Source of the DNA: Colwellia sp. 12G3
Lineage (GTDB): Bacteria; Pseudomonadota; Gammaproteobacteria; Enterobacterales; Alteromonadaceae
DNA: 64,000 bases
Assembly (NCBI RefSeq): GCF_002836775.1
Contig: NZ_PJAQ01000001.1
Coordinates: forward strand, 1 to 64,000
Reading direction: 5' to 3'
A program made the translations under genes and the position numbers. Positions 1 to 64,000 of the stretch are shown one piece after another (the first letter of the stretch is position 1; each line of letters begins with the position of its first letter). The notes beneath the pieces were generated by a model. It was not told the origin of the DNA. It did no database searches and saw only the letters and a list, made by a program, of their open reading frames with translations.

Positions 1-85
1 TGAAGAAGTCTCTAATGGTCACTAGCTTAATGTTAACAATGATACGAAACCGTACATTAGCCTTGGCTTATCTAGCGACAAGTGA

Positions 86-204
86 TCCGACAAGCAGACA
101 GCCGGAATAGCACTATTGATTGACTATGTAGGAATGCCTTACCAAGCGCTAAACTGTACCAAGTAAGCTATAAAGGTGGCTACATCACCATTTATGACGC
201 TTAA
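86..204 (+). pseudogene. possible frameshifted 3' end of a decayed gene
   Basis: Two short overlapping plus-strand reading frames look like the tail of one protein. The first ends at 164-166 with LIDYVGMPYQALNCTK; the second ends at 202-204 with YQVSYKGGYITIYDA. Neither has a start or ribosome binding site of its own. I do not recognise the parent family. Positions 205-365 hold no visible gene and probably carry the promoter of the next gene. Confidence 0.25.
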
Positions 205-365
205 CAGCGCATAAATTAATTAAATACAGTTGTGTACTTTATAATTTGTCAAACAGCTACAGTTGGTTCATAATTATCACAAAGAAACGAGTGTTTTTTG
301 GACGAAATTTTTAATTTTAACAAGTAGGCGGGCGTATATTGTCGATAGGATGTGGTCAGGTTAGA

Positions 366-1124
366 GTGACCAAAAAGAGGTTGATGACAGGACTTGCGTT
401 ACTTTTCCTGTGTGTTCCTACATTTGCTGTCGAGACCAATTTAGGCACAGAAGATATTTTTTACTTCCCTATTTTTGGCCGGTCAGACAATCAATCAGAT
501 GAGTTTTCGGGATTTGCTCGGGAGCTCTTTGATGAATTTAGCGCGCGAAGCAACGTAGACATCAACTATGTGCCTTTACCGGTTAACCGGCTTTTTAAAT
601 CTTTGTTGGTTGATAAAAGCATCGATTTGAAGTTTCCTGATAACCCCAAGTGGCGTTCCATTTATCACTCAAAGTCGAGTTTGCCGTTGATTTATAGTGA
701 TCCCATTATCCAAGATATTGGTGGTGTAATGGTTGAAGCAGAAAATATTGACTCTGAAACATTCAAGCTTGAAATTTTGGGGACTATTAGAGGTTTTACG
801 CCAGTTCCCTTTGTTGAAAAAATAGCTAGAAATGAAATTCAATTGATAGAGTTCAGCAATACCTCAGAGTTATTATTAGCAGTCAATAAGGGAATAATTG
901 ATGGTGCATTTATAAATATAGACGTAGCCAAACATCAAACATCTCTATTATTTAAAGGCAAGGCACCCATTAGATTCGCAAAAAAACTACCTTTTATTCA
1001 AAATCATTATTATCTGTCAACTATTCACGGCAAAGACATTATTGACCAGTTCAATGCCTTTATGAAATGCAACGACCGTTTAATAAAATCGTTACTCAGT
1101 AAATATAATATTACAAAAATATAG
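366..1124 (+). CDS. periplasmic substrate-binding-like protein (SBP_bac_3 type)
   Basis: Probably an exported soluble protein of the type-3 solute-binding fold, about 252 residues. The open frame extends up to a TTG at 339, but the GTG at 366 (or the ATG at 384) gives a clean signal peptide: basic VTKKR, hydrophobic LALLFLCVPTF, then cleavage after AVE. The body shows the family's pattern of two lobes (PIFGRSDN, FARELFDEF, a central IQDIGG..V hinge, and VNKGIIDGAFIN near the end). No permease or ATPase gene is adjacent, so it is more likely an orphan ligand sensor or a divergent binding protein than part of an ABC importer. The ligand is unknown. Confidence 0.7.
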   Translation: MTKKRLMTGLALLFLCVPTFAVETNLGTEDIFYFPIFGRSDNQSDEFSGFARELFDEFSARSNVDINYVPLPVNRLFKSLLVDKSIDLKFPDNPKWRSIYHSKSSLPLIYSDPIIQDIGGVMVEAENIDSETFKLEILGTIRGFTPVPFVEKIARNEIQLIEFSNTSELLLAVNKGIIDGAFINIDVAKHQTSLLFKGKAPIRFAKKLPFIQNHYYLSTIHGKDIIDQFNAFMKCNDRLIKSLLSKYNITKI

Positions 1125-1870
1125 TTTTTATTACCTGTCTTAACGTATATATTTGCCCATCAATTAAGTAGCACCCTAACAAATTATCTTGGCCATATGC
1201 GGCATTATCCACAATTACCATTTAGAAGGATTCGTTTATCGGATTGGCCAACAGGTAGCTAACCTTCTTGATCGCGAGGGCTTGGTAAGTGCGAAAAATG
1301 GATATAAAACGATTGGTTACAAGTATGATGGCCCACCAAGACAGAGCGAAGAATACGTTGCATCTACAGTTTTTTCTTTTGGCTGACCAAGGGATGTAGT
1401 GAATTTGTAATTGAACTCCACCGTCAGCAAAGATGCATAAGCCAGTCACACATACATCCAGTAAATTTTGATTAAATTTGTTCTTATAGTTCATCGTTTC
1501 ACAAAATCTTAATGTCAGTTTCATGCTCGTTGAACTGCCGTTAGTAATTCAAAAGCTAACTTCCGCTTTTGGCTAGGAGCCGAAGTTTTAATTTAGTCAC
1601 TTGAAGCTTTCGCTAAGCGCAGAAGACGTTAACACAGTCATTTCATGATGTGTTTCGAATGATTATTAAGGTTGACTTATACTAGTTGAAGTCAGGTTCC
1701 AACTTTATTTGAAGTGTTTTTGGTACTTTTTTATTAAATAAAACTTACTACCACATTTGTTCCTATCTTTATTCACAAAAGGCCATTTTTGCTCAACGGC
1801 ATAAGTAGGCTTGCTTGGGGTTTTTGTTTCGAACTTTATTTAGCTTCTACAACAATGTTCTGAAAAGCAA
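1125..1870. other. gene-poor stretch with no convincing gene
   Basis: AT-rich DNA between the binding-protein gene and the hairpin at 1871. Two opposing open frames of 65 and 100 codons (1189-1386 plus, 1222-1524 minus) overlap one another and lack ribosome binding sites or recognisable domains. I see no RNA gene or mobile-element end. Confidence 0.4.
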
Positions 1871-1898
1871 AAAGCCCGAAACTTTCCTAACGGGCTTT
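1871..1898. terminator. hairpin terminator downstream of the 2-4.6 kb cluster
   Basis: Perfect 8-bp stem AAAGCCCG (1871-1878) and CGGGCTTT (1891-1898) with a 12-nt loop. The arms begin and end in A/T runs, so it can work in either direction. It lies about 90 bp past the stop of the minus-strand gene ending at 1989. Confidence 0.7.
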
Positions 1899-1988
1899 CT
1901 TAATGTCGGTATCTGATAGATAAGTTGGTAGGCTCTTGCCGTGATTACCCTCACTTACTTAGCTAATAACGCTATAAATTCAGATGAT

Positions 1989-2909
1989 TTACCTATCGTC
2001 AGGCATTAAATAAGCGAGGTCATCTTCATCGTCTGCATGAAAATCATAGCCCCCCTCAAAGTCATCATGTAATTCATTAGCGACTGTAATGGGTAGTTCT
2101 AATATTTCTTGTATATGAATGGCAACATCAATCTGCTGATTAATGATGCTTTTAAATTCAGAAAAATCTAATAGCTCTATTTCTTGTAAGTAACTTTTAG
2201 TGAGTATCGACAATTGTCCCGTGAGTTTTACAATACACGTTTCTATTTTTTCAAGTAACACGTCTTTGTCAGTACTAATAAGGTAGGTATTAAATTGCTG
2301 ATATAAAGAACTGGTAAACATTTTTCTATCTGAATCAATCAGTAATAAGGCAATAGCGCTATTAAGAAATCGTTGTAATTCATACAATAAAACATCTTCG
2401 TCATTATCAATCAGTAGCGTACTTGCACAATAACTCGCGGCGATGTTTTTATATACATCTAAAAGTTTTGCGCTTTTATAGCCTTCTTTCATTAAGCTGG
2501 CATGTAATACTCTAATATCCGATGTATCACTGATACCTAAAGCATACGTGGTGATTGAGATACTTTCAAAATACGAAGGAGATATCTTCTTTAATTGCGC
2601 ATATTTAGCCCAACCGGCCCTAAAGCAATAAACAATACCCTGCGTTTTTATAATCTCTTTGGCTTTATCAGCATCGTTATCACATAGTTCGAGTAAACCT
2701 AAGTTGCTAATACCCAGTACAATTTCACAGCCTTTGTTAATTTGATCCGCATAAATGATTGATAAATTATCAGAGGCGATCCTCAAAGACATATCAACTA
2801 ATTGTTGCTTAATTTTATGCACCAACTCGGGAGAAAAATAGCCTTCATCTTCTCCGTCTTTTAAGACCAAAAGTAGAAACGGATGGTTTCTTAACTCTGC
2901 AATTCTCAT
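1989..2909 (-). CDS. hypothetical protein, 306 aa, acidic C-terminus
   Basis: Not recognised. The protein has no signal peptide or membrane segment and is predicted mostly helical. It ends in a strongly acidic tail (DDFEGGYDFHADDEDDLAYLMPDDR region, residues about 282-306), a feature shared with the two upstream genes of the cluster. The stretch KEIIKTQGIVYCFRAGWAKY faintly recalls DUF6178-type proteins of deltaproteobacteria, but that is only an impression. It starts at an ATG (MRIAELRNH) 63 bp after the previous gene. Last gene of a probable four-gene operon with a J-domain protein at its head and a hairpin terminator beyond its stop. Confidence 0.7.
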   Translation of the reverse strand: MRIAELRNHPFLLLVLKDGEDEGYFSPELVHKIKQQLVDMSLRIASDNLSIIYADQINKGCEIVLGISNLGLLELCDNDADKAKEIIKTQGIVYCFRAGWAKYAQLKKISPSYFESISITTYALGISDTSDIRVLHASLMKEGYKSAKLLDVYKNIAASYCASTLLIDNDEDVLLYELQRFLNSAIALLLIDSDRKMFTSSLYQQFNTYLISTDKDVLLEKIETCIVKLTGQLSILTKSYLQEIELLDFSEFKSIINQQIDVAIHIQEILELPITVANELHDDFEGGYDFHADDEDDLAYLMPDDR

Positions 2910-2972
2910 TAATGAATCCTACTTATATAAAACTGTTCATAACCACTAGGGTGATAGGTGTTTATTGATATT

Positions 2973-3620
2973 CTAAAGTGGTGCGAACATATCATCAGTA
3001 TCTATTGCCACTGAGGTAACGCGTTGCTTATTTGCATTGTCTTTCAACGCTTTCTCAACGTTTTCTAACGAGCCATTGGTACTTACCACCATCACTTCAC
3101 GATAAGCGTCTTCATCTAAACTCTTGATTTTCATCAATAGTTCTTCAATGCTGCCTGATGTTTGCTCTTCGTCTTCTTCAATTTCAGAAAAATCATGACC
3201 GACAAATGGCAGAGACAGATATAAAAGGCCAAAGTCATCTTCTACAATGGCTTTTAAGACTTCTAACTGTTTTTCTTCATCATCTGAAGAAAGAAAAATT
3301 TGTGACAATAAGCTATGTGCTTCCGTTTGCGCACAGAAAACATGGTCTTCATCTATATTTTGCCAATAAGATGGTTCAACATTTAGTAGCTGCTTAATTG
3401 ACTCCGCATCCATTAACCAGGTAGCGATAGAAGGAATGGTGGCATCGTGTTCTCTAACAATTTTAGCGACCGTTAGAATATCCATCTCGGTTAGTACAGC
3501 TAACATAGTTTCATCACCTTGCTCAGAAGCGATAGCCTCTAAAGAAGTGCCTGCGCGTCTACCGCTTTGTTGAGCTAATTCGATAATATCGGTGGCTAGA
3601 ATGAGTGCATTATTTGTCAC
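2973..3620 (-). CDS. hypothetical acidic protein, 215 aa
   Basis: Not recognised with confidence. A soluble, helical, acidic protein. Residues about 35-75 (AVLTEMDILTVAKIVRE...WLMDAESIKQLL) read like the short helical repeats of MgtE-N or DUF6178 proteins. This is followed by an Asp/Glu-rich segment near residues 145-160. It lies between two other unknown genes on the same strand and probably shares their transcript. Together with the next gene downstream it could represent two pieces of a function that other lineages encode as one protein, but no frameshift links them. Confidence 0.65.
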   Translation of the reverse strand: MTNNALILATDIIELAQQSGRRAGTSLEAIASEQGDETMLAVLTEMDILTVAKIVREHDATIPSIATWLMDAESIKQLLNVEPSYWQNIDEDHVFCAQTEAHSLLSQIFLSSDDEEKQLEVLKAIVEDDFGLLYLSLPFVGHDFSEIEEDEEQTSGSIEELLMKIKSLDEDAYREVMVVSTNGSLENVEKALKDNANKQRVTSVAIDTDDMFAPL

Positions 3621-3810
3621 GGTTATTCCTTAGAGGGTATTTATACCAAGTAAAATAAAAAATAGAACATGCTACAGCACTCTAAATAGATAATTCATTG
3701 GTTAATATATTTTTCATTAGACGATCTAATTCAATCAATTAGGACCATCAGTATTTCAAAAAAGATAGTGATTTGAAAAGCGATTGTTTAACTTGGTAGT
3801 CGTTTAAAAG

Positions 3811-4272
3811 CTAATAGTTTTCATCAAAGTCATCTGATGCATAATCATCGACTTGTTCGTAATCATCTTCTACGGCTTTTAAGGGTGTAGCATCATAACG
3901 ATTATAATAATGAATCAATAATACGGCAGTTTTTAAATCCTGTTCTGCATGGTTCATCATTTCAGTTATACAGGCTCGGGCATCGGCGTGAACACCAACG
4001 AATGCTTTTACTTCCATCCAAGTTGGCTCTTCGCTTAAATCAACGAGTGCCAAATTTTTACTATCAATTCTAATTTTTGTTGTGATAGCCATCGCCAATT
4101 GATCGACCATCCCCTTGAATAACAAAGGTGTCGTTTTTAACTGGTCAAATAAACTCGATAAATAGATAGATAATAATTCAGGATTTTCGGGATCAGTTAA
4201 CGAGGTCATATTTTCTAAATACATAGAAAAATCATCAGTTAAATAATTAGGTATGTTTTTGTCAGATTGCAA
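3811..4272 (-). CDS. hypothetical acidic protein, 153 aa
   Basis: Not recognised. Starts MQSDKNIPNYL, has no signal peptide or membrane segment, and finishes with an acidic, tyrosine-containing tail (VDDYASDDFDENY). A ribosome binding site resembling AAGGAAT precedes the ATG at 4272. It sits 71 bp downstream of the J-domain gene and 190 bp upstream of the 215-residue protein. The shared acidic tails of the three proteins suggest a common partner, perhaps the J-domain protein or Hsp70; this is inference only. Confidence 0.65.
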   Translation of the reverse strand: MQSDKNIPNYLTDDFSMYLENMTSLTDPENPELLSIYLSSLFDQLKTTPLLFKGMVDQLAMAITTKIRIDSKNLALVDLSEEPTWMEVKAFVGVHADARACITEMMNHAEQDLKTAVLLIHYYNRYDATPLKAVEDDYEQVDDYASDDFDENY

Positions 4273-4343
4273 AGAGTATTCCTTTATTGCGTGTTTTCTA
4301 ATTAAGCGTAATGTGCATTTTTATAGAGAGTATTGATTGGCGT

Positions 4344-4604
4344 TTAACTCAAAGCATTGTGCCAAAATGAATCAGCAACCTCTCGGGGGTCTGTAATAAC
4401 TGTATAGTTACTTTTCAAATATAAAGAACGCTTTTTAGGATCCACAATAGCATCATAAGCTTTTTTAATTAATTGAAATATTTCTTCAACTTCACTGCCG
4501 CTATTTTTATCTGGGTGATATTTATTAGCGAGTTTTCGATAGGCTTTTTTGATCTCAATGGTCGATGCGTCTCTACCGACACCTAACTGTTCAAAATAAT
4601 CCAT
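4344..4604 (-). CDS. stand-alone J-domain protein (DnaJ-like co-chaperone)
   Basis: An 86-residue protein made almost entirely of a J domain. It has the helix I pattern [13 protein letters not shown], helix [14 protein letters not shown], the HPD motif (YHPDKN, about residues 31-36) and helix III through KKRSLYL. J domains stimulate the ATPase of Hsp70 (DnaK). There is no Gly/Phe region, zinc finger or client-binding domain, so specificity must come from a partner, plausibly one of the three acidic proteins encoded downstream. It is the first gene of the minus-strand cluster. Confidence 0.85.
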
Positions 4605-5151
4605 ACTTTTACTACGACCTCTTGTTGAAGGTTTACCTTAACAACATGATTAAATGTACTTGTTTACCCTAAGAAATGGTACTAATTCAATCAATAACGT
4701 TGATTTAAGAAGTTGATAATATTGCTAAATATATAAGCGAATGCTTATGAAAGCCGAATATAGCTCAAACAAGATAGCATATCAATTAGACTAATATATT
4801 GAGTAACTTAGGGGATAAATGTTAAAAGTATTTTAATCTAATCATCACATTCTTGCTAACTTTATTTACTTATAACCAAACCCATTGGAAATGCATGATT
4901 TCAGTGGGAGTTTACAGGGGTAATTGCAAAGTATTTATCTTAAGCATAGTCATTCTATGCTTATTATCAATAACGCGGTAGTTGGCCATTTAAAACCCGC
5001 CCGTAGGGAGTTTCTCAGGTAAGTAATCACAGCGTAATATCAATTTGAAAGGCAATAAGCATTCCTCCATTGATGTACCTTGTGCTACCTCACCTGAGTA
5101 ACTCTGAAACACGCATTATCAAGGAGCTTGGGTATATAACGATAATACTCA
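4605..5151. other. 547-bp gene-free stretch, possibly a degenerate repeat element
   Basis: Upstream part holds the promoter of the J-domain cluster. From about 4900 to 5140 the composition changes to a more GC-rich, structured sequence with a 9-bp hairpin (listed separately) and short near-palindromes. It does not encode a supported protein. It reads like a copy of a dispersed repeat or the remains of an insertion sequence, but nothing in the window repeats it. Confidence 0.3.
4941..4963. repeat. short perfect hairpin TAAGCATAG/CTATGCTTA
   Basis: Inverted repeat with 9-bp perfect arms (4941-4949 and 4955-4963) and a 5-nt loop. No T-run follows on either strand, so it is not a standard terminator. 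It may belong to a dispersed repeat family. Confidence 0.5.
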
Positions 5152-5523
5152 CTATTTGTGTTTTCTACCTGTACCTGAAGGCGGTTTGTGGCAACTCCAA
5201 GGCACATGGGTTGCGTTATCTTTAACGTTTTGGTCAACGAATTTGTAATACTGATCTTTAGTATGTGTCCACCAATCATTATGGATGTCAGCACCATGCT
5301 TTTTAATGATTTCTTCAATACCATCAAGGTTTATGTTCGTTGCATCATAGGCGAGGTAAAGGGTAGCGTCGGTGGACTTATACGATACCTCATCAATCCC
5401 AAACTGATGATCAATATCTTCCATCAACGCATTTCTGTTGTCATCAGTAACATTTATTAATCGTAAGTTCCTAATAACTAAGTTTGCTTCTTTAACGCCT
5501 ACTCGGTGGTCAAAATCAGTCAT
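5152..5523 (-). CDS. small HMA-like protein of the copper operon
   Basis: A 123-residue cytosolic protein with no signal peptide. The alternating pattern ANLVIRNLRLINVTD...IDHQFGIDEVSYKSTDATLYLAYDATNINLDGIEEIIKKHG resembles the ferredoxin-like fold of heavy-metal-associated domains, but the usual CxxC metal motif is absent. The C-terminus is His/Trp/Cys-containing (HNDWWTHTKDQYYK, VPWSCHKPP) and could hold metal. A perfect AGGAGG lies six bases before the ATG at 5523. It is the last gene of the merR-copA-cupredoxin operon, so a role in copper handling is likely but not shown. Confidence 0.7.
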   Translation of the reverse strand: MTDFDHRVGVKEANLVIRNLRLINVTDDNRNALMEDIDHQFGIDEVSYKSTDATLYLAYDATNINLDGIEEIIKKHGADIHNDWWTHTKDQYYKFVDQNVKDNATHVPWSCHKPPSGTGRKHK

Positions 5524-5621
5524 GTGATCCTCCTATAGTTACTCTTTAACCTGAACCCTACATAATGGTACTTGATGCTTTCAGGTTAGTTATCAGTGAT
5601 GCCGTCATTTACTAACAAGGC

Positions 5622-5978
5622 TTATTCTACTATCAGCGTACCTTGATACATTTGCATCTGACAATGAAATGGATATTCTCCCAATGTCATAGGTGGCAGT
5701 AGCACTGATTTATCGATATCAAGCGGTAGTTCTTCACTTATGTCAACGTGAGGAAATATCACCATAGCCGCACAAGGGCTACTGTCTTTACGAATAAACT
5801 GAAGAACGGTTTGCTGTCCTGCTTTAATTTTTATCCTTGCGGGTTGGTAAATACCGTTATTCACCACAATCTTAATCTCATTATCGATCGCAGCATCAAC
5901 AGCCTTTGGCTTATACAACCAAAACCACCATATAATGAGCGATATAAGGACTAACCCTGCAATATTAATCATCATCAT
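5622..5978 (-). CDS. membrane-anchored cupredoxin-domain protein
   Basis: One N-terminal membrane segment (INIAGLVLISLIIWWFWLY) followed by a cupredoxin_1-type beta sandwich. Candidate copper ligands sit where blue-copper-like proteins have them: Cys in SSPCAAM, and His, Cys and Met in YPFHCQMQMY near the C-terminus. The open frame reaches 6029, but AGGAGA at 5985-5990 stands six bases before the ATG at 5978 and this start also falls just after the copA stop codon (5989-5991), so 118 residues is preferred. It probably binds or passes copper on the periplasmic face beside the CopA pump. Confidence 0.8.
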   Translation of the reverse strand: MMMINIAGLVLISLIIWWFWLYKPKAVDAAIDNEIKIVVNNGIYQPARIKIKAGQQTVLQFIRKDSSPCAAMVIFPHVDISEELPLDIDKSVLLPPMTLGEYPFHCQMQMYQGTLIVE

Positions 5979-5988
5979 AACGAATCTC

Positions 5989-8301
5989 CTAATGGTCCTT
6001 CGCTTTGAAAAAGCGTAATCGGTTGGCATTACTCACCACGGTTAATGATGAAAAAGCCATTGCTGCTCCGGCAATAACCGGATTAAGTAAAATACCAAAA
6101 AACGGATATAATACCCCCGCAGCAAATGGCACCCCTGCAACGTTATAAATAAAAGCACCAAAAAGGTTTTGTTTGATATTACGCAACGTTGCCTTACTTA
6201 TGGCAATCGCATCAGCAAGGCCATGTAATGAACCTCGCATCAAGGTGATATCAGCACTTTCTATCGCAACATCAGTACCTGTACCAATGGCAAAGCCAAC
6301 ATTAGCTAATGCTAGAGCTGGCGCATCATTAATGCCATCACCCGTCATCCCAACAATTTCGTCTTGTGCTTGTAACTCGGCCACTTTTCTAGATTTGTCT
6401 TGTGGCAATACTTCCGCGAATACTTCAGTGATGCCCACCTTTTTGGCCACGGCTAGTGCAGTCGCGTTATTGTCTCCGGTGATCATTACGACTCGAATGC
6501 CATTTTTTTGCAGACGTTTTATCGCAGAAATAGAATCCTTTTTTATTGGATCCGATACCGCAATAATAGCGGCCAACGTGTTATCTATAGCGAAGTACAT
6601 TGGCGTTTTCGCTTCATCAGCAAGTGCTTGTGCCTGTTCAACAAAGTTGTTAAGGGCAATACCATTTTCTAACATCAACTTTTGATTGCCAAATAGTAAC
6701 TGTTGAGTTTTGAAGGTCGCTGATACTCCATGCCCAGTAATAGCGAGAAAATCACTTACATTTTCTAAATCAAGGTCACGTTCGATGGCAGATTCTACGA
6801 TTGCTTGCGCCAAAGGGTGTTCAGAGCCCCTCTCTAAACTAGCAACTAACGTTAACATCTCATTTTCGCTATAAGAATTATCTACAATGATAAAGTCCGT
6901 CACTTTGGGGGCTCCCTCAGTAATAGTGCCTGTTTTATCTAATATCATTGCGGTGATTTTAGAAGCCGTTTGTAATGCTTCACCGTTACGAATCAGTACA
7001 CCGGCTTCAGCCGCTTTACCGATACCAACCATAACTGACATAGGTGTTGCTAATCCTAATGCACAGGGGCAAGCAATAATTAACACTGTGGTCGCCGATA
7101 TCACAGCAAAGGCAATGGCTGGATCTGGTCCAAAATTAAGCCAAGCTAAGGCACTGACAATAGCGATAATCATGATAACAGGGACAAAGTAAGCAGCAAT
7201 CATATCGGCTAAACGGCCAATAGGAGGCTTTGAGTTTTGAGCGCGTTTGACCATATTGATGATTTGCGCTAGGGCTGTATCTTTACCAATACGGGTCGCT
7301 TTAAATAATATTGAACCTGACTTATTTAGCGTTCCTGTAACAACCTCATCGCCTACCGCTTTTTTAACCGGCATTGGCTCACCTGTTAACATGGATTCAT
7401 CAATTGAGGTGTGCCCTTGTGTCACAATACCATCTACGGGGATTTTTTCGCCAGGACGAATACGAACAATATCATTGAGTAGAACTTGCTCGATAGCGAT
7501 ATTAATTTCTTTCTTATCACGTACCACACGCGCAGTTTTTGTCTGTAAACCTATTAGCCTTTTAATCGCTTCACTCGTTCGGCCCCGTGCTTTGACTTCC
7601 AGCGCTAGACCTAAATTAATTAAACCGATAATCATGGCGGTTGCTTCAAAATAAACATGTCTGGCCATTTCGGGCAATGCCAGAGGAAAGAAAACCACCA
7701 CCATGGAATATAGCCAAGCAGTACCCGTACCTAGGGCAATGAGCGTATCCATATTGGCGGAATGATTCACAAATGATTTCCAAGCGCCTACATAAAAATG
7801 TTTGCCTGAAAAGTACATTATGCCAGCGCAAAATAATCCGACAGTAAACCAAACACCGCGCTCAAATATCGTTGCTACTGTCATAGGCCCACCAGCGATA
7901 CTGTAAAGCATCAAAGGTATGCCAAGTCCCAATGCAGTCCACATTTGGCGCATTAAACGTTGATAATATTTTTGTTCGGCTTGTTCTTTTTCATTAAGTA
8001 ACTGTTCATCACCTGAATCTGAGGTGGCCTTTGCATTATAACCTATGCTTTCAACGGCTTTTATTAATGTCTTTGTGTCGACATTGCCAGTGACTGAAAC
8101 GGTTCTTAAGACAAAGTTCATTGTTGCCTGTTTAACCCCTGCCACGGCTATCAATGCTTTTTCAATTTTACCAACACAACTTGCGCAGCCCGCACCTTCG
8201 ATAATAAGTTCCTGATTAAAATGAGCAGCATGACTTTCATCAGGATGACAACTCTTTGCTGCGATTTTGGCTCCTGCAAAATTGTCTTTTAGTTCATTCA
8301 T
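5989..8301 (-). CDS. copA: copper-translocating P1B-type ATPase
   Basis: Exports monovalent copper (or silver) from the cytosol using ATP. The 770-residue protein has one N-terminal HMA domain with the metal motif GAGCASC (CASC at residues 39-42), preceded by a short His/Cys-containing stretch. It also has eight expected membrane helices, the actuator motif LTGEP, the transmembrane CPC motif ([13 protein letters not shown]), the phosphorylation motif DKTGT, the SEHPL motif of the nucleotide domain, and [10 protein letters not shown]. An upstream TTG at 8316 is in frame, but AAGGAGAA lies directly before the ATG at 8301, which overlaps the merR stop by 8 bp. Translational coupling to merR is likely. 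CPC supports Cu/Ag, though the regulator's cysteines look more like those of Zn/Cd/Pb sensors. Confidence 0.95.
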
Positions 8302-8701
8302 CGTCTTCTCCTTCAATAAGATGGCAAATCATTTTACTTGTCGGTTCATTATTGGGTTTGTCTTGCCAATCACTTATCGCTTTTTTTAACCTTTCTCTTA
8401 ATCGCATTGCTTCTTGAAACTGCTTTTCAGTGGCAACCAATCTTTGTTCAACAATGTCTCTTACCATAGGACAAGCACTATGACCTTTGTCCGCTTGCGT
8501 TAAAATATCGGTGATATCTTCGACAGAAAAACCTAATTGCCTTGCACTAAGTATAAACTTCAATCTTGTTATTTCTAGCTTGCCAAAGACTTTGTAGCCA
8601 TTTGCGGCGCTTTTATTCGGTGTCAGCAGACCAATTCGAGTATAATAACGAACTGTATCAGGTGTTGTGCTCATATAACTGGCAAATTCTGTTACTTTCA
8701 T
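8294..8701 (-). CDS. MerR-family metal-responsive regulator
   Basis: A 135-residue activator with an N-terminal MerR winged-helix ([16 protein letters not shown]; residues 1-70), a coiled-coil dimer helix and a C-terminal metal loop. Visible cysteines are in HSACPMV (about residue 80) and KMICHLIEG (about residue 126). The first matches the Cys position used by ZntR/CadR-type sensors. CueR's closely spaced Cys pair is not seen. It is the first gene of the operon and overlaps copA by 8 bp, so it probably autoregulates and induces copA. GGGGA precedes the ATG at 8701. Metal specificity is therefore uncertain. Confidence 0.9.
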
Positions 8702-8720
8702 TGCATCCCCCTATCTAGTA

Positions 8721-8762
8721 ATTATAACCTACACCTAGTTTACACCTGTGTCTAAGACACAG
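8721..8762 (-). promoter_or_regulatory. merR-copA promoter and operator region
   Basis: On the minus strand a perfect -10 box TATAAT lies at 8721-8726, 20 bp upstream of the merR ATG. Upstream of it are two direct copies of TACACCT (plus strand 8730-8736 and 8741-8747) whose starts are 11 bp apart, one helical turn. A perfect 17-bp palindrome CTGTGTCTAAGACACAG at 8746-8762 follows. A weak -35 (GACACA) would leave about a 20-bp spacer, as expected for MerR-controlled promoters. Confidence 0.55.
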
Positions 8763-8910
8763 ATCAAGCTTTAGTTACCCTGACTATTTTACTAAGTAGA
8801 AACTTTCATAGTAGAACTAAAAAACGTGGTTTATACCTGCTAAAAAATTACTCCCACTAAGCTGTAATTAAAAATAAGATGAAATAGGCAATAAGTAAGT
8901 ATTTTTACTA

Positions 8911-8929
8911 TAACTATTTTATATAGTTA
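8911..8929. promoter_or_regulatory. inverted repeat upstream of the binding-protein gene
   Basis: TAACTAT (8911-8917) and ATAGTTA (8923-8929) with a 5-nt spacer, about 55 bp before the ATG at 8983, in very AT-rich DNA. It may be an operator or simply part of an AT-rich promoter. Confidence 0.3.
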
Positions 8930-8982
8930 AAATAATGTCGCGATGTCACTTAGCTTTATCGCTAAACAATGGAATAGATAAA

Positions 8983-10245
8983 ATGGAAAGGTACCTCAAT
9001 AAAACAACAATAAATATAGTCGCTTTATTTCTCATTTTATTCATGACACTTCCGGCAACGGCTAATGGAAACTATAGCATTTACCTAGACGCCGACTTCA
9101 CAGGAACCAAAACTGCTAGCCTTTCAATACAGCAAGGCATCAATGTCGCATTAGCCGAAGAGAACTTCCACATCAATGGTTATCAGTTTGAGATCATTGC
9201 GAAAGATCACAGAGGAAGCTCGCTGCGTAGTAAAAGAAATTTGGAAGCTTTCCTTGCTGATAGCAATGCACTATTAGTATTTTCTGGCTTACATTCACCA
9301 CCATTACTCGCCCACAAAGATTTTATAAATAACAACCGCATTCTGGTTTTAAATCCTTGGGCAGCCGCGGGACCTATTACGCGTGCAACAGATAACAACA
9401 ACTGGATATTCCGGTTATCTATTGATGACAGTAATGCCGGTAGCTTTATCAGTAATCATGCGTTCAAAGAAGGTTTTAAAAATCCCTTTTTATTATTAGA
9501 AGATACTGGTTGGGGACGTTCAAATAACAATACCATGGTTAAAGCGTTAGCTGACAATGGCATTAAACCCAAGGGAATTAGCTGGTTCAACTGGGGGCTT
9601 GGCATAAATCACGCGAAGATTTTGTTAAGACAAGCACAATCTTCTGGTGCAGATGTAATATTTTTTGTGGGTAATGCTACAGAAGGTAAAACCTTTGCAA
9701 AAGCGATGTTAGCGCTTGAAACAGCGCTGAAATTACCTATAAGAAGCCATTGGGGCATTACAGGGGGAGATTTTGCAGAGGTCATCAATAGCGAAGCACG
9801 AGAAAAAATTGACCTACAGTTTATTCAAACACAATTTTCCTTTGTCACAAAACCGCAATCATTATTAGCGCAACAAGTACTAGCGCAAGCAATAGCTATG
9901 TACCCTGAAATTAGTGTGGCCAATGACATCAAAGCAGCAACAGGTTTTGTTCATGCCTATGATCTCACCAAACTACTTATCACCGCGATTAAGCAGTCGG
10001 GGTTAACCGGAGATAAACATCACGATATTAACACGATTAAGTTAGCCCTTGAACATTTAAAGAAGCCCGTGCAGGGACTCATTAAAAACTATTTAACCCC
10101 CTATTCTCCCTATACCTTAGAAAACATTAATGCCCATGAGGCCCTGGATGAAACCGATTATGCTATGGGCTACTACCAAGCTGATGATAGTGTAGAGCTA
10201 TTGCCTAATATCCATTTAAATAAGGTACTTAATGAAAAAAATTAG
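8983..10245 (+). CDS. LivK-like periplasmic ligand-binding protein
   Basis: About 420 residues with a signal peptide (INIVALFLILFMTLPATANG) and a Peripla_BP_6 / Leu-Ile-Val-binding type fold. Typical stretches are IQQGINVALAEEN, EIIAKDHRGSS, NPFLLLEDTGWGRSNN and GADVIFFVGN. The frame opens at 8935, but the ATG at 8983 (GGA about nine bases upstream) gives the proper signal peptide. Its last 14 bp overlap the start of a histidine kinase gene, and there are no ABC permease or ATPase genes. It therefore probably acts as the ligand-sensing partner of that kinase, as LuxP does for LuxQ. The ligand is unknown. Confidence 0.85.
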   Translation: MERYLNKTTINIVALFLILFMTLPATANGNYSIYLDADFTGTKTASLSIQQGINVALAEENFHINGYQFEIIAKDHRGSSLRSKRNLEAFLADSNALLVFSGLHSPPLLAHKDFINNNRILVLNPWAAAGPITRATDNNNWIFRLSIDDSNAGSFISNHAFKEGFKNPFLLLEDTGWGRSNNNTMVKALADNGIKPKGISWFNWGLGINHAKILLRQAQSSGADVIFFVGNATEGKTFAKAMLALETALKLPIRSHWGITGGDFAEVINSEAREKIDLQFIQTQFSFVTKPQSLLAQQVLAQAIAMYPEISVANDIKAATGFVHAYDLTKLLITAIKQSGLTGDKHHDINTIKLALEHLKKPVQGLIKNYLTPYSPYTLENINAHEALDETDYAMGYYQADDSVELLPNIHLNKVLNEKN

Positions 10246-12079
10246 TATTTCTTTTGCCTTAGCACGATTTGTGTTTTTGAGCTGTTTTGCACTCGCACTT
10301 ATTTCTACCGTTTTAGTTATCAACTATGCGGTTGATTCTGCACAACGCCAACAAGAGCAGTTAATAAAAAGAGAAACCACCGCAATAACTCACGGCTATC
10401 GCTTATTTCTCAAGCATCGGCTTACCTTACTCGCCGATCAAGCAAAGAACCCCATTATGGTACAAGCCTTAATGCAGCCAGAAGCGAATATAGGGAAATT
10501 ACAAGATTTCATGGCTGACCTTACTATTTTAGGCCATCAATATCAGCAAAATTTATTGGACTTTGAAGGTAATGTCATTTATTCAAAGCAAGATAAAAAA
10601 GCCCCTGATTATCATAATGAACCTTGGTTAAAGGATATAATAAACGACGAAGCGCCTAATCATATAGCCATTCTAAAACTCAACGATAATTACTTTTGGT
10701 GTTTAGCGGTAATCATTATGTATAACAACAATTTTGAAGGTGTACTTACCACGTTAATACCAATCGAAGATATAGATGAACAAGATGAAAAACTCGATAG
10801 TTTGATGATAAAAATAACAAGGAATGGTGAAGAGTTAAGCTCTTTTGGACAAGAAAGACACGGTAAACAGCACTCGGTTTATTGGCCAAATATTGGCGTT
10901 GTTTTCAGTTTTACTTTTGACGACAGCGCCAATAATGAAGAATTAAATGATGCGATAATCAAGTTGAGTACGTTAATTTTATTAGCACTCATTGCAACAA
11001 GTCTACTCGCCTATGTTTTTGGTTACCGGTACTTTGTAAAACCCTTGCTGCTGTTGTCTCAAGCGACAAGTAAATTACATAAAGGTAGTGAATTTGAGTT
11101 ACTTCAGGACAATATCACCATCAAAGAACTATCAGAGTTGTTTCAAAAATTCAATGTCATGACAAATAAGGTGCACCAAAGAGAAAGCTCATTAAAGCTC
11201 AGTTACGACAAATTATCAAAAGTTAATGATGAGTTGATTTTAAGTGAGTCCCAACTGATTCAATCAGAAAAAATGGCAAGTATTGGTGTGTTAGCCGCTG
11301 GTGTTGCTCACGAAATCAATAATCCCCTAGGGTTTGTTAAAAGCAATCTCGATGTTCTAAATGAATATTTAACCGACATTCAAAAATACCACCAAGAAAT
11401 AAATGAACACCTAACAACAGAAGCTTCAAAGGAATGGCATGTAGCATTAACTAAAAAATATGATATTGAATTCATTTTCGAGGATATGCCAGCCTTATTA
11501 ACCAGTAGTATTGGCGGTGTCGAAAAAATAACCGAGATTGTGCAAAGTTTGAAAACCTTTGCACGCATAGAAGAGTCGACTAAAAGTAAAACAGATATAA
11601 ACGAAGGTTTAACCGCAACACTTAACATGGTTAACAATGAACTCAAATATAATTGTGAAGTACATGTTGAACTAGACCCCTTGCCTATAATTTATGCTTA
11701 CCCAAGTAAATTGAATCAAGTGTTTATGAACCTACTCATTAATGCAGGCCAATCGATAACAGGTAGTGGCGAAATTTTTGTTAGAACCTTCCAGAAAGAA
11801 ACCGATATTGTCATAGAGATTAAAGATAACGGCAGTGGTATTGCTCCTGGTGTATTACCACATATTTTCACGCCGTTTTTTACCTCTAAGCCGGTAGGCC
11901 AAGGAACGGGCCTAGGGTTGTCTATCAGCCATGGAATTATCAAGCAACATGATGGCAGAATAGAAGTAACATCCGAAGAAGGTAAAGGTAGTTGTTTTTC
12001 TGTTTATATTCCTACCAATTTAAGTAAAAAAACTAAATATTCGAGTAATAAAATAGAGAGTGTTAAAAATAACTTTTGA
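10232..12079 (+). CDS. membrane sensor histidine kinase
   Basis: 615 residues: first membrane helix at about 10-32, a periplasmic sensing region of about 210 residues, second helix at about 247-270, HAMP, a short coiled coil, HisKA with the H-box AAGVAHEINNPLGF (His near residue 360), and an ATP domain with the N-box (FMNLLINAGQSI), G1 (DNGSGI) and GTGLGLSISHGI. It starts inside the previous gene (14-bp overlap), implying translational coupling and a shared function with the binding protein. There is no response regulator next to it, so its partner must be encoded elsewhere; the receiver-domain proteins at 15-16.6 and 27.9-29 kb are candidates only by proximity. Confidence 0.9.
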   Translation: MKKISISFALARFVFLSCFALALISTVLVINYAVDSAQRQQEQLIKRETTAITHGYRLFLKHRLTLLADQAKNPIMVQALMQPEANIGKLQDFMADLTILGHQYQQNLLDFEGNVIYSKQDKKAPDYHNEPWLKDIINDEAPNHIAILKLNDNYFWCLAVIIMYNNNFEGVLTTLIPIEDIDEQDEKLDSLMIKITRNGEELSSFGQERHGKQHSVYWPNIGVVFSFTFDDSANNEELNDAIIKLSTLILLALIATSLLAYVFGYRYFVKPLLLLSQATSKLHKGSEFELLQDNITIKELSELFQKFNVMTNKVHQRESSLKLSYDKLSKVNDELILSESQLIQSEKMASIGVLAAGVAHEINNPLGFVKSNLDVLNEYLTDIQKYHQEINEHLTTEASKEWHVALTKKYDIEFIFEDMPALLTSSIGGVEKITEIVQSLKTFARIEESTKSKTDINEGLTATLNMVNNELKYNCEVHVELDPLPIIYAYPSKLNQVFMNLLINAGQSITGSGEIFVRTFQKETDIVIEIKDNGSGIAPGVLPHIFTPFFTSKPVGQGTGLGLSISHGIIKQHDGRIEVTSEEGKGSCFSVYIPTNLSKKTKYSSNKIESVKNNF

Positions 12080-12473
12080 TATTATCCCAAATACCTAAAG
12101 ATTCATTAGGAAATAAATCAATACCTAACCATGATTTTAGTAGATAGAGAAGTAATAAAGCACAACCAATAATCGTTAATCCAAAAATAAATATCGCCAA
12201 TAAAAACATAGTAAATGCTATAAAACGTTCTGCTGGCAAAAGCCCTCTTCTATTTACCCCAACAAGAAACACAAGATAAAAGCTCCAAGGTAGGAACGGG
12301 ACTGCTAACGTAGGCCTAAAATCAACATCGTGTTGGCGCCAGTCTTGCGTGCTTATGCTCTTTTGCAATGCTTTACGCTGTTTAGCCGTAAAACTGTCAG
12401 CAACCGACTTTTCCATACCATTTAATAGTTGATTAACTTTTAAATTTTTATCAGCTGGCTTAATACGATTCAT
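12063..12473 (-). CDS. small two-helix membrane protein of unknown function
   Basis: About 136 residues from the ATG at 12473, which has GAGG just upstream; a TTG at 12491 is less likely. The N-terminal half is cytosolic and basic (MNRIKPADKN, FTAKQRKALQKSIS), with the phrase QDWRQHDVDFRPTLAVPFLPWSFYLVFLVGVNRR leading into two hydrophobic helices (residues about 62-78 and 85-120). It converges with the histidine kinase gene, their 3' ends overlapping by 17 bp. The family is not recognised. Confidence 0.65.
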   Translation of the reverse strand: MNRIKPADKNLKVNQLLNGMEKSVADSFTAKQRKALQKSISTQDWRQHDVDFRPTLAVPFLPWSFYLVFLVGVNRRGLLPAERFIAFTMFLLAIFIFGLTIIGCALLLLYLLKSWLGIDLFPNESLGIWDNIKSYF

Positions 12474-12678
12474 ATTGCCTCGATATGTCAATGTAGATTA
12501 ATTGAATGATATTTGAATTACATCGTTTATTAATATAAATCAATAAACCCACCTGCTGTTTAGTTCCTATTTACATCACACAACATCTAGCTGAGTTATC
12601 GACAACCTAATAGTTATTAAGCTTAGTCGATAAGATACAATTGAATTCATAAATAGAGTTGAGGTTCAATATATAAAA

Positions 12679-13692
12679 TTAATGTTTGATTGAACTGTTA
12701 CCAAAATTTAACATGGCAAATTTCTCTATACGACTATAAAGCTTACTTGGTAAAAACTTCAACCAAGCACAACACAACGTCATAATCGTTCGATTAGGCT
12801 CTTGAAAAATAATTCTGTAGTCACAGTATATTGCTTGGTGAATAAGTTTAAATGCAGAGAGCTTATTTTTTGATTGTACCGCTCTTCGGGCTAGATACCT
12901 TAACTGATACGCTTTAGCTAAGCTGTAAAACTGTTTGAAGAACGTTGGATCAGACGCTTTATTTAACATTACCGCGTGTTGCCAACTGGCAAACTGTTTA
13001 TCTACATCGGACGACAGACCTGAATCGTTAACACGATAATACGTTAGCGGTTGGCTAATTCCTTCAAACTGCCATGTTGTGTTTAAGGCTATTCTTGTCC
13101 AAAGTTCAATGTCTTCAGATTGCCTTAAACTTTCATCAAAATACATTCTACGGTATTTATCTTTATTAACACCAAAATAGCCTACTTCTGATAATACGGA
13201 TCTTCTAATGACAGGGGAAGAGCCATTGCCAACAGGGTTTCGACAAAATATATGCTGTTTCGTGATGTTCTTAAGCTTAGGAAATTGGCCAACACCTAAA
13301 AGTTCACCGTCTTCATTGATGAATAAAGAGGGGCAATAACTAATCCCTACTTTAGGGTTGGCACTTAAATGCTTAATGTGCTTTGTTAGTTTATCCGCTG
13401 CCCAATAATCATCGGCATCTAATAAGGCAATGTATATTCCTCTAGCAGCCTCTATACCGGTATTTCGAGCACCCGATAAACCTCTGTTAGCTTGGCGAAC
13501 AATCCGAATACGCGGATCAGTAAAGTTATTAACTATATTCAAGGTATCATCAACACAACCATCATCAACGAGAATAAGTTCGAAATGATGGTAACTTTGT
13601 TGTAAGACACTATTAATGCTTTGCTCTATATATTTTGCTACGTTATACATTGGAATAACGACCGACACTACGGGAATTGAATTAGCTAACAT
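12679..13692 (-). CDS. family 2 glycosyltransferase
   Basis: A 337-residue cytosolic GT-A enzyme. The N-terminus carries VSVVIPMYNVAKYIEQSINSV, the nucleotide-binding VDDGCVDDT and the LDADDYW motif (DxD-like); GNGSSPVIRRSVL and the SEDIELWTR acceptor/catalytic region follow. It transfers a sugar from a nucleotide donor during polysaccharide repeat-unit assembly. AGGAG precedes the ATG. It follows the flippase gene by 10 bp and belongs to the minus-strand part of the exopolysaccharide locus. Confidence 0.9.
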   Translation of the reverse strand: MLANSIPVVSVVIPMYNVAKYIEQSINSVLQQSYHHFELILVDDGCVDDTLNIVNNFTDPRIRIVRQANRGLSGARNTGIEAARGIYIALLDADDYWAADKLTKHIKHLSANPKVGISYCPSLFINEDGELLGVGQFPKLKNITKQHIFCRNPVGNGSSPVIRRSVLSEVGYFGVNKDKYRRMYFDESLRQSEDIELWTRIALNTTWQFEGISQPLTYYRVNDSGLSSDVDKQFASWQHAVMLNKASDPTFFKQFYSLAKAYQLRYLARRAVQSKNKLSAFKLIHQAIYCDYRIIFQEPNRTIMTLCCAWLKFLPSKLYSRIEKFAMLNFGNSSIKH

Positions 13693-13702
13693 GTGTTTTC
13701 TC

Positions 13703-14971
13703 CTATCGAATTACAGTACGTAAAATGTTGTTAACGGGCTTAATTACATTAATAAAAAAAATTGGAACCAAACAAAATAAACTACTAAAAAAGATAACCA
13801 AAGCAAACTCCATAGGCTCATTCGGCGTAAATATGAAAAGCGTTACTAGGCTAATAAAAAGGCATATGAATCGAGTCATTGTTTCACGGTGGTATTGCTC
13901 TGTTACGCGCTGCATACAACAGACAATATCTATCATTAAATTAGGGAGCGCGACTAAACATAATATTGTGATGATAGGTACTGCTGAAGACCATTTTTCA
14001 TCAAATAAAATAGGGACATAAATGGGCGCTACTAGCGCTTGAATAACAAAAAGAAAGCCAATGCATAAAGAAATAGCCAAGACTTTATTTTGTTGTGCTA
14101 ACAACTGCCCTTTTCTCTCTAATTTACACAAGTAAGGGTATAAAGCACCAATATAGACTTGGCTAATTGACTGACTTAAGCCAACCCCAGCGTTCTTCGC
14201 AAAGCTATAGAAGCCAAAAAGCTCAGGGGTTAACAACTTACCAGCAATAAAAGTATCAGCGTGCAGTCGTATGCCACGTAGAAATTCAGTATTGAATAAT
14301 TTACCTGAGGTTTGTAGCATCTGATTAATAATAGAGAGGTTAAAACCCACTCCAAATGTTTTAACGGGTGAAAATGAAAATAACAATAACCAAAATATTG
14401 AAAAAGCAACCTTACCTAAAGCGACTGATAAGATATCGGCCCCTAATAAAGCCGAAATGGCTATTGTGCAATTTTCAATGATTACGCACAGGCCATTTCT
14501 AATACTGAACCAGCGCATTTGATTTTCACGTTGTAACAGAAATATTTTAATACTTACCCAAGGATACAAAAGGTAAATTACCGCCATAATTTGTAATAAA
14601 ATAGTAATATTATCATTATCATAAAGTGATGAAAGGTAGCTGGCTGAGCTGAATTGACCTACCGCTATGGTTAAGCAAATACCCCATTGGATTATGATGC
14701 CATTTTTAGCAAAACCTTCTAGTTTATGGGGTTTACAATTGATAATTTGACTGCCAACACCTGCACGTAACAACAATCCAAAAACATCATGAAATGCTAA
14801 GGCTAAAATGGCAGTACCGTAGGACGTGGGGGATAATTGTGCAGCTAGCACGATAATAGTGAATATTCGTGATATTTTTGCTACAAATTCAGCACTGAGT
14901 AACCAAACGGCATTTGATAAAAGCTCAATGACTGAATTTAATTGTATTCTAAAAAATTGTATCAACTGCAT
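13703..14971 (-). CDS. oligosaccharide flippase (Wzx/MATE-like)
   Basis: A 422-residue polytopic membrane protein with 12 or so hydrophobic helices and the Polysacc_synt family pattern (AEFVAKISRIFTIIVLAAQLSPTSYGTAILAL at the N-terminus, ELFGFYSFAKNAGVGLSQSISQVYIGALYP in the middle). It probably flips undecaprenyl-linked repeat units across the inner membrane for Wzy-type polymerisation. AGGAAT precedes the start. First gene of a two-gene operon with the GT2 gene, and the only flippase gene in the locus. Confidence 0.9.
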   Translation of the reverse strand: MQLIQFFRIQLNSVIELLSNAVWLLSAEFVAKISRIFTIIVLAAQLSPTSYGTAILALAFHDVFGLLLRAGVGSQIINCKPHKLEGFAKNGIIIQWGICLTIAVGQFSSASYLSSLYDNDNITILLQIMAVIYLLYPWVSIKIFLLQRENQMRWFSIRNGLCVIIENCTIAISALLGADILSVALGKVAFSIFWLLLFSFSPVKTFGVGFNLSIINQMLQTSGKLFNTEFLRGIRLHADTFIAGKLLTPELFGFYSFAKNAGVGLSQSISQVYIGALYPYLCKLERKGQLLAQQNKVLAISLCIGFLFVIQALVAPIYVPILFDEKWSSAVPIITILCLVALPNLMIDIVCCMQRVTEQYHRETMTRFICLFISLVTLFIFTPNEPMEFALVIFFSSLFCLVPIFFINVIKPVNNILRTVIR

Positions 14972-15090
14972 TAGAATATTCCTGAATCATCATTAATTAA
15001 CAATTAACAAGACTGCTTCAAGATTCATTCCACTCTGTAGTTTTTTTTAATCGACTGATTAATATGTATTTTATTTAATAATAAATCTAC

Positions 15091-15140
15091 CCACCGCGAC
15101 TATTTGCATGATGAAAATCATTACGGTGGTTATTTGCATA
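15091..15140. repeat. nested hairpin and TATTTGCAT direct repeats
   Basis: CCACCG (15091-15096) pairs with CGGTGG (15124-15129) around an inner ATGAT/ATCAT stem with a GAAA loop. TATTTGCAT occurs at 15101-15109 and again at 15131-15139, exactly 30 bp apart. The block lies between the stop of the response regulator gene and the promoter of the flippase gene, so it may be a terminator, an operator or both. No T-run follows. Confidence 0.4.
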
Positions 15141-15152
15141 TTAGGAATGCAC

Positions 15153-16631
15153 TTAATCTACTGGTGATGTTTGCCATTGCTGAATTTTGCGATAGAGTGT
15201 TGATGGACTCACACCTAATTCGCTTGCAGCCTTTACTATATTGTCTTGGCATAACTCTATAGCCTGTTCAATGGTTTGTCTTTCAACTTCAGCCAGTGTG
15301 ATAATTGATGGTGATGGTGATGGTGATGAATGATTAACCGGATGAACATTGGTATTTTGATTGTGCTGAGTTATTGGAGGATTACTGCTTTCTTTTTGAG
15401 TATAACGCTTAGGCTCTGGTTGTTTACTCTGCCTACCAAGTTGTTGAACAATAATCTTTTCAGAAATAAGAGGTCCTTCAGACATAACGGTTGAACTATG
15501 AACGATATTTTGTAACTGGCGAACATTACCTGGCCACGAATAAGATTTTATTAACGCTTCCGCGCCAGAAGAGAATCCAGCAAACACTTTACCTTCAATT
15601 TCACTAAAGTGGCTTAAAAAATGTTCAGCTAATTTCAAAATATCATTATCTCGCTCATTTAAGGCCGGTAAATCGATTGAAATAACGTTTAAGCGATAAA
15701 AAAGATCTTCACGTAATTTCTTTTCATTGATGGCCATTTGTGGCTCTCTATTCGTAGCACTAATAAAACGAATATCCACTTTTTCTTCTTTACCACTCCC
15801 CACCTTTTGAAAACAACCTGTTTGAATAAATCGCAATAACTTTGCTTGCAAACCAATATCCATCTCACCTATTTCATCAAGAAATAAGCTACCACCATTT
15901 GCCAGAGAAGCAGCCCCATCCCGGTTAGAAACAGCGCCAGAGAATGCTCCTTTAATATGACCAAACACTTCTGACTCCATTAACTCTGATGGAATAGCTG
16001 CACAGTTTAACGCAATAAAGGGTCCATTTTTCTTTTTGCTTAATCGATGAATTGCTTGTGCAGCCACTTCTTTACCTGCGCCACTAGGTCCAGTGATAAA
16101 GACAGAAGCATTACTGGGTGCGCTTTGTTCAATACACGAATAAACAAATTGCATAGCGACTGAGTCACCGATGAAGCCTTCAAAATTAGACTTATGATAT
16201 TTTTGATATTGATCAATTGTTCTTCGCATTAACGTTCTTTCAGCCAAAACTTGCTGTAATTGTAAGGCTTGTTTTAACTTTACGATAAGATCGAAGTTAT
16301 CCCAGGGTTTTTGAAGAAACCCCCAAATATGGCCATTATTAATTAAATTAACAATCATTTCCATATCGCCATGGGCTGTCAGCACCATACGAACTGTTTC
16401 AGGAGAAATTTTAGCGACTTGTTGCAGCAATTGATTGCCATCCATGTTTGGCATATTAAAATCAGACACGATCACATCGACAGGACACTCATTAATGATA
16501 TCAAGTGCGGCTTGCCCAGAAGAAGCCGTTAAAATAACAGCATCCAATTTTTTGGTAATACGTTCGAGAGCATGCAGGATTGCACGTTCGTCATCTACAA
16601 ATAAAATTCTTGGTTTATTTAAGTTCTGCAT
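15153..16631 (-). CDS. NtrC-type sigma-54-dependent response regulator
   Basis: About 492 residues: receiver domain (phospho-acceptor Asp in VSDFNMPNMDG, LTAHGD, conserved Lys in LQKPWDN; residues 8-125), AAA+ domain (Walker A GPSGAGKE, Walker B GGSLFLDEIGEM; about 155-385) and a C-terminal Fis-type helix-turn-helix (VKAASELGVSPSTLYRKI). The sigma-54 contact loop is GAFSGA instead of the usual GAFTGA. A Ser-Pro linker is encoded by a small DNA repeat. The ATG at 16631 follows AAGGG; the TTG at 16637 is unlikely. It is transcribed away from the exopolysaccharide genes, four of whose units have sigma-54 promoters, making it their likely activator. It resembles PrsR-type regulators of PEP-CTERM systems, but I do not assign that name. 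Confidence 0.92.
   Translation of the reverse strand: MQNLNKPRILFVDDERAILHALERITKKLDAVILTASSGQAALDIINECPVDVIVSDFNMPNMDGNQLLQQVAKISPETVRMVLTAHGDMEMIVNLINNGHIWGFLQKPWDNFDLIVKLKQALQLQQVLAERTLMRRTIDQYQKYHKSNFEGFIGDSVAMQFVYSCIEQSAPSNASVFITGPSGAGKEVAAQAIHRLSKKKNGPFIALNCAAIPSELMESEVFGHIKGAFSGAVSNRDGAASLANGGSLFLDEIGEMDIGLQAKLLRFIQTGCFQKVGSGKEEKVDIRFISATNREPQMAINEKKLREDLFYRLNVISIDLPALNERDNDILKLAEHFLSHFSEIEGKVFAGFSSGAEALIKSYSWPGNVRQLQNIVHSSTVMSEGPLISEKIIVQQLGRQSKQPEPKRYTQKESSNPPITQHNQNTNVHPVNHSSPSPSPSIITLAEVERQTIEQAIELCQDNIVKAASELGVSPSTLYRKIQQWQTSPVD
15307..15328. repeat. (GATGGT)n microsatellite inside the response regulator gene
   Basis: Three full copies plus GATG. On the coding strand it encodes the Ser-Pro repeat SSPSPSPSI joining the AAA+ and DNA-binding domains. 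The 6-bp unit would keep the frame if copy number changed. Confidence 0.7.
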
Positions 16632-16672
16632 TCCCAACCCTTAAAATTGTGATTATCGATCATATAAATAGC

Positions 16673-16702
16673 ATTCAACATAAGCTAAGTAGAATGTTGA
16701 AT
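16673..16702. promoter_or_regulatory. 9-bp inverted repeat upstream of the response regulator
   Basis: ATTCAACAT (16673-16681) and ATGTTGAAT (16694-16702), perfect arms with a 12-nt spacer, 40-70 bp before the start at 16631. Possible operator for control of the regulator gene; it does not match the TTGCAA repeats of the exopolysaccharide units. Confidence 0.4.
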
Positions 16703-16960
16703 AACAGTGGTTAAATTTATAATTATTTAATGGAGAAAGTGTGTACCGATAATAAACATTTATTTTTTATATAGATAAAGAATAGTTGATATTCGTGATT
16801 AATATACGGTTGATAAATAAATATATCCATTACTTAGCCATAATAGCAAACATACTGAAATACAATAATGAAAAATAGTAAGTAAAACATTAGAGAGTAC
16901 TAACTATAACAACAACATAACTCATCATAAATTATTACCCTTGATAGCCGAATACATTCG

Positions 16961-16978
16961 CATTATGCAATGCAATGA
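16961..16978. promoter_or_regulatory. TGCAATGCAATG repeat, candidate activator site
   Basis: The run CATTATGCAATGCAATG contains two overlapping GCAAT half sites. It lies about 95-105 bp upstream of the sigma-54 -12 element of the glycosyltransferase gene, the same distance as the TTGCAA inverted repeats of the other units. The 16632-17123 intergenic region holds no gene. A second inverted repeat, GGTTAAA/TTTAACC, lies at 16985-17003. Confidence 0.45.
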
Positions 16979-17056
16979 TCAAATGGTTAAAAAGGGTTTA
17001 ACCGAATATCTTCTGTAGTGACCATTTATGCTGAAGAAATACACTCGTGAAATAGA

Positions 17057-17072
17057 TGGAGCAAATATTGCA
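17057..17072 (+). promoter_or_regulatory. sigma-54 promoter of the glycosyltransferase gene
   Basis: TGGAGCAAATATTGCA: GG and GC elements with the correct 10-bp gap and a perfect TTGCA at -12. The start codon lies at 17124, leaving a leader of about 40 nt. Confidence 0.7.
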
Positions 17073-17112
17073 GTTAACCTTCAATGAGATAAACATTGTT
17101 GGTTAACTGCAA
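17068..17112. repeat. 12-bp perfect inverted repeat across the -12 element and ribosome binding site
   Basis: TTGCAGTTAACC (17068-17079) and GGTTAACTGCAA (17101-17112), 21-nt spacer. The left arm starts with the TTGCA of the sigma-54 promoter and the right arm runs into the AAAGG ribosome binding site. It could be a repressor operator; the transcript would contain only the right arm. Confidence 0.6.
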
Positions 17113-17123
17113 AGGTGAAATTT

Positions 17124-17855
17124 ATGGAACATAAAACGTTAATACTTAGTATTGCTCTAAACGGTTATCAATGGATGTATCAACGAGAGCTGAAGTCTCA
17201 TCTACATTATGCAAAAAAATACGGCTATGTTCACCAAGCAGTAACGCGTCCTTATGTTTCTGCTTTAGGGGTAGAGTGTTGTTGGCTTAAGTTGACATTA
17301 ATACGAGCAGCTTTATTGTCAGGGTATGAAAATGTGCTATTTTTGGATGCCGATACTATGGTTAACCCAAATTGCCCTAGTTTAACCGATGTATTTCAAG
17401 CCGGAAAATATGTTTATATGGCAAAAGGATATTCTAATCGATTCAATTCAGGTGTGCTTTTAGCAAGAAATAATGCACAAACCATAACATGGCTTACGCG
17501 TATTATTGATGCCAGATTTAATAAAGTTCAAACCGAAAACGATGTGGGCTGGGGGGAAAATGGCCATGTGATTGAACTAAGTAAAGGTGTGCCTTTTATA
17601 GTAGAGCTAGATCAAAAGTGGAATAACACCTTCGATTATCAGTTAAAAGATTATATTCGTCATCATAATTGTGGTCCTATGAGAACTGGCTTTGTAAATA
17701 ATTTTTTTCATAAAATAGTTTTTTTCCTATCTGCCCGACTATTGGCTTTAGTCAATAAAAACAAATCAGTTACAGCTATAAAACCTAATGAAGATATTTT
17801 GTCACGAGAAACAAATGTCATTCTATCTATCTATTCAAAACTTGTCTGTCTTTAA
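17124..17855 (+). CDS. glycosyltransferase with DxD motif (GT8/GT34-like)
   Basis: About 243 residues. The central motif CWLKLTLIRAALLSGYENVLFLDADTMVNP contains the DAD metal/nucleotide-sugar motif typical of GT-A enzymes such as GT8 and GT34. FNSGVLLARNN and ENDVGWGENGHV follow as expected for the acceptor side. A GTG at 17115 is in frame, but AAAGGTG sits seven bases before the ATG at 17124, so the latter is chosen. Transcribed alone from its own sigma-54 promoter at the head of the plus-strand exopolysaccharide genes. The sugar transferred is unknown. Confidence 0.75.
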   Translation: MEHKTLILSIALNGYQWMYQRELKSHLHYAKKYGYVHQAVTRPYVSALGVECCWLKLTLIRAALLSGYENVLFLDADTMVNPNCPSLTDVFQAGKYVYMAKGYSNRFNSGVLLARNNAQTITWLTRIIDARFNKVQTENDVGWGENGHVIELSKGVPFIVELDQKWNNTFDYQLKDYIRHHNCGPMRTGFVNNFFHKIVFFLSARLLALVNKNKSVTAIKPNEDILSRETNVILSIYSKLVCL

Positions 17856-17865
17856 AAATCATCGG

Positions 17866-17906
17866 TATATTGCAAAGTGATAATTTAATTTTTATTTTGC
17901 AATATA
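17866..17906. promoter_or_regulatory. TTGCAA inverted repeat, candidate activator site
   Basis: TATATTGCAAA (17866-17876) and TTTGCAATATA (17896-17906) are perfect 11-bp arms with centres 30 bp apart. The site ends about 105 bp before the -12 of the sigma-54 promoter at 17998, an ordinary distance for an enhancer-type site. Confidence 0.65.
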
Positions 17907-17997
17907 TCATGCTTCCTATTTTAAGAAAAATAACAAAGATACAACCATAAATATAAAAACCCCTTTAATTACAGCTCACTAAAATAAAACTACAGGT

Positions 17998-18013
17998 TGG
18001 CATACCTTAAGCA
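17998..18013 (+). promoter_or_regulatory. sigma-54 promoter of the WecG-like/sugar transferase operon
   Basis: TGGCATACCTTAAGCA has the invariant GG and GC with a 10-bp gap. The start codon lies 39 bp downstream, and the leader contains two copies of GGTTAAC (18021-18027 and 18041-18047), 20 bp apart. Confidence 0.75.
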
Positions 18014-18051
18014 ATGTACAGGTTAACTACCACTACTTCAGGTTAACCGAA

Positions 18052-19341
18052 ATGATAAATACTAAATTTTCACTTCAAACGATGACTCAATCCTTCAAGC
18101 ATTACGATTCCATTAATCATCAGTACAGTGGAACTTTTATAGATCGCCCTGTAGCCCTTGTGCTTATTATAATGCTCCTCCCCTGCTTCCTGATAAATAT
18201 ACTGTTGGCTTTATGCACTAAAAGAAACATCTTCTCAATACAGCATAAAACAGATGCTTTAAGTAGAACGGTAATGTTACATAACTTTAGTTGTGGTATT
18301 TGGGTCAAAACTGCTGCGCTATTTGATATTTACTCAGGAAGGATTTCTTTTTGCGGTATTCCTTTAACTCACCGACTTTCACCCGACATGCAATTTTGTG
18401 TTATCAACCAAATAAAGTGTAAAGCAGGCGTTTTTAGTTTGTATGATTTACACATTAAAACGGGTTTAACAATAATGAGTAAAGAGCAATTACTTGAACA
18501 GCAGCTTAATGGTAATGCCGTTGACTATTTAGCGCTTATGATAAAAAGTTTTATGTCCGTTGTTTTTTATGGTCGAACAATACAAAAACTTCACAAAGCT
18601 AAGGTCTTATCTTTATTTGGTTTAAACGTTAACAACACCTCGATGGCAGAAGCTGTCGATTGGATAACACAGACACATCAAAATAAAACTAATATAGGTT
18701 TTTTCATCAACGTAAATTCAATTAACTTGTCAATAAGCGACCCTGAATTTTTTAATCAACTAAGTAAAGCAAATGCCTTATTTGCTGATGGATCAGGCAT
18801 GAGATTAGCAGCGAAAAAAGCGGGTTTTCTTCTTAACGGTAATAATAATGGTACGGACATGTTGCCTCACCTTTGTCGGAGCTGTGTTCAAAGCAAGCAA
18901 TCTTTATATTTCTTTGGGGCAAAACCAGGTATTGCTAAACAGGCCGCAAGTCAATTATGCAATCAATTCCCAGGACTCAATATTGCGGGTACTGAACATG
19001 GCTTTAACGAAGATAATAATGCCGATGAAATTATTGAATCAATAAATAACAGTGGTTGCGACATATTATTAGTCGCTATGGGATCACCCGTACAGGAGAA
19101 ATGGTTACTCGAACATAGAGATAAGTTGCAGTGCAAAACCGCATTAGCTGTAGGTGGACTATTTGATTTTTATTCTGGCAATATCTCACGGTCACCTATG
19201 TGGCTAAGAGAAATTGGTATGGAATGGGTTTGGCGTTTAATACAAGAACCTCGTAATAAGTTCAATCGTTATGTTATTGGTAACCCGCTTTTTTTATATA
19301 GAACTTTCTTTCTTGGTTTAGTGAATACAGGGGAAAAATAA
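18052..19341 (+). CDS. WecG/TagA/CpsF-family glycosyltransferase with degenerate sugar-transferase N-terminus
   Basis: 429 residues. The C-terminal half (about 185-429) is a GT26 domain: LFGLNVNNTSMAEAVDWI, FADGSGM, NGTDMLPHL, FFGAKPGIAKQAA, VAMGSPVQEKW and VGGLFDFYSG are all present. It would add the second sugar to an undecaprenyl-linked acceptor. The first 180 residues are extra for this family: a membrane helix (about 32-52) and a stretch (IYSGRISFCGIPLTHRLSP) that looks like a bacterial sugar transferase lacking its catalytic motifs. It overlaps the real priming sugar transferase by 1 bp (TAATG). Confidence 0.88.
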   Translation: MINTKFSLQTMTQSFKHYDSINHQYSGTFIDRPVALVLIIMLLPCFLINILLALCTKRNIFSIQHKTDALSRTVMLHNFSCGIWVKTAALFDIYSGRISFCGIPLTHRLSPDMQFCVINQIKCKAGVFSLYDLHIKTGLTIMSKEQLLEQQLNGNAVDYLALMIKSFMSVVFYGRTIQKLHKAKVLSLFGLNVNNTSMAEAVDWITQTHQNKTNIGFFINVNSINLSISDPEFFNQLSKANALFADGSGMRLAAKKAGFLLNGNNNGTDMLPHLCRSCVQSKQSLYFFGAKPGIAKQAASQLCNQFPGLNIAGTEHGFNEDNNADEIIESINNSGCDILLVAMGSPVQEKWLLEHRDKLQCKTALAVGGLFDFYSGNISRSPMWLREIGMEWVWRLIQEPRNKFNRYVIGNPLFLYRTFFLGLVNTGEK

Positions 19342-20021
19342 TGACTATTCAAATTATGCAACAAGTTAAAAACAACGTATTAATTACGGGTACTCCTCAA
19401 CATATAATAAAAAATTTCAAACATAAAGGGATACCAGTTATCTTGCAACAAAGCGTTGCGCTAATTGCGTTACTATTAATAAGCCCATTACTTTTATTAG
19501 TGTTTATTTTCATCAAAACTGAAAGTACGGGTAGTGCCTTATTCTCGCAAACAAGAGTCGGTGAAAATGGTCGACATTTCAAAATGTATAAGTTCCGCTC
19601 TATGTACTTAAAAACTGACCCTCATTATCAAGAGCCAGACCCTACACAAAGCTCTCGTGAAGGTGTTTGTAAGAAGTATATTAATGACCCTCGAATTACC
19701 AAAACAGGCCAATTTATTAGAAAATATTCGATAGATGAGATCCCGCAGTTATTTAATATTGTTAGAGGTGATATGTGTTTGGTAGGACCTAGGCCTGCCT
19801 TATCTATTGAAACTTATGAGTATGATAACGACGTTCAAACACGATTATTTACCAAACCGGGTCTAACGGGCTTATGGCAAGTGTCTGGTCGTGCAGATAC
19901 TAATTTTGAAGAACAGTTAAAGTTAGACAAAACGTATATTAAGCAGCAAAGCTTTTTAATGGATTGTAAAATAATAGCGCTCACCATTCCTGCTGTTTTA
20001 AGTGCAAAAGGTGCTTATTAA
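19341..20021 (+). CDS. undecaprenyl-phosphate sugar-1-phosphate transferase (priming enzyme)
   Basis: A 226-residue short-type bacterial sugar transferase with one membrane helix (about 36-56) and the catalytic domain: QTRVGENGRHFKMYKFRSM, RKYSIDEIPQLFNIVRGDM, VGPRP and PGLTGLWQVSGR. It transfers a sugar phosphate from UDP-sugar to undecaprenyl phosphate to begin each repeat unit. The large N-terminal membrane region of WcaJ-type enzymes is missing. It is coupled to the WecG-like gene and followed by a strong terminator, so these two form one operon. Confidence 0.93.
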   Translation: MTIQIMQQVKNNVLITGTPQHIIKNFKHKGIPVILQQSVALIALLLISPLLLLVFIFIKTESTGSALFSQTRVGENGRHFKMYKFRSMYLKTDPHYQEPDPTQSSREGVCKKYINDPRITKTGQFIRKYSIDEIPQLFNIVRGDMCLVGPRPALSIETYEYDNDVQTRLFTKPGLTGLWQVSGRADTNFEEQLKLDKTYIKQQSFLMDCKIIALTIPAVLSAKGAY

Positions 20022-20065
20022 AATTAACAAGCACTGCGCACAACAGCATCATTTAGGCATGAACT

Positions 20066-20106
20066 AAAAAAGTGAATTGATAAAGCCTATTATCAATTCA
20101 CTTTTT
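20066..20106. terminator. strong terminator after the sugar transferase gene
   Basis: A 17-bp perfect stem AAAAAGTGAATTGATAA (20066-20082) and its complement at 20090-20106, 7-nt loop, ending in a T6 run at 20102-20107. It separates the priming operon from the wza operon. Confidence 0.9.
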
Positions 20107-20150
20107 TATGATGTATCTCTACCAATTTTGGTTATTTCCTTGTAAATAGC

Positions 20151-20187
20151 ATTTTGCAAAATTGAGAAAACGCATTGCACATTGCAA
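20151..20187. promoter_or_regulatory. TTGCAA palindrome cluster, candidate activator site
   Basis: The perfect palindrome ATTTTGCAAAAT (20151-20162) is followed by GCATTGCACATTGCAAAA (about 20172-20189). This gives three TTGCA half sites, 85-120 bp upstream of the sigma-54 -12 of the wza operon. Confidence 0.6.
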
Positions 20188-20260
20188 AACACAATATCCC
20201 TCCCCTCATTAAAAAACATAAATACCATATAAAACAATAACTAAAGAACAAACCTACAGT

Positions 20261-20276
20261 TGGTACGTTAAGTGCA
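20261..20276 (+). promoter_or_regulatory. sigma-54 promoter of the wza-type operon
   Basis: TGGTACGTTAAGTGCA: GG and GC with a 10-bp gap and TGCA at -12. The start codon at 20323 lies about 47 bp downstream. GTTAACC (20299-20305) occurs in the leader, as in the two preceding units. Confidence 0.75.
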
Positions 20277-20322
20277 ATTAATGATTAGTGTTTAGAGCGT
20301 TAACCTTATCATGGAGAATATT

Positions 20323-21600
20323 ATGCTGTATCAGCCATTTAACAATTATAAAATGATACCCCTACTCGTTGCCTTGTTTGCAACTTTGGCTTTACAAGGT
20401 TGTGCTAGGCATTCTTCAGAAAACATGGATAAGTCTGCACTTCGATTTTATGGCATGCCTGCTGATAATGGCGATGACTTTATTCATGAAAAGGCCCCCA
20501 ATAGCGTCTTCGCTGAGGGTTTAAATTGTAGTCAATTTAAAGATATGGGGGCAGCATTAAATTATAGAACAGACAAACCCATTAATTTAACGACTACCAG
20601 CATTATAGCGACGGGTGAGAATGACCTTATTTTGGCTCAAGGCTTAATATTAAGTCCTGGAGATTTAGTTGAAGTATTAATAGAAGATGGTGAAGGTTTT
20701 AATGGACGTTATATTATTGATAACGCTGGATATGTAAAACTTCCATTGATAGGTATTATAGAAGCGGGAGGAGCAACAACTAATACATTAGAGGATAAAA
20801 TTGAATTGGCCCTTGTTAGGGCTGAGATATTTCAACCCGCCAACGCAAGTGTCACGATACATGTGTTGAATTGGTCATCTATTTCAGTTTCTGTTGCTGG
20901 TGCTGTATTTAATCCCGGTACCGTATTAATCAATAGAAGACCTAAGGGCGTTCAAAACGCCGAACATTTAGCAGCTTACGGTGATTATTCACCCACGCGT
21001 TTATTGTCTGAAGCAATTAGAACAGCATCAGGTATTAGACCGGACGCTAAATTAGACCAGATAATTTTGATACGTAAAGGCTGGCAAGTACAAATAGATA
21101 TGACGGGCATGTTAACGGGTGACTTGGTAAAAGATTACCCTTTAGTGGCCGGTGACCGAGTAATAGTGCCTAGTACAGGTTGCTTTCAACCGCATTTAGT
21201 TAGACCAAGCCAAATTACCCCTAAAGGTTTTCGTGTTTTTATGTCTAACCTGATTGATTCTGCGGGAGATAATGCGAGTGCTGGTATCGGTAAATTTGCA
21301 ACAAGTTTGCCCTATGGCACACGTTTACTTCAGGCTGCGGTTTCTGCTAATTGCGTTGGTGGTAAAGAGTGGACTAATGCACCGCGTAGAGTCGTGCTTT
21401 CAAGTAGAAATCCAATCACAGGTGAAACGCAAGTTATTGAACGTTCCGTTGAAGAGTTGATGACTATGCCTAATAAAGGGCAAATTAATCCTTACCTTAT
21501 GCCAAATGATGCGGTTGCTTGTTACGATTCAGATATTACCAACTACCGAGATATTGCCAAAACCCTTACCGATCTTATTATTCCATTCAAATTATTATAG
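20323..21600 (+). CDS. Wza-type outer-membrane polysaccharide export lipoprotein
   Basis: About 425 residues. Signal peptide with lipobox LALQGC, so a lipoprotein. The Poly_export domain (LILSPGDLVEVLIEDGEGFNG..IIDNAGYVKLPLIGIIEAGG) is followed by SLBB-type segments (VSVAGAVFNPGTV, AIRTASGIRPDAKLDQIILIRKG). It should form the outer-membrane channel for the exopolysaccharide. An ATG at 20311 is in frame, but GGAG at 20312-20315 seven bases before the ATG at 20323 favours the later start. The next gene, a Wzz-like co-polymerase, lies 7 bp downstream. Confidence 0.92.
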   Translation: MLYQPFNNYKMIPLLVALFATLALQGCARHSSENMDKSALRFYGMPADNGDDFIHEKAPNSVFAEGLNCSQFKDMGAALNYRTDKPINLTTTSIIATGENDLILAQGLILSPGDLVEVLIEDGEGFNGRYIIDNAGYVKLPLIGIIEAGGATTNTLEDKIELALVRAEIFQPANASVTIHVLNWSSISVSVAGAVFNPGTVLINRRPKGVQNAEHLAAYGDYSPTRLLSEAIRTASGIRPDAKLDQIILIRKGWQVQIDMTGMLTGDLVKDYPLVAGDRVIVPSTGCFQPHLVRPSQITPKGFRVFMSNLIDSAGDNASAGIGKFATSLPYGTRLLQAAVSANCVGGKEWTNAPRRVVLSSRNPITGETQVIERSVEELMTMPNKGQINPYLMPNDAVACYDSDITNYRDIAKTLTDLIIPFKLL

Positions 21601-21607
21601 GTGATTT

Positions 21608-22999
21608 ATGAAGTACCCTATTATTCCATTAACAAAGTTTGGGTTATTTAGAGCACAAACATACGCTGTATTGAAGCGCCCATATTTGGTTGTCGCTTTA
21701 GCTTCTTATGTCATGGTTGCTCTACTTGTACTCATTTATTTAAATAAAGCGCCATCATTTAGCAGCGATATGGAAATGGTATTGCCCGGTACTGGCAGTA
21801 GTAACAGCGTATCTCTTGATAATGTTGGTCAAGTTGTCTCACAAACTAACACGCCTTTTTCTGGTGGTGGCTTTAACCCTCGTGTTAATTATAAAGAGAT
21901 GTTATCGAGTAGAGGTGTAAGAGCGCGTGCAGCAAAAAAACTACATATCTCAATTGAAAGCCTTGGTAAGCCTAAAATTAAACTTACCGAACAAACTTCA
22001 ATTATTTCACTTGAGATGAGTGCTAATGGCAAGGACCTAGCACAAGCAAAAACGCTTGCGCTATATGAATCTTTACAAGATGAGTTAAATAACTTAAGAG
22101 CTGACGAAGTATTACGTCGTGATCGCAGCATTAAACAAGTGCTTGACCAATATAGAGAACGAATGAACATAACGCGTAACGCTATTGTTGATTTTCAACA
22201 ACGCTCTATTGTGGTGTCAACAGATCAAATGAACCAACTGGTGAGAACCCTTTCAGGTGTTCGAGAAAAGCACCTTTATATCAAAGCCGAAGCAAAACAA
22301 TTACAAGAATATATATATCAGTTAAGTGAAGAGTTAGGTGTGTCACCAAAATTAGCTGGGCAAGCGTTTGCCCTTCAATCAGATGTCGAGTTTCGTGCTT
22401 ACATTACAGAACTAAAAGAAAGCATAACCCAACTCACAGAATACAGTTCACGGTGGGGAGTTAATCATCCAAAAGTTAAAGCGCAACAGAAAAGATTAAA
22501 TTTTACCCGTATTGCGATTAACGAAAGAAGTAGTCAAATGTACGGTGTTAATTCTAATGAAATATTTAATTCATTGAATTTAGATTTAAATCCAAAACGA
22601 TCTGAATTGTTTGCTGATTTAATTGACGCTTATGCAAAGCAAAAGGGACAAGAGTCAATGTTAGAAGACTTAGGTCGCTCCGCACTCCATTTAGGTGATC
22701 AATTAAAAATTTATTCACGAGAAATTGTTGAATTAGAACGTTTACAAAGAGAATTTAACATGGCGGAAGCAATATTTACCTCAGCAGCAGCAAGACTTGA
22801 AGCAAGTAAATCAGATGTTTTTGCGTCTTATCCTGTACTGCAAATGTTAACAACGCCCTCTTATCCAACGAAACAAAGTAGCCCTAAAAATATCATTGCT
22901 TTTATTGGCGCAATAACCGGATTTATATTTATCACCTTAGGATTAATTATCTTATCGCAACGTAATAAGTTAATTAACATAATTCTTAAAAGGGATTAA
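21608..22999 (+). CDS. Wzz/Wzc-like chain-length and export protein without kinase domain
   Basis: 463 residues with a membrane helix near residues 30-50, a long periplasmic coiled-coil region (about 130-420, including LDQYRERMNITRNAIVDFQQRS) and a C-terminal membrane helix (about 430-452, preceded by the Pro-rich TTPSYPTKQSSPKN). This is the polysaccharide co-polymerase layout. The cytosolic tyrosine kinase of Wzc is absent and no separate kinase gene is present in the window. It is thought to set chain length and join the inner-membrane machinery to the Wza-type channel. Confidence 0.87.
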   Translation: MKYPIIPLTKFGLFRAQTYAVLKRPYLVVALASYVMVALLVLIYLNKAPSFSSDMEMVLPGTGSSNSVSLDNVGQVVSQTNTPFSGGGFNPRVNYKEMLSSRGVRARAAKKLHISIESLGKPKIKLTEQTSIISLEMSANGKDLAQAKTLALYESLQDELNNLRADEVLRRDRSIKQVLDQYRERMNITRNAIVDFQQRSIVVSTDQMNQLVRTLSGVREKHLYIKAEAKQLQEYIYQLSEELGVSPKLAGQAFALQSDVEFRAYITELKESITQLTEYSSRWGVNHPKVKAQQKRLNFTRIAINERSSQMYGVNSNEIFNSLNLDLNPKRSELFADLIDAYAKQKGQESMLEDLGRSALHLGDQLKIYSREIVELERLQREFNMAEAIFTSAAARLEASKSDVFASYPVLQMLTTPSYPTKQSSPKNIIAFIGAITGFIFITLGLIILSQRNKLINIILKRD

Positions 23000-23040
23000 A
23001 TTAGTTTAAGTAATTAATAACTAATCAACAATTTATAATG

Positions 23041-23077
23041 AATTGCAAAATGAAAATAACCTTTTTATTTTGCAATT
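23041..23077. promoter_or_regulatory. TTGCAA inverted repeat, candidate activator site
   Basis: AATTGCAAAAT (23041-23051) and ATTTTGCAATT (23067-23077), perfect 11-bp arms with centres 26 bp apart, about 97 bp upstream of the -12 at 23175. Confidence 0.65.
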
Positions 23078-23161
23078 TACTGATTTACCTTCCTTCAACA
23101 CAAAACCGCCAAAAACAAATAAAACCAAAGATATCAATAGCCTGAAATTTATTAATGGTGT

Positions 23162-23177
23162 TGGCACACCTTTAGCA
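23162..23177 (+). promoter_or_regulatory. sigma-54 promoter of the ligase/pyruvyl transferase operon
   Basis: TGGCACACCTTTAGCA: a perfect TGGCAC at -24 and GC at the right distance. The start codon at 23283 leaves a leader of about 95 nt. Confidence 0.8.
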
Positions 23178-23282
23178 ATACAAGGAGTAACAAAACCGTT
23201 TTAGTGAATAAACAAAGTAAACAGAAGTAACACATTACCTTTATTAAAAACGTTAATTATTCATATTTGGACTGATGCTCAC

Positions 23283-24551
23283 ATGACAACTAAACGACTT
23301 AACCCACAATCTACTGAAGAAAAGCTGATCTGGTTCGGGTTAACACTAACTTATCCATTCTTTGCTTTTGGTGGTCTTTATATTATGGGTTCAGTGCTAG
23401 GTTGGATGATATTTGCCGTCGTTTTACTACGCTGGTATGTCAACGGTAAAGACGAACTTGCAGCCATACCTGTCATTGTTTGGTTATGGGTAATTGGAGG
23501 TCTGTTTATGCTGTTGGCGTTATTCATTGGTCATTCAAATTGGGACTTAGGCATAGCGAAAACAATTAAATCGTCCCTTGGTTGGGCTAAAGGTTGGGCC
23601 CTTATGCCACTATTTTTATTTATTGGTGCATTTGTAGATATCAAACCGCAATTACTGATCAGAGCCGTATGCATTGTTTCATTCCATTCATTAATTTTTG
23701 CTGTTATCACCATTGTTCTTTATATGGCTGGCGTTCATGGCGATTTATTTGTTTCTCCTCTAAAAGTTATTGGTGGCCCTGGCGAAACCTTTTTTACCGT
23801 GAGTTTATTCGGCTTAAACCCTGAAACAGGTGCCGGACGTTGGAGGTTTTTCACCCCTTGGGCTCCGGCTGCAGGTTTTATGGCATGTATATTTTTGATT
23901 TTTACTTGCCAAGAAAAAGATAATTTTTGGAGAAATACCGGTTTATTAGGCAGTTTTGTGATGTCTTTGTTGTCTCAATCGCGTGCTGGCTGGGTTATTT
24001 ATATCGCTTTAACACCGTTATGTTTACTACATAAATATTTTAAAAACCCTGTGTTATTAATCGTTATTGGTGTCGTAATTCCTGCCATCGTCTTATTAGG
24101 TGAGCCTTTATTTAATTGGCTAAACAATAGCTATTTAGATATTAAAGCTTCGCGTCCTGGTTCAACACGTGTCCGTAACACCTTAGAAGTTTTAGCACTA
24201 CAGCGCTGGGAATCCGAAGCACCTATTTGGGGGCACGGCATTGTAGAGAAAGGTCCTAAAATTGTTGAGGGTATGCCTATCGGCTCACATCATAGTTGGT
24301 ACGGATTGTTATTTGTAAAAGGGATTGTGGGATTATTAGCGTTAGCAATTCCCTTAGCTTTTACTTGTATTTACTTATTTTGGCACAGTCTGAAAAGCAA
24401 AATTTGTTATACCGCAGCGTTAATGCTTGTTGTTTTTATTTGTTACTCTTTTTTTGAAAACCTAGAAATTTTAAGTTTTATTTACTGGCCAGCACTTTTA
24501 TGGATTGGTATTGCACTTAACCCATTAAAATCAGGAGAAAAGTATGTTTAA
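23283..24551 (+). CDS. O-antigen ligase / Wzy-type polymerase
   Basis: 422 residues with 10-12 membrane helices and the Wzy_C pattern: a large periplasmic loop with RPGSTRVRNTLEVLALQRW and GHGIVEKGP..., then SHHSWYGLLFVKGIVGLLAL. These are the conserved Arg- and His-containing loops of polymerases and ligases that act on undecaprenyl-linked sugars. In this locus a repeat-unit polymerase is the likeliest role. There is no clear ribosome binding site before the ATG at 23283. It overlaps the pyruvyl transferase gene by 8 bp. Confidence 0.85.
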   Translation: MTTKRLNPQSTEEKLIWFGLTLTYPFFAFGGLYIMGSVLGWMIFAVVLLRWYVNGKDELAAIPVIVWLWVIGGLFMLLALFIGHSNWDLGIAKTIKSSLGWAKGWALMPLFLFIGAFVDIKPQLLIRAVCIVSFHSLIFAVITIVLYMAGVHGDLFVSPLKVIGGPGETFFTVSLFGLNPETGAGRWRFFTPWAPAAGFMACIFLIFTCQEKDNFWRNTGLLGSFVMSLLSQSRAGWVIYIALTPLCLLHKYFKNPVLLIVIGVVIPAIVLLGEPLFNWLNNSYLDIKASRPGSTRVRNTLEVLALQRWESEAPIWGHGIVEKGPKIVEGMPIGSHHSWYGLLFVKGIVGLLALAIPLAFTCIYLFWHSLKSKICYTAALMLVVFICYSFFENLEILSFIYWPALLWIGIALNPLKSGEKYV

Positions 24552-25686
24552 GAAATATGATGCATATTTAGTCGGTTATTACGGTATGCGCAATAGCGGT
24601 GATGACGCCCTAATGTATGCCACTGCATGGGCGGCTAAAAACATTCTTGGATGTAATAACACGAAAGTAGGTTTATATGGTGATTACAGCAGAGAAACAC
24701 AAAGTGATCACCAGCTTTCGTTAAAGTTTACTCAACAATTTTCGGGACAAAACAGACTATTACATTATAAAACAGCCATTCAGAGTAAACGTATCATTTT
24801 TGGTGGCGGTTCAGTATTACATAGTGAGACTGACATCAATCTTAAAAGACAGTTAATGTCTTTAGCTAACCAGAAAAAAAGCTTAGCTGTAGGTGTTGGT
24901 ATAGGACCTTTTAACTCTAGCGCTGCTGAAAAGTCTTGCGCAAAATTTTTAAATGAATGTGGTTACATAGGTGTTAGAGATAGCGCCAGTTTAGATATAG
25001 CACAAGCCATTGCTCCGCATGCAAACGTGCATAAAACATTTGATTTAGCGCCATTGTTATTGTGTTCAAATCAATACAAGCCAACGGTTAACGAACGCCA
25101 AGGTATTGCTTTAACATTATGCTCAGTTGCCATTGATGCCATGGGAAAAACCGATAAAACTAAAGAAGAAAAAAGAGTAGAACAATTTGTGCAATTAATT
25201 ACCCAACTCTATGTACAAACCGGCGAGCCTATTACGTTAATAGAATTTAACGGTCACGATGTATTAGGTGATTGGAAAATTAATAACAATATTCTTGCTC
25301 GTTTAGATAAAAGCATTCCTGTATCAATCAAAAAATATGAACCAAACCCTATTGCATTACTTAACAATCTATCAAGTTATAAAGCTATTTTAAGTATGCG
25401 TTTACATGGTTCTATTCTTGGCTATTTAGCTAACACCCCCGTTTTATCTATCAATTATCATAGTAAATGCAAAGGATGGTGCGACGATATTGGTATGCCT
25501 GAAGACTATCAAATAGATTTATTTAACCTACCCATTGAACAAATCGTTGCTCAAATAAAACTCGGTGTCTCAACTAAATTTCAACAACCTACATTATCTG
25601 TAAACAACGCTTTAAAAAATTCTTTATCTAACTGGAGTATTAAAAATGAACAATTTAAATTTTACAGTCGTTATTCCACTATTTAA
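24544..25686 (+). CDS. polysaccharide pyruvyl transferase (CsaB/WcaK-like)
   Basis: 380 residues of the PS_pyruv_trans family: YYGMRNSGDDALMYATAWA at the N-terminus, FGGGSVLH, AVGVGIGPF, GYIGVRDSAS, and SMRLHGSILGYLANTPVLSINYHSK near the C-terminus. It would add a ketal-linked pyruvate from phosphoenolpyruvate to a sugar, giving the polymer negative charge. AGGAG stands just before the ATG inside the end of the ligase gene. The following GT2 gene overlaps its 3' end by 41 bp. Confidence 0.9.
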   Translation: MFKKYDAYLVGYYGMRNSGDDALMYATAWAAKNILGCNNTKVGLYGDYSRETQSDHQLSLKFTQQFSGQNRLLHYKTAIQSKRIIFGGGSVLHSETDINLKRQLMSLANQKKSLAVGVGIGPFNSSAAEKSCAKFLNECGYIGVRDSASLDIAQAIAPHANVHKTFDLAPLLLCSNQYKPTVNERQGIALTLCSVAIDAMGKTDKTKEEKRVEQFVQLITQLYVQTGEPITLIEFNGHDVLGDWKINNNILARLDKSIPVSIKKYEPNPIALLNNLSSYKAILSMRLHGSILGYLANTPVLSINYHSKCKGWCDDIGMPEDYQIDLFNLPIEQIVAQIKLGVSTKFQQPTLSVNNALKNSLSNWSIKNEQFKFYSRYSTI

Positions 25687-26590
25687 TAAAGCAGAACATA
25701 TTTTAAGAACGCTAAAAAGTGTTGAGTGGCAGAAATACCCTGCAGCAGAGATTATAATTATCGACGATGGCTCTACCGATGAAGGCCCTGCAATAGTCAA
25801 AAATGCTAACATGAAGAATGTTAGGCTGATTCATCAAGAAAATCAGGGAGTATCTGCAGCTCGTAATAACGGTGTATCCTTAGCGAGTCATGAATATATT
25901 GCCTTTTTAGATGCCGATGACCAGTGGTTACCACTATTTTTAGATGAAGTTGCACGATTAATTGTGAAGTTTCCACAAGCGAAATTTTTTGGCACACGCT
26001 ATCAAATAGTCGCCTCTGAAAACACTTATTGTGATGCTAAAATTAAGCTAGAAAATATGAATCCCGAAGGCGTGATACTAGACAATTATTTTAATATTGC
26101 GGCACAAGGCGATTTACCTTTTACCATGTCTTCTATGGTAATTGAGCGTTCATTATTTCAGTCAATTGGAGGTTTTCCGCTAAATGAACCCATTGGAGAG
26201 GATCAAGATTTATTTTGTCGTGTTGCTTTAAATACCCCTATTGCCTATTCACCCAATATTCATTCTCTTTATCATAAAGATGCTCAAAACCAAGCAAGTA
26301 AAAATAATATCCCATCAACGGAATGTGGCTTTAGCGTCCGTATTACTAAAGAAGCCAGAAAAGATACAAAAAGAAGCAGTGCTAAAGATATGCTTAAATA
26401 TAGTGCTACGCATTTGTGTCATCTGGCAAAACTTAATATTGGTAATGGGCATTTTTCTCAAGCGAGAACATTGTTATCAGACCCTCGTTGCAAATTAAAA
26501 CCTAAGCATTTAGTTGGCCTATATGGACTGTCATGGATACAACAAACCAGTCAGTGGTTAACAAATATTATTTATAACAAGCAGTCGTAA
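25646..26590 (+). CDS. family 2 glycosyltransferase
   Basis: 314 residues, GT-A fold: FTVVIPLFNKAEHILRTLKSVEWQ, IIIDDGSTDEGP, NQGVSAARNNGVSLASHEYIAFLDADDQW and EDQDLFCRVAL are present. It is a second GT2 enzyme for the repeat unit. GGAG precedes the ATG. The start lies 41 bp inside the pyruvyl transferase gene, an unusually long overlap that indicates translational coupling within the operon. Confidence 0.9.
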   Translation: MNNLNFTVVIPLFNKAEHILRTLKSVEWQKYPAAEIIIIDDGSTDEGPAIVKNANMKNVRLIHQENQGVSAARNNGVSLASHEYIAFLDADDQWLPLFLDEVARLIVKFPQAKFFGTRYQIVASENTYCDAKIKLENMNPEGVILDNYFNIAAQGDLPFTMSSMVIERSLFQSIGGFPLNEPIGEDQDLFCRVALNTPIAYSPNIHSLYHKDAQNQASKNNIPSTECGFSVRITKEARKDTKRSSAKDMLKYSATHLCHLAKLNIGNGHFSQARTLLSDPRCKLKPKHLVGLYGLSWIQQTSQWLTNIIYNKQS

Positions 26591-26632
26591 TTAGCAATTA
26601 ATTGATGAATCTATAATTAGGGAGTATTACAA

Positions 26633-27733
26633 ATGAGAAGATTAGAATTGTTAGATTATGGTCGGTTTTTTGCCGCTGTAATCGTTGTGTTCTTCCATTA
26701 TACTTTTAATGGCATAGCTAATGGAAAAATTGAGTCCTTAAAGCATGTAGATTCACTCATTGAATTCACCAAATATGGATATCTTGGGGTTGAATTGTTT
26801 TTTATGATAAGTGGATTTGTTATTTTTAACTCGGCTAAAAATAGGACTCCTGCCGAGTTTGCGTTATCTAGAGCAATCCGGCTTTATCCTTCCTATTGGT
26901 TTGCAGTGATTTTTACATCTCTCTTTGCATGGTATTGGGGAGGCGATCTTATGTCAGTAACTCCTAGTCAAATAATGATGAACTTTACACTGCTACAGAA
27001 TTACCTAAGTATTGATCATGTTGACGGTGTTTACTGGACATTAGTCTATGAAGTAAAGTTTTATGCCTTGGTTTTCTTTTTACTGATTATTGGTTTGAAA
27101 AATCATTTAAATCAGTTATTCATGCTATGGCCTATCGCAATGCTAGGTGCATTTATCACAGGTCATGATGACCTTCCCTATCTTGGTGGATATTTCTACT
27201 ATTTTTCTGCTGGGGCTTTATTTGCGCTATTGCAAATAGATAAATCGCTCAAGAATATCTTATCAATCATCATCTCTTTTGGCTTAGGTTTGTTGTATTC
27301 AACAGAGCAAGCATTAGTAAAGTCAGAATCTATGGGCGTAGTTTTTTCAGAATATATTGTCGGGTTAATTATTATTTGTTTCTTTGCTTTTTTTATTTTT
27401 ATGAATACACAAAAGGCACAATCATTAACACTTCCCTTGTCAAAAACACTGGGTGCATTAACCTATCCTGTATATTTGATTCATGCCCATTTTGGTTATA
27501 TGTTTATTTCAAAATACGGCACAGAAGAAAACAAATTTTTTATATATATCGTCACAATATCCATTGTTTTATCTGTTTCATATTTTATGTATAGAGTGAT
27601 AGAAGTACGCCTGTCAACAGTATGGAGAAGGATGTTTATGAGTACGCTGTATGAATTAATTATTAAAATACAATGCCTCCCTAATAAGGTGGTCAATGTG
27701 TTTAACAAGTTAGCTAATGCAAGCCTGAAATAA
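26633..27733 (+). CDS. membrane acyltransferase (acyltransferase family 3, OafA-like)
   Basis: 366 residues with about ten hydrophobic helices. The start (LELLDYGRFFAAVIVVFFHYTF) has the conserved Arg and His of the family, and GYLGVELFFMISGFVIFNSAKNRTPAEFALSRAIRLYPSYW is diagnostic. It probably acetylates or otherwise acylates the exopolysaccharide on the periplasmic side. GGGAG lies before the ATG at 26633. Last biosynthetic gene of the operon that starts at 23283. Confidence 0.9.
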   Translation: MRRLELLDYGRFFAAVIVVFFHYTFNGIANGKIESLKHVDSLIEFTKYGYLGVELFFMISGFVIFNSAKNRTPAEFALSRAIRLYPSYWFAVIFTSLFAWYWGGDLMSVTPSQIMMNFTLLQNYLSIDHVDGVYWTLVYEVKFYALVFFLLIIGLKNHLNQLFMLWPIAMLGAFITGHDDLPYLGGYFYYFSAGALFALLQIDKSLKNILSIIISFGLGLLYSTEQALVKSESMGVVFSEYIVGLIIICFFAFFIFMNTQKAQSLTLPLSKTLGALTYPVYLIHAHFGYMFISKYGTEENKFFIYIVTISIVLSVSYFMYRVIEVRLSTVWRRMFMSTLYELIIKIQCLPNKVVNVFNKLANASLK

Positions 27734-27859
27734 TCGGTTTTATAGCGAAACGTTTGACAATATAGAGCAATAACTAAATAATTTTTAGAGAAAACCCCCT
27801 ATTATTATGTAGAAGTATTATATTAAATTGAGACATTGGTAAAACCTAAGGATGAAGAG

Positions 27860-29155
27860 ATGAGCAAACCGGCTTTATTGGTTATTGATGATGAAAAGGA
27901 GGTTCTCAGTGCACTAAATAGAGCCTTAAGAAAAGAATTTGAATTGTTTCTTTTTTCTGACCCCCTTGCTGCGCTTGAATTTTATCGAGACAAGCCAATA
28001 CCGTTAGTATTGTCTGATATGAGAATGCCCACAATGGATGGTGCAACGCTCTTAGGTCATATTAGTGAAATTAACCCTAGCTCAAAGCGATTTTTATTGA
28101 CTGGTCATGCAGATATTAACCTAACTGTTGCAGCCGTTAATGAAGGAAAAATCAGCCACTACTTTGCTAAGCCTTGGGATAATATCGAGCTCGTTGGTGA
28201 ATTGAAAGCTGCTTTTACAGTTTATTTATCTGAATTAAGTACCAAGAAGTTGATCAGAGTTAATAAAGAGAAAAACGCTAAACTCTCTTTATTAAATAGC
28301 TCGATGGAGCTCGAAATTAATGAAAGTAAAAAGAAACTCGATTTAATTTCAACCAAGGAAGCAAAGAGTTTTTCACGTTTGAAAAGAACCTTTAATACCT
28401 TTGTCGGCGTATACGCCAACAGTATTGCTTTACATAATGAAGAATACAGCCAACACAATTATAGAATAGCCTCGCACGCCCGTTATATTGCCGAACTATT
28501 AGACTGTGATAAATTACTGAGCTATCAAATCTATATCGCTGGTTTATTATATGAGGCAGGAAAAATAGCATTACCGCAAACATTGCTAAAAAAACCTTAT
28601 GACCAACTTAATCATCAGGAGCAATCTCTGTTTGATAGTTTTTACCAAATAGGTGCTGATTTATTGAATGACGTTGATGAGCTTGCGTTTGTTGTTGAAA
28701 TAATCAAGCATATCCCCGAGCACTTCGATGGAACGGGCTTACCTGAACACTTAAGCGCTGACGATATACCACTTGGTTCACGTATACTAGCGATGGTAAC
28801 TCACTTTGATAATTTAGTGATCGGGAGACAACATATAAAACCCATTTCAGTCATTGAAGCAAAACAACGACTGAATAAAATGTCAGGAAGCCGATTTGAA
28901 CCTAAATTAATATCACGATATCTCGATATGCTTTCAGCACTGCCTGGGAGTACAAAAGTGAATAACCTAGAAATTCCAATAGACTTAATGCAGTTGTGTG
29001 AGGGTTTAATATTAACGCAAGACGTGGTAAACAACTCATCTAGTGTCTTACTAACAAAAGGGACGATCATTGAGCAAAGTCATATAGATAAATTAGTAGA
29101 GATAAGCAATGAGCGTAACGAACAATTCTCTATTTTCATTCAAAGAGCAGAGTAA
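27860..29155 (+). CDS. response regulator with degenerate HD-GYP domain
   Basis: About 431 residues from the ATG at 27860 (AGGA upstream; the TTG at 27836 is less likely). A receiver domain with phospho-acceptor Asp (LSDMRMPTMDG) and Lys (AKPWDN) is joined by a coiled coil to an RpfG-like domain. The catalytic signature is altered: where HD-GYP enzymes have HDIGK, this has YEAGK (GLLYEAGKIALP, about residue 230), and GYP is GLP (EHFDGTGLPEHL). Loss of the metal-binding His-Asp argues against c-di-GMP hydrolysis. It may bind c-di-GMP or a partner instead. It sits at the end of the exopolysaccharide locus and may control it. Confidence 0.88.
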   Translation: MSKPALLVIDDEKEVLSALNRALRKEFELFLFSDPLAALEFYRDKPIPLVLSDMRMPTMDGATLLGHISEINPSSKRFLLTGHADINLTVAAVNEGKISHYFAKPWDNIELVGELKAAFTVYLSELSTKKLIRVNKEKNAKLSLLNSSMELEINESKKKLDLISTKEAKSFSRLKRTFNTFVGVYANSIALHNEEYSQHNYRIASHARYIAELLDCDKLLSYQIYIAGLLYEAGKIALPQTLLKKPYDQLNHQEQSLFDSFYQIGADLLNDVDELAFVVEIIKHIPEHFDGTGLPEHLSADDIPLGSRILAMVTHFDNLVIGRQHIKPISVIEAKQRLNKMSGSRFEPKLISRYLDMLSALPGSTKVNNLEIPIDLMQLCEGLILTQDVVNNSSSVLLTKGTIIEQSHIDKLVEISNERNEQFSIFIQRAE

Positions 29156-29244
29156 AGCTGACCGAACTTAAATAATATACCTTCCGAAAGACTTAAGGTT
29201 ATATAAAAATATTGTGTAAGCTGCCGGCTAGGACTTCAATAAAT

Positions 29245-29273
29245 GACCCTGTAACAGATTTTGTTACAGGGTC
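29245..29273. terminator. hairpin terminator between convergent genes
   Basis: GACCCTGTAACA (29245-29256) and TGTTACAGGGTC (29262-29273), a perfect 12-bp stem with a 5-nt loop, 90 bp past the response regulator stop and 40 bp past the stop of the small minus-strand gene. Confidence 0.8.
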
Positions 29274-29312
29274 TGAAAATACACGTTATTAGTTTTAACC
29301 GTGCGTAAAGCC

Positions 29313-29609
29313 TTATTCTACAGCTTCTGCCGCTGCCGCTTTTTTCATATTAGCTTTAATTTCTTTAATATCACAATTATCTAGCAACAAGAGTACATCA
29401 GCTATAGAGCTACGAAGCTCAACACTTTCTTTAAGTGCTTTTTTATTTTGCATATGCGAGACCGACTCTCGGTTCATCACAGTATTAAGTAATTTCTTCA
29501 ATCCCTCTTCATCATCAATATCTAAAGGTGCTAAAGGATTAATTGTTACTTTATTATAAGCATTATAGATAAGAGTGAGCGCTGCTTGAGATTCTTTAAG
29601 TCTTTCCAT
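29313..29609 (-). CDS. small hypothetical protein, 98 aa
   Basis: Not recognised. A helical, cytosolic protein (MERLKESQAALTLIYNAYNKV...) with a Lys/Ala-rich C-terminus (KANMKKAAAAEAVE). No signal peptide, membrane segment or cysteine motif other than one Cys (DNCDI). It is transcribed alone and faces a bidirectional terminator. Its composition resembles that of its surroundings, so it is probably a native small gene. Confidence 0.55.
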   Translation of the reverse strand: MERLKESQAALTLIYNAYNKVTINPLAPLDIDDEEGLKKLLNTVMNRESVSHMQNKKALKESVELRSSIADVLLLLDNCDIKEIKANMKKAAAAEAVE

Positions 29610-29926
29610 ATTTTTATTCTTATTAAATTAAAGTGTTATTTTAGATTACATCAATAAAACACTTTGTCTATAAGAGATTAAATTATATTGAAATTAGCTT
29701 ATTTAACCTGAGGTTTGGATAAGAGTTTTGTAACTTATTGAAGTTAGATGAACAAAGTAACTTAAAGTTCCAGTGACGAAATTTAAGTGTCTATTAAGAT
29801 ATTTTTACAAACCAATAACTGGTTATTGGGAGTAAAAATAACGCTGATAGGCGCTTAAATAGCGTTATTGGGCAAATTCGCTTATCCGAAGTTCAGGTTA
29901 TTTATTAGCATAAATGAGTGGGTATC
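29610..29926. other. AT-rich gene-free stretch
   Basis: Presumably the promoter of the 98-residue gene on the minus side, followed by the structured repeat block at 29812-29872. No protein or RNA gene is supported. Confidence 0.35.
29812..29872. repeat. paired hairpins with a direct repeat
   Basis: First hairpin CCAATAAC/GTTATTGG (29812-29819, 29822-29829). Second hairpin AATAACGCT/AGCGTTATT (29837-29845, 29861-29869, 15-nt loop). GTTATTGGG occurs twice, at 29822-29830 and 29864-29872. The block lies between gene remnants and may mark an old recombination or element boundary. Confidence 0.45.
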
Positions 29927-30200
29927 ATGAAAACGAGTAAAAAAATACTTCACCGTGCGACAAGAGAAGAATTGTTGAGTTCATTCTTCTCATGTCGCAC
30001 GCTAGCAGAAGGTGCCATTGTTAATGCTAAAGGTGCATCAAGCCGAACGTATTAATTTTTGGTTATCTAAAAGCTACATTAGCAAGTTTCAATTAGGTTT
30101 TATTGAGGATAATGGGACACAATGTACTGTAGACTTTATGCCTCCCTCTTCAGGAAGCCAACGTATTAACGCTTTACAACCGACCAATTTTTTTGTGTAA
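29927..30200 (+). pseudogene. possible frameshifted small gene
   Basis: A 42-codon frame from the ATG at 29927 (KKILHRATREELLSSF...) ends at 30055 and overlaps a 62-codon frame (30012-30200) in another register. The second carries protein-like sequence (FQLGFIEDNGTQC, MPPSSGSQ). Together they could be one broken gene. I recognise no family and the call is weak. Confidence 0.25.
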
Positions 30201-30210
30201 CAATGAAACT

Positions 30211-30512
30211 TTAGGTTGATAAAGTAACGTTTACTCGCGCGATTGACTTGTTTAAAGTCTCATGAAAATAAACTCGGCTTGAGATATTAGTTAAATAATC
30301 AAAATTAGCTAAGTGTAGTAATTTTTCTTTGGTCTCTTTTTCTTTAGTATTATCTTTAAAAGTTATCACTGCGCCATCATTTTTCCATTTGGATCTTTAA
30401 TAACGTCACATGCGTATTCTGAATAAAATTTACTGCCGGTAAGTGATTGCCAATTACCACTACCTTTTAAATTATCCCTTCCTGTACAAAAATACCCCCA
30501 TAGTTCTGAGTC
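30211..30512 (-). pseudogene. remnant of a PAS/GGDEF diguanylate cyclase gene
   Basis: Minus-strand translation ending at the stop 30211-30213 reads DGAVITFKDNTKEKETKE then LLHLANFDYLTNISSRVYF. The first is the end of a PAS-type domain and the second the start of a GGDEF domain (usual form LAxxDxLTxLxNRxxF). It breaks off before the GGDEF active site. A preceding stretch in another frame (ELWGYFCTGRDN, FYSEYACDVIKDPNGK) starts after a stop at 30513, so there is at least one frameshift near 30380. Without a start or catalytic domain it cannot make a working cyclase. Confidence 0.75.
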
Positions 30513-30599
30513 TTAACTATCATAGTTAATATACAAAATTATATTTATCAACCCTATATCCGTTAAAAATCACTGCAAACTATCTATATAAAGGCCTTT

Positions 30600-31619
30600 A
30601 TGAATATTAACCCTTGGAGAAGTACTTCTATTAGAACAGCCTTAGAAGGACGTTCATTCATTGATACTAAGCGTATTCACATACATTCAGCCGAAGAAGC
30701 TGAGGAATATCTAACTTGTTATGGTTTTGATATTCATGATGCCATGGATGTTATTGAACTCGAGAATATAAGAGTAGAAGCGATACAGTTAATTCAAGAA
30801 GAGTTATTGCTCGATGGTGAAACAATACCTCAAGCATTGTTGGTTGAAAAAGATGTCCGTCAATATTTGCTCTATGCCTCAGGCCATGGGCCTAAAGTAT
30901 TTACACCTTGGAGTGGTGCTATTTTACGTGTTTTACATACCTTAACTCATAGTTATTCCTATTTAAACGACATCTATTATGATGATATTAGAGAACAAAT
31001 ATTCAGTCGATTTGAAAAGCATATAGTTCGTCAAGACAGTGAATGTTTATTTGGCAATATAACCTTAGTTGATGTGGAATTTCGTGAAGCTAAATCAAAG
31101 CGCGCTGTCGCTATGAAGTTATTACATAAAGCAGAAAATGTTGCCGCAGATATCTTCGATTGGATAGGTATTCGTTTTGTAACGCACACCCGGTCTGATG
31201 TGCTTGATATTCTTGTTTATTTACGGGAAAAACATGTTGTTACCTACGCAAATTTAAAGCCATCTCGCTCTAGAAATACCTTGTTAGATATTGAATGGAT
31301 AAACCAATGTCTTAGCCGAGGAATACCTATCGACGATATTAAAAAAACCATGGAATCAATGGATTACCCTTCTTCCGACAAAGCTAAAATGAATAATGAG
31401 TTTAGTGAATTATCTTATCATTCTGTGCAAATAACGTATCGACAACGCATTAAAATAACGCAGCCGGATGGCCAAAAATTGTGTTTCTACTTTCCTTTTG
31501 AAATTCAAATGATGGATTACCGTAGTTTTCTTAAAACGAGAGAAGGACTCGCGTCACATGGTGAATATAAAAAGCGTCAAAAAAGTGCAGTAAGAAAGCG
31601 GGTATTACCTTTTTTATAA
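30600..31619 (+). CDS. RelA/SpoT-like nucleotidyltransferase-fold protein (TIGR04552-like)
   Basis: 339 residues, cytosolic. The central part reads like the synthetase fold of RelA/SpoT proteins: DIFDWIGIRFVTHTRSDVLDILVYL matches the family's (D)IxGxRxxxxxxxD segment, and LSYHSVQITYR followed by FPFEIQMMDYRSF matches the HxSVH and EIQxR region. I recall that uncharacterised families TIGR04552/TIGR04562 have this look. The synthetase's catalytic Asp/Glu positions cannot be confirmed by eye, so (p)ppGpp synthesis is not claimed. AAAGG precedes the ATG. It is transcribed alone and ends at a shared terminator with gltD. Confidence 0.65.
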   Translation: MNINPWRSTSIRTALEGRSFIDTKRIHIHSAEEAEEYLTCYGFDIHDAMDVIELENIRVEAIQLIQEELLLDGETIPQALLVEKDVRQYLLYASGHGPKVFTPWSGAILRVLHTLTHSYSYLNDIYYDDIREQIFSRFEKHIVRQDSECLFGNITLVDVEFREAKSKRAVAMKLLHKAENVAADIFDWIGIRFVTHTRSDVLDILVYLREKHVVTYANLKPSRSRNTLLDIEWINQCLSRGIPIDDIKKTMESMDYPSSDKAKMNNEFSELSYHSVQITYRQRIKITQPDGQKLCFYFPFEIQMMDYRSFLKTREGLASHGEYKKRQKSAVRKRVLPFL

Positions 31620-31622
31620 AAT

Positions 31623-31654
31623 AAAGCCCCACTGTACTTAATACGGTGAGGCTT
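31623..31654. terminator. bidirectional terminator between the RelA-like gene and gltD
   Basis: AAGCCCCACTGT pairs with ACGGTGAGGCTT (two imperfect positions) around an 8-nt loop, between two convergent genes. Confidence 0.65.
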
Positions 31655-31712
31655 GTTATGAATTATCGAACGCTAGACTAACGTTTAGTCGTTAGTTCCA
31701 TAAAATAAGTGC

Positions 31713-33203
31713 TTAAGGCAAATAACTCTTACCCATGAGGTAACTGTCAACCTCACGTGCACAACGTCTTCCTTCATCAATAGCCCACACAATCAAACTT
31801 TGACCACGACGACCATCACCGGCAGCAAAAACACCTGGCTTGCTTGTCGCAAACTTATCGTATTCTGCAGCGATGTTAGAGCGATTGTCTTGCTCAAGAC
31901 CAAATTGCTCAATCAAGCCACCTTCAGGACCCATAAAGCCCATCGCGATAAGTACGATATCAGCTGGAATAGCTTTTTCACTACCAGGGACTTCTTGCGG
32001 GAACATTTGTCCCTTGTCGTTACGCTCCCATGTAATATCTACAGTATGAACGGCTTTAACATTACCTTGGTCATCACTTTCAATTTTCTTAGTCATCACT
32101 AAGTATTGACGAGGGTCTTGCCCTTGAATGGCAATGGCTTCCTTTTGACCATAATCAACCAACAAACGTTTTGGCCATTGTGGCCATGGATTGCTGTTCT
32201 CTTCACGTTTTTCTGGCGGACGTGGCATGATTTCTAGTTGGATAGCACTGCTACACTGATGACGTAATGAGGTACCAATACAATCGGTACCGGTATCACC
32301 ACCACCAATAACCACCACATTTTTGCCTTGCGCATTAATGTACTGACCATCTTTATGTTCGCTATCGAGTAAGCTTTTGGTATTTGCTTTCAAGAAATCC
32401 ATAGCAAAATGAACACCGTTAAGTTCACGCCCTTCAACTGGTAAATCGCGAGGTACCGTAGCACCAATACATAGCACTACCGAGTCAAAATCTGTTTCAA
32501 GCTGTTCAACACTAATGTCAGTACCAACTTCAGTGTTAGTCACAAAAACAATGCCCTCTTCCGCTAAAATATCAACACGGCGTTGCACTAATTCCTTTTG
32601 CAATTTCATGTTTGGAATACCATACATGAGCAAACCACCGATACGATCGGCGCGCTCATACACAGTAACCATATGACCCGCTTTATTTAGCTGCGCCGCA
32701 GCAGCAAGACCTGCAGGTCCTGAGCCAATTACTGCAACATTTTTACCGGTACGTGCTGTTGGCGGTACGGCAACAACCCAACCTTCTTTGAAGGCATGAT
32801 CAATAATTTCTTTTTCATGCAATTTAATAGCGACAGGATCAGCATTGATACCCAGTACACAGGCGCCTTCACAAGGCGCAGGACATACTCGACCGGTAAA
32901 CTCAGGGAAGTTATTGGTTTTATGTAATAACTCTATTGCATCTTTCCAACGACCACGGTAAATCAAGTCATTCCATTCAGGAATAACATTGTTTACCGGA
33001 CAACCGGCAACGACTGGAGCAAACTCCGACTTTGCTGACTGACAAAATGGTACACCACAGTCCATACAGCGAGAAGCTTGCTTCTCGACAGCGGCTTGTG
33101 GAATTTCTTCATATACTTCAAGCCAATCAATTAAACGTTCACCTGCGTTGCGTTCAGTTGGCAAGGCACGACCTACGTTGATAAACCCTGTTGGATTTCC
33201 CAT
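31713..33203 (-). CDS. gltD: glutamate synthase (NADPH) small subunit
   Basis: 496 residues. Feeds electrons from NADPH through FAD and iron-sulfur centres to GltB for glutamate formation from glutamine and 2-oxoglutarate. N-terminal Fe-S cysteines: [28 protein letters not shown] and [16 protein letters not shown] motif [20 protein letters not shown] motif [13 protein letters not shown], and C-terminal [21 protein letters not shown] precedes the ATG. It lies 20 bp downstream of gltB on the same transcript. Confidence 0.97.
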
Positions 33204-33223
33204 AATATATTCTCCTTGGCAGC

Positions 33224-36200
33224 TTAAGCTTTTGCGCTTGCTAGTTTGTTTAAATGGATATCGAATGCTTGTACGGCAATGTCATATTCTGACTCGAATT
33301 TACCGCTTTCACGTACGTCATTCATGTAACCTTGCATGCGTTTGAAATCAACCGGCATTACTTTCACGAAACGCTTAACACTGTTGTGCCAATCACTTAA
33401 TAATTCACTCGCAACATCTGAGCCTGTATCATCAAAATGTTGAGTAATTAACGCTTTTAACTCAAGGCTTTCAGCATCACTGTCAATCGTTTCTAATGAA
33501 ACCATTTCCATGTTGCATTTAGGTGCGAAGTCATTATTAACATCAAGTACATAAGCAACACCACCCGACATACCTGCGGCAAAGTTACGACCCGTTGCGC
33601 CGAGAATTACCACTTTACCACCGGTCATATATTCACAACCATGATCACCAACACCTTCAACAACCGCCGTAGCACCAGAGTTACGAACACAGAAACGCTC
33701 ACCGGCAATACCACGAATAAACGCGCTACCTGAGGTCGCGCCAAAGAAAGCAACATTACCGATAAGGATATTTTCACTGGCTGAGAACTTAGCTTGTTTA
33801 CTTGGGTATACGACTAAGTTTGCGCCAGAAAGGCCTTTACCAAAATAATCATTTGCATCGCCTTCAAGCTCAAAACGTAGACCTTTAGCGGAGAAACAAC
33901 CAAAACTTTGACCCGCTGAGCCGTTAAACTTAACCTTGATAGTATTTTCTGGTAAACCTTTGTCTTGGTACTTCTTAGAGATTTCATTTGAAATCATTGC
34001 ACCAATGGTTCTATCCGTGTTGATAACATCATATTCAAGTTCAACGCTTTGCTGACTATCTAGCGCAACTTGAGCATCAGCTATCATCTTACGGTCAATA
34101 ATATCGTCAATCAGGTGTTTCTGATCAATTGATTTATAAAGCGTTTCGTTCTCACCACATTCTTCTTTGAAAAGTAATGGTTTTAAATCAACACCCTTGT
34201 ATTTCCAATGGTCAACATCTTCTCGTTGCTTAAGACATTGCGTTTGACCAACCATTTCTTCAATGCTGCTAAAACCTAGCTCAGCCATTATTTCACGTAA
34301 CCCTTCAGCCATTAGGGTAAAGAAGTTAACTAAAATATCAGCACGGCCAGTAAATTTGTCGCGTAAACCTTTATCTTGCGTAGCGATGCCAACTGGACAA
34401 GTATTTAAATGACATTTACGCATCATGATACAACCTTCAACAACTAATGCCGTTGTTGCCATGCCGTATTCTTCAGCGCCAAGTAACGTTGCAATGGCTA
34501 AATCACGTGGTGTTTTAAGTTGCCCATCTGTTTGTACGGTAATTCGGCTACGCAGTTTATTACGTACCAAGGTTTGATGGGTTTCAGCCAAACCAAGTTC
34601 CCAAGGTAAGCCAGTATGTTTGATTGAACTTAGTGGTGAAGCACCTGTGCCGCCATCGTGACCTGCAATCAGTACCACATCAGCATAAGCCTTCGCCACG
34701 CCCGATGCGATAGTACCAACACCTGCTTCAGACACTAACTTAACGTTAACGCGTGCATCGCGGTTAGCATTTTTAAGATCAAAAATTAGCTGTGATAAAT
34801 CTTCAATAGAATAAATATCATGATGTGGTGGCGGAGAAATCAAGCCTACGCCCGGCGTTGAACCACGCGTTTTACCAATCCAAGCATCAACTTTGTCACC
34901 CGGTAATTGACCACCCTCGCCTGGTTTTGCACCCTGCGCCATCTTAATTTGTAACTCATCCGCATTCGCTAGGTAATGACTAGTAACGCCAAAACGACCT
35001 GATGCTACTTGCTTAATGCGCGAATTCATTGAATCGCCATTTTCTAACGGTGTATAACGGATAGGATCTTCACCACCCTCACCACTGTTACTTTTACCAC
35101 CAATGCGGTTCATAGCAATAGCTAACGTGGTATGTGCTTCCCAAGAAATTGAACCAAATGACATGGCACCTGAAGCAAAACGTTTGAAAATATTTTCAAT
35201 CGGTTCAACGTCACTCAATGGAATTGAAGCACGATCGCTACTCAGTTCAAGTAAACCACGTAAGGTAAAGGCCTCTTTACTCTGATCATCAACGGTTTTT
35301 GTGTACTGTTTAAATTGGTTAGTATCGTTACTTGCGGTTGAATGCTGCAGTAAACGAATAACCGTTGGGCTAAATAGATGACGTTCGCCATCATGACGCC
35401 ACGAGTACTCACCACCTGTTGGCAATAAGTTTTCAATGGCAATACGACTCGCTTCTGGGAAACCTTCACGATGGCGTAATAGCGCTTCTTGAGCGATTTG
35501 ATCTAAACTCAAGCCTTCGATTCGACTAACAGTGCCGGTAAAGTATTCGTTAATTACATCCGAGTTAATACCTAAGGCTTCAAAAATTTGCGCGCCTAAA
35601 TAAGACTGTAATGTTGAAATACCCATCTTTGAGAACGTTTTCAGTAAACCACTACCTACCGCTGCTGTGTATTTAGCTGTAATTTGGCTATCTGATAATT
35701 TGCTATCAAGTATACCTTCATCTCGCAAACCATACATACTTTCTAGCGCTAAGTATGGGTTTACCGCCGCTGCGCCATAACCAATAACCGTAGCAAAATG
35801 ATGTGTTTCACGAATATCTGCTGACTCAAGAATAATGTCTGCGTAAGAACGTAATTTTTCACGAATTAAAAAATGATGAACCGCTGCTGTAGCTAAAACC
35901 GATGGAATAGCGACATGGTCGCTGTCAACTTCACGGTCACTTAATATTAATAAGGCATAACCGTCTTCAACAGCATTTTTTGCGTACAAACAGACGCGAT
36001 CAAGCGCTTTTTTAAGCGAGCCAGCTTCACCATTCGCTTTAAAGGTGATGCTAATGGTTTTTGATTGTAAGTGATCATTATCAATATGCTGTAACTTACG
36101 TAGTTGCTCGTTTGTTAGTACAGGTTGATCAATTTCAACCTTATGACAATGCGCCGCAGTTTCTTCAAGTAAGTTAAGTGACTTACCGACATAACCACGT

Positions 36201-37831
36201 AATGACATAACCAACTCTTCACGAATTGGGTCAATTGGTGGGTTAGTAACCTGAGCAAACAACTGTTTAAAGTAATGTGATAGTTGTTGTGGTCGATGCG
36301 ATAGTACCGCTAAAGGCGTATCTGTACCCATAGCACCTAATGGCTCTTTTGACGTACCAACCATACCAGCAAGTACCAAATTAAGGTCTTCACTAGTATA
36401 ACCAAAGGCTTTTTGTATTTTACGTAATTCAGCTAGTGGTGGTTGGGCAATAGAAGCTGTTGGTACCGGTAACTGCTCTAATTCAATTTTATTTTCTTCT
36501 AACCATTGAGCATAAGGCTGCGCAGAACTCACTTGAGCTTTGACTTCATCATCACTAATGATACGACCTTGCTTTAAATCAGCAATGAATATTTTACCCG
36601 GCTGCAGACGACCTTTTTCAACAACTGTTGACTGATCAACACACAAAGTGCCTGTTTCAGATCCCATCACTAACGTGCCATCTTCAGTTAATAAATAACG
36701 AGAAGGACGTAAACCATTACGATCAAGTGTCGCGCCGATCACATTGCCATCAGTAAACGATAATGAAGCTGGGCCATCCCACGGCTCCATAATACACGCA
36801 TAATACTCATAAAATGCACGCTTTGTTGGATCCATATCGGCTTGAGTTTGCCAAGCTTCAGGCACCATCATCATCATGACTTGCGCTAACGAACGTCCGC
36901 TAAGCACTAATAGTTCAATGGCCATATCAAGGTTGGCAGAATCAGAGTTATCGTTATTACAAACCGGATTCAACATTTTCAATTCAGCATCACTAAAGTT
37001 AACTGAACTAAACAATGCTTCACGGGCATTCATCCAGTTGATGTTACCGCGTACTGTGTTGATTTCACCGTTGTGAGCAATATAACGAAATGGTTGCGCA
37101 CGGCGCCAAGCTGGAAAAGTATTTGTTGAGAAACGAGAATGAAACATCGCCATACCAGAGATAGTACGTTCGTCTTGTAGATCAAGATAATATTGACGAA
37201 CTTGCTTGGTAGTAAACTGTCCCTTATAGACAATCTTGGTCGATGACATCGAAGTGACATAAAACTCGTCACGTTCTTTAGCAATGCTGGCATTAATTTT
37301 ATGCGAGGTATATTTACGTAACACAAACAACTTACGCTCAAACTCTTGTGCAGTTAACGCTGCTGGTTTGGCAATAAACACTTGCTCAATGTTCGGCTCG
37401 CTATCAAATGAAGCGGCACCCAACATAGAGTTATCACCAGGGACATTACGATAACCGAGTAAGGTTAAATCCAGTTCCGTAATATTTTGGTTTAAAATGT
37501 CTCGGCACGCTTCTTGTTGTGCTTTGTCGCGCGGAAAGAAAATCATACCTACGCCGTAATTTCCAGCATCAGGTAAGTTAATGCTTAATTTTGCGGTTTC
37601 TTGGCTTAAAAAATCATGTGGGATTTGAATAAGAATACCCGCTCCGTCACCACTTTTGACGTCAAAGCCAGTACCACCACGATGTTCCATACAACTCAGC
37701 ATAGTGAGTGCATTTTCAATAATATCGTGTGATTTTTTACCCTTGAGGTTGGCAACAAAACCAATACCACAACTGTCATGTTCAAATTCGGCGCGATAAA
37801 GGCCTTGGGATTTTTTGCTTATATTATTCAT
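33224..37831 (-). CDS. gltB: glutamate synthase large subunit
   Basis: 1535 residues, slightly longer than the enterobacterial enzyme. Domains in order: class II glutamine amidotransferase with nucleophile Cys after a short propeptide ([10 protein letters not shown], Cys21), central domain, FMN-binding synthase domain ([27 protein letters not shown]), the 3Fe-4S cysteines [15 protein letters not shown], and a C-terminal GXGXG repeat domain ([21 protein letters not shown]). With GltD it forms the main route of nitrogen into glutamate at low ammonium. Promoter lies in the 600-bp upstream gap. Confidence 0.98.
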
Positions 37832-38318
37832 TGCTTATTCCTATTTCATCAACCTATTTCTATTAGCTAAACTTCGCTTGCTAATTAAGGCATATATTTT
37901 TAATGCTCAAAGTGTGCGCTACTGATCCTTCAGAATATTATTTAGAATTTCTTGAACATTGAACATCAGACTTCTACTAAGTCTTTATTAGAACGAACGG
38001 CCATTAATGAAAATCATTATTTAATGCGGTCGGAAAAAGTACCTGTAAAAGGGTTCTGAGTCAAACCTTTTGTGAATATATATGCTGATTATTTGAATAT
38101 ATACAAGATTAAGTAATTATTAGAAATTACTAGTGTTTACTCTAAAGAACACCCTCACCTCTTTTGTATCAGCTAATTAAGGTTATTAGGTATTTTTATT
38201 AGGAATATTCCCCATTCACATAAAGTGTTATTTCATCAATATAACTTATTAAAGATATGACTTACGATAGGGTAAAAGCTCTATATTTGTGATGGTGCCA
38301 AAATTAGGACAAAAAAAA
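37832..38318. other. gltB upstream region, no gene
   Basis: The gap upstream of gltB carries no convincing open frame. It should contain the gltB promoter and a long leader. The only motif I can point to is a Fur-box-like 19-mer listed separately. Confidence 0.4.
38003..38021. promoter_or_regulatory. Fur-box-like 19-mer upstream of gltB
   Basis: ATTAATGAAAATCATTATT matches the consensus GATAATGATAATCATTATC at 15 of 19 positions, including AATCATTAT intact. It lies about 170 bp before the gltB start. AT-rich DNA makes chance matches likely. Confidence 0.3.
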
Positions 38319-38335
38319 GCAACTTATAAAGTTGC
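38319..38335 (-). terminator. terminator of the FapA-family gene
   Basis: On the minus strand GCAACTT-TAT-AAGTTGC (7-bp stem) is followed directly by a run of eight T. It lies about 95 bp past the stop at 38432. Confidence 0.85.
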
Positions 38336-38431
38336 GGTCTGTTAATTAGTGGCGATAAGATAGAGAATTGAATTATTTAAAGGTTTTTAAAGGCACCGCT
38401 AGTTGCAAATTATAAGCACCATCAAAATAGA

Positions 38432-40105
38432 CTAAGTCACTATTGGCTCCACACTGATGTCATTTTCAAGCCACTGTAATTTAGTTGCATCGTAATCCCG
38501 CTTAAAAGCACACGTTTTACTTGAAATGGTGACATCTACACCTGACAATATTGATTGGTATACACAAAGTTCTAATGTCTCTAAATGGTCGCTTATTTTA
38601 TCTTCTTTTTCTAACCATTCTTTATCCAGCTTACCTAATATGTGTAAATGCTGTTGTAATGCTTTTTTAATGCGCTCTATTTTTGTCGGGTTATTATCTT
38701 CTTGCTTAACCGCCTTTGCTAATAATTTATATATCTTAGGTAAACGTCTAATAATTTTAGTGCTTTGTTCATCTGCATCAATACGTAAATCTTCTACCGT
38801 ATTGGCCCAATAGCTGAAATCCAATGTAGTCCTAGCACCACTAGTAGAGCCGAGTGTCCCCACATTAATTGAACCTCCCGATTGCACTAAAGAACCAAAA
38901 ATCTTACCGTCCGCTTTGTCTTTTTCAATATTACCCACCCATAAGTCGCCTTCAACAATAATTTGGCTATGGGAGATATATTGTGTGATTTTGATGTCAT
39001 TTTTAGCAAAAATATCGGTATATTGAACAAACTGAGCATTAATATCGCCTTGTGCTTGCAACATGGTACTGTTTTCATTCTCATCGTTTTCTGACACTTT
39101 TTTCCCGATAACCCCCTGTGCGATAGATATACTACCGCCCGAGGTAATCATGGCCGATTCAACAATTCCTCCTATGACTATATCTTCACTTGCAAATAAT
39201 TCCATGCCTTCGCATACATTACCTTTAACATAAATCGAACCATCGAAACGGATATTTCCCGTGCCGACATCAATATTCTCTATTTCTAAGACCTTATGCA
39301 CAGCAACACTATTATCTAAATGTTTAGGCATACCATCCGTGGTAGAAATTATAATATTCTTATTTTCATTTAAAAAAGATGAGCCTTCCGTTTCTTCTAA
39401 ACAAACTGCATCGCCGCGTGTTGCTTCAACAATATCACCAATAACATTAAAGCCCTCTTGACCATCAGTAGGCGGAATCAATCGTGCTAATTTACGTCCT
39501 TTTTTAACAACAACTAAATCACCCAACTCACGCATGTCTACCTTGCCATTTTCTAATCTTTTAGGGCGTAATATTCGATCAACGGGATCACCTACTAAAT
39601 ATTTTATATAACCATTTTCACCATTAACGCTATTTTTCCCTAAGGCTATTTCAGTAGAAATGCTTTTGCCTCCCTTAAGTAGCAGACTTTGTTGTACGAT
39701 GTTTACTAGGTTCTCTTTGCTTATTCCCTTGGTTACATTGTGCTCCTTTAGCAGCTCAACAACACTCGAATTATTAAATTGCTTACCACCATAGCCGGCA
39801 GTAATTTCGAGTGTGGCAGACATGTTATCTGGGCTTAAAGAAACTTTTGCTGTCGAGTCTACCGCATTGGCTATGATGGCAAAAACAGCTGAATTATCCT
39901 TCCCCTCATCATTGTCATCGGCTTTATTTACTGCTTCAAATAATAATTCCAACGCACCATCAATAAGTAAAAAAGTTGAATACGGAGAGGATTTAAACGC
40001 TTTTTCCATCTTTTTAACGTTAACTTTAGGCTGTCCCTCTGCGGGAGTAATAGTCATTAATAAATCGGCGCTTTCTTCTTCGACAGTTAACGTTATATCA
40101 GACAT
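38432..40105 (-). CDS. FapA-family (DUF342) protein
   Basis: 557 residues. The central region has the FapA/DUF342 signature: RKLARLIPPTDGQEGFNVIGDIVEATRGD, then a right-handed beta-helix-like run (GNIRFDGSIYVKGNVCEGMELFASEDIVIGGIVESAMITSGGSISIAQGVIGKK) and a helical C-terminal region with coiled coil (LLAKAVKQEDNNPTKIERIKKALQQHLHILGK). It is cytosolic. Members are linked to polarity, flagellar placement or cell-surface attributes in other gammaproteobacteria, but the molecular role is unclear. It stands alone on the minus strand with its own terminator. Confidence 0.85.
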   Translation of the reverse strand: MSDITLTVEEESADLLMTITPAEGQPKVNVKKMEKAFKSSPYSTFLLIDGALELLFEAVNKADDNDEGKDNSAVFAIIANAVDSTAKVSLSPDNMSATLEITAGYGGKQFNNSSVVELLKEHNVTKGISKENLVNIVQQSLLLKGGKSISTEIALGKNSVNGENGYIKYLVGDPVDRILRPKRLENGKVDMRELGDLVVVKKGRKLARLIPPTDGQEGFNVIGDIVEATRGDAVCLEETEGSSFLNENKNIIISTTDGMPKHLDNSVAVHKVLEIENIDVGTGNIRFDGSIYVKGNVCEGMELFASEDIVIGGIVESAMITSGGSISIAQGVIGKKVSENDENENSTMLQAQGDINAQFVQYTDIFAKNDIKITQYISHSQIIVEGDLWVGNIEKDKADGKIFGSLVQSGGSINVGTLGSTSGARTTLDFSYWANTVEDLRIDADEQSTKIIRRLPKIYKLLAKAVKQEDNNPTKIERIKKALQQHLHILGKLDKEWLEKEDKISDHLETLELCVYQSILSGVDVTISSKTCAFKRDYDATKLQWLENDISVEPIVT

Positions 40106-40509
40106 ATATTATTCATCGAGTGGTATTAGACTAATGAAACTTATCACAGTTAAAAAATTGTTATTCAACTTTGATAAATATAGTAATTTAAGTTGGTAGT
40201 TATATTATTATTAATAATTTCAAGAATGCCAACTAACGGCTAATAAAGATAAAAAACACTGCCAATATTCATTGGTGATTTAAATCAGTAACACTAATTT
40301 GTTTCAATAAATGAAGTTACAAAGGAATCATTATATAATATCAATCCCATTAAATGATTGTTACTTGGGAGCATTGTTTACAATTTTTTGATGGTAGGGA
40401 TAATCCATTACACAGTATATTTTCCAAAATAACTATGCCCGATGATCACTACGTAAAACAATGTCAGACTATTTTTTGTCTTTCTGGTTAAATAAAAAGG
40501 TCGTAAAAG
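40106..40509. other. divergent intergenic region, no gene
   Basis: 404 bp of AT-rich DNA between the FapA-family gene (minus) and the monooxygenase gene (plus), which should hold both promoters. I see no repeat, RNA gene or clear operator. Confidence 0.4.
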
Positions 40510-41964
40510 TTGAAAAATGAAAAGGTTAGCTGGACTACTTGTCAAGAATGTCAGGGGCGCGGAAAAAAAAGCAGGCGACTTCGCAAGAAAGTTAGACTCA
40601 GTTTTCAAAGAGAACTAGACCTCTATGAAAAAAATAATAACGAAGGCACCGCTCCCATTCGTCCTAAGGGACACCTCTATGACTGCTTAAACTGTGGTGG
40701 AACTGGGCTCGAACAAGCTGCTAACCATTGTGACGCGGATAGCCAAAACTACCCACACGTAGCTATTATTGGTGGGGGTATTGGTGGCGTGGCTTTGGCC
40801 GTGGCTTTTAAGCACCGCGGGATCCCTTTCACTCTTTATGAACGCGATAGCGGCTTCGATGCTCGTTCGCAAGGTTATGGCCTTACGTTGCAACAAGCGA
40901 GTAAAGCCATTGAAGGGTTGGGCATTTTATCATTAGAAGACGGCGTAATTTCAACAAGACATGTAGTTCATACCACAACAGGTAAAGAGATTGGCGAATG
41001 GGGTATAAGAAAGTGGCTGCCATCAGAGGCTAAAAAGTCACCTAAGCGTACTAATATTCATATCGCACGGCAGTCTTTACGCCAAGCTTTGCTTGAACAA
41101 CTCGGTGGACATGATCAAGTGCAATGGGGCCACCAGTTAGTCGATGTTAAAGAATGCGAAGGTGAGCCTGTTGAACTGAGTTTTCAGCTTAAAACTGAAG
41201 ATGAGATAAAACATGCCAAGGCGGATCTGGTGGTTGGTGCGGATGGTATTCGTAGTTCGGTACGTGAGTTAATGATTGGTGAAGGCACTTCCCCGCTCCG
41301 TTATCTCGGTTGTATTGTGATTTTGGGGATTTGTCCTTTGGCGGCCCTCGACGGTCTTGAGCATTCTTTACTGGACTCGGCGACGGTATTTCAAACGGCC
41401 AACGGTCATGAACGTATCTACATGATGCCTTATGATTCTGATTCTGTAATGTGGCAGCTGAGCTTCCCAATGCCTGAAGAAGAGGCTAAGGCGCTGAGCG
41501 CTCTAGGTGCTCAGGCGCTTAAAGAAGAAGCGTGTCGTCGATGTCAGTGGCACGATCCCATTCCGCAAATTTTAGCCGCTACTCTAGTCTCTCAGGTTTC
41601 TGGTTATCCCGTATATGACCGAGCACTACTCGAATCACATTGGTTGGAGAAAAAGGCGCAAATAACGCTGATCGGCGATGCAGCACACCCGATGAGTCCA
41701 TTCAAAGGGCAAGGTGCAAATCAAGCACTGCTAGATGCGCTGGCACTGGCTCGGGGTATTTCAATTGGCTGTAGACCCTTATCTCAATGGAGGAAAACGG
41801 GAGTAAGGGCAAGTGTCTTAACAGCCTTTGAAGCAGAAATGTTAACGCGTAGTGCTTCCAAAGTGAATGATTCAGCAGAGGCTGCGCAATTCCTGCATTC
41901 CGACACTGTGCTCCACGAAGGCGATGAGCCCAGAGGAAGATGTCTACAGCGAAAAGAGACATAA
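40510..41964 (+). CDS. FAD-dependent monooxygenase with N-terminal zinc-finger-like region
   Basis: 484 residues. Residues 75-470 form a group A flavin monooxygenase: dinucleotide motif HVAIIGGGIGGVALAVAFKHRG, acidic end LYERD, DG motif LVVGADGIRSSVRE, and GD motif LIGDAAHPMSPFKGQGANQALLDALALA. Ahead of it residues 10-70 hold two DnaJ-type Cys pairs, CQECQGRG and CLNCGGTG, probably a zinc site, separated by a basic linker. The start is a TTG at 40510 with an in-frame TAA six bases before it and no strong ribosome binding site. GC content is visibly higher than the neighbours, which suggests transfer. Substrate unknown. Confidence 0.82.
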   Translation: MKNEKVSWTTCQECQGRGKKSRRLRKKVRLSFQRELDLYEKNNNEGTAPIRPKGHLYDCLNCGGTGLEQAANHCDADSQNYPHVAIIGGGIGGVALAVAFKHRGIPFTLYERDSGFDARSQGYGLTLQQASKAIEGLGILSLEDGVISTRHVVHTTTGKEIGEWGIRKWLPSEAKKSPKRTNIHIARQSLRQALLEQLGGHDQVQWGHQLVDVKECEGEPVELSFQLKTEDEIKHAKADLVVGADGIRSSVRELMIGEGTSPLRYLGCIVILGICPLAALDGLEHSLLDSATVFQTANGHERIYMMPYDSDSVMWQLSFPMPEEEAKALSALGAQALKEEACRRCQWHDPIPQILAATLVSQVSGYPVYDRALLESHWLEKKAQITLIGDAAHPMSPFKGQGANQALLDALALARGISIGCRPLSQWRKTGVRASVLTAFEAEMLTRSASKVNDSAEAAQFLHSDTVLHEGDEPRGRCLQRKET

Positions 41965-42103
41965 CAAGTGATCAATTAATCACTATTAAGTACTTAAGAT
42001 ATACTGCACTAAGTAGCATATCTTAAGCTCACTGCTTCCCAAGTATTTCCTCAGTATAAACAGTTGCTTGTGTTGTAGTTGACCCACCTCAGTTTATTCT
42101 CCA

Positions 42104-42361
42104 TTAAACAATTAAGGCCAAAGCTGATGTTAAATCATCCTTCAAGTCTTCTGCATTTTCCTTCAGGTACACTAATTTTTTACCGTTAATTAAATAATCT
42201 GCTGAGCAATTGAATAAATAGTTAATTTCAATATGACCATGCCAGTGACTACAACCCATGATTTTCGGCTTATGCCGCTGAAATCCAAAGCTATTCTCGT
42301 AACCTTGGGACTGTAACGTACTGTTTTCATTAAATACGATACGGTCAATCCAATTTTGCAT
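42104..42361 (-). pseudogene. truncated MelR-like AraC-family regulator
   Basis: The N-terminus matches the sugar-binding cupin part of MelR-type AraC regulators: HKPKIMGCSHWHGHIEINYLFNC then ADYLINGKK, where MelR has SHWHGQVEVN and EYLINNEK. After this the frame runs into unrelated sequence, while the next frame continues with the expected SVPEGK before stopping. There is no C-terminal helix-turn-helix pair. It is therefore a frameshifted N-terminal fragment and not functional as a regulator. Confidence 0.7.
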
Positions 42362-42452
42362 TGAATTACTCCTTATAAGGGCGGCATGAAAGTAGAATTA
42401 ACTGATTGCTAGCACAAACACAAAACCTACCCTTTGCCATCACTAGACAAAA

Positions 42453-43385
42453 CTAATGGTAAATAGATAAACCTAACTCTTCTGCAACACCTGCCACTAG
42501 GCTCATGCCAACAACTGAATTGCCAAAACTGTTTAGCGGTGGACTCCAAGAACAGATAACACCATAACCTGGTACAACAGCCATAACACCGCCACCAACA
42601 CCACTTTTTGCAGGTAAGCCTACCGAGAAAGCGAACTCTCCAGACTGGTCATACATACCACTGGTGGATAATATTGCATTCACTCTATGTGCATCTCGTG
42701 CAGTGCAAATGGTCTTTTTCGTTCTAGGGTCAATGCCTTTGTTAGCCAAGAAAAGAAAGCTTTTTGCTAATTGTTCACAGCTCATTGCTATTGAACACTG
42801 GGTAAAATAGTGACTTAATACCTCTGGAATTTCAGACTCTATATTGCCAAAACTCTTCATTAAATAGGCTAATGCAGCATTGCCATTGCCATGAGTAAGT
42901 TCTGATTGATAAACTTGATTATCTACGAAAATACTTTCATTGCCAGCAAGCTTTCTAACAAAAGTTAAAAAGGCGAGTTTACTTGATGAGAAATGACTTG
43001 TTAATACATCTGATACCAGCAAAGCCCCCGCATTTATAACTGGATTTCGTGGGATGCCTTTTTCCCATTCTAGCTGGATTATAGAGTTAAAGGGTTGGCC
43101 CGACGGTTCCATTCTTACACGTTGCCATAAAGAATCACCAATTCGATTCATTGCCATGACTAAACCAAAGACTTTAGAAATACTTTGAATTGAAAAGGGA
43201 TGTTGATATTCACCCGCGCTAACAACATTGCCAGCAATAGTTGCCACTGATATTCCTGCTAAGTCAGGTTTGACGCTAGCTAACGCAGGAATATAGTCTG
43301 CCACTTTCCCTTGAATAGAACTATCGCGCTGAGTAAGCAATAATGCCTGCAGTTTTTCATGTAAATCAACAATGTTTTTATTCAT
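42453..43385 (-). CDS. glsA: glutaminase
   Basis: 310 residues, full length for the bacterial family. Hydrolyses glutamine to glutamate and ammonia. Motifs: IPALASVKPDLAGISVATIAG, active-site FSIQSISK (Ser-x-x-Lys of the beta-lactamase-like fold), RNPVINAGALLVSD, HGNGNAALAYLMKSFGNI, SGMYDQSGEFAFSVGLPAKSGVGGG. It is cytosolic and stands alone. The symbol could equally be glsB, as the two paralogues cannot be separated here. Confidence 0.95.
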   Translation of the reverse strand: MNKNIVDLHEKLQALLLTQRDSSIQGKVADYIPALASVKPDLAGISVATIAGNVVSAGEYQHPFSIQSISKVFGLVMAMNRIGDSLWQRVRMEPSGQPFNSIIQLEWEKGIPRNPVINAGALLVSDVLTSHFSSSKLAFLTFVRKLAGNESIFVDNQVYQSELTHGNGNAALAYLMKSFGNIESEIPEVLSHYFTQCSIAMSCEQLAKSFLFLANKGIDPRTKKTICTARDAHRVNAILSTSGMYDQSGEFAFSVGLPAKSGVGGGVMAVVPGYGVICSWSPPLNSFGNSVVGMSLVAGVAEELGLSIYH

Positions 43386-43579
43386 TAATCATCTTGCTAT
43401 TGGGTGACTTTAGAACAGCCTATTATGCACAATATAAATGTGAGGTATAGTCCTTAGCGTATACTTATCCAAATGAGGGGGTAACCTTTCGAGTATGTCA
43501 TATAAAAAATACTTGCTTAGCTTATTTCTTTTATTGCATGCCCTATTCCATCAACTGTTAACAGAAAAATTTAACTATC

Positions 43580-43601
43580 AACTAACTAACTAACTAACTA
43601 A
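43580..43601. repeat. (AACT)5 microsatellite
   Basis: Five perfect AACT units plus AA, in the gap between the glutaminase promoter and the end of an exported-protein gene. Outside coding sequence; no obvious role. Confidence 0.8.
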
Positions 43602-43637
43602 TTAATCAGTGCGATAGCATCAACACCGTTGAACCAT

Positions 43638-44315
43638 TTACTGAGAGATGACGGCCTGAAAATCTTCAGTTTCAAAATACAAAGGCTTTATCGTGCCGCA
43701 ATTTAGAAACTTATATTGAAGTTCAGTTTCTTTTGGCACTGGTGATGAGGTGTTAAAACGTCCTAAACAACCGGCTTCTAAATCGATACCTAATATATGG
43801 TCAAAGCTCGGTGCTTGCTGAATTCTATGGATATAAATTTTATAATTTTGTCTTAATGACACAACATCATATTCTTGTTGTTTACTTGAAGGCTTAATGT
43901 CATCAAAAGTACGAACATAGAGTTTTTTGTCAAAAGACAATGAAATATTTTCATAAACTAACATGCCACCACGCTCAAAATGCCCTGCATATAAATCAGC
44001 CTGTATGACCATTTTCTCTCCACGCATTAAGCGTTGTAAATTAAATGGCTTGGGCTTAATAGTAATAAGCTGACTATCTCTGACCGTTTGTAATATCGCC
44101 AAATCTTTATTATCTAATTTATAGAGTAGTTGAACGTTATGAGGTTTTTTATAAAGCGGTAAATGTGATGCATAAATGCTAGAGCCCTGAGTGACTAAAA
44201 CCATACCATGTACCCCCATATACCCGGGGTCTAATGGTGGTAATTTTTTTACTTCATCTTCAGCAAAACTTACATGACTTAATAAAATCAAAAGACCAAA
44301 TAACACTTTTTTCAT
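43638..44315 (-). CDS. exported protein of unknown function
   Basis: 225 residues with a clear signal peptide (MKKVLFGLLILLSHVSFAEDE), so periplasmic. The mature part contains GVHGMVLVTQGSSIYASHLPLYKKPHNVQLLYKLD, a pattern I associate with conserved uncharacterised proteins of Shewanella and relatives, and two Cys (EAGCLGRF, FLNCGTI) that could form a disulfide. Function not known. It is transcribed alone on the minus strand. Confidence 0.7.
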   Translation of the reverse strand: MKKVLFGLLILLSHVSFAEDEVKKLPPLDPGYMGVHGMVLVTQGSSIYASHLPLYKKPHNVQLLYKLDNKDLAILQTVRDSQLITIKPKPFNLQRLMRGEKMVIQADLYAGHFERGGMLVYENISLSFDKKLYVRTFDDIKPSSKQQEYDVVSLRQNYKIYIHRIQQAPSFDHILGIDLEAGCLGRFNTSSPVPKETELQYKFLNCGTIKPLYFETEDFQAVISQ

Positions 44316-44536
44316 AGAAAAATTCTCACAATAGATAGGTTGCAGATATTTTCAGCAACCAAAATTTCAGACCCGATTTGTAACATTATAGATTTTTTTA
44401 AAGCAAAATAATCCAAATTAAGTAGTCTTTTCAACTTAATTTGTTGATTAAAGCACTTGGAAATTTATCTTATCGCAATTTATCTTATCTCAATTTATGC
44501 ATTTAAAGGCACAAGGTCTGATAGGTTTGAAAAGAA

Positions 44537-45484
44537 CTACTTTTGTAGTTTATACATTAACTTAACATGTCGCTCAATTTCAGCATCGAAATCTTGATAT
44601 AAAGGTCTATATTTTTGACCTAATTTAGCACTAACATCTGAAAGAATTTCATTAGAGTTTTTGCCATTGTTATAACCCGAAGTTACTTGTTTCCATACAC
44701 TGGATAATAGATCGGCATCTCGTCTTACTGACTTTAAGGTCGTTGAACGACCGTGTCCCGTGAGAACAATAGCGGGTTTTAATTTTACTATAACGTTAAG
44801 GGTTTCAATGAGATTAGGAACATTTCCATGGCCAGTAATAATCGGCATCCAATCAGAGCTTAATACATCGCCACCAAAGATGATTTTTTGTTGTGGTAAC
44901 CACATCAAAATATCTCCTGGCGAATGACCATCATTAGAAAAAATAAATTCAATATCTATTCCCCCTACATGCCATTTTTCTTCTTGAGTCAGTGTCAAAG
45001 TCGGATAAACAAGTTGAGTCGGGCCGATTGCACCTTTAGTCACACGAGCATAAAACTCCACAGCACTAGGTCCATCGTTTTTCATTGTTGCCAACGCTTG
45101 CTTACTGGCAATAATTTCAGCGCCAGTATCAGTAAAGGCCGCATTACCTAGCCAATGATCCGCATGACTGTGTGAATTAATCACCCAACGAACGGGTTTA
45201 TCTGTGACTGACTTAATGGCATTTTTAATTTCGTTACCTATTAACTCAGAAGATCCCGTATCAAACAATAAAACCCCTTTATTGGTTACCACAAAGTGAC
45301 TATTTGAATTCCAGCCTTTGTTCTCAGGAGTAGGTAGGCCAATTGATGGTGAAACGATGCTATACACATTGTCGCTAATGGGTGTAACCATAAAATCAAT
45401 GCTAGCGTTTGCAGCCCAGATGCTGCTTGTCATCGAGCTCATTAGGCCGAGAGTTAATAAAACTTTTTTAAACATTTTCAACAT
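44537..45484 (-). CDS. secreted metallo-beta-lactamase-fold hydrolase
   Basis: 315 residues, signal peptide (KVLLTLGLMSSMTSSIWA). MBL-fold metal motifs: HSHADHWLG (HxHxDH), SNDGHSPGDI, FGGDVLSSDW, and VLTGHGRS. These supply two zinc sites. The layout fits the broad periplasmic MBL group that includes quinoprotein-associated and B1/B3-like hydrolases. There is nothing to show antibiotic hydrolysis and the substrate is unknown. The start is either the ATG at 45484 or the one at 45475; neither has a good ribosome binding site. Confidence 0.88.
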   Translation of the reverse strand: MLKMFKKVLLTLGLMSSMTSSIWAANASIDFMVTPISDNVYSIVSPSIGLPTPENKGWNSNSHFVVTNKGVLLFDTGSSELIGNEIKNAIKSVTDKPVRWVINSHSHADHWLGNAAFTDTGAEIIASKQALATMKNDGPSAVEFYARVTKGAIGPTQLVYPTLTLTQEEKWHVGGIDIEFIFSNDGHSPGDILMWLPQQKIIFGGDVLSSDWMPIITGHGNVPNLIETLNVIVKLKPAIVLTGHGRSTTLKSVRRDADLLSSVWKQVTSGYNNGKNSNEILSDVSAKLGQKYRPLYQDFDAEIERHVKLMYKLQK

Positions 45485-45810
45485 GACTATCTATGATCTA
45501 TTCGATTGGTTCCATTTTTATAACAAAGCATTGATTTTAAATAAACGGCTTTGAGATGAACTAACCATTGCTTAAGTTAAGCTGGTATTTGAATTGATTC
45601 GCTAGTTTAGTTTTTAAAGAAAAGAGTGTTTACAGTATTTAATTTTAGAATGAGTTTGTGCAAAACGAAATAATCCGTTGATGTTGTCAGTTATTTTTAC
45701 AGTCTTCTGTAGGATAAGAATATAGCGAAAATTTATTATTAAAATTTTTCCAATGTAAAGAACACATTTACACCCTTGTTGTTTATAATTTTTAGCTGAA
45801 TAAATAATAA
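45485..45810. other. gene-free stretch between the MBL and PEP-CTERM genes
   Basis: AT-rich sequence that should carry the MBL gene promoter. A 74-codon minus-strand open frame within it has no domain or ribosome binding site and is not called. Confidence 0.4.
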
Positions 45811-45834
45811 GACCATTGACATACGCCAATGGTC
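45811..45834 (-). terminator. terminator of the PEP-CTERM gene
   Basis: GACCATTG (45811-45818) and CAATGGTC (45827-45834), 8-bp stem and 8-nt loop, followed on the minus strand by a T-rich TTATTATTTATT. Confidence 0.75.
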
Positions 45835-45867
45835 CCATCGCTTTCTATGAGTGGTAGAATATTACTA

Positions 45868-46671
45868 TTAATTCTTTTTTACCCTATAGGCGAGTCCCAG
45901 TAAAGCAAGACTAAATATGGCTAACGATGTTGGTTCCGGTACGGCACGAACCACTATGTTATCAAACTCACCAGCAACCGAGTTACTGGTTACAGTAAAT
46001 TTATTAAAGCTCTCCCCATTTTCAAAGAATAGATTTACATAAGTATTTGAACTAGTACTATTTTGATTTCCAGAAGAACCTGTAAGTGTTGCTAACAATG
46101 CTGTCCCTGTAATTTGAAATATACTTTGGTCATCAGAGAAAAACTCAAAGTCGTTATACGTATCAACTGAGCCCCAATAAAATCCAAAATAATCAAGATT
46201 GACTCCCAAACCGTCATAATCAACGGTTACGGTACCGCTACTACCTGTTTTAGGGGTAAAGCCATAACAAGTAGAGTCTCCTATTGTAAGGTTTGTACCA
46301 CCAGGTTGCGCTGCTACACCGCTAACACTACCTTTCATAACACCTAAACCGCCACCCGTTGTGTCTATTGTAATGCCAGGTGCCCCCAGGGTATTGATAC
46401 CACAACCACCAGTATTAGTAGCTGTGTTATTGTAATTGTAAGACGTATCTTGATTTTGTGGAAAACCTGTCATTTGAGTTGCTGCATCGAAAGTTTCAAT
46501 GAACAGACCACCCGATGCATCTAGTTGATTAGACGCGTCGACAAGTTGGCTGGTTAAACCTGAGCCATCTGCGGCTAGTTGGCCATCAAATGTAATTAAA
46601 GTTGCATTTGCCTGCAAAGACATAAAAGCCAGAGAAGACAACAACGCAACAGCTAAGCTATGTTTTTTCAT
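45868..46671 (-). CDS. PEP-CTERM sorting domain protein
   Basis: 267 residues. N-terminal signal peptide (MKKHSLAVALLSSLAFMSLQANA), a Gly/Ser/Thr/Asn-rich beta-type body with two Cys pairs (GGCGIN, STCYGF), and a C-terminal sorting signal: PEP motif (VPEPTS), hydrophobic helix (LAIFSLALLGLAY) and basic end RVKKN. Such proteins are cleaved by an exosortase and delivered to the cell surface, typically with an exopolysaccharide. No exosortase gene lies in this window. AAGGAA precedes the ATG and a sigma-54 promoter lies upstream, like those of the exopolysaccharide operons. Confidence 0.93.
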   Translation of the reverse strand: MKKHSLAVALLSSLAFMSLQANATLITFDGQLAADGSGLTSQLVDASNQLDASGGLFIETFDAATQMTGFPQNQDTSYNYNNTATNTGGCGINTLGAPGITIDTTGGGLGVMKGSVSGVAAQPGGTNLTIGDSTCYGFTPKTGSSGTVTVDYDGLGVNLDYFGFYWGSVDTYNDFEFFSDDQSIFQITGTALLATLTGSSGNQNSTSSNTYVNLFFENGESFNKFTVTSNSVAGEFDNIVVRAVPEPTSLAIFSLALLGLAYRVKKN

Positions 46672-46748
46672 GATGTATTCCTTTTAATAGTACTCATTAT
46701 AAATAAAATTATTTACACCCTTACAAAACAGGCTGTGTATAGATTTTA

Positions 46749-46764
46749 AGCAATTTATACACCA
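46749..46764 (-). promoter_or_regulatory. sigma-54 promoter of the PEP-CTERM gene
   Basis: Minus-strand TGGTGTATAAATTGCT: GG and GC with a 10-bp gap and a perfect TTGCT at -12. It lies 78 bp upstream of the ATG at 46671. No perfect TTGCAA inverted repeat is visible in the next 200 bp upstream. Confidence 0.65.
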
Positions 46765-47114
46765 AAGAAGAAAACCGTTTGTATTTCAATATGCTGAATA
46801 TCGAAGTTGTGTTGTTATAAAATATTGTGTAAAAATACCTGACAATTAATTCTGATCAATAAATTAAATTATTCATCACAGTTTTATTTTTATGACTTTT
46901 TATGATTATTAAAAAATAAATAGCAATATATTTGAGGAGCATATACTCAGGGCCATTGAATAGTAACGGGCTTGTTCACCCATTAAATAAATCTCATACC
47001 TGTTTTATGCTCAAAAAATAATTATCGGTACTACAGTCAAGTTTCCATTGTCGATGGTTTCACGGACACGGAAAAAGCGACATAAAGGCTTGGAACTACC
47101 CTCAGCTTTCAACT
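46765..47114. other. gene-free region upstream of the PEP-CTERM promoter
   Basis: AT-rich DNA between the sigma-54 promoter and the end of the hybrid kinase gene. Activator sites for the PEP-CTERM promoter would be expected here, but only imperfect AGCAATA-type matches are present. Confidence 0.35.
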
Positions 47115-48218
47115 TTATTTACGTGAATTCATATTGATATCTTTGGCTAAACAGCTCGCTATAGCCTGGGTTAGTAATCCGAGTTTGACGGGTTTGACTA
47201 AATACTGAAGAATACCTCCATGCTGAGCTTTTTTTTCTGTAGCCACATTGCTGTATCCTGTCGCCAAAATAATGGGTAAGTCAGGACGAATGGTTAACAA
47301 CTCTTTAGCAAGCTCTTCCCCTGTCATTTTGGGCATAGAATTATCTGTCAATACGAGGTCAAATCTATTTACGTGCTGCTTGAATGTACTTAATGCCGCT
47401 TCACCATTATTTCGAACGGTTGTCTTATAACCTACAGTTTCTAGGTATTCTTTGTATAATTGAGCAAGATCTTCTTCATCTTCAACAATAAGAATATGAC
47501 CTGCACCTTCCTTATTATCTACGCAAGCTTGTTCGACTAGAATAACCTCTGTCGTCTTTGGCAATATGATAGTAAAAGTTGATCCTATGCCAAACTCACT
47601 ATCAACGAATATATTGCCTTGATGGTTTTCGATAATTCGATAAACGACCGATAAGCCAAGCCCTGTGCCCTTGTCTACTTCTTTCGTAGTGAAAAAAGGA
47701 TCAAAGATCCTTTTCTTATTTTCTTGTGTTATACCGCCTCCAGTGTCGCTAACTCTAAGCACCAATGACTCATCATCATTTTTTAATGATATTTGTAATA
47801 TCCCACCTTTTTCTTCCATGGCATGGCAAGCATTCATGCAAAGATTGACGACAACCTGATGTATCTGAGTTGTATCCCCCATGATATTGAGACATTCACC
47901 AGCAATATCTTGTCTTATTTCAATGTTAGCAGGGATAACCGAGCGGACCATTTCTACTGATTCTTGGATAGTAACGGCAAGGTTGATAGGTTTTATGCTG
48001 CTAGCATCCATTCGACTAAACGTTAATATTTGCTTCACCAACTTCGATGTTCTATCGGTTGTATGCAATATTCTTTTTGCCTGTTTTTGGGAGGTGTCCG
48101 GTGAGTCGCCCAATAACATTTCAGCGCTACCTGAGATGATAGCTAGAGCATTATTAAACTCATGGGCAATGCCGCCAGCCATGACACCCAAGGCTTCTAA
48201 CTTTTGAGAATTGATCAA
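47115..48218 (-). CDS. histidine kinase-receiver part of an interrupted hybrid sensor
   Basis: 367 residues from a TTG at 48218. HisKA H-box VMAGGIAHEFNNALAI at the very N-terminus, ATP domain (VVNLCMNACHAME, VSDTGGGI, GTGLGLSVVYRII) and a C-terminal receiver (HILIVEDEED, LTDNSMPKMTG, YLVKPVK). It has no sensor domain of its own. The seven codons before the TTG (LKDTQDQ) are in frame with, and directly follow, the TAA that ends the gene at 48240-49046. One former protein has thus been split. Whether this part is still translated, by reinitiation at TTG, is uncertain. Confidence 0.8.
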   Translation of the reverse strand: MINSQKLEALGVMAGGIAHEFNNALAIISGSAEMLLGDSPDTSQKQAKRILHTTDRTSKLVKQILTFSRMDASSIKPINLAVTIQESVEMVRSVIPANIEIRQDIAGECLNIMGDTTQIHQVVVNLCMNACHAMEEKGGILQISLKNDDESLVLRVSDTGGGITQENKKRIFDPFFTTKEVDKGTGLGLSVVYRIIENHQGNIFVDSEFGIGSTFTIILPKTTEVILVEQACVDNKEGAGHILIVEDEEDLAQLYKEYLETVGYKTTVRNNGEAALSTFKQHVNRFDLVLTDNSMPKMTGEELAKELLTIRPDLPIILATGYSNVATEKKAQHGGILQYLVKPVKLGLLTQAIASCLAKDINMNSRK

Positions 48219-48239
48219 TTGATCCTGTGTGTCTTTTAG

Positions 48240-49046
48240 TTAGATGTTCCGATCAAACAATTCTTTATTGGTTCTATCAGCTTCCTCTACAAGCTTTTTC
48301 GTCAGAACCAAATTTTTAACTCGGGTTGTCAGTTCTTCGGGCACAAAGGGCTTGGACACATAATCATTTACACCACTTCTTAGCAGCTCTATTTTTCTTG
48401 ATGGATGCTCTACCCCTGACACTGCTAATACAGGAATCATGCTTTTAGCTATTTCAGCAGAACGCACCATCCTGACTAGTCCAAGACCACTCATATTACC
48501 TTGCAAGACAACATCGGTGATCAATAAATCATAGTCGGATTCACAAAAGTCTTTATATGCTGTTTCGGCGGTTAAATGGTGATTCACAGTTAGCCCTTCA
48601 TCTCGCAAAATTGAGATGACAGCCTCAGCTTGTGACTGTATATCTTCCACATAGAGAATATGACCGTCGACTTTGTTATATAAATTGGATTGCTTGCTTA
48701 AATAGGTAATATATTGCAACAAGCCATTTATATCTTGTTTGTGGAAAATATCAGTAACACCGAGTTTAAATGCCCGGATCTGCATGGTGTTATCTTCTTC
48801 GGCAGTGAGCAACAATATTGGCGTTAAACTGGTTGTATCCGATTGACGTAGTAGTTTACAAAAATCGAGTCCACACATATCGGGGAGATGTAACGACATA
48901 CAAATCAGATCAAATCGTTGATGTGAAATAATCTCTTTTGCTTGCGTTGCGGTACTGACTAATTTATATGCAATACCATGTACCCTTAGTTCTTGATCAA
49001 TAATACTCTGGAAGGTGCTGCTGGGTTCAATAATCAGTATATCCAT
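48240..49046 (-). CDS. double-receiver part of an interrupted hybrid sensor
   Basis: 268 residues with two receiver domains: first DILIIEPSSTF...LICMSLHLPDMCG (phospho-Asp position altered to Ser/Leu context), second HILYVEDIQSQ...LLITDVVLQGNMSG...VSKPFVPEEL (Asp and Lys present). It ends in a coiled-coil linker (LVEEADRTNKELFDRNI) right at an in-frame TAA (48240-48242). Beyond the stop the same frame reads LKDTQDQ and then the kinase. A GAA to TAA change would explain the break. The product could still act as a stand-alone receiver protein. Confidence 0.8.
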   Translation of the reverse strand: MDILIIEPSSTFQSIIDQELRVHGIAYKLVSTATQAKEIISHQRFDLICMSLHLPDMCGLDFCKLLRQSDTTSLTPILLLTAEEDNTMQIRAFKLGVTDIFHKQDINGLLQYITYLSKQSNLYNKVDGHILYVEDIQSQAEAVISILRDEGLTVNHHLTAETAYKDFCESDYDLLITDVVLQGNMSGLGLVRMVRSAEIAKSMIPVLAVSGVEHPSRKIELLRSGVNDYVSKPFVPEELTTRVKNLVLTKKLVEEADRTNKELFDRNI

Positions 49047-49290
49047 TCTTGTTCAATCCATACACAATGAGCATTAATACCAAGTGAATTGGGTTATTAT
49101 TGTTTCAATCCACCACTATCGATTGCTAATAACCTCTATAAATAGATTTTGGCACACAGAAAGATCCCTTCTAGACTTCGGACACAATCCTTAAAACTTA
49201 TGCACGCTTAGTTATGACGAATGGCTGTTTTCGATGAATGCTTGGATAGTGCTCATATCCAAATTTGATCAAAGTCTTTGACAGTAATCT

Positions 49291-50271
49291 TTAATTCCGC
49301 TTATTTGCTTTCAGCGTTCTGATGATGCCATCGTTAATCTTTTCCCAGAACTCATCTGAATCGGCATTTTGGTATTCAAAAAATCCTTTACCTGTTTTAA
49401 CCCCCAGATCTCCTCTTTGGACTTTGTCGCGGATACGTTTGTGCGATCTATAACCTGGCTCATCAAGCGCCTCGGCAAGATACTCGCCGACATTGACGAT
49501 TGAATCCAGCCCGACCATGTCCATAAATTGAATGGGCCCTACGCTGGGCAACCTCAGCCCGAAGCCATTTTTGACGACATTATCAATCTCCTCGGCGGTG
49601 GCAATTTCTGCATCCATCAGCCCCATAGCTGCTCCGATCAGTGCTCCTTGGAGAATATTATGGATGAAACCTGGGGTGTCTTTGCAGATCACTGGGTGTT
49701 TACCCATCTGCTGAAACAAAGTCATGGCTTTTGCTTCTGTCACTTTAGCGGTCTGCACACCAGAGACAAGTTCCACCAGAGGACTTAAATGCCCAGGAAT
49801 AGTCCAGTGCGCAGTGATTGCCCTTTCTGGATATTTCATCTGTTCGCTAATGCGAGTAATACTCATGGAAGAGGTATTAGAGGCGATAATCACATCGGAG
49901 GCACACAACTTGTCGCAGCGAGTAAACAGCGCTTTCTTTTTCGCCAGATCTTCAGGAATGACCTCCATGATGAAATCAGCCTTAACAATGGCGGCATCCC
50001 AATCCATTGATCGATTGATACGTTGCAGCGCACTTTGAGCCTGCTCTTTATCGAGTAGACCGCCTGCGACCATCTGCATACAATTGGCTTCGGCTCTTTT
50101 TTCCGCCTTTTCCAGTTGCGTCTCAAAAAGATCCACTGCCGTAACGTCATACCCTGCGATAGCAAAAGTAAGGGCAATGTCGACACCCATCACTCCCTGC
50201 CCTAAAACGGTCACTTGCTTAATGGTTTTATTTTTAATTGCAGCTTGGTTATCCGGTTGATTCATTTGCAT
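49291..50271 (-). CDS. 3-hydroxyacyl-CoA dehydrogenase-family protein (first copy)
   Basis: 326 residues. NAD-binding Rossmann motif VTVLGQGVMGVDIALTFAIAGYDV with acidic end TAVDLFE, IIASNTSSMSI, and the catalytic His-Glu pair at the usual 12-residue distance (ITAHWTIPGHLSPLVELVSG), though the normal HFFNP is HWTIPG. C-terminal domain GFIHNILQGALIGAAMGL and GDLGVKTGKGFFEY. It probably oxidises a 3-hydroxy acid or thioester with NAD. The altered loop hints at a substrate other than ordinary fatty acyl-CoA. Last gene of the six-gene operon starting at 56367. Confidence 0.88.
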   Translation of the reverse strand: MQMNQPDNQAAIKNKTIKQVTVLGQGVMGVDIALTFAIAGYDVTAVDLFETQLEKAEKRAEANCMQMVAGGLLDKEQAQSALQRINRSMDWDAAIVKADFIMEVIPEDLAKKKALFTRCDKLCASDVIIASNTSSMSITRISEQMKYPERAITAHWTIPGHLSPLVELVSGVQTAKVTEAKAMTLFQQMGKHPVICKDTPGFIHNILQGALIGAAMGLMDAEIATAEEIDNVVKNGFGLRLPSVGPIQFMDMVGLDSIVNVGEYLAEALDEPGYRSHKRIRDKVQRGDLGVKTGKGFFEYQNADSDEFWEKINDGIIRTLKANKRN

Positions 50272-50314
50272 TAGTCTCTTTTTATTGTTGATGCTATCAG
50301 CGCTATAAGAAAGG

Positions 50315-51118
50315 CTATTTTAACGCTCGAATAAGTTTGCCTGCAGGTTCCAGCTCTGTGGTACCTTTGGTGACGGCCGTGTAAACAACCCCCAAATTCG
50401 GCAAATCCGCCAAGGCATTAATAATGTGAAACTGTGTCGGATTTTGCTCCCAGGTAAGATGCTCCCAGTGAACCTCTCCCTGCCCAAGCCATACCTGTGT
50501 GGCGATATTCTCAGAGGGGAAAAGCGTGGGGTAACTCACTGCACAGCCAATACCATTTGGATTCGGAATATATTTGTAACCCATCCAGTTGTCTTTTCCT
50601 TGCATGGACTTTTTCGCTTCAGCAATCTCTTTTTCACTGAGGGGAGTAAGATTATCGGCGCTTATCTTCACAATCTGGTTACCAAAATGGCTGGCATTGG
50701 CTTGCCATTGGCCATTGCTTATCTGGTGATCGGGAATGTCCGCAAAGATTTTGGGAATACCCTTAATTTCACGACCGGTTAGAATGGGATCGGTAAGGTT
50801 TTCCCACATCGCCAAAGTTAAAGCCCCTTGCAATTGGTCCTCTTTTCCCTTGAATTTCACCGAAGCACTAACGCCGATCAGGTTATAAGACCGGCCGGCT
50901 AGCCATTCAACCCCTTTGTTGCAGGCATAGGAAACCGTGATAACTGGCACTTCACCAACCTCAAAAGACGGGGGCAGGTATTTAGCAAGCTGCTCTCGGT
51001 CGGTGAGATAAGAGACAGTAATGGTGGTGACATCATTATATTTTCTTCCTATAACCTTGCGCGGAAGAGGCCCGAAAAAGCCGGGCATAAGGTATTCTTC
51101 ATTTTTATCAAAAAACAT
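50315..51118 (-). CDS. acetoacetate decarboxylase-family protein (first copy)
   Basis: About 267 residues of the ADC fold: REQLAKYLPPSFEVGEVPVITVSYACN, ENLTDPILTGREIKGIPKIFADIPDH, ASHFGNQIVKISADNLTPL and EHLTWEQNPTQFHIINALADL. In the clostridial enzyme the GRE..G.PKK segment holds the Schiff-base Lys followed by a second Lys; here it is GIPKI, so the first Lys is kept and the second replaced. A GTG at 51127 is in frame, but GGGTG six bases before the ATG at 51118 favours the latter. It probably decarboxylates, or otherwise acts through a Schiff base on, a beta-keto acid made by the neighbouring dehydrogenase. Confidence 0.88.
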   Translation of the reverse strand: MFFDKNEEYLMPGFFGPLPRKVIGRKYNDVTTITVSYLTDREQLAKYLPPSFEVGEVPVITVSYACNKGVEWLAGRSYNLIGVSASVKFKGKEDQLQGALTLAMWENLTDPILTGREIKGIPKIFADIPDHQISNGQWQANASHFGNQIVKISADNLTPLSEKEIAEAKKSMQGKDNWMGYKYIPNPNGIGCAVSYPTLFPSENIATQVWLGQGEVHWEHLTWEQNPTQFHIINALADLPNLGVVYTAVTKGTTELEPAGKLIRALK

Positions 51119-51169
51119 GATAATCACCCGTCATTTTATTATGATCAATATTTTCGAGGAGTGCTGACA

Positions 51170-52342
51170 TTACAAGTATTCTCCTAGGGCGATACACCCT
51201 TGAATAGCGTTCATTTGCTCTTCTGAAAATAAGGAAATATCAGCTTGTGTTGCCTTTGATAAGACATCAAATTCTCTAACGCCCCATTCGTTAAACATGG
51301 CAAACGGTCCTTTTGCCAATGAAACGCCGTTCACCCAGGTTTGATCAATCATCTCTCGTTCGGCGACGCCCGCGTCATAGACCAAAATGGCCCGTTGCAT
51401 GATGGCGGTGCTTAACGTCTGATAAAGTCGTTTAGGAATATCCTTGTTTTTCATGAACTCTGGCGCCTGCCAACAGGCCTTTGGGTAGCTATAAAAACCT
51501 TTTCCTGTACTAATACCCAGTTCACCTCGCTCCATAAAAGGTTTTAGATAGGCGGTGACTCGTTTAGAAATAACTTGCTCGTGGACCTCTGTTTTTTCGT
51601 CGGCCCAACTGTCATAGATTACGTTTATACCGATATAATCCATCAAACCAAAAGGCCCTATAGCACCACCACTATAGGCTAACCAAGCGCGATCAATTTC
51701 TTCAATTGTGTCTTCACCGTTTGCCGCCAATAAAATAGCGCTGGTAAAAAAAGAGCCCAATAACGCATTGAGTAAGTAGCCAGGATATTCTTTTTTTAAC
51801 AGCAACGGCTGGCAATGCAAACTTTTCACATAACGCTTTAAGGTCTGCAATGTTTTGGGCTCGCACCGTGGGCCACCAACAATATCCATTAAGGCGATGC
51901 CGAGATAAGAATGAAGCGCCGCGAATCGACACCCATCTTTAAGTGCTGAATCCAATTCAGAGACTAATAATGCCGAGGTATTGGTGGTTATGATGCAATG
52001 GGCTTGGCAATGATCTTCTATTTCTTTAAGTACTTTGCGTTTTAACTCTCGCTGTTCAAACACCGATTCACTGACTAAGTCTGCCGAGCCTAATGCCGTT
52101 GTCGCATCACCACTTAATTTTACTCGTTGCATAGCCATCGTGAAATCATGTTTGCTTATGGTACCCGCCGCTAACATCGGCTCTGCAAGTTGTGAGTATT
52201 TCAAATCGGTAGCCGCTAAATTTTGCGCTGACACATCGTACAAAACCACCTGATAACCAGCCAACGCAGCGATAAGTGAGTTGTAACAGCCCATAGTGCC
52301 ACTGCCAACAAAGCAAACTGTTTGTATTTCATGAGCAGTCAT
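51170..52342 (-). CDS. 3-hydroxyacyl-CoA dehydrogenase-family protein (second copy)
   Basis: 390 residues, longer than the first copy because of a C-terminal extension with a second 3HCDH_C-like part (LVYDAGVAEREMIDQTWVNGVSLAKGPFAMFNEWGV). Rossmann motif VCFVGSGTMGCYNSLIAALAGYQVVLYD, IITTNTSALLVSEL and GELGISTGKGFYSYP. The active-site loop is shortened: His in AALHSYLGIALMDIVGG, with Asp where Glu is normal and a spacing of 9 instead of 12. The start overlaps the upstream decarboxylase-like gene by 4 bp (ATGA), tying the two together. Confidence 0.85.
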   Translation of the reverse strand: MTAHEIQTVCFVGSGTMGCYNSLIAALAGYQVVLYDVSAQNLAATDLKYSQLAEPMLAAGTISKHDFTMAMQRVKLSGDATTALGSADLVSESVFEQRELKRKVLKEIEDHCQAHCIITTNTSALLVSELDSALKDGCRFAALHSYLGIALMDIVGGPRCEPKTLQTLKRYVKSLHCQPLLLKKEYPGYLLNALLGSFFTSAILLAANGEDTIEEIDRAWLAYSGGAIGPFGLMDYIGINVIYDSWADEKTEVHEQVISKRVTAYLKPFMERGELGISTGKGFYSYPKACWQAPEFMKNKDIPKRLYQTLSTAIMQRAILVYDAGVAEREMIDQTWVNGVSLAKGPFAMFNEWGVREFDVLSKATQADISLFSEEQMNAIQGCIALGEYL

Positions 52343-53160
52343 ACCTTAAGTACTCGAGTTGGTCGTTCCGTTAAGGTTAAATTCACACTGCCTTTTGTCA
52401 CCACCGAGGGTAAATACGAAATAATCGGCAGCGCAGCAATGGCATTAACAATGTGAAACTGAGTCGGGTTTTGCTGCCAAGTAAGACTGTGCCAATCGAC
52501 CTCGCCTTCGCCGACAAACACTTCACGATGAAAACTTTCACTTGGAAAGGTGGTAACCTCGTTCAGTGCCGCCCCACTCATGCCAATATTTGGCAAGTAT
52601 CGACATGCCATCGGATGATCTTTTCCTAACTGGCTTTGCATCATTGCTGTAATTTCTTGAGCGCTTAACGCGGTTAAGTTTTTAATGGAAAGATCGACAA
52701 TCTTATGACCAAAATGGCTGGCGTTAGTAGCCAGTGTTCCTAATCGCTCAGAATGATCTGGAATATCAGCAAACACCTTTGGTATCCCCTGCACCTCGCG
52801 GCCGCGCAGAATGGGGTCGGTTAAATTTTCCCAGATAGCTAAACTGTATGAGCCCTCTAAGGTTTCATCCTTGCCTTTAAAGATCACTGAAGCATTTACA
52901 CCGATCATGTTATAACCATGACCCGCGAGCCAATCGACCTGCTTATTACAACAATAATAAACGGTGATCACCGGAACCGATGTTGGCTCAAATCCCGAAG
53001 GTAAATAACGTGCAATCGCTTCGCGGTCGGTAATATATGACACCGCAATAACCGTGACATCGTGATACCAGCCCGTGGGGGCGGTATCTTGCTGATTATT
53101 ATCAATTTCACCAAAATGTGCGGGCATGGTGTATAACTTATTTGGGCTAGGCGTAAACAT
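52339..53160 (-). CDS. acetoacetate decarboxylase-family protein (second copy)
   Basis: 273 residues, clearly paralogous to the first copy: REAIARYLPSGFEPTSVPVITVYYCCNKQVDWLAGHGYN, ENLTDPILRGREVQGIPKVFADIPDH, HSLTWQQNPTQFHIVNAIAAL. Here too the Schiff-base Lys position is kept (PKV) and the neighbouring Lys is lost. It is followed by the second dehydrogenase copy with a 4-bp overlap. The tandem arrangement of two decarboxylase/dehydrogenase pairs suggests duplication of a two-gene unit and divergence for two steps or two substrates. Confidence 0.88.
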   Translation of the reverse strand: MFTPSPNKLYTMPAHFGEIDNNQQDTAPTGWYHDVTVIAVSYITDREAIARYLPSGFEPTSVPVITVYYCCNKQVDWLAGHGYNMIGVNASVIFKGKDETLEGSYSLAIWENLTDPILRGREVQGIPKVFADIPDHSERLGTLATNASHFGHKIVDLSIKNLTALSAQEITAMMQSQLGKDHPMACRYLPNIGMSGAALNEVTTFPSESFHREVFVGEGEVDWHSLTWQQNPTQFHIVNAIAALPIISYLPSVVTKGSVNLTLTERPTRVLKV

Positions 53161-53215
53161 CTCAGGCTCTCTTTTGTTTCGTTATTTTTATTTAGCTCTG
53201 TGTATTTGGCAATGC

Positions 53216-54619
53216 TTATTTAGCAATATTGATGATTTTAGTTTGGGTAAACTCACTCAAACCTGACTCACCTAACTCACTGCCTAAACCCGATTGTTTG
53301 GCACCACCAAAAGGAATTGCAGGATCTAGCTCGCCGTGTTTATTAATCCACACAGTTCCGGCTTCTATACTATTGGCCAAGTGATATACCGCTTCACTAT
53401 TCTCGCCCCATACCGAAGCACCCAAGCCAAAAATGCTAGAGTTTATACTTGCCAATAACGCCTCTTCATCGACATAGCGAATAATCGGTAATACTGGACC
53501 AAATTGCTCTTCATCGACCAAGCGTGCCCCTTCGCTAATATCTTTAAATAGAGTTGGGCGAATAAAATAGCCTGTACTTGGCAGAGTTTGCTTAGCCGTA
53601 ATTTGGGTACCATCAGATTGGGATTGTGCAATCAGCGCTTTCACCTTGTTATATTGCAGCGCGTTTTGTAACGGGCCCATGGTGGTAGTTTCTGCCATGC
53701 CATTGCCTAGCACAATGCCATCGGCCATGACGGCCAACCGCTCACAAACATCGTCGTAAATACTGTCGTGCACATACAGGCGTTTAACCGCGATGCAAAT
53801 TTGGCCGGCGTTATGAAAGGCCAATCCAAATATTTTCGGCAGCGCATCATCAAGTTTAGTATCCGCCATGACCACAGCCGCATCATTACCACCAAGCTCT
53901 AGCGTAATACGTTTAATCGAATTGGCGGCCCCAGCCATCACTTTTGCACCGGTCGCCGTAGAGCCGGTGAACGAAACTTTATTGACATCTGGATGAGCCG
54001 TCAGCGGTTCGCCCAATTCGTTATTGTCGGTAATTATATTGAGTGTACCGGCGGGTAAAATGTCTTTAATTAACTCACCGATGCGCAAAGTGCTTAACGG
54101 AGTGGTAGATGCGGGTTTCAACACCATGGTATTACCGGCTATCAAGGCCGGCGATAATTTAAAGGCCATTAACATCAATGGGAAATTCCACGGCACCATG
54201 GCAGCAATGACACCTAAAGGTTTTGCATGAACTTCAACACGGCGCTGCGTATTGTCTTCTAATATTTTAACCGGTAACGTTAACCCACAAAAATAGCGAC
54301 AAAAAGCCGAAAAACCATAAACTTCCATCACCGCATCTGCAATCGGCTTGCCCTGCTCTTGTACTAACAATTCACCTAACTCTTGGGCACTGGCTTCTAC
54401 TACGTCAGCAACTTTGGCAAGCAAAGCTTGCCGTGCGGCCATCGGTGTTGCGCTCCAACTGGGCAATGCCGCCTTAGCTGCAGCGACCGCTTGATTTAAT
54501 TGATTGAGAGAAGCATGCGGGCTATTAGCCACTAACGTTTCGTCTGCTGGATTTATCACCGCCATAGTTTTATCACCAGCGATAAGTTCACCGTTTATGA
54601 GTAACCGATAATTCGTCAT
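53216..54619 (-). CDS. NAD(P)-dependent aldehyde dehydrogenase
   Basis: About 467 residues. ALDH motifs: NFPLMLMAFKLSPALIAGN, FTGSTATGAKVMAGAA, catalytic Glu in LELGGNDAAVV, catalytic Cys in NAGQICIAVKRLYV, EEQFGPVLPIIRY and PFGGAKQSGLGSELGESGLSEFTQTK. The frame extends to 54679, but AGGG seven bases before the ATG at 54619 fits the true start. It oxidises an aldehyde to the acid, presumably supplying the acid that the upstream-encoded ligase activates. Second gene of the catabolic operon. Confidence 0.93.
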   Translation of the reverse strand: MTNYRLLINGELIAGDKTMAVINPADETLVANSPHASLNQLNQAVAAAKAALPSWSATPMAARQALLAKVADVVEASAQELGELLVQEQGKPIADAVMEVYGFSAFCRYFCGLTLPVKILEDNTQRRVEVHAKPLGVIAAMVPWNFPLMLMAFKLSPALIAGNTMVLKPASTTPLSTLRIGELIKDILPAGTLNIITDNNELGEPLTAHPDVNKVSFTGSTATGAKVMAGAANSIKRITLELGGNDAAVVMADTKLDDALPKIFGLAFHNAGQICIAVKRLYVHDSIYDDVCERLAVMADGIVLGNGMAETTTMGPLQNALQYNKVKALIAQSQSDGTQITAKQTLPSTGYFIRPTLFKDISEGARLVDEEQFGPVLPIIRYVDEEALLASINSSIFGLGASVWGENSEAVYHLANSIEAGTVWINKHGELDPAIPFGGAKQSGLGSELGESGLSEFTQTKIINIAK

Positions 54620-54747
54620 TTTATTTACCCTATTAAATTTATTATTGTAGTAAAACTTAAGTGATTGAAAATACATCAACTTTAAAGCTGAAAGCCAACC
54701 GAAATTTTTTAGCTTAAAAAGCTAGTTAGCCAATGGCTGTTCTTAAT

Positions 54748-56367
54748 TCATCGTAACGCTCTACGTAAAACCTTACCTACATTTGACTTAGGTAAAACGT
54801 CTCTGAATTCATAATGTTTAGGGACTTTATAGCCAGCCAATCTTTCACGGCAAAAGGCTTTTAATTTGGCTTCATCTAATTCTGGACAAGTTGCAACAAC
54901 GAATAATTTAACGGCTTCACCGGTACGCTGATCAGCAATACCAATTGCAGCACACTCCAATACGTCAGGATGCCCATAAACAACTGCTTCTACCTCGTTG
55001 GGATAAACATTAAAGCCAGAAACGAGCACCATGTCTTTTAGTCGGTCAACTATTTTAAGGTAACCGTCTGCTTGAATTATCGCGATGTCACCGGTTTTAA
55101 ACCAACCTTGTGCATCTAATACTTCTTCTGTCGCCTCAGGTGCCTGCCAATAACCTCTCATAATATGAGGCCCACGAACTAAGAGTTCTCCTGCGTCCCC
55201 AAAAGGCAGTTTATTACCGTCAGTATCAATGGTTTTAATTTCCAAGTGCGGCATGGGTTGCCCAACAGTGCCCAATTGACGATTTACAGGGGTATTACAT
55301 GAAAGCGCTGCGCTCGACTCAGACAACCCGTATGCTTCATATATAGTACTTTCAGTTCTGGCAAACCACTCCTCTGCTATTTCTTCAACAAGTGCAGCTC
55401 CACCAGAAATGACACTGTTAAGATGAGTGAAATCGATTGAAGCAAAGTCGGGATGATTAAGTAGTGCAACAAATAAAGTATTAACGCCAGCTAAACCGTT
55501 AAAGGGATAACGTTTCATTGTGGCAATCAGGCTTTCAATGTTTCGTGGCTCTGGAATGAGCACTGAAAGCCCACCATTAACAAAAGTACGAATGATATTA
55601 AAGGTAAAACCATAAACATGATAAAGCGGCATTGGCGCAATAACGATATCATCAACATCAGATAACTCATCGTCCAACAACATCGATGCCATTCTATTAC
55701 TGGCATACAAATTACCTTGGGTAAGAATAACGCCTTTGGAGAGACCGGTGGTTCCTCCGGTGTACTGTAAAACAGCGATATCGTTCATTTCATGCGTTAA
55801 TTTAGGCAATACACAAGCACTACCAATGGCGATTGCATCAAGGAAAGTAATAACACTAGGTAGAGTAGTTGTTGCTAATGGTTGTGCTTGAATAAAGTCA
55901 ATTGGGTTGGTCACTATTACGTGTTCAATCGATGTTTGCTCAACAATAGCCTCAACGTTAGGTAAGATATCCGCTAGCACAACCAGCGCTTTAACCTCTG
56001 CATCATTAAATTGGTGTATTAATTCTCTTTGGGTATATAACGGGTTGGTATTAACTAGAATTAAACCTGCTCGTAATGCTCCCCATGCAGCAACGGGGTA
56101 TTGAGCCAAATTGGGTAGTTGAATAGCAATGCGGTCACCCTGCTGCAAGTTTGTCTCGTTGAGCAAATAGGCGGCAAAGTTTCGGCTCATGATGTCAACA
56201 TCGTCAAAAGATAATGTGTGCTCTAAACAACTAAAAGCTGGCTTATTTCGATACAGGCGACAAGAATCATTGAAAAGTTCGATGATACTTTGATAGTTTT
56301 TAGGATTTAACAACTTAAGTTGTTGTTGCGAATAATCAAATGATTGAACAAGGGGAGTTACAGTCAT
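54748..56367 (-). CDS. AMP-forming acyl-CoA synthetase (FadD-like)
   Basis: 539 residues. Adenylate-forming motifs: LQYTGGTTGLSKGVILTQ, APMPLYHVYGF, YEAYGLSESS, GWFKTGDIAIIQADGYLKIVDRLKDMVLVSGFNVYPNEVE and LPKSNVGKVLRR with the final catalytic Lys. It activates a carboxylic acid to its CoA thioester with ATP. It is the first gene of a six-gene minus-strand operon (ligase, aldehyde dehydrogenase, two decarboxylase/dehydrogenase pairs), and an 18-bp palindrome shared with the transporter promoter lies 60-77 bp upstream. Confidence 0.93.
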   Translation of the reverse strand: MTVTPLVQSFDYSQQQLKLLNPKNYQSIIELFNDSCRLYRNKPAFSCLEHTLSFDDVDIMSRNFAAYLLNETNLQQGDRIAIQLPNLAQYPVAAWGALRAGLILVNTNPLYTQRELIHQFNDAEVKALVVLADILPNVEAIVEQTSIEHVIVTNPIDFIQAQPLATTTLPSVITFLDAIAIGSACVLPKLTHEMNDIAVLQYTGGTTGLSKGVILTQGNLYASNRMASMLLDDELSDVDDIVIAPMPLYHVYGFTFNIIRTFVNGGLSVLIPEPRNIESLIATMKRYPFNGLAGVNTLFVALLNHPDFASIDFTHLNSVISGGAALVEEIAEEWFARTESTIYEAYGLSESSAALSCNTPVNRQLGTVGQPMPHLEIKTIDTDGNKLPFGDAGELLVRGPHIMRGYWQAPEATEEVLDAQGWFKTGDIAIIQADGYLKIVDRLKDMVLVSGFNVYPNEVEAVVYGHPDVLECAAIGIADQRTGEAVKLFVVATCPELDEAKLKAFCRERLAGYKVPKHYEFRDVLPKSNVGKVLRRALR

Positions 56368-56426
56368 ATTGTCTAATTACATTGCCAGAATATAATTCTA
56401 CAGTAGCAACTTAATAAACGTATCAG

Positions 56427-56444
56427 TTGTTACTTAGGTAACAG
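56427..56444. promoter_or_regulatory. palindromic operator upstream of the acyl-CoA ligase operon
   Basis: TTGTTACTTAGGTAACAG, with the perfect core TGTTAC-N4-GTAACA. It matches the site at 59087-59104 at 15 of 18 positions. Size and symmetry fit a Crp/Fnr-family dimer site. Confidence 0.65.
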
Positions 56445-56522
56445 AAATCATCAAATAAACAATATTGTTTTTACTTTTTTCCTCTTTAAAAATTTGTTTA
56501 TAACCTTTATTTATAAATAAAG

Positions 56523-57236
56523 TTATTCATCAATAAGCGCTAGTTCATCTTCTAACGCAGCAAGGTTTTTTATTAAATATTTACCCTGTTCCATAACAAC
56601 TATATCTTTGTCTCGCCATTGTCCAAAGATCTTGTTTACCCTAGGGCGAGACCCCATCACTAAATTGGCAAAATCACTTTGGCTTAAAGAAATATCTAAG
56701 CGAACCCCCTGCTCCGTTTGAACACCATGCAGTTGTGCTTGTTCTAATAATCGACCAGCAAGACGGGCACTCAAAGGATAAAAAAGTATACCTTCAAGTA
56801 AGCGATATAAACCTCGTGCTTTTACGGTATGATCAATAAATATATGTCGATACATAGTAGGAAATTCTTCACCAACACTGAGTACATCTTTACGAGGAAT
56901 AACTAAAACAATAGACGTTTCAAGTACCAGTACATCAAATAATCTAGGCTCTTCAATACTCAGCGTTGCTTCACCAAACCAAGAACCTTGGTTATAGTCA
57001 GTAAATGTAAACTCTTGTCCGGTACTACTCGTTGTGCCCAGACGAAGACGTCCTGACATCACACAGTAAATATCAGTGTCTGAATCACCATTTTGAAAGA
57101 CATAACTTTTTTTAGCGTATTGTTTAATTTTAGCGGCGCGCGCAAGCTGGTTACGGCCTTGTTCAGGCATATCCTTAAACCAAGGCGAACTATCGATAGC
57201 TTTTTGAATAGTTTCAATATCGAATTTTACTTTCAT
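56523..57236 (-). CDS. Crp/Fnr-family transcription regulator
   Basis: 237 residues: N-terminal cyclic-nucleotide-binding fold (YVFQNGDSDTDIYCVMSGRLRLGTTSSTGQEFTFTDYNQGSWFGEATLS), a long dimer helix, and a C-terminal winged helix (ISLSQSDFANLVMGSRPRVNKIFGQWRDKDIV). The recognition helix SRPRVNK differs from CRP's SRETVGR, so its operator should differ too. No Fe-S cysteines as in Fnr. GGAAAG precedes the ATG. It lies between the ligase operon and the transporter gene, whose upstream regions share an 18-bp palindrome; it is the likely regulator of both. Confidence 0.92.
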   Translation of the reverse strand: MKVKFDIETIQKAIDSSPWFKDMPEQGRNQLARAAKIKQYAKKSYVFQNGDSDTDIYCVMSGRLRLGTTSSTGQEFTFTDYNQGSWFGEATLSIEEPRLFDVLVLETSIVLVIPRKDVLSVGEEFPTMYRHIFIDHTVKARGLYRLLEGILFYPLSARLAGRLLEQAQLHGVQTEQGVRLDISLSQSDFANLVMGSRPRVNKIFGQWRDKDIVVMEQGKYLIKNLAALEDELALIDE

Positions 57237-57498
57237 ATTCTTTCCGTCATAGCTATTTTAAGACTATGAATAATGAGGTTATTGGTTTTTATTAAAACTG
57301 ACAATATCACTTATCATAATGAATACCAATTATAATGAATGACAAGGATTGACACATAAAACAAACCTCTTGAAGATAACTAAGGAGCTCTACCGCCTGC
57401 ATATTCCATAGTGCCTAATCGATTTATCAGCGGTGTGAATAAATTTAATAGAATGGCGTTTATCTAAGCAGAAAAGAAAGGAATGATGAAAAACTAGG

Positions 57499-57529
57499 TT
57501 TGAGCATATACCCGTTAACTATGCCCAAA
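57499..57529 (-). terminator. terminator of the transporter gene
   Basis: TTTGAGCATA (57499-57508) pairs with TATGCCCAAA (57520-57529) with one mismatch. On the minus strand it is followed by CCTAGTTTTTC. It lies about 35 bp past the stop at 57565. Confidence 0.5.
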
Positions 57530-57564
57530 CGTTGAGAGAAGTGATTGAAGATTAAAAATTGAAA

Positions 57565-58968
57565 TTACTTAGCCATAATCGCTTTTCTAATTTCAATATG
57601 TTTTTCCTGATGTAAATCGTATTTTCTTGAGATCAAGATGGTAGATAAGGTTAAAAATAATGATACTGGTCCCGCAAAAACAGCTAAATTAGTGAGCGCT
57701 TCTGCTGGTATGTCTGCAATGGCAGCACCTTTGGGGAATTTAATCACATCAAGGGCAATACCGGCGAAAAACGCGCCGAAACCGAAACTTGCTTTTAATG
57801 CAAAAGAACGTGCAGCAAAAAACAAACCTTCTTCTCTTCTTCCTGTTGCTAATTCATGTTCATCTATTGTATCTGACAGCATTGAATCAAATACAATAAT
57901 ATATGCAACAAAAAATGCTTGTGCAATGCCTGAACACGTAAACACCAGTATCAATTTAGTCGTCATGGCTAAGGGTTGAAACACATCGCCTAAATACATA
58001 ATGATGGGGGTATAGGCAATAAATGCCGCTATCAAAACGGTAAGCGTCAGCGTTTTAGTTTTATCAAAATGAGCAGAGAACTTTTTAGCAATATAAGGGG
58101 CAAAGGGTAACGAAACTAACTGAGCCACAATTAAGATAGCTAACTGCTCAGTCGAAAATCCATATAAATAACTCGCAATATAAATTATAAGCGTTTGTGT
58201 TATACCTGCCATCGTCATAAAAACTAGCAGGGTAAAAAATAAAATTCTAAATGATTTCAACTTCAATGTAGAAAATACCGTAATACACGCTAATAGTGCA
58301 TGCTTAGCATCTGGGTTATCTACCGGTTTAGATAAATGTGGAATTTCAGATTTCGTGGCATAAATTGACCATAACATAGCAATGGTTGCGACAACACTAG
58401 TGAAAAGAGCAAAACCAGAATAGCTATCACCATTGAGCATACCATTAGGATACGCTGCTGATTTTGGAAAAAAAATAGTAAAAGCAATCACTGTTAGTAA
58501 CAAACCGGCTAAATAACTAAAAAAAACGCGATAACTAATCAATGACGTGCGCTGATGATAATCTTTCACCATTTCAGCACCTAATGACAAATGCGGTACA
58601 TAAAACAAGGTTAACGCTAATCTCACCGCTATTGCCCATGATAGCATCCAAGCAAATAAGCCAATCTCAGTTAAACCAGCTGGAGGATTAAATAAGATAT
58701 AAAAAGCAACACCAAAAGTAAGGGCACCCGCTAACATAAAGGGATGACGCCTTCCCCACTTAGATTTATAACGATCTGAGAGTTGACCCACCATAGGGTC
58801 AGTAATCGCATCAACAAACAAGGCCAGCAATGCTGCTATGCCGGCAAGACTTCCAGACAACCCTAAGACTTGGTTATAATAAAAAAATAAAAAGGTACTA
58901 AAAGATACCGCTTTCATTCCATCAGACATTTGCCCAATACCGTAACCCATTTTTGTTGATAACTTCAT
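57565..58968 (-). CDS. GPH-family sugar/solute:cation symporter (MFS)
   Basis: 467 residues with 12 membrane helices. The start KMGYGIGQMSDGMKAVSFSTFLFFYYNQVLGLSG, then ALFVDAITDPMVGQLSDRYKSKWGRRHPFMLAGAL, is the signature of the glycoside-pentoside-hexuronide:cation symporters (MelB group). DTIDEHELATGRREEGLFFAARSFALKASFGFG near the end also fits. It is probably the importer for the compound broken down by the neighbouring catabolic operon, as the same 18-bp palindrome lies in its promoter. Many members outside the sugar-specific clade carry other substrates. Confidence 0.9.
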   Translation of the reverse strand: MKLSTKMGYGIGQMSDGMKAVSFSTFLFFYYNQVLGLSGSLAGIAALLALFVDAITDPMVGQLSDRYKSKWGRRHPFMLAGALTFGVAFYILFNPPAGLTEIGLFAWMLSWAIAVRLALTLFYVPHLSLGAEMVKDYHQRTSLISYRVFFSYLAGLLLTVIAFTIFFPKSAAYPNGMLNGDSYSGFALFTSVVATIAMLWSIYATKSEIPHLSKPVDNPDAKHALLACITVFSTLKLKSFRILFFTLLVFMTMAGITQTLIIYIASYLYGFSTEQLAILIVAQLVSLPFAPYIAKKFSAHFDKTKTLTLTVLIAAFIAYTPIIMYLGDVFQPLAMTTKLILVFTCSGIAQAFFVAYIIVFDSMLSDTIDEHELATGRREEGLFFAARSFALKASFGFGAFFAGIALDVIKFPKGAAIADIPAEALTNLAVFAGPVSLFLTLSTILISRKYDLHQEKHIEIRKAIMAK

Positions 58969-59086
58969 CGTAATATCACCCTGCTAACCTTTATTATTTA
59001 TCAAAACCTAAGACAGTTTGTCTTTGAGAAATGACTTGGTAAGATTTTAATTATGTGAACACCCTACTCCGTTAGACTTAGTAAAC

Positions 59087-59104
59087 CTGTTACCTAGGTG
59101 ACAG
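59087..59104. promoter_or_regulatory. palindromic operator upstream of the GPH transporter
   Basis: CTGTTACCTAGGTGACAG, near-perfect palindrome (one mismatched pair), same motif as at 56427-56444. It lies about 120-135 bp before the transporter start. Confidence 0.65.
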
Positions 59105-59162
59105 ACAGCACAGGTAATATTGTAAGAGAAGAAATAAAAACCTTTGAAAATTATCATTAAAT

Positions 59163-59185
59163 ATTTCTATTTCTATTTCTATTTC
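59163..59185. repeat. (ATTTCT)n microsatellite
   Basis: Three full copies plus ATTTC in the gap upstream of the transporter gene. Non-coding. Confidence 0.75.
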
Positions 59186-59525
59186 AGTTTCATGTTTAGT
59201 CACAATTTCTAAAATATAGGCTTTGTCTCTCGAATTAATTATAATGATGAAATGATAAGCCCTTTTTGAACTATTTAGAAATGGGGCTTATATAACATAT
59301 TTGAATGTATGATCTAATTAACGGTAACTTACCAGTAGCACTATCTCACTTTGTTCCCCATAACGAGTTAGATCTAAACAGTCACTTTTACCACAAAAAA
59401 GACGTTAGCATTTGATAATTTTCACTGAAAATCTTTGTATATTTTGATCTACAGCGGACATGGCTTAACAACCACATTGCATTAGCCGTTTTCCTGATAC
59501 CGGACATTGGTATAGGTGAGAACAG

Positions 59526-59858
59526 ATGTATATTGATGATGATTTTGGCACAGGGTATTCCTCATTGACTCACCTTAGACGATTACCCGCAAATTTAATT
59601 AAAATAGACCAGAGCTTCGTACGAGACATGTTGGTTGACGCTGATGATTTAGCTATTGTTGAAGTGGTGATAGCCTTAGCTAAATCATTCAAACGTGACG
59701 TGATTGCTGAAGGTGTTGAAACGATTGAACACGGTACGATGTTATTGCAGCTGGGCTGCTATTTGGCACAAGGTTTTGGCATTGCCAAACCCATGCCTGC
59801 CAGTGATATTCCTGCGTGGATTCGTAATTGGAAGCCTGATGTAAGTTGGCAGCTATAA
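59526..59858 (+). pseudogene. C-terminal remnant of an EAL-domain protein
   Basis: 110 codons starting abruptly at the middle of an EAL domain: DDDFGTGYSSLTHLRRLPANLIKIDQSFVRDM, then KRDVIAEGVETIEHGTMLLQLGCYLAQGFGIAKPMP. These are the metal-binding DDFGTGYSSL and EGVE motifs of c-di-GMP phosphodiesterases. The first half of the domain, including the EAL motif, is missing. The ATG at 59526 is probably an internal codon of the former gene. Not expected to be active. Confidence 0.85.
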
Positions 59859-59965
59859 ATAGTCCTTAATTTTTAAGAGGTATCTGTGACACTTCAAGAG
59901 AAATATTCTTGCTTTTTTATCCTTTGGATAAACTGACAGCATTTTAGCTAAGCAAAAATACTATA

Positions 59966-61330
59966 TTAAATCAATCTTTTAGGATCTAATAATTGAGCAA
60001 GATAGTCACCGTTCAAATCGGTCATTTCCTTGGCAACATCGAGGATCGATCGCTTTTCAACATAAGCACGCTTTGCGATCTCGGCAGCTTTGTTATATCC
60101 AATCTCTTTATTCAACGCCGTGATCAAAATTGGATTGCGTGCCAAACTTTCTTTAAGTTTTTCGGCGTTAACCGTAAAATCGGTAATGGTGTGCATCAAT
60201 GTTTGACAACTACCCGTTAATAATTCAATGCTTAACAAAAGGTTGTACGCGATCACAGGCAACATTACATTCAATTGAAAGTTACCAGAACCACCGGCTA
60301 ATGTAATTATTGTATCGTTACCTATCACCTGAACTGCTGCCATGGCAACGGCCTCCGGTAAAACGGGATTAATTTTTCCAGGCATAATGCTGCTGCCGGG
60401 TTGCAGCGGCTTGAGACTGATTTCAGCCAGACCAACCAAAGGTCCACTGTTCATCCAGCGCAAGTCGTTGGCTATTTTCAATAAAGCAACCGCCAGTGTT
60501 TTAAGTTGTCCAGAAAGTTCAACGGCCGTATCCTGACTGCTTATAGCGGCAAAAAGGTTATCCGCAGTACAAAATTTTATCCCGCAGAGTGCCGATAGTT
60601 CTTCGGCAAATAAATCCGCAAAATCTGGCGGTGCATTAACCCCCGTTCCTACCGCGGTTCCGCCCTGAGCGATCTGACATAACCTTTTCTGGCTATCCGT
60701 TATTCGATTTATTGCCAGAGAAATTTGCGACCGCCATCCGGATAGTTCCTGAGCAAAACTCAGTGGCATGGCGTCCATTAAATGAGTGCGGCCGGTTTTT
60801 AACTGGTCACCTAAAGCTCTTTCTTTTTTCAAAATGGCTTTTTTTAAAGCGACGAGCGATGGCAGTAATTGCTGCTCTAAGCTAAGTTGGGCGCTGAGGT
60901 GGATTGCTGTTGGGATCACATCATTGCTACTCTGGCTGCAATTAACCTCATCATTAGGATGAACGACTCTTTTAAGCTGCTGACTTGCGAGACTTGCGAT
61001 TACTTCATTGGCGTTCATATTGGTACTTGTTGCAGAGCCAGTTTGAAAAACATCAATTGGAAAATGCTTAAAGTGTTTGCCCTCGGCCAGTTCCATTGCT
61101 GCGCTATAAACGGCATCGGCTAATTGAGGTTCAAGAAAGCCTAGCTTACCGTTCAATTTGGCAGCAGCAGCTTTGATCAAGCCAAGACTTTGAATAAAGC
61201 GTCGAGGCATTATCAGATTGCTAATTTTAAAGTTGTCGAGTGCCCGCTGAGTTTGAGCACCGTATAATGCCTGCAACGGAACTTTAACCTCTCCTAAGCT
61301 ATCATTTTCAATTCTATATTTTGAATCCAT
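59966..61330 (-). CDS. fumC: class II fumarate hydratase
   Basis: 454 residues. Converts fumarate to malate in the TCA cycle, without Fe-S cluster. Motifs: DVFQTGSATSTNMNANEVI, HPNDEVNCSQSSNDVIPTAIH, TGRTHLMDAMPLSFAQE, GGTAVGTGVNAPPDF and the lyase signature GSSIMPGKINPV. The Asn-Cys-Ser-Gln-Ser-Ser-Asn-Asp version favours fumarase over aspartase (which has NKSQSTND). It starts 14 bp after the acnA stop with AGGGATATG as ribosome binding site, so the two TCA genes form an operon. Confidence 0.92.
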   Translation of the reverse strand: MDSKYRIENDSLGEVKVPLQALYGAQTQRALDNFKISNLIMPRRFIQSLGLIKAAAAKLNGKLGFLEPQLADAVYSAAMELAEGKHFKHFPIDVFQTGSATSTNMNANEVIASLASQQLKRVVHPNDEVNCSQSSNDVIPTAIHLSAQLSLEQQLLPSLVALKKAILKKERALGDQLKTGRTHLMDAMPLSFAQELSGWRSQISLAINRITDSQKRLCQIAQGGTAVGTGVNAPPDFADLFAEELSALCGIKFCTADNLFAAISSQDTAVELSGQLKTLAVALLKIANDLRWMNSGPLVGLAEISLKPLQPGSSIMPGKINPVLPEAVAMAAVQVIGNDTIITLAGGSGNFQLNVMLPVIAYNLLLSIELLTGSCQTLMHTITDFTVNAEKLKESLARNPILITALNKEIGYNKAAEIAKRAYVEKRSILDVAKEMTDLNGDYLAQLLDPKRLI

Positions 61331-61344
61331 TTAAGTCATATCCC

Positions 61345-64000
61345 TTAATCTGGAGCGACAATTTGGTTAAGAACGTAAGTTAGTACGCCGCCCGCTCGAA
61401 AATATTCAACTTCTATAGCAGTATCAAGACGGCAAAGTAATTGAAGTTTACGCTGCTTAACTGGTGAATAATGAATAATAACATCGAGCTTTTTATTTGC
61501 GCATAACTCGTCACACAAACCAAGAATGTCCAGCGATTCATCACCCGTTAACATTAGTGATTTACGATCTTCACCGTTCATAAATTGCAAGGGTAATACA
61601 CCCATACCGGCAAGATTAGAACGGTGGATCCGCTCGAAACTTTCAGCGATAACCGCCTTTACACCAAGCAGCAATGTTCCCTTTGCCGCCCAATCTCGGC
61701 TCGAGCCAGTGCCATATTCTTTACCAGCTATGATTACACTGCCTTTTTGTTGTCGCTGATATGCTTGAGCGGCGTCAAAAATGGATATGACTTTTGTCTG
61801 GCCTTGTAAGTGAGTGTAACCACCTTGCTTATCCGGTGTCATTGTATTGCTGATCCGAATATTACCAAAAGTGCCTCGCATCATGACTTCATGGTTACCA
61901 CGCCGTGAGCCATAGGAGTTAAAATCTGCTTCTGCGACACCATGCTCTCGTAAATACTCTGCTGCGGGGCTGTCTTTGGGAATGGCTCCAGCAGGTGAAA
62001 TATGATCGGTTGTAACCGAATCGCCATACATTGCTAGAATCGGTGCATCAAGGATCTCAGCATGGTTATTGCGGTATCTCTTCTCAAAGAAAGGCGGTCG
62101 TTGAATATACGTTGAGTCTTGCGAAAATTTATAATTTGCCTCTTTTCCTGACGCTATCGCTTGCCACACTTGATCTCCGTCAAATACCGAGTTGTAGCGA
62201 TCTTCAAACATCTCGTGGCGAACATTTTTAAGTAACGCTGCGATCTCGGCATTACTCGGCCAGATGTCTTTTAGGTAAATTTCTTCGCCATTGCTCGCTG
62301 TTCCAATTGAATCCTGACTCAGATCAATTCGAGTAGTTCCAGCGAGTGCGTATGCCACCACTAAGGGGGGAGAGGCTAGCCAGGATGCTTTAACTTGCGG
62401 GTGGATCCGGCCTTCAAAATTACGGTTACCTGACAAAACAGCACAAACTATCAAGTCATTTTTTTCAATACAATCTTTCACCGTTTTTGATAATGGCCCA
62501 GAGTTGCCAATGCAAGTTGTACACCCATAGCCAACCAGGTTGAAGCCGAGTTTATCTAGTGACTGTTGTAACCCTGCTGCTTCTAAATAATCAGTGACGA
62601 CCCTGGAGCCAGGCGCAAGAGAGGCTTTAACCCAAGGGCGTTTTACCAGTCCCTTCGCTACAGCTTTTTTAGCAAGCAGACCTGCGGCCAACATAACCGC
62701 AGGATTAGAGGTGTTTGTACAAGAGGTAATCGCAGCGATCACTAAGTGCCCATGCCGAAGTGATTGAGCATCCTCAGCGAGGGGGAAGTCTGTGGTTAGC
62801 TGTTGGCTTCTTCCATTTAATTGTAAAAAATCGTCCATAGCGGATTTTAACTTGCGCACAGGAACTCTGTCTTGTGGCCGGCTGGGACCAGCAAGATTAG
62901 CTTCAATACTGTCCATATCTAGATGCAGACACTCGGCAAAATTTGGCATTGCAGTAGTGTCATCGCGCCACATTCCTTGCACCTTACAATAAGCTTCTAT
63001 CACATCGATGGCTTGCTGATCTCGACCAGTGAGATGCAAGTATGCCAAGGTTTGCTTGTCGACAGGAAAAAAGCCACAAGTAGCGCCATATTCGGGGGCC
63101 ATATTGGCAATCGTTGCGCGATCGGCTAACGGCAAATGAGTCAGACCATTGCCATAAAATTCGACGAATTTGCCTACTACACCGTGATTTCTTAGCATTT
63201 GCACAACATGTAGAACCAGATCCGTTGCGGTGATACCTTCGGCTAATTGTCCTGTAAGCTCGAACCCGACGACATCGGGGATCTGCATTGAAATAGCTTG
63301 GCCAAGCATTACTGCTTCGGCTTCAATGCCGCCAACGCCCCAGCCTAAAACACCCAAGCCATTAATCATAGTGGTATGACTATCGGTGCCAACTAGTGTA
63401 TCGGGATATATCAGGCACTCATTGTCGCTCATTTCTGTGCATACAACTTTGGCCAGATATTCCAGATTAACCTGATGACAAATTCCGGTGCCTGGTGGCA
63501 CCAAGCTGAAATTTTTAAACGCCGCTTGCCCCCATTTCAAGAACTCATAGCGCTCTTTATTACGACTCATTTCAATGGCGACATTCTGCTCAAATGCAGA
63601 TTTGGTGGAAAATTTGTCGACATTAACTGAATGATCAATAACAAGATCAACGTTAGAGATAGGGTTAATTTTTTGTGGATCCAATCCCTTTTGAACTAGG
63701 GCATAACGCATTGCCGCGAGATCAACAATAGCCGGTACGCCAGTGAAATCTTGCATTAAAACCCGCGCCGGATGATAAGCAATTTCTGTAGTACTACCGC
63801 GGCCTCTACAGGTTGCCAAAGATTCTATGTCTTCAGCGTAATCGTTTTTACCTTTTTGATGACGTAATAAATTTTCTAGCAATATTTTAATTGAGACAGG
63901 TAACCGATTTGCTGATTTATCCGCAGCCAATTCATGCTGTTTTATCGAGTAATAATGATAGATTTTATTATTGACAGTGAATGAAGATTTTGATTTTGTA
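61345..64000 (-). CDS. acnA: aconitate hydratase A (5' end beyond the window)
   Basis: At least 884 codons of an AcnA/iron-regulatory-protein-type aconitase that interconverts citrate and isocitrate. The frame is open to the window edge (SSFTVNNKIYHYYSI can be read before LAADKSANRLP), so the TTG at 63930 is not the start. The first Met lies just outside. 4Fe-4S ligands: AAITSCTNTSNP and VGYGCTTCIGNSGPL. Other motifs: VLMQDFTGVPAIVDLA, GTDSHTTMINGLGVLGWGVGGIEAEA, MYGDSVTTDHISPAG and EYGTGSSRDWAAKG. First gene of an operon with fumC. Confidence 0.96.
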   Translation of the reverse strand, partial: TKSKSSFTVNNKIYHYYSIKQHELAADKSANRLPVSIKILLENLLRHQKGKNDYAEDIESLATCRGRGSTTEIAYHPARVLMQDFTGVPAIVDLAAMRYALVQKGLDPQKINPISNVDLVIDHSVNVDKFSTKSAFEQNVAIEMSRNKERYEFLKWGQAAFKNFSLVPPGTGICHQVNLEYLAKVVCTEMSDNECLIYPDTLVGTDSHTTMINGLGVLGWGVGGIEAEAVMLGQAISMQIPDVVGFELTGQLAEGITATDLVLHVVQMLRNHGVVGKFVEFYGNGLTHLPLADRATIANMAPEYGATCGFFPVDKQTLAYLHLTGRDQQAIDVIEAYCKVQGMWRDDTTAMPNFAECLHLDMDSIEANLAGPSRPQDRVPVRKLKSAMDDFLQLNGRSQQLTTDFPLAEDAQSLRHGHLVIAAITSCTNTSNPAVMLAAGLLAKKAVAKGLVKRPWVKASLAPGSRVVTDYLEAAGLQQSLDKLGFNLVGYGCTTCIGNSGPLSKTVKDCIEKNDLIVCAVLSGNRNFEGRIHPQVKASWLASPPLVVAYALAGTTRIDLSQDSIGTASNGEEIYLKDIWPSNAEIAALLKNVRHEMFEDRYNSVFDGDQVWQAIASGKEANYKFSQDSTYIQRPPFFEKRYRNNHAEILDAPILAMYGDSVTTDHISPAGAIPKDSPAAEYLREHGVAEADFNSYGSRRGNHEVMMRGTFGNIRISNTMTPDKQGGYTHLQGQTKVISIFDAAQAYQRQQKGSVIIAGKEYGTGSSRDWAAKGTLLLGVKAVIAESFERIHRSNLAGMGVLPLQFMNGEDRKSLMLTGDESLDILGLCDELCANKKLDVIIHYSPVKQRKLQLLCRLDTAIEVEYFRAGGVLTYVLNQIVAPD

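Follow-up and report, generated by a model that had tools for sequence, protein, structure and literature searches.

The exopolysaccharide locus and its sigma-54 elements

Within a window of 64,000 nucleotides, the whole stretch of Colwellia sp. 12G3 DNA that was analyzed, lies an exopolysaccharide locus encoding glycosyltransferases, an initiating sugar-phosphate transferase (PHPT), export, chain-length and polymerase proteins, a flippase, and an NtrC-type response regulator (Table 1). Genes for a pyruvyltransferase, a glycosyltransferase and an acyltransferase, all over their cut-offs, follow 3' of Wzy to 27733. The GT8-like protein also scores 24.2 bits against Glyco_transf_8 (PF01501), just short of the cut-off of 24.3. 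The hairpin between the PHPT and Wza units is perhaps a terminator that separates them. The locus is common to relatives in Colwellia, Paraglaciecola, Glaciecola, Psychromonas, and Marinibactrum.

Table 1. Features of the locus by window position; operator scores and ranks are those of the operator matrix in the window
Feature	Position	Strand	Details
Family 2 glycosyltransferase	12679..13692	-	downstream of Wzx
Wzx-like flippase	13703..14971	-	Polysacc_synt_3
Sigma-54-like element TGGAATGAATCTTGAA, Wzx operon	15017..15032	-	non-canonical, GG-N10-GA; 61 bp before Wzx start
Proximal operator, fifth promoter	15102..15118	-	12.2 bits, rank 7; centre 79 bp before GG
Distal operator, fifth promoter	15132..15148	-	11.4 bits, rank 10; centre 109 bp before GG
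NtrC-type response regulator, presumed activator	15153..16637	-	Pfam Response_reg, Sigma54_activat, HTH_8
Operator, GT8 unit	16956..16972	+	14.6 bits, rank 4; centre 94 bp before GG
Sigma-54 element TGGAGCAAATATTGCA, GT8 unit	17057..17072	+	GG-N10-GC
GT8-like glycosyltransferase	17115..17855	+	Nucleotid_trans (PF03407) 23.1 bits, over cut-off 22
Distal operator, WecG unit	17868..17884	+	11.5 bits, rank 9
Proximal operator, WecG unit	17888..17904	+	12.8 bits, rank 5; 20 bp centre to centre from distal
Sigma-54 element TGGCATACCTTAAGCA, WecG-PHPT unit	17998..18013	+	GG-N10-GC
WecG/TagA/CpsF glycosyltransferase	18052..19341	+	PF03808 187.8 bits
Initiating sugar-phosphate transferase (Bac_transf; PHPT)	19341..20021	+	PF02397 200.9 bits
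Perfect 19-nt hairpin	20065..20108	.	between PHPT and Wza units
Distal operator, Wza unit	20145..20161	+	14.6 bits, rank 3
Proximal operator, Wza unit	20173..20189	+	15.9 bits, rank 1; contains perfect TTGCACATTGCAA
Sigma-54 element TGGTACGTTAAGTGCA, Wza-Wzc unit	20261..20276	+	GG-N10-GC
Wza-like export protein	20311..21600	+	Poly_export, SLBB
Wzc-like chain-length protein	21608..22999	+	weak NCBIfam EpsF/XrtA chain-length matches, ~29 bits, far under cut-offs
Distal operator, Wzy unit	23041..23057	+	15.6 bits, rank 2
Proximal operator, Wzy unit	23061..23077	+	12.6 bits, rank 6
Sigma-54 element TGGCACACCTTTAGCA, Wzy unit	23162..23177	+	GG-N10-GC
Wzy-like polymerase	23283..24551	+	Wzy_C 29.9 bits, just short of cut-off 31.7

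A first, sequence-only reading of this DNA had claimed four GG-N10-GC elements, and all four were found where it placed them, at the GT8, WecG, Wza, and Wzy promoters. The genome carries an rpoN gene, and we predict that these four units and the flippase operon are sigma-54 dependent. Statistics of the window are weak taken alone, because the counts lie near shuffled or expected values. TGG-N10-GCA occurs 27 times against 28.5 expected, TTGCANNNTGCAA with up to two mismatches 37 times against 59.6, and a loose composite, which combines two 5-mers with a sigma-54 score no lower than 17.5, five times against a mean of 2.3 and a maximum of 6 in shuffles. No enrichment was seen for single motifs in the window or, across the genome, for perfect LuxO boxes; there are five such boxes, one of them the Wza proximal operator, and the reversed control also gave five. 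The composite lies upstream of exactly four ORFs, GT8, WecG, Wza, and Wzy, among 45 tested, three overlapping ORFs of the 48 listed having been set aside.

Paired operators and their conservation

Upstream of the elements, the perfect 11-bp inverted repeats reported earlier are present (17866-17876/17896-17906 and 23041-23051/23067-23077), nested in longer imperfect inverted repeats of 20 nt at 85% and 16 nt at 94%, as is the perfect 12-bp palindrome ATTTTGCAAAAT at 20151-20162. Two GCAAT copies said to overlap at 16961 exist but are adjacent, at 16967-16971/16972-16976, a few bases away. These sequences are real, but they are better read as pairs of a quasi-palindromic operator, TTGCA-N3-TGCAA, than as inverted repeats. 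EM motif discovery from random starts yielded TTTGCA-AWT-TGCAAA, which at the sequence level matches the LuxO UAS consensus, given as TTGCAWWWTGCAA in PMC10162802. An operator matrix was trained on 80 promoters orthologous to those of the window, which was itself left out; each was chosen for a sigma-54 element, preferably with TTGCA words upstream, and L043, near-identical to L042, was omitted. The top six matrix positions in the window all fall within the GT8, WecG, Wza, and Wzy promoters. Ranks 7 and 10 lie at the fifth promoter, that of Wzx, which was absent from training, so that 11 of the top 13 positions are at the five promoters and ranks 8 and 12 are elsewhere. The pattern TTGCAAA-N10-28-TTTGCAA is found at four places in the 5.06 Mb genome (one in the reversed control), two of them at the locus, one preceding a tRNA-Leu gene and one within a reading frame.

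The nine operators of the window have centres 79-123 bp upstream of GG, and therefore the distance first proposed, 85-105 bp upstream of the -12, fits mainly the proximal sites. Across loci, centres lie about 60-135 bp before GG (median 93). Pairs are spaced by 20-22 bp in 25/72 cases and by 28-31 bp in 31/72. The GT8 promoter of the window has a single good operator, and 5 of 23 GT8 promoters, window counted, lack any operator of at least 9 bits.

To what extent the arrangement exceeds chance is answered by orthologous loci. The composite is found upstream of 17/23 GT8 (0.18 in shuffles), 17/26 WecG (0.04), 24/28 Wza (0.16), and 10/29 Wzy orthologues (0.14). Control genes gave 0/27 for PHPT (0.20 in shuffles), 0/29 for Wzc (0.10), 0/27 for GT2b (0.02), and 2/28 for PyrT (0.62). 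The partial locus L058 was excluded from the Wza count, and L152 was dropped as a copy of L046. At Wzy, the sigma-54 element is present in 10/10 loci with a gap between Wzc and Wzy and in 0/19 in which these genes overlap. Counts near chance in the window, for single motifs and the loose composite alike, would suit repeats that arose fortuitously or belong to an unrelated family without regulatory role. We give that reading next to no credit, given that the pooled sets hold the composite in 68/106 upstream regions against about 0.5 expected, counts that are not independent events because the 29 loci are related, and that pair spacing falls mostly into two narrow classes. The sequence-only reading had argued that consistent geometry makes chance unlikely; the geometry of one window could not exclude it, and conservation over 29 loci settles the matter.

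A loose genome pattern matched 47/147 genomes. In the 16 with a clear Wza orthologue, our strain included, 18 of 23 matches are at the locus and one more is in a degraded duplicate, some of these matches being a single site read more than once, with overlap or on both strands. Of 26 pattern loci taken from genomes lacking a clear Wza orthologue, 21 have the match within an open frame of 120 codons or more; 13 matches in the genome G133 are copies of one stretch. A candidate regulated small RNA at L100 was rejected, as the site is what remains of a degenerated Wzc-Wzy duplicate preceding an acyltransferase gene.

The flippase promoter

The four transcription units first listed stand, but the list was incomplete, having overlooked the flippase/glycosyltransferase promoter at 15032-15017 on the minus strand. 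Its element does not follow GG-N10-GC, and we propose only that it may function like a sigma-54 promoter. Across 20 loci (L151, of rearranged order, left out) the -12 reads GA in 15, GT in 3, and GC in 2, within a conserved core TTGGAAYGAAWCTTGAA. Operators of at least 11 bits lie upstream of Wzx in 18/21 loci against 0.86 expected; L040, L041, and L052 were removed from this set, as the gene extends past the end of the locus, and L155 and L157 stand in for two of them.

The absence of the usual GC in 18/20 loci raises the possibility of a conserved sigma-70 promoter, or another element, that merely lies below the operators. Moreover, the GG/TG register was a search criterion, and its presence in all 20 loci is therefore a selection effect. 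We nevertheless regard this explanation as rather unlikely. The core is conserved beyond the letters searched for, two loci, both from one genus, have canonical GC at that very -12 position, and the operators in most loci stand at the distance seen in the other four promoters. Validated sigma-54 promoters with a non-consensus -12 are also among those listed in PMC12316311.

The regulator and its proposed regulon

Regulator 15153-16637 has the REC, AAA+ sigma-54 interaction, and Fis-type HTH domains of the NtrC class. Its best NCBIfam match is LuxO (NF041946), and its HTH reads VSPSTLYRKIQ, compared with VSPSTIYRKLQ in 10/13 LuxO-model proteins over cut-off. A LuxO-like HTH was not found in the 19 other activators of the genome (20 compared; all 74 candidates were scored and three weak hits omitted). 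The loop contacting sigma-54 is GAFSGA, not GAFTGA, in all 26 distinct regulators of the clade, and loop variants of such kind are described as retaining activity (PMC4641369, PMC6615313). A quick tree places the clade as sister to LuxO and SypG-like proteins. SypG-like regulators and regulator 15153-16637 form one superclade there (SH-aLRT 100), with SypG-like rows recognized by gene context only and no confirmed SypG sequence in the tree. The regulator was found in all 15 relatives that have a clear Wza orthologue, and in 13 of these the two share a contig, no more than about 21 kb apart. The earlier suggestion that this neighbour is the activator thus appears the best supported, by the conserved composites, by co-occurrence in genomes, and by a LuxO-like HTH that would fit a LuxO-type operator. 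In 11/11 loci the 320 bp upstream of the regulator are free of operators scoring 9 bits or more, which gives no sign of self-regulation.

No kinase is consistently linked to the regulator among relatives' loci. The binding-protein/kinase pair at 8935-12079 was rejected as a dedicated partner, with full-length relatives of the kinase in only 4/25 genomes. One occurs in the same-genus genome G135, where a regulator search (E <=1e-120) found nothing, and in G025 the kinase relative and the regulator are on different contigs.

LuxO controls Qrr small RNAs in quorum sensing. The regulator would share its operator and HTH, and the LuxO structure 5ep0 is the best-matching solved one, but the score of 469.7 bits against an equivalog cut-off of 800, the sister clade, GAFSGA, and the conserved polysaccharide targets set it apart. 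The syp locus of Vibrio fischeri, under SypG, and rbd-type loci likewise combine an NtrC-type response regulator, sigma-54 polysaccharide promoters, and upstream enhancer sites (PMC10162802, PMC4517449). However, the SypG UAS, given as TTCTCANNNTGMDWN (PMC10162802), is not TTGCA-N3-TGCAA, and SypG-like loci L146-L148 carry TTCTCA/TGAGAA sites; the Colwellia regulator belongs to a separate clade and has GAFSGA in place of GAFTGA. Gene content differs too, and no kinase gene lies directly beside that of the regulator. For the Bep polysaccharide of Burkholderia cenocepacia, RpoN and another regulator, BerB, are described as acting together on biofilm formation (PMC5552954).

Because the operator consensus equals that of LuxO, the sites could be read by another LuxO/SypG-type activator, such as a quorum-sensing LuxO, the neighbouring regulator being incidental; the UAS of SypG and of LuxO overlap at qrr1 of Vibrio fischeri (PMC10162802). 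This seems improbable, as the sole LuxO-model match at E <=1e-130 in the genome, 6 of 126 first-look candidates having been scored, is the neighbouring regulator itself, which alone among the 20 activators has the SPST-YRK helix and accompanies the locus in all 15 relatives that carry it. The PEP-CTERM PrsK/PrsR system rests on the same principle, an NtrC-type regulator and sigma-54 sites linked to polysaccharide genes (PMC1569441), and a table row there for Colwellia psychrerythraea 34H gives two adjacent loci in what appear to be the PrsK and PrsR columns. That our system is this regulon is more improbable still: the PrsR model (TIGR02915) scores 352.1 bits against a cut-off of 502.6, the tandem kinase usual for PrsR (12/13 in PMC1569441) is not found beside the regulator, and the polysaccharide proteins are far under XrtA-system cut-offs.

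Taken together, we consider it likely, with a probability of roughly 0.86, that regulator 15153-16637 runs the locus as an exopolysaccharide regulon of five sigma-54-dependent promoters. On sequence grounds it would be a SypG-like polysaccharide regulon with a LuxO-type operator and a regulator clade of its own, which suggests that a third clade reads this operator, with polysaccharide genes as its conserved targets. Once phosphorylated, the regulator would bind the operators as dimers. As these usually come in pairs, separated in most cases by some two or three turns of the helix, the dimers would line up along the same side of the DNA, aiding formation of a hexameric ring. The ring would then loop to sigma-54 polymerase, kept closed at -24/-12, and open it. 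Initiating transferase, glycosyltransferases, export, chain length, polymerase, and flippase would be switched on jointly, a site-by-site prediction of how a shared polysaccharide locus is turned on.

It is a tentative idea, which we hold to be less probable than not by some way, that co-adaptation at the fork junction links the GAFSGA clade with its promoters, the serine loop tolerating or selecting a non-GC -12. Opening of the flippase operon might then be reserved for its own activator, or proceed with it at a fixed lower rate, the genome's other activators not opening it, and the -12 base would be part of an activator-specific code fixing how much flippase is made relative to the other assembly proteins. 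The idea that the activator loop senses the promoter fork reportedly goes back to mutant studies by Dago et al. in 2007. A clade-wide GAFSGA together with a deeply conserved non-GC -12 would offer a natural test of it.

Predicted promoters of the exopolysaccharide locus

Sequence comparison indicates that the exopolysaccharide genes belong to a real, conserved regulon of an already known type, with its own regulator clade and an extra promoter. The locus is of the Wzx/Wzy type, encoding a flippase, GT2, GT8-like, WecG/TagA, initiating transferase, Wza-like, Wzc-like, Wzy-like, pyruvyltransferase, a further GT2, and acyltransferase proteins. The 5.06 Mb genome carries a single rpoN and is Colwellia-like, because the nearest named loci, whose Wza-like protein is 81-86% identical, are mostly from Colwellia. 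We recognized no earlier description of this regulon in the open-licence literature, queried mostly without Colwellia.

The four TGG-N10-GCA elements proposed by the sequence-only reading lie exactly where it placed them, and its two perfect 11-bp inverted repeats and 12-bp palindrome are real. The GCAAT copies described as overlapping at the GT8 unit are present but adjacent. It had also argued that the shared geometry makes chance unlikely. Taken singly, neither TGG-N10-GCA (27 in the window versus 28.5 expected) nor the operator-type motif (37 versus 59.6 over the whole window) exceeds chance, and a loose composite count gives 5 against a shuffled mean of 2.3 and maximum of 6; the window by itself is therefore no proof. 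What does hold is that the four promoters are the sole gene-upstream composites among 45 tested ORFs (48 listed, three overlapping ones omitted). In the GT8 unit, a 19-nt inverted repeat (89%) overlaps both the -12 and the leader, and a hairpin at the start of the transcript is possible.

Features of the window and their positions
Feature	Position	Remark
Peripla_BP_6 periplasmic binding protein, then histidine kinase	8935-12079	sub-threshold Cache match in kinase
Flippase (Wzx) sigma-54-like element	15032-15017	minus strand, GG-N10-GA
Candidate operators, fifth promoter	15102-15118, 15132-15148	matrix ranks 7 and 10
Regulator	15153-16637	minus strand
GCAAT copies, GT8 unit	16967-16976	adjacent
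Sigma-54 element, GT8	17057	
Inverted repeat, GT8 leader	17068-17112	
11-bp inverted repeat	17866/17896	
Sigma-54 element, WecG	17998	
12-bp palindrome	20151	
Sigma-54 element, Wza	20261	
11-bp inverted repeat	23041/23067	
Sigma-54 element, Wzy	23162	
Response regulator with HD-type phosphodiesterase domain, end of polysaccharide locus	27836-29155	NosR family 362 bits, cut-off 400
TIGR04562/TIGR04552 family member	30600-31619	sub-threshold RelA/SpoT match

Conservation was assessed in 29 loci, comprising the window and 28 around a Wza-like orthologue (18 and 10 from two sources, with the five assemblies present in both used as one copy each). We counted as a composite any sigma-54 element preceded, at 50-135 bp, by two or more TTGCA/TGCAA words, and shuffles of the same regions served as the null. 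Composites precede GT8 in 17/23 loci (0.18 in shuffles), WecG in 17/26 (0.04), Wza in 24/28 (0.16), and Wzy in 10/29 (0.14). Operon-internal controls gave 0/27 for PHPT, the initiating sugar-phosphate transferase (0.20), 0/29 for Wzc (0.10), 0/27 for GT2b (0.02), and 2/28 for PyrT (0.62). Every one of the ten loci with a Wzc-Wzy gap has the Wzy promoter, and none of the 19 where the two genes overlap does; it looks to have been gained or lost as one unit. In relative G130 (contig 1, ~4302358) the Wzc-Wzy junction has a decayed second copy: both reading frames are broken, while paired operators plus a sigma-54 element are kept before an acyltransferase gene, a pattern consistent with selection for the control element.

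Operator and probable flippase promoter

Expectation maximization (EM) from random starts on 84 upstream regions gave TTTGCA-AWT-TGCAAA as its best unconstrained solution. Under a palindrome constraint, an AT-rich variant lacking the GC came out ahead, by a small margin at widths 15 and 17 and as the winner at width 16. The unconstrained motif matches the LuxO upstream activating sequence, given as TTGCAWWWTGCAA in an excerpt of PMC10162802. With a 17-column matrix seeded with the motif and trained on 80 promoters, the window left out, the top six positions of the window all fall inside the four promoters. The best site reaches at least 8 bits in 80/86 promoters, with a median distance of 93 bp from its centre to the downstream GG (interquartile 81-104, range 59-136), mostly in the matrix training set itself. 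In 72/107 promoters there are two operators scoring 9 bits or more; the top two are spaced by 20-22 bp in 25 of these 72 and by 28-31 bp in 31, near two and three helical turns. The inverted repeats noted earlier are operator pairs in opposite orientation. Genome-wide, TTGCAAA-N10-28-TTTGCAA occurs at four places versus one for the reversed pattern: the WecG and Wzy promoters, before a tRNA-Leu gene, and inside a reading frame. Stricter composites pick up two of the four exopolysaccharide promoters along with one or two further positions, and more weak members may lie elsewhere in the genome.

Matrix ranks 7 and 10 lie between the regulator and flippase genes, at a promoter absent from training. 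In 18 of 21 loci (0.86 expected) the region upstream of the flippase gene carries an operator scoring 11 bits or more, and these regions share a core, TTGGAAYGAAWCTTGAA, in -24/-12 register, of which the TGG and TG at that spacing were set by the search and the remaining letters were free. This fifth promoter is thus probably of the sigma-54 type, its deviation from the customary GC being conserved. At -12, 15 of 20 loci read GA, 3 read GT, and 2 read GC; L151, with rearranged gene order, was excluded, and at L158 a tie first resolved to another stretch gave GG-N10-GT in a later scan. In the two GC loci, both from genus g52, the best operator lies ~145-165 bp before the GG. Validated sigma-54 promoters deviating from consensus are named in PMC12316311.

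The regulator and its clade

The regulator has REC, AAA+, and Fis-type HTH domains and scores below cut-off against both the LuxO model (469.7 bits, cut-off 800) and the PrsR model (352.1, cut-off 502.6). The putative recognition helix, VSPSTLYRKIQ, is almost identical to the VSPSTIYRKLQ of 10/13 LuxO-model proteins over cut-off; none of the genome's 19 other sigma-54 activators (three weak Pfam matches omitted) has a helix of this type. A quick maximum-likelihood tree with 62 rows groups 24 distinct regulators, including three from other families of the order (L150-L152), in one clade (SH-aLRT 99). The sister of this clade is another (99) of LuxO, LuxO-like, and SypG-like proteins, and a row from G035 labelled EPS falls on the LuxO side. 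Among the relatives searched, each of the 15 that carry a clear Wza orthologue also has the regulator, at 56% identity or more. In 13 both lie on one contig, within ~21 kb; in the fragmented assemblies G076 and G107 the regulator is a partial match and sits on a different contig. Eight of nine other genomes searched, a non-random sample of four from the same genus and five picked for pattern matches, gave no match at threshold, and the ninth, G035, has the LuxO-side relative.

GAFSGA occurs in 26/26 distinct regulators (24 by tree, G076 and G107 by identity). Threonine holds the loop position in the best 30 LuxO-model loci (27 GAFTGA, 3 GSFTGA), in five LuxO-side or SypG-like rows, and in 18 of the genome's 19 other activators, one giving no match. 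The change is not unique, since GAFSGA is known in other activators (parts of PMC4641369, PMC6615313, PMC5371669) and exact GAFTGA is found in only 355/490 (PMC6615313). The loop threonine contacts sigma-54, according to an excerpt of PMC2941729. We hypothesize that the activator loop and the -12 base are linked, a coupling that is testable; both are clade-wide and therefore count as one association, not many.

The sites, their spacing and conservation, the regulator's clade, and its co-occurrence with the locus are what the sequences show directly. By analogy with the NtrC family, the regulator would be phosphorylated, bind its operators as a dimer, and assemble into a hexamer, with DNA looping and ATP-driven opening. 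The neighbouring binding-protein and kinase genes show no consistent linkage to the locus across relatives. L150 has a comparable pair next to its flippase-regulator block, an arrangement mostly absent elsewhere.

Related arrangements in other genomes

In three polysaccharide loci (L146-L148), SypG-like regulators occur together with sigma-54 elements and upstream sites of the TTCTCA/TGAGAA type, such as TTCTCAAATTGAGAA in L146, a sister arrangement bearing the SypG operator. Relative G001, where the regulator was not found at E of 1e-120 or better, has a 74-aa reading frame (L108) preceded by a sigma-54 element and paired TTGCAA sites. On contig 45 of G035 (L109/L177), TTGCAA sites and a sigma-54 element precede a 318-aa reading frame, ~1 kb or less from the LuxO-side regulator (45% identical). 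Judged by eye, that frame looks like a nucleotide-sugar epimerase, and the arrangement may be a distinct regulon of this type.
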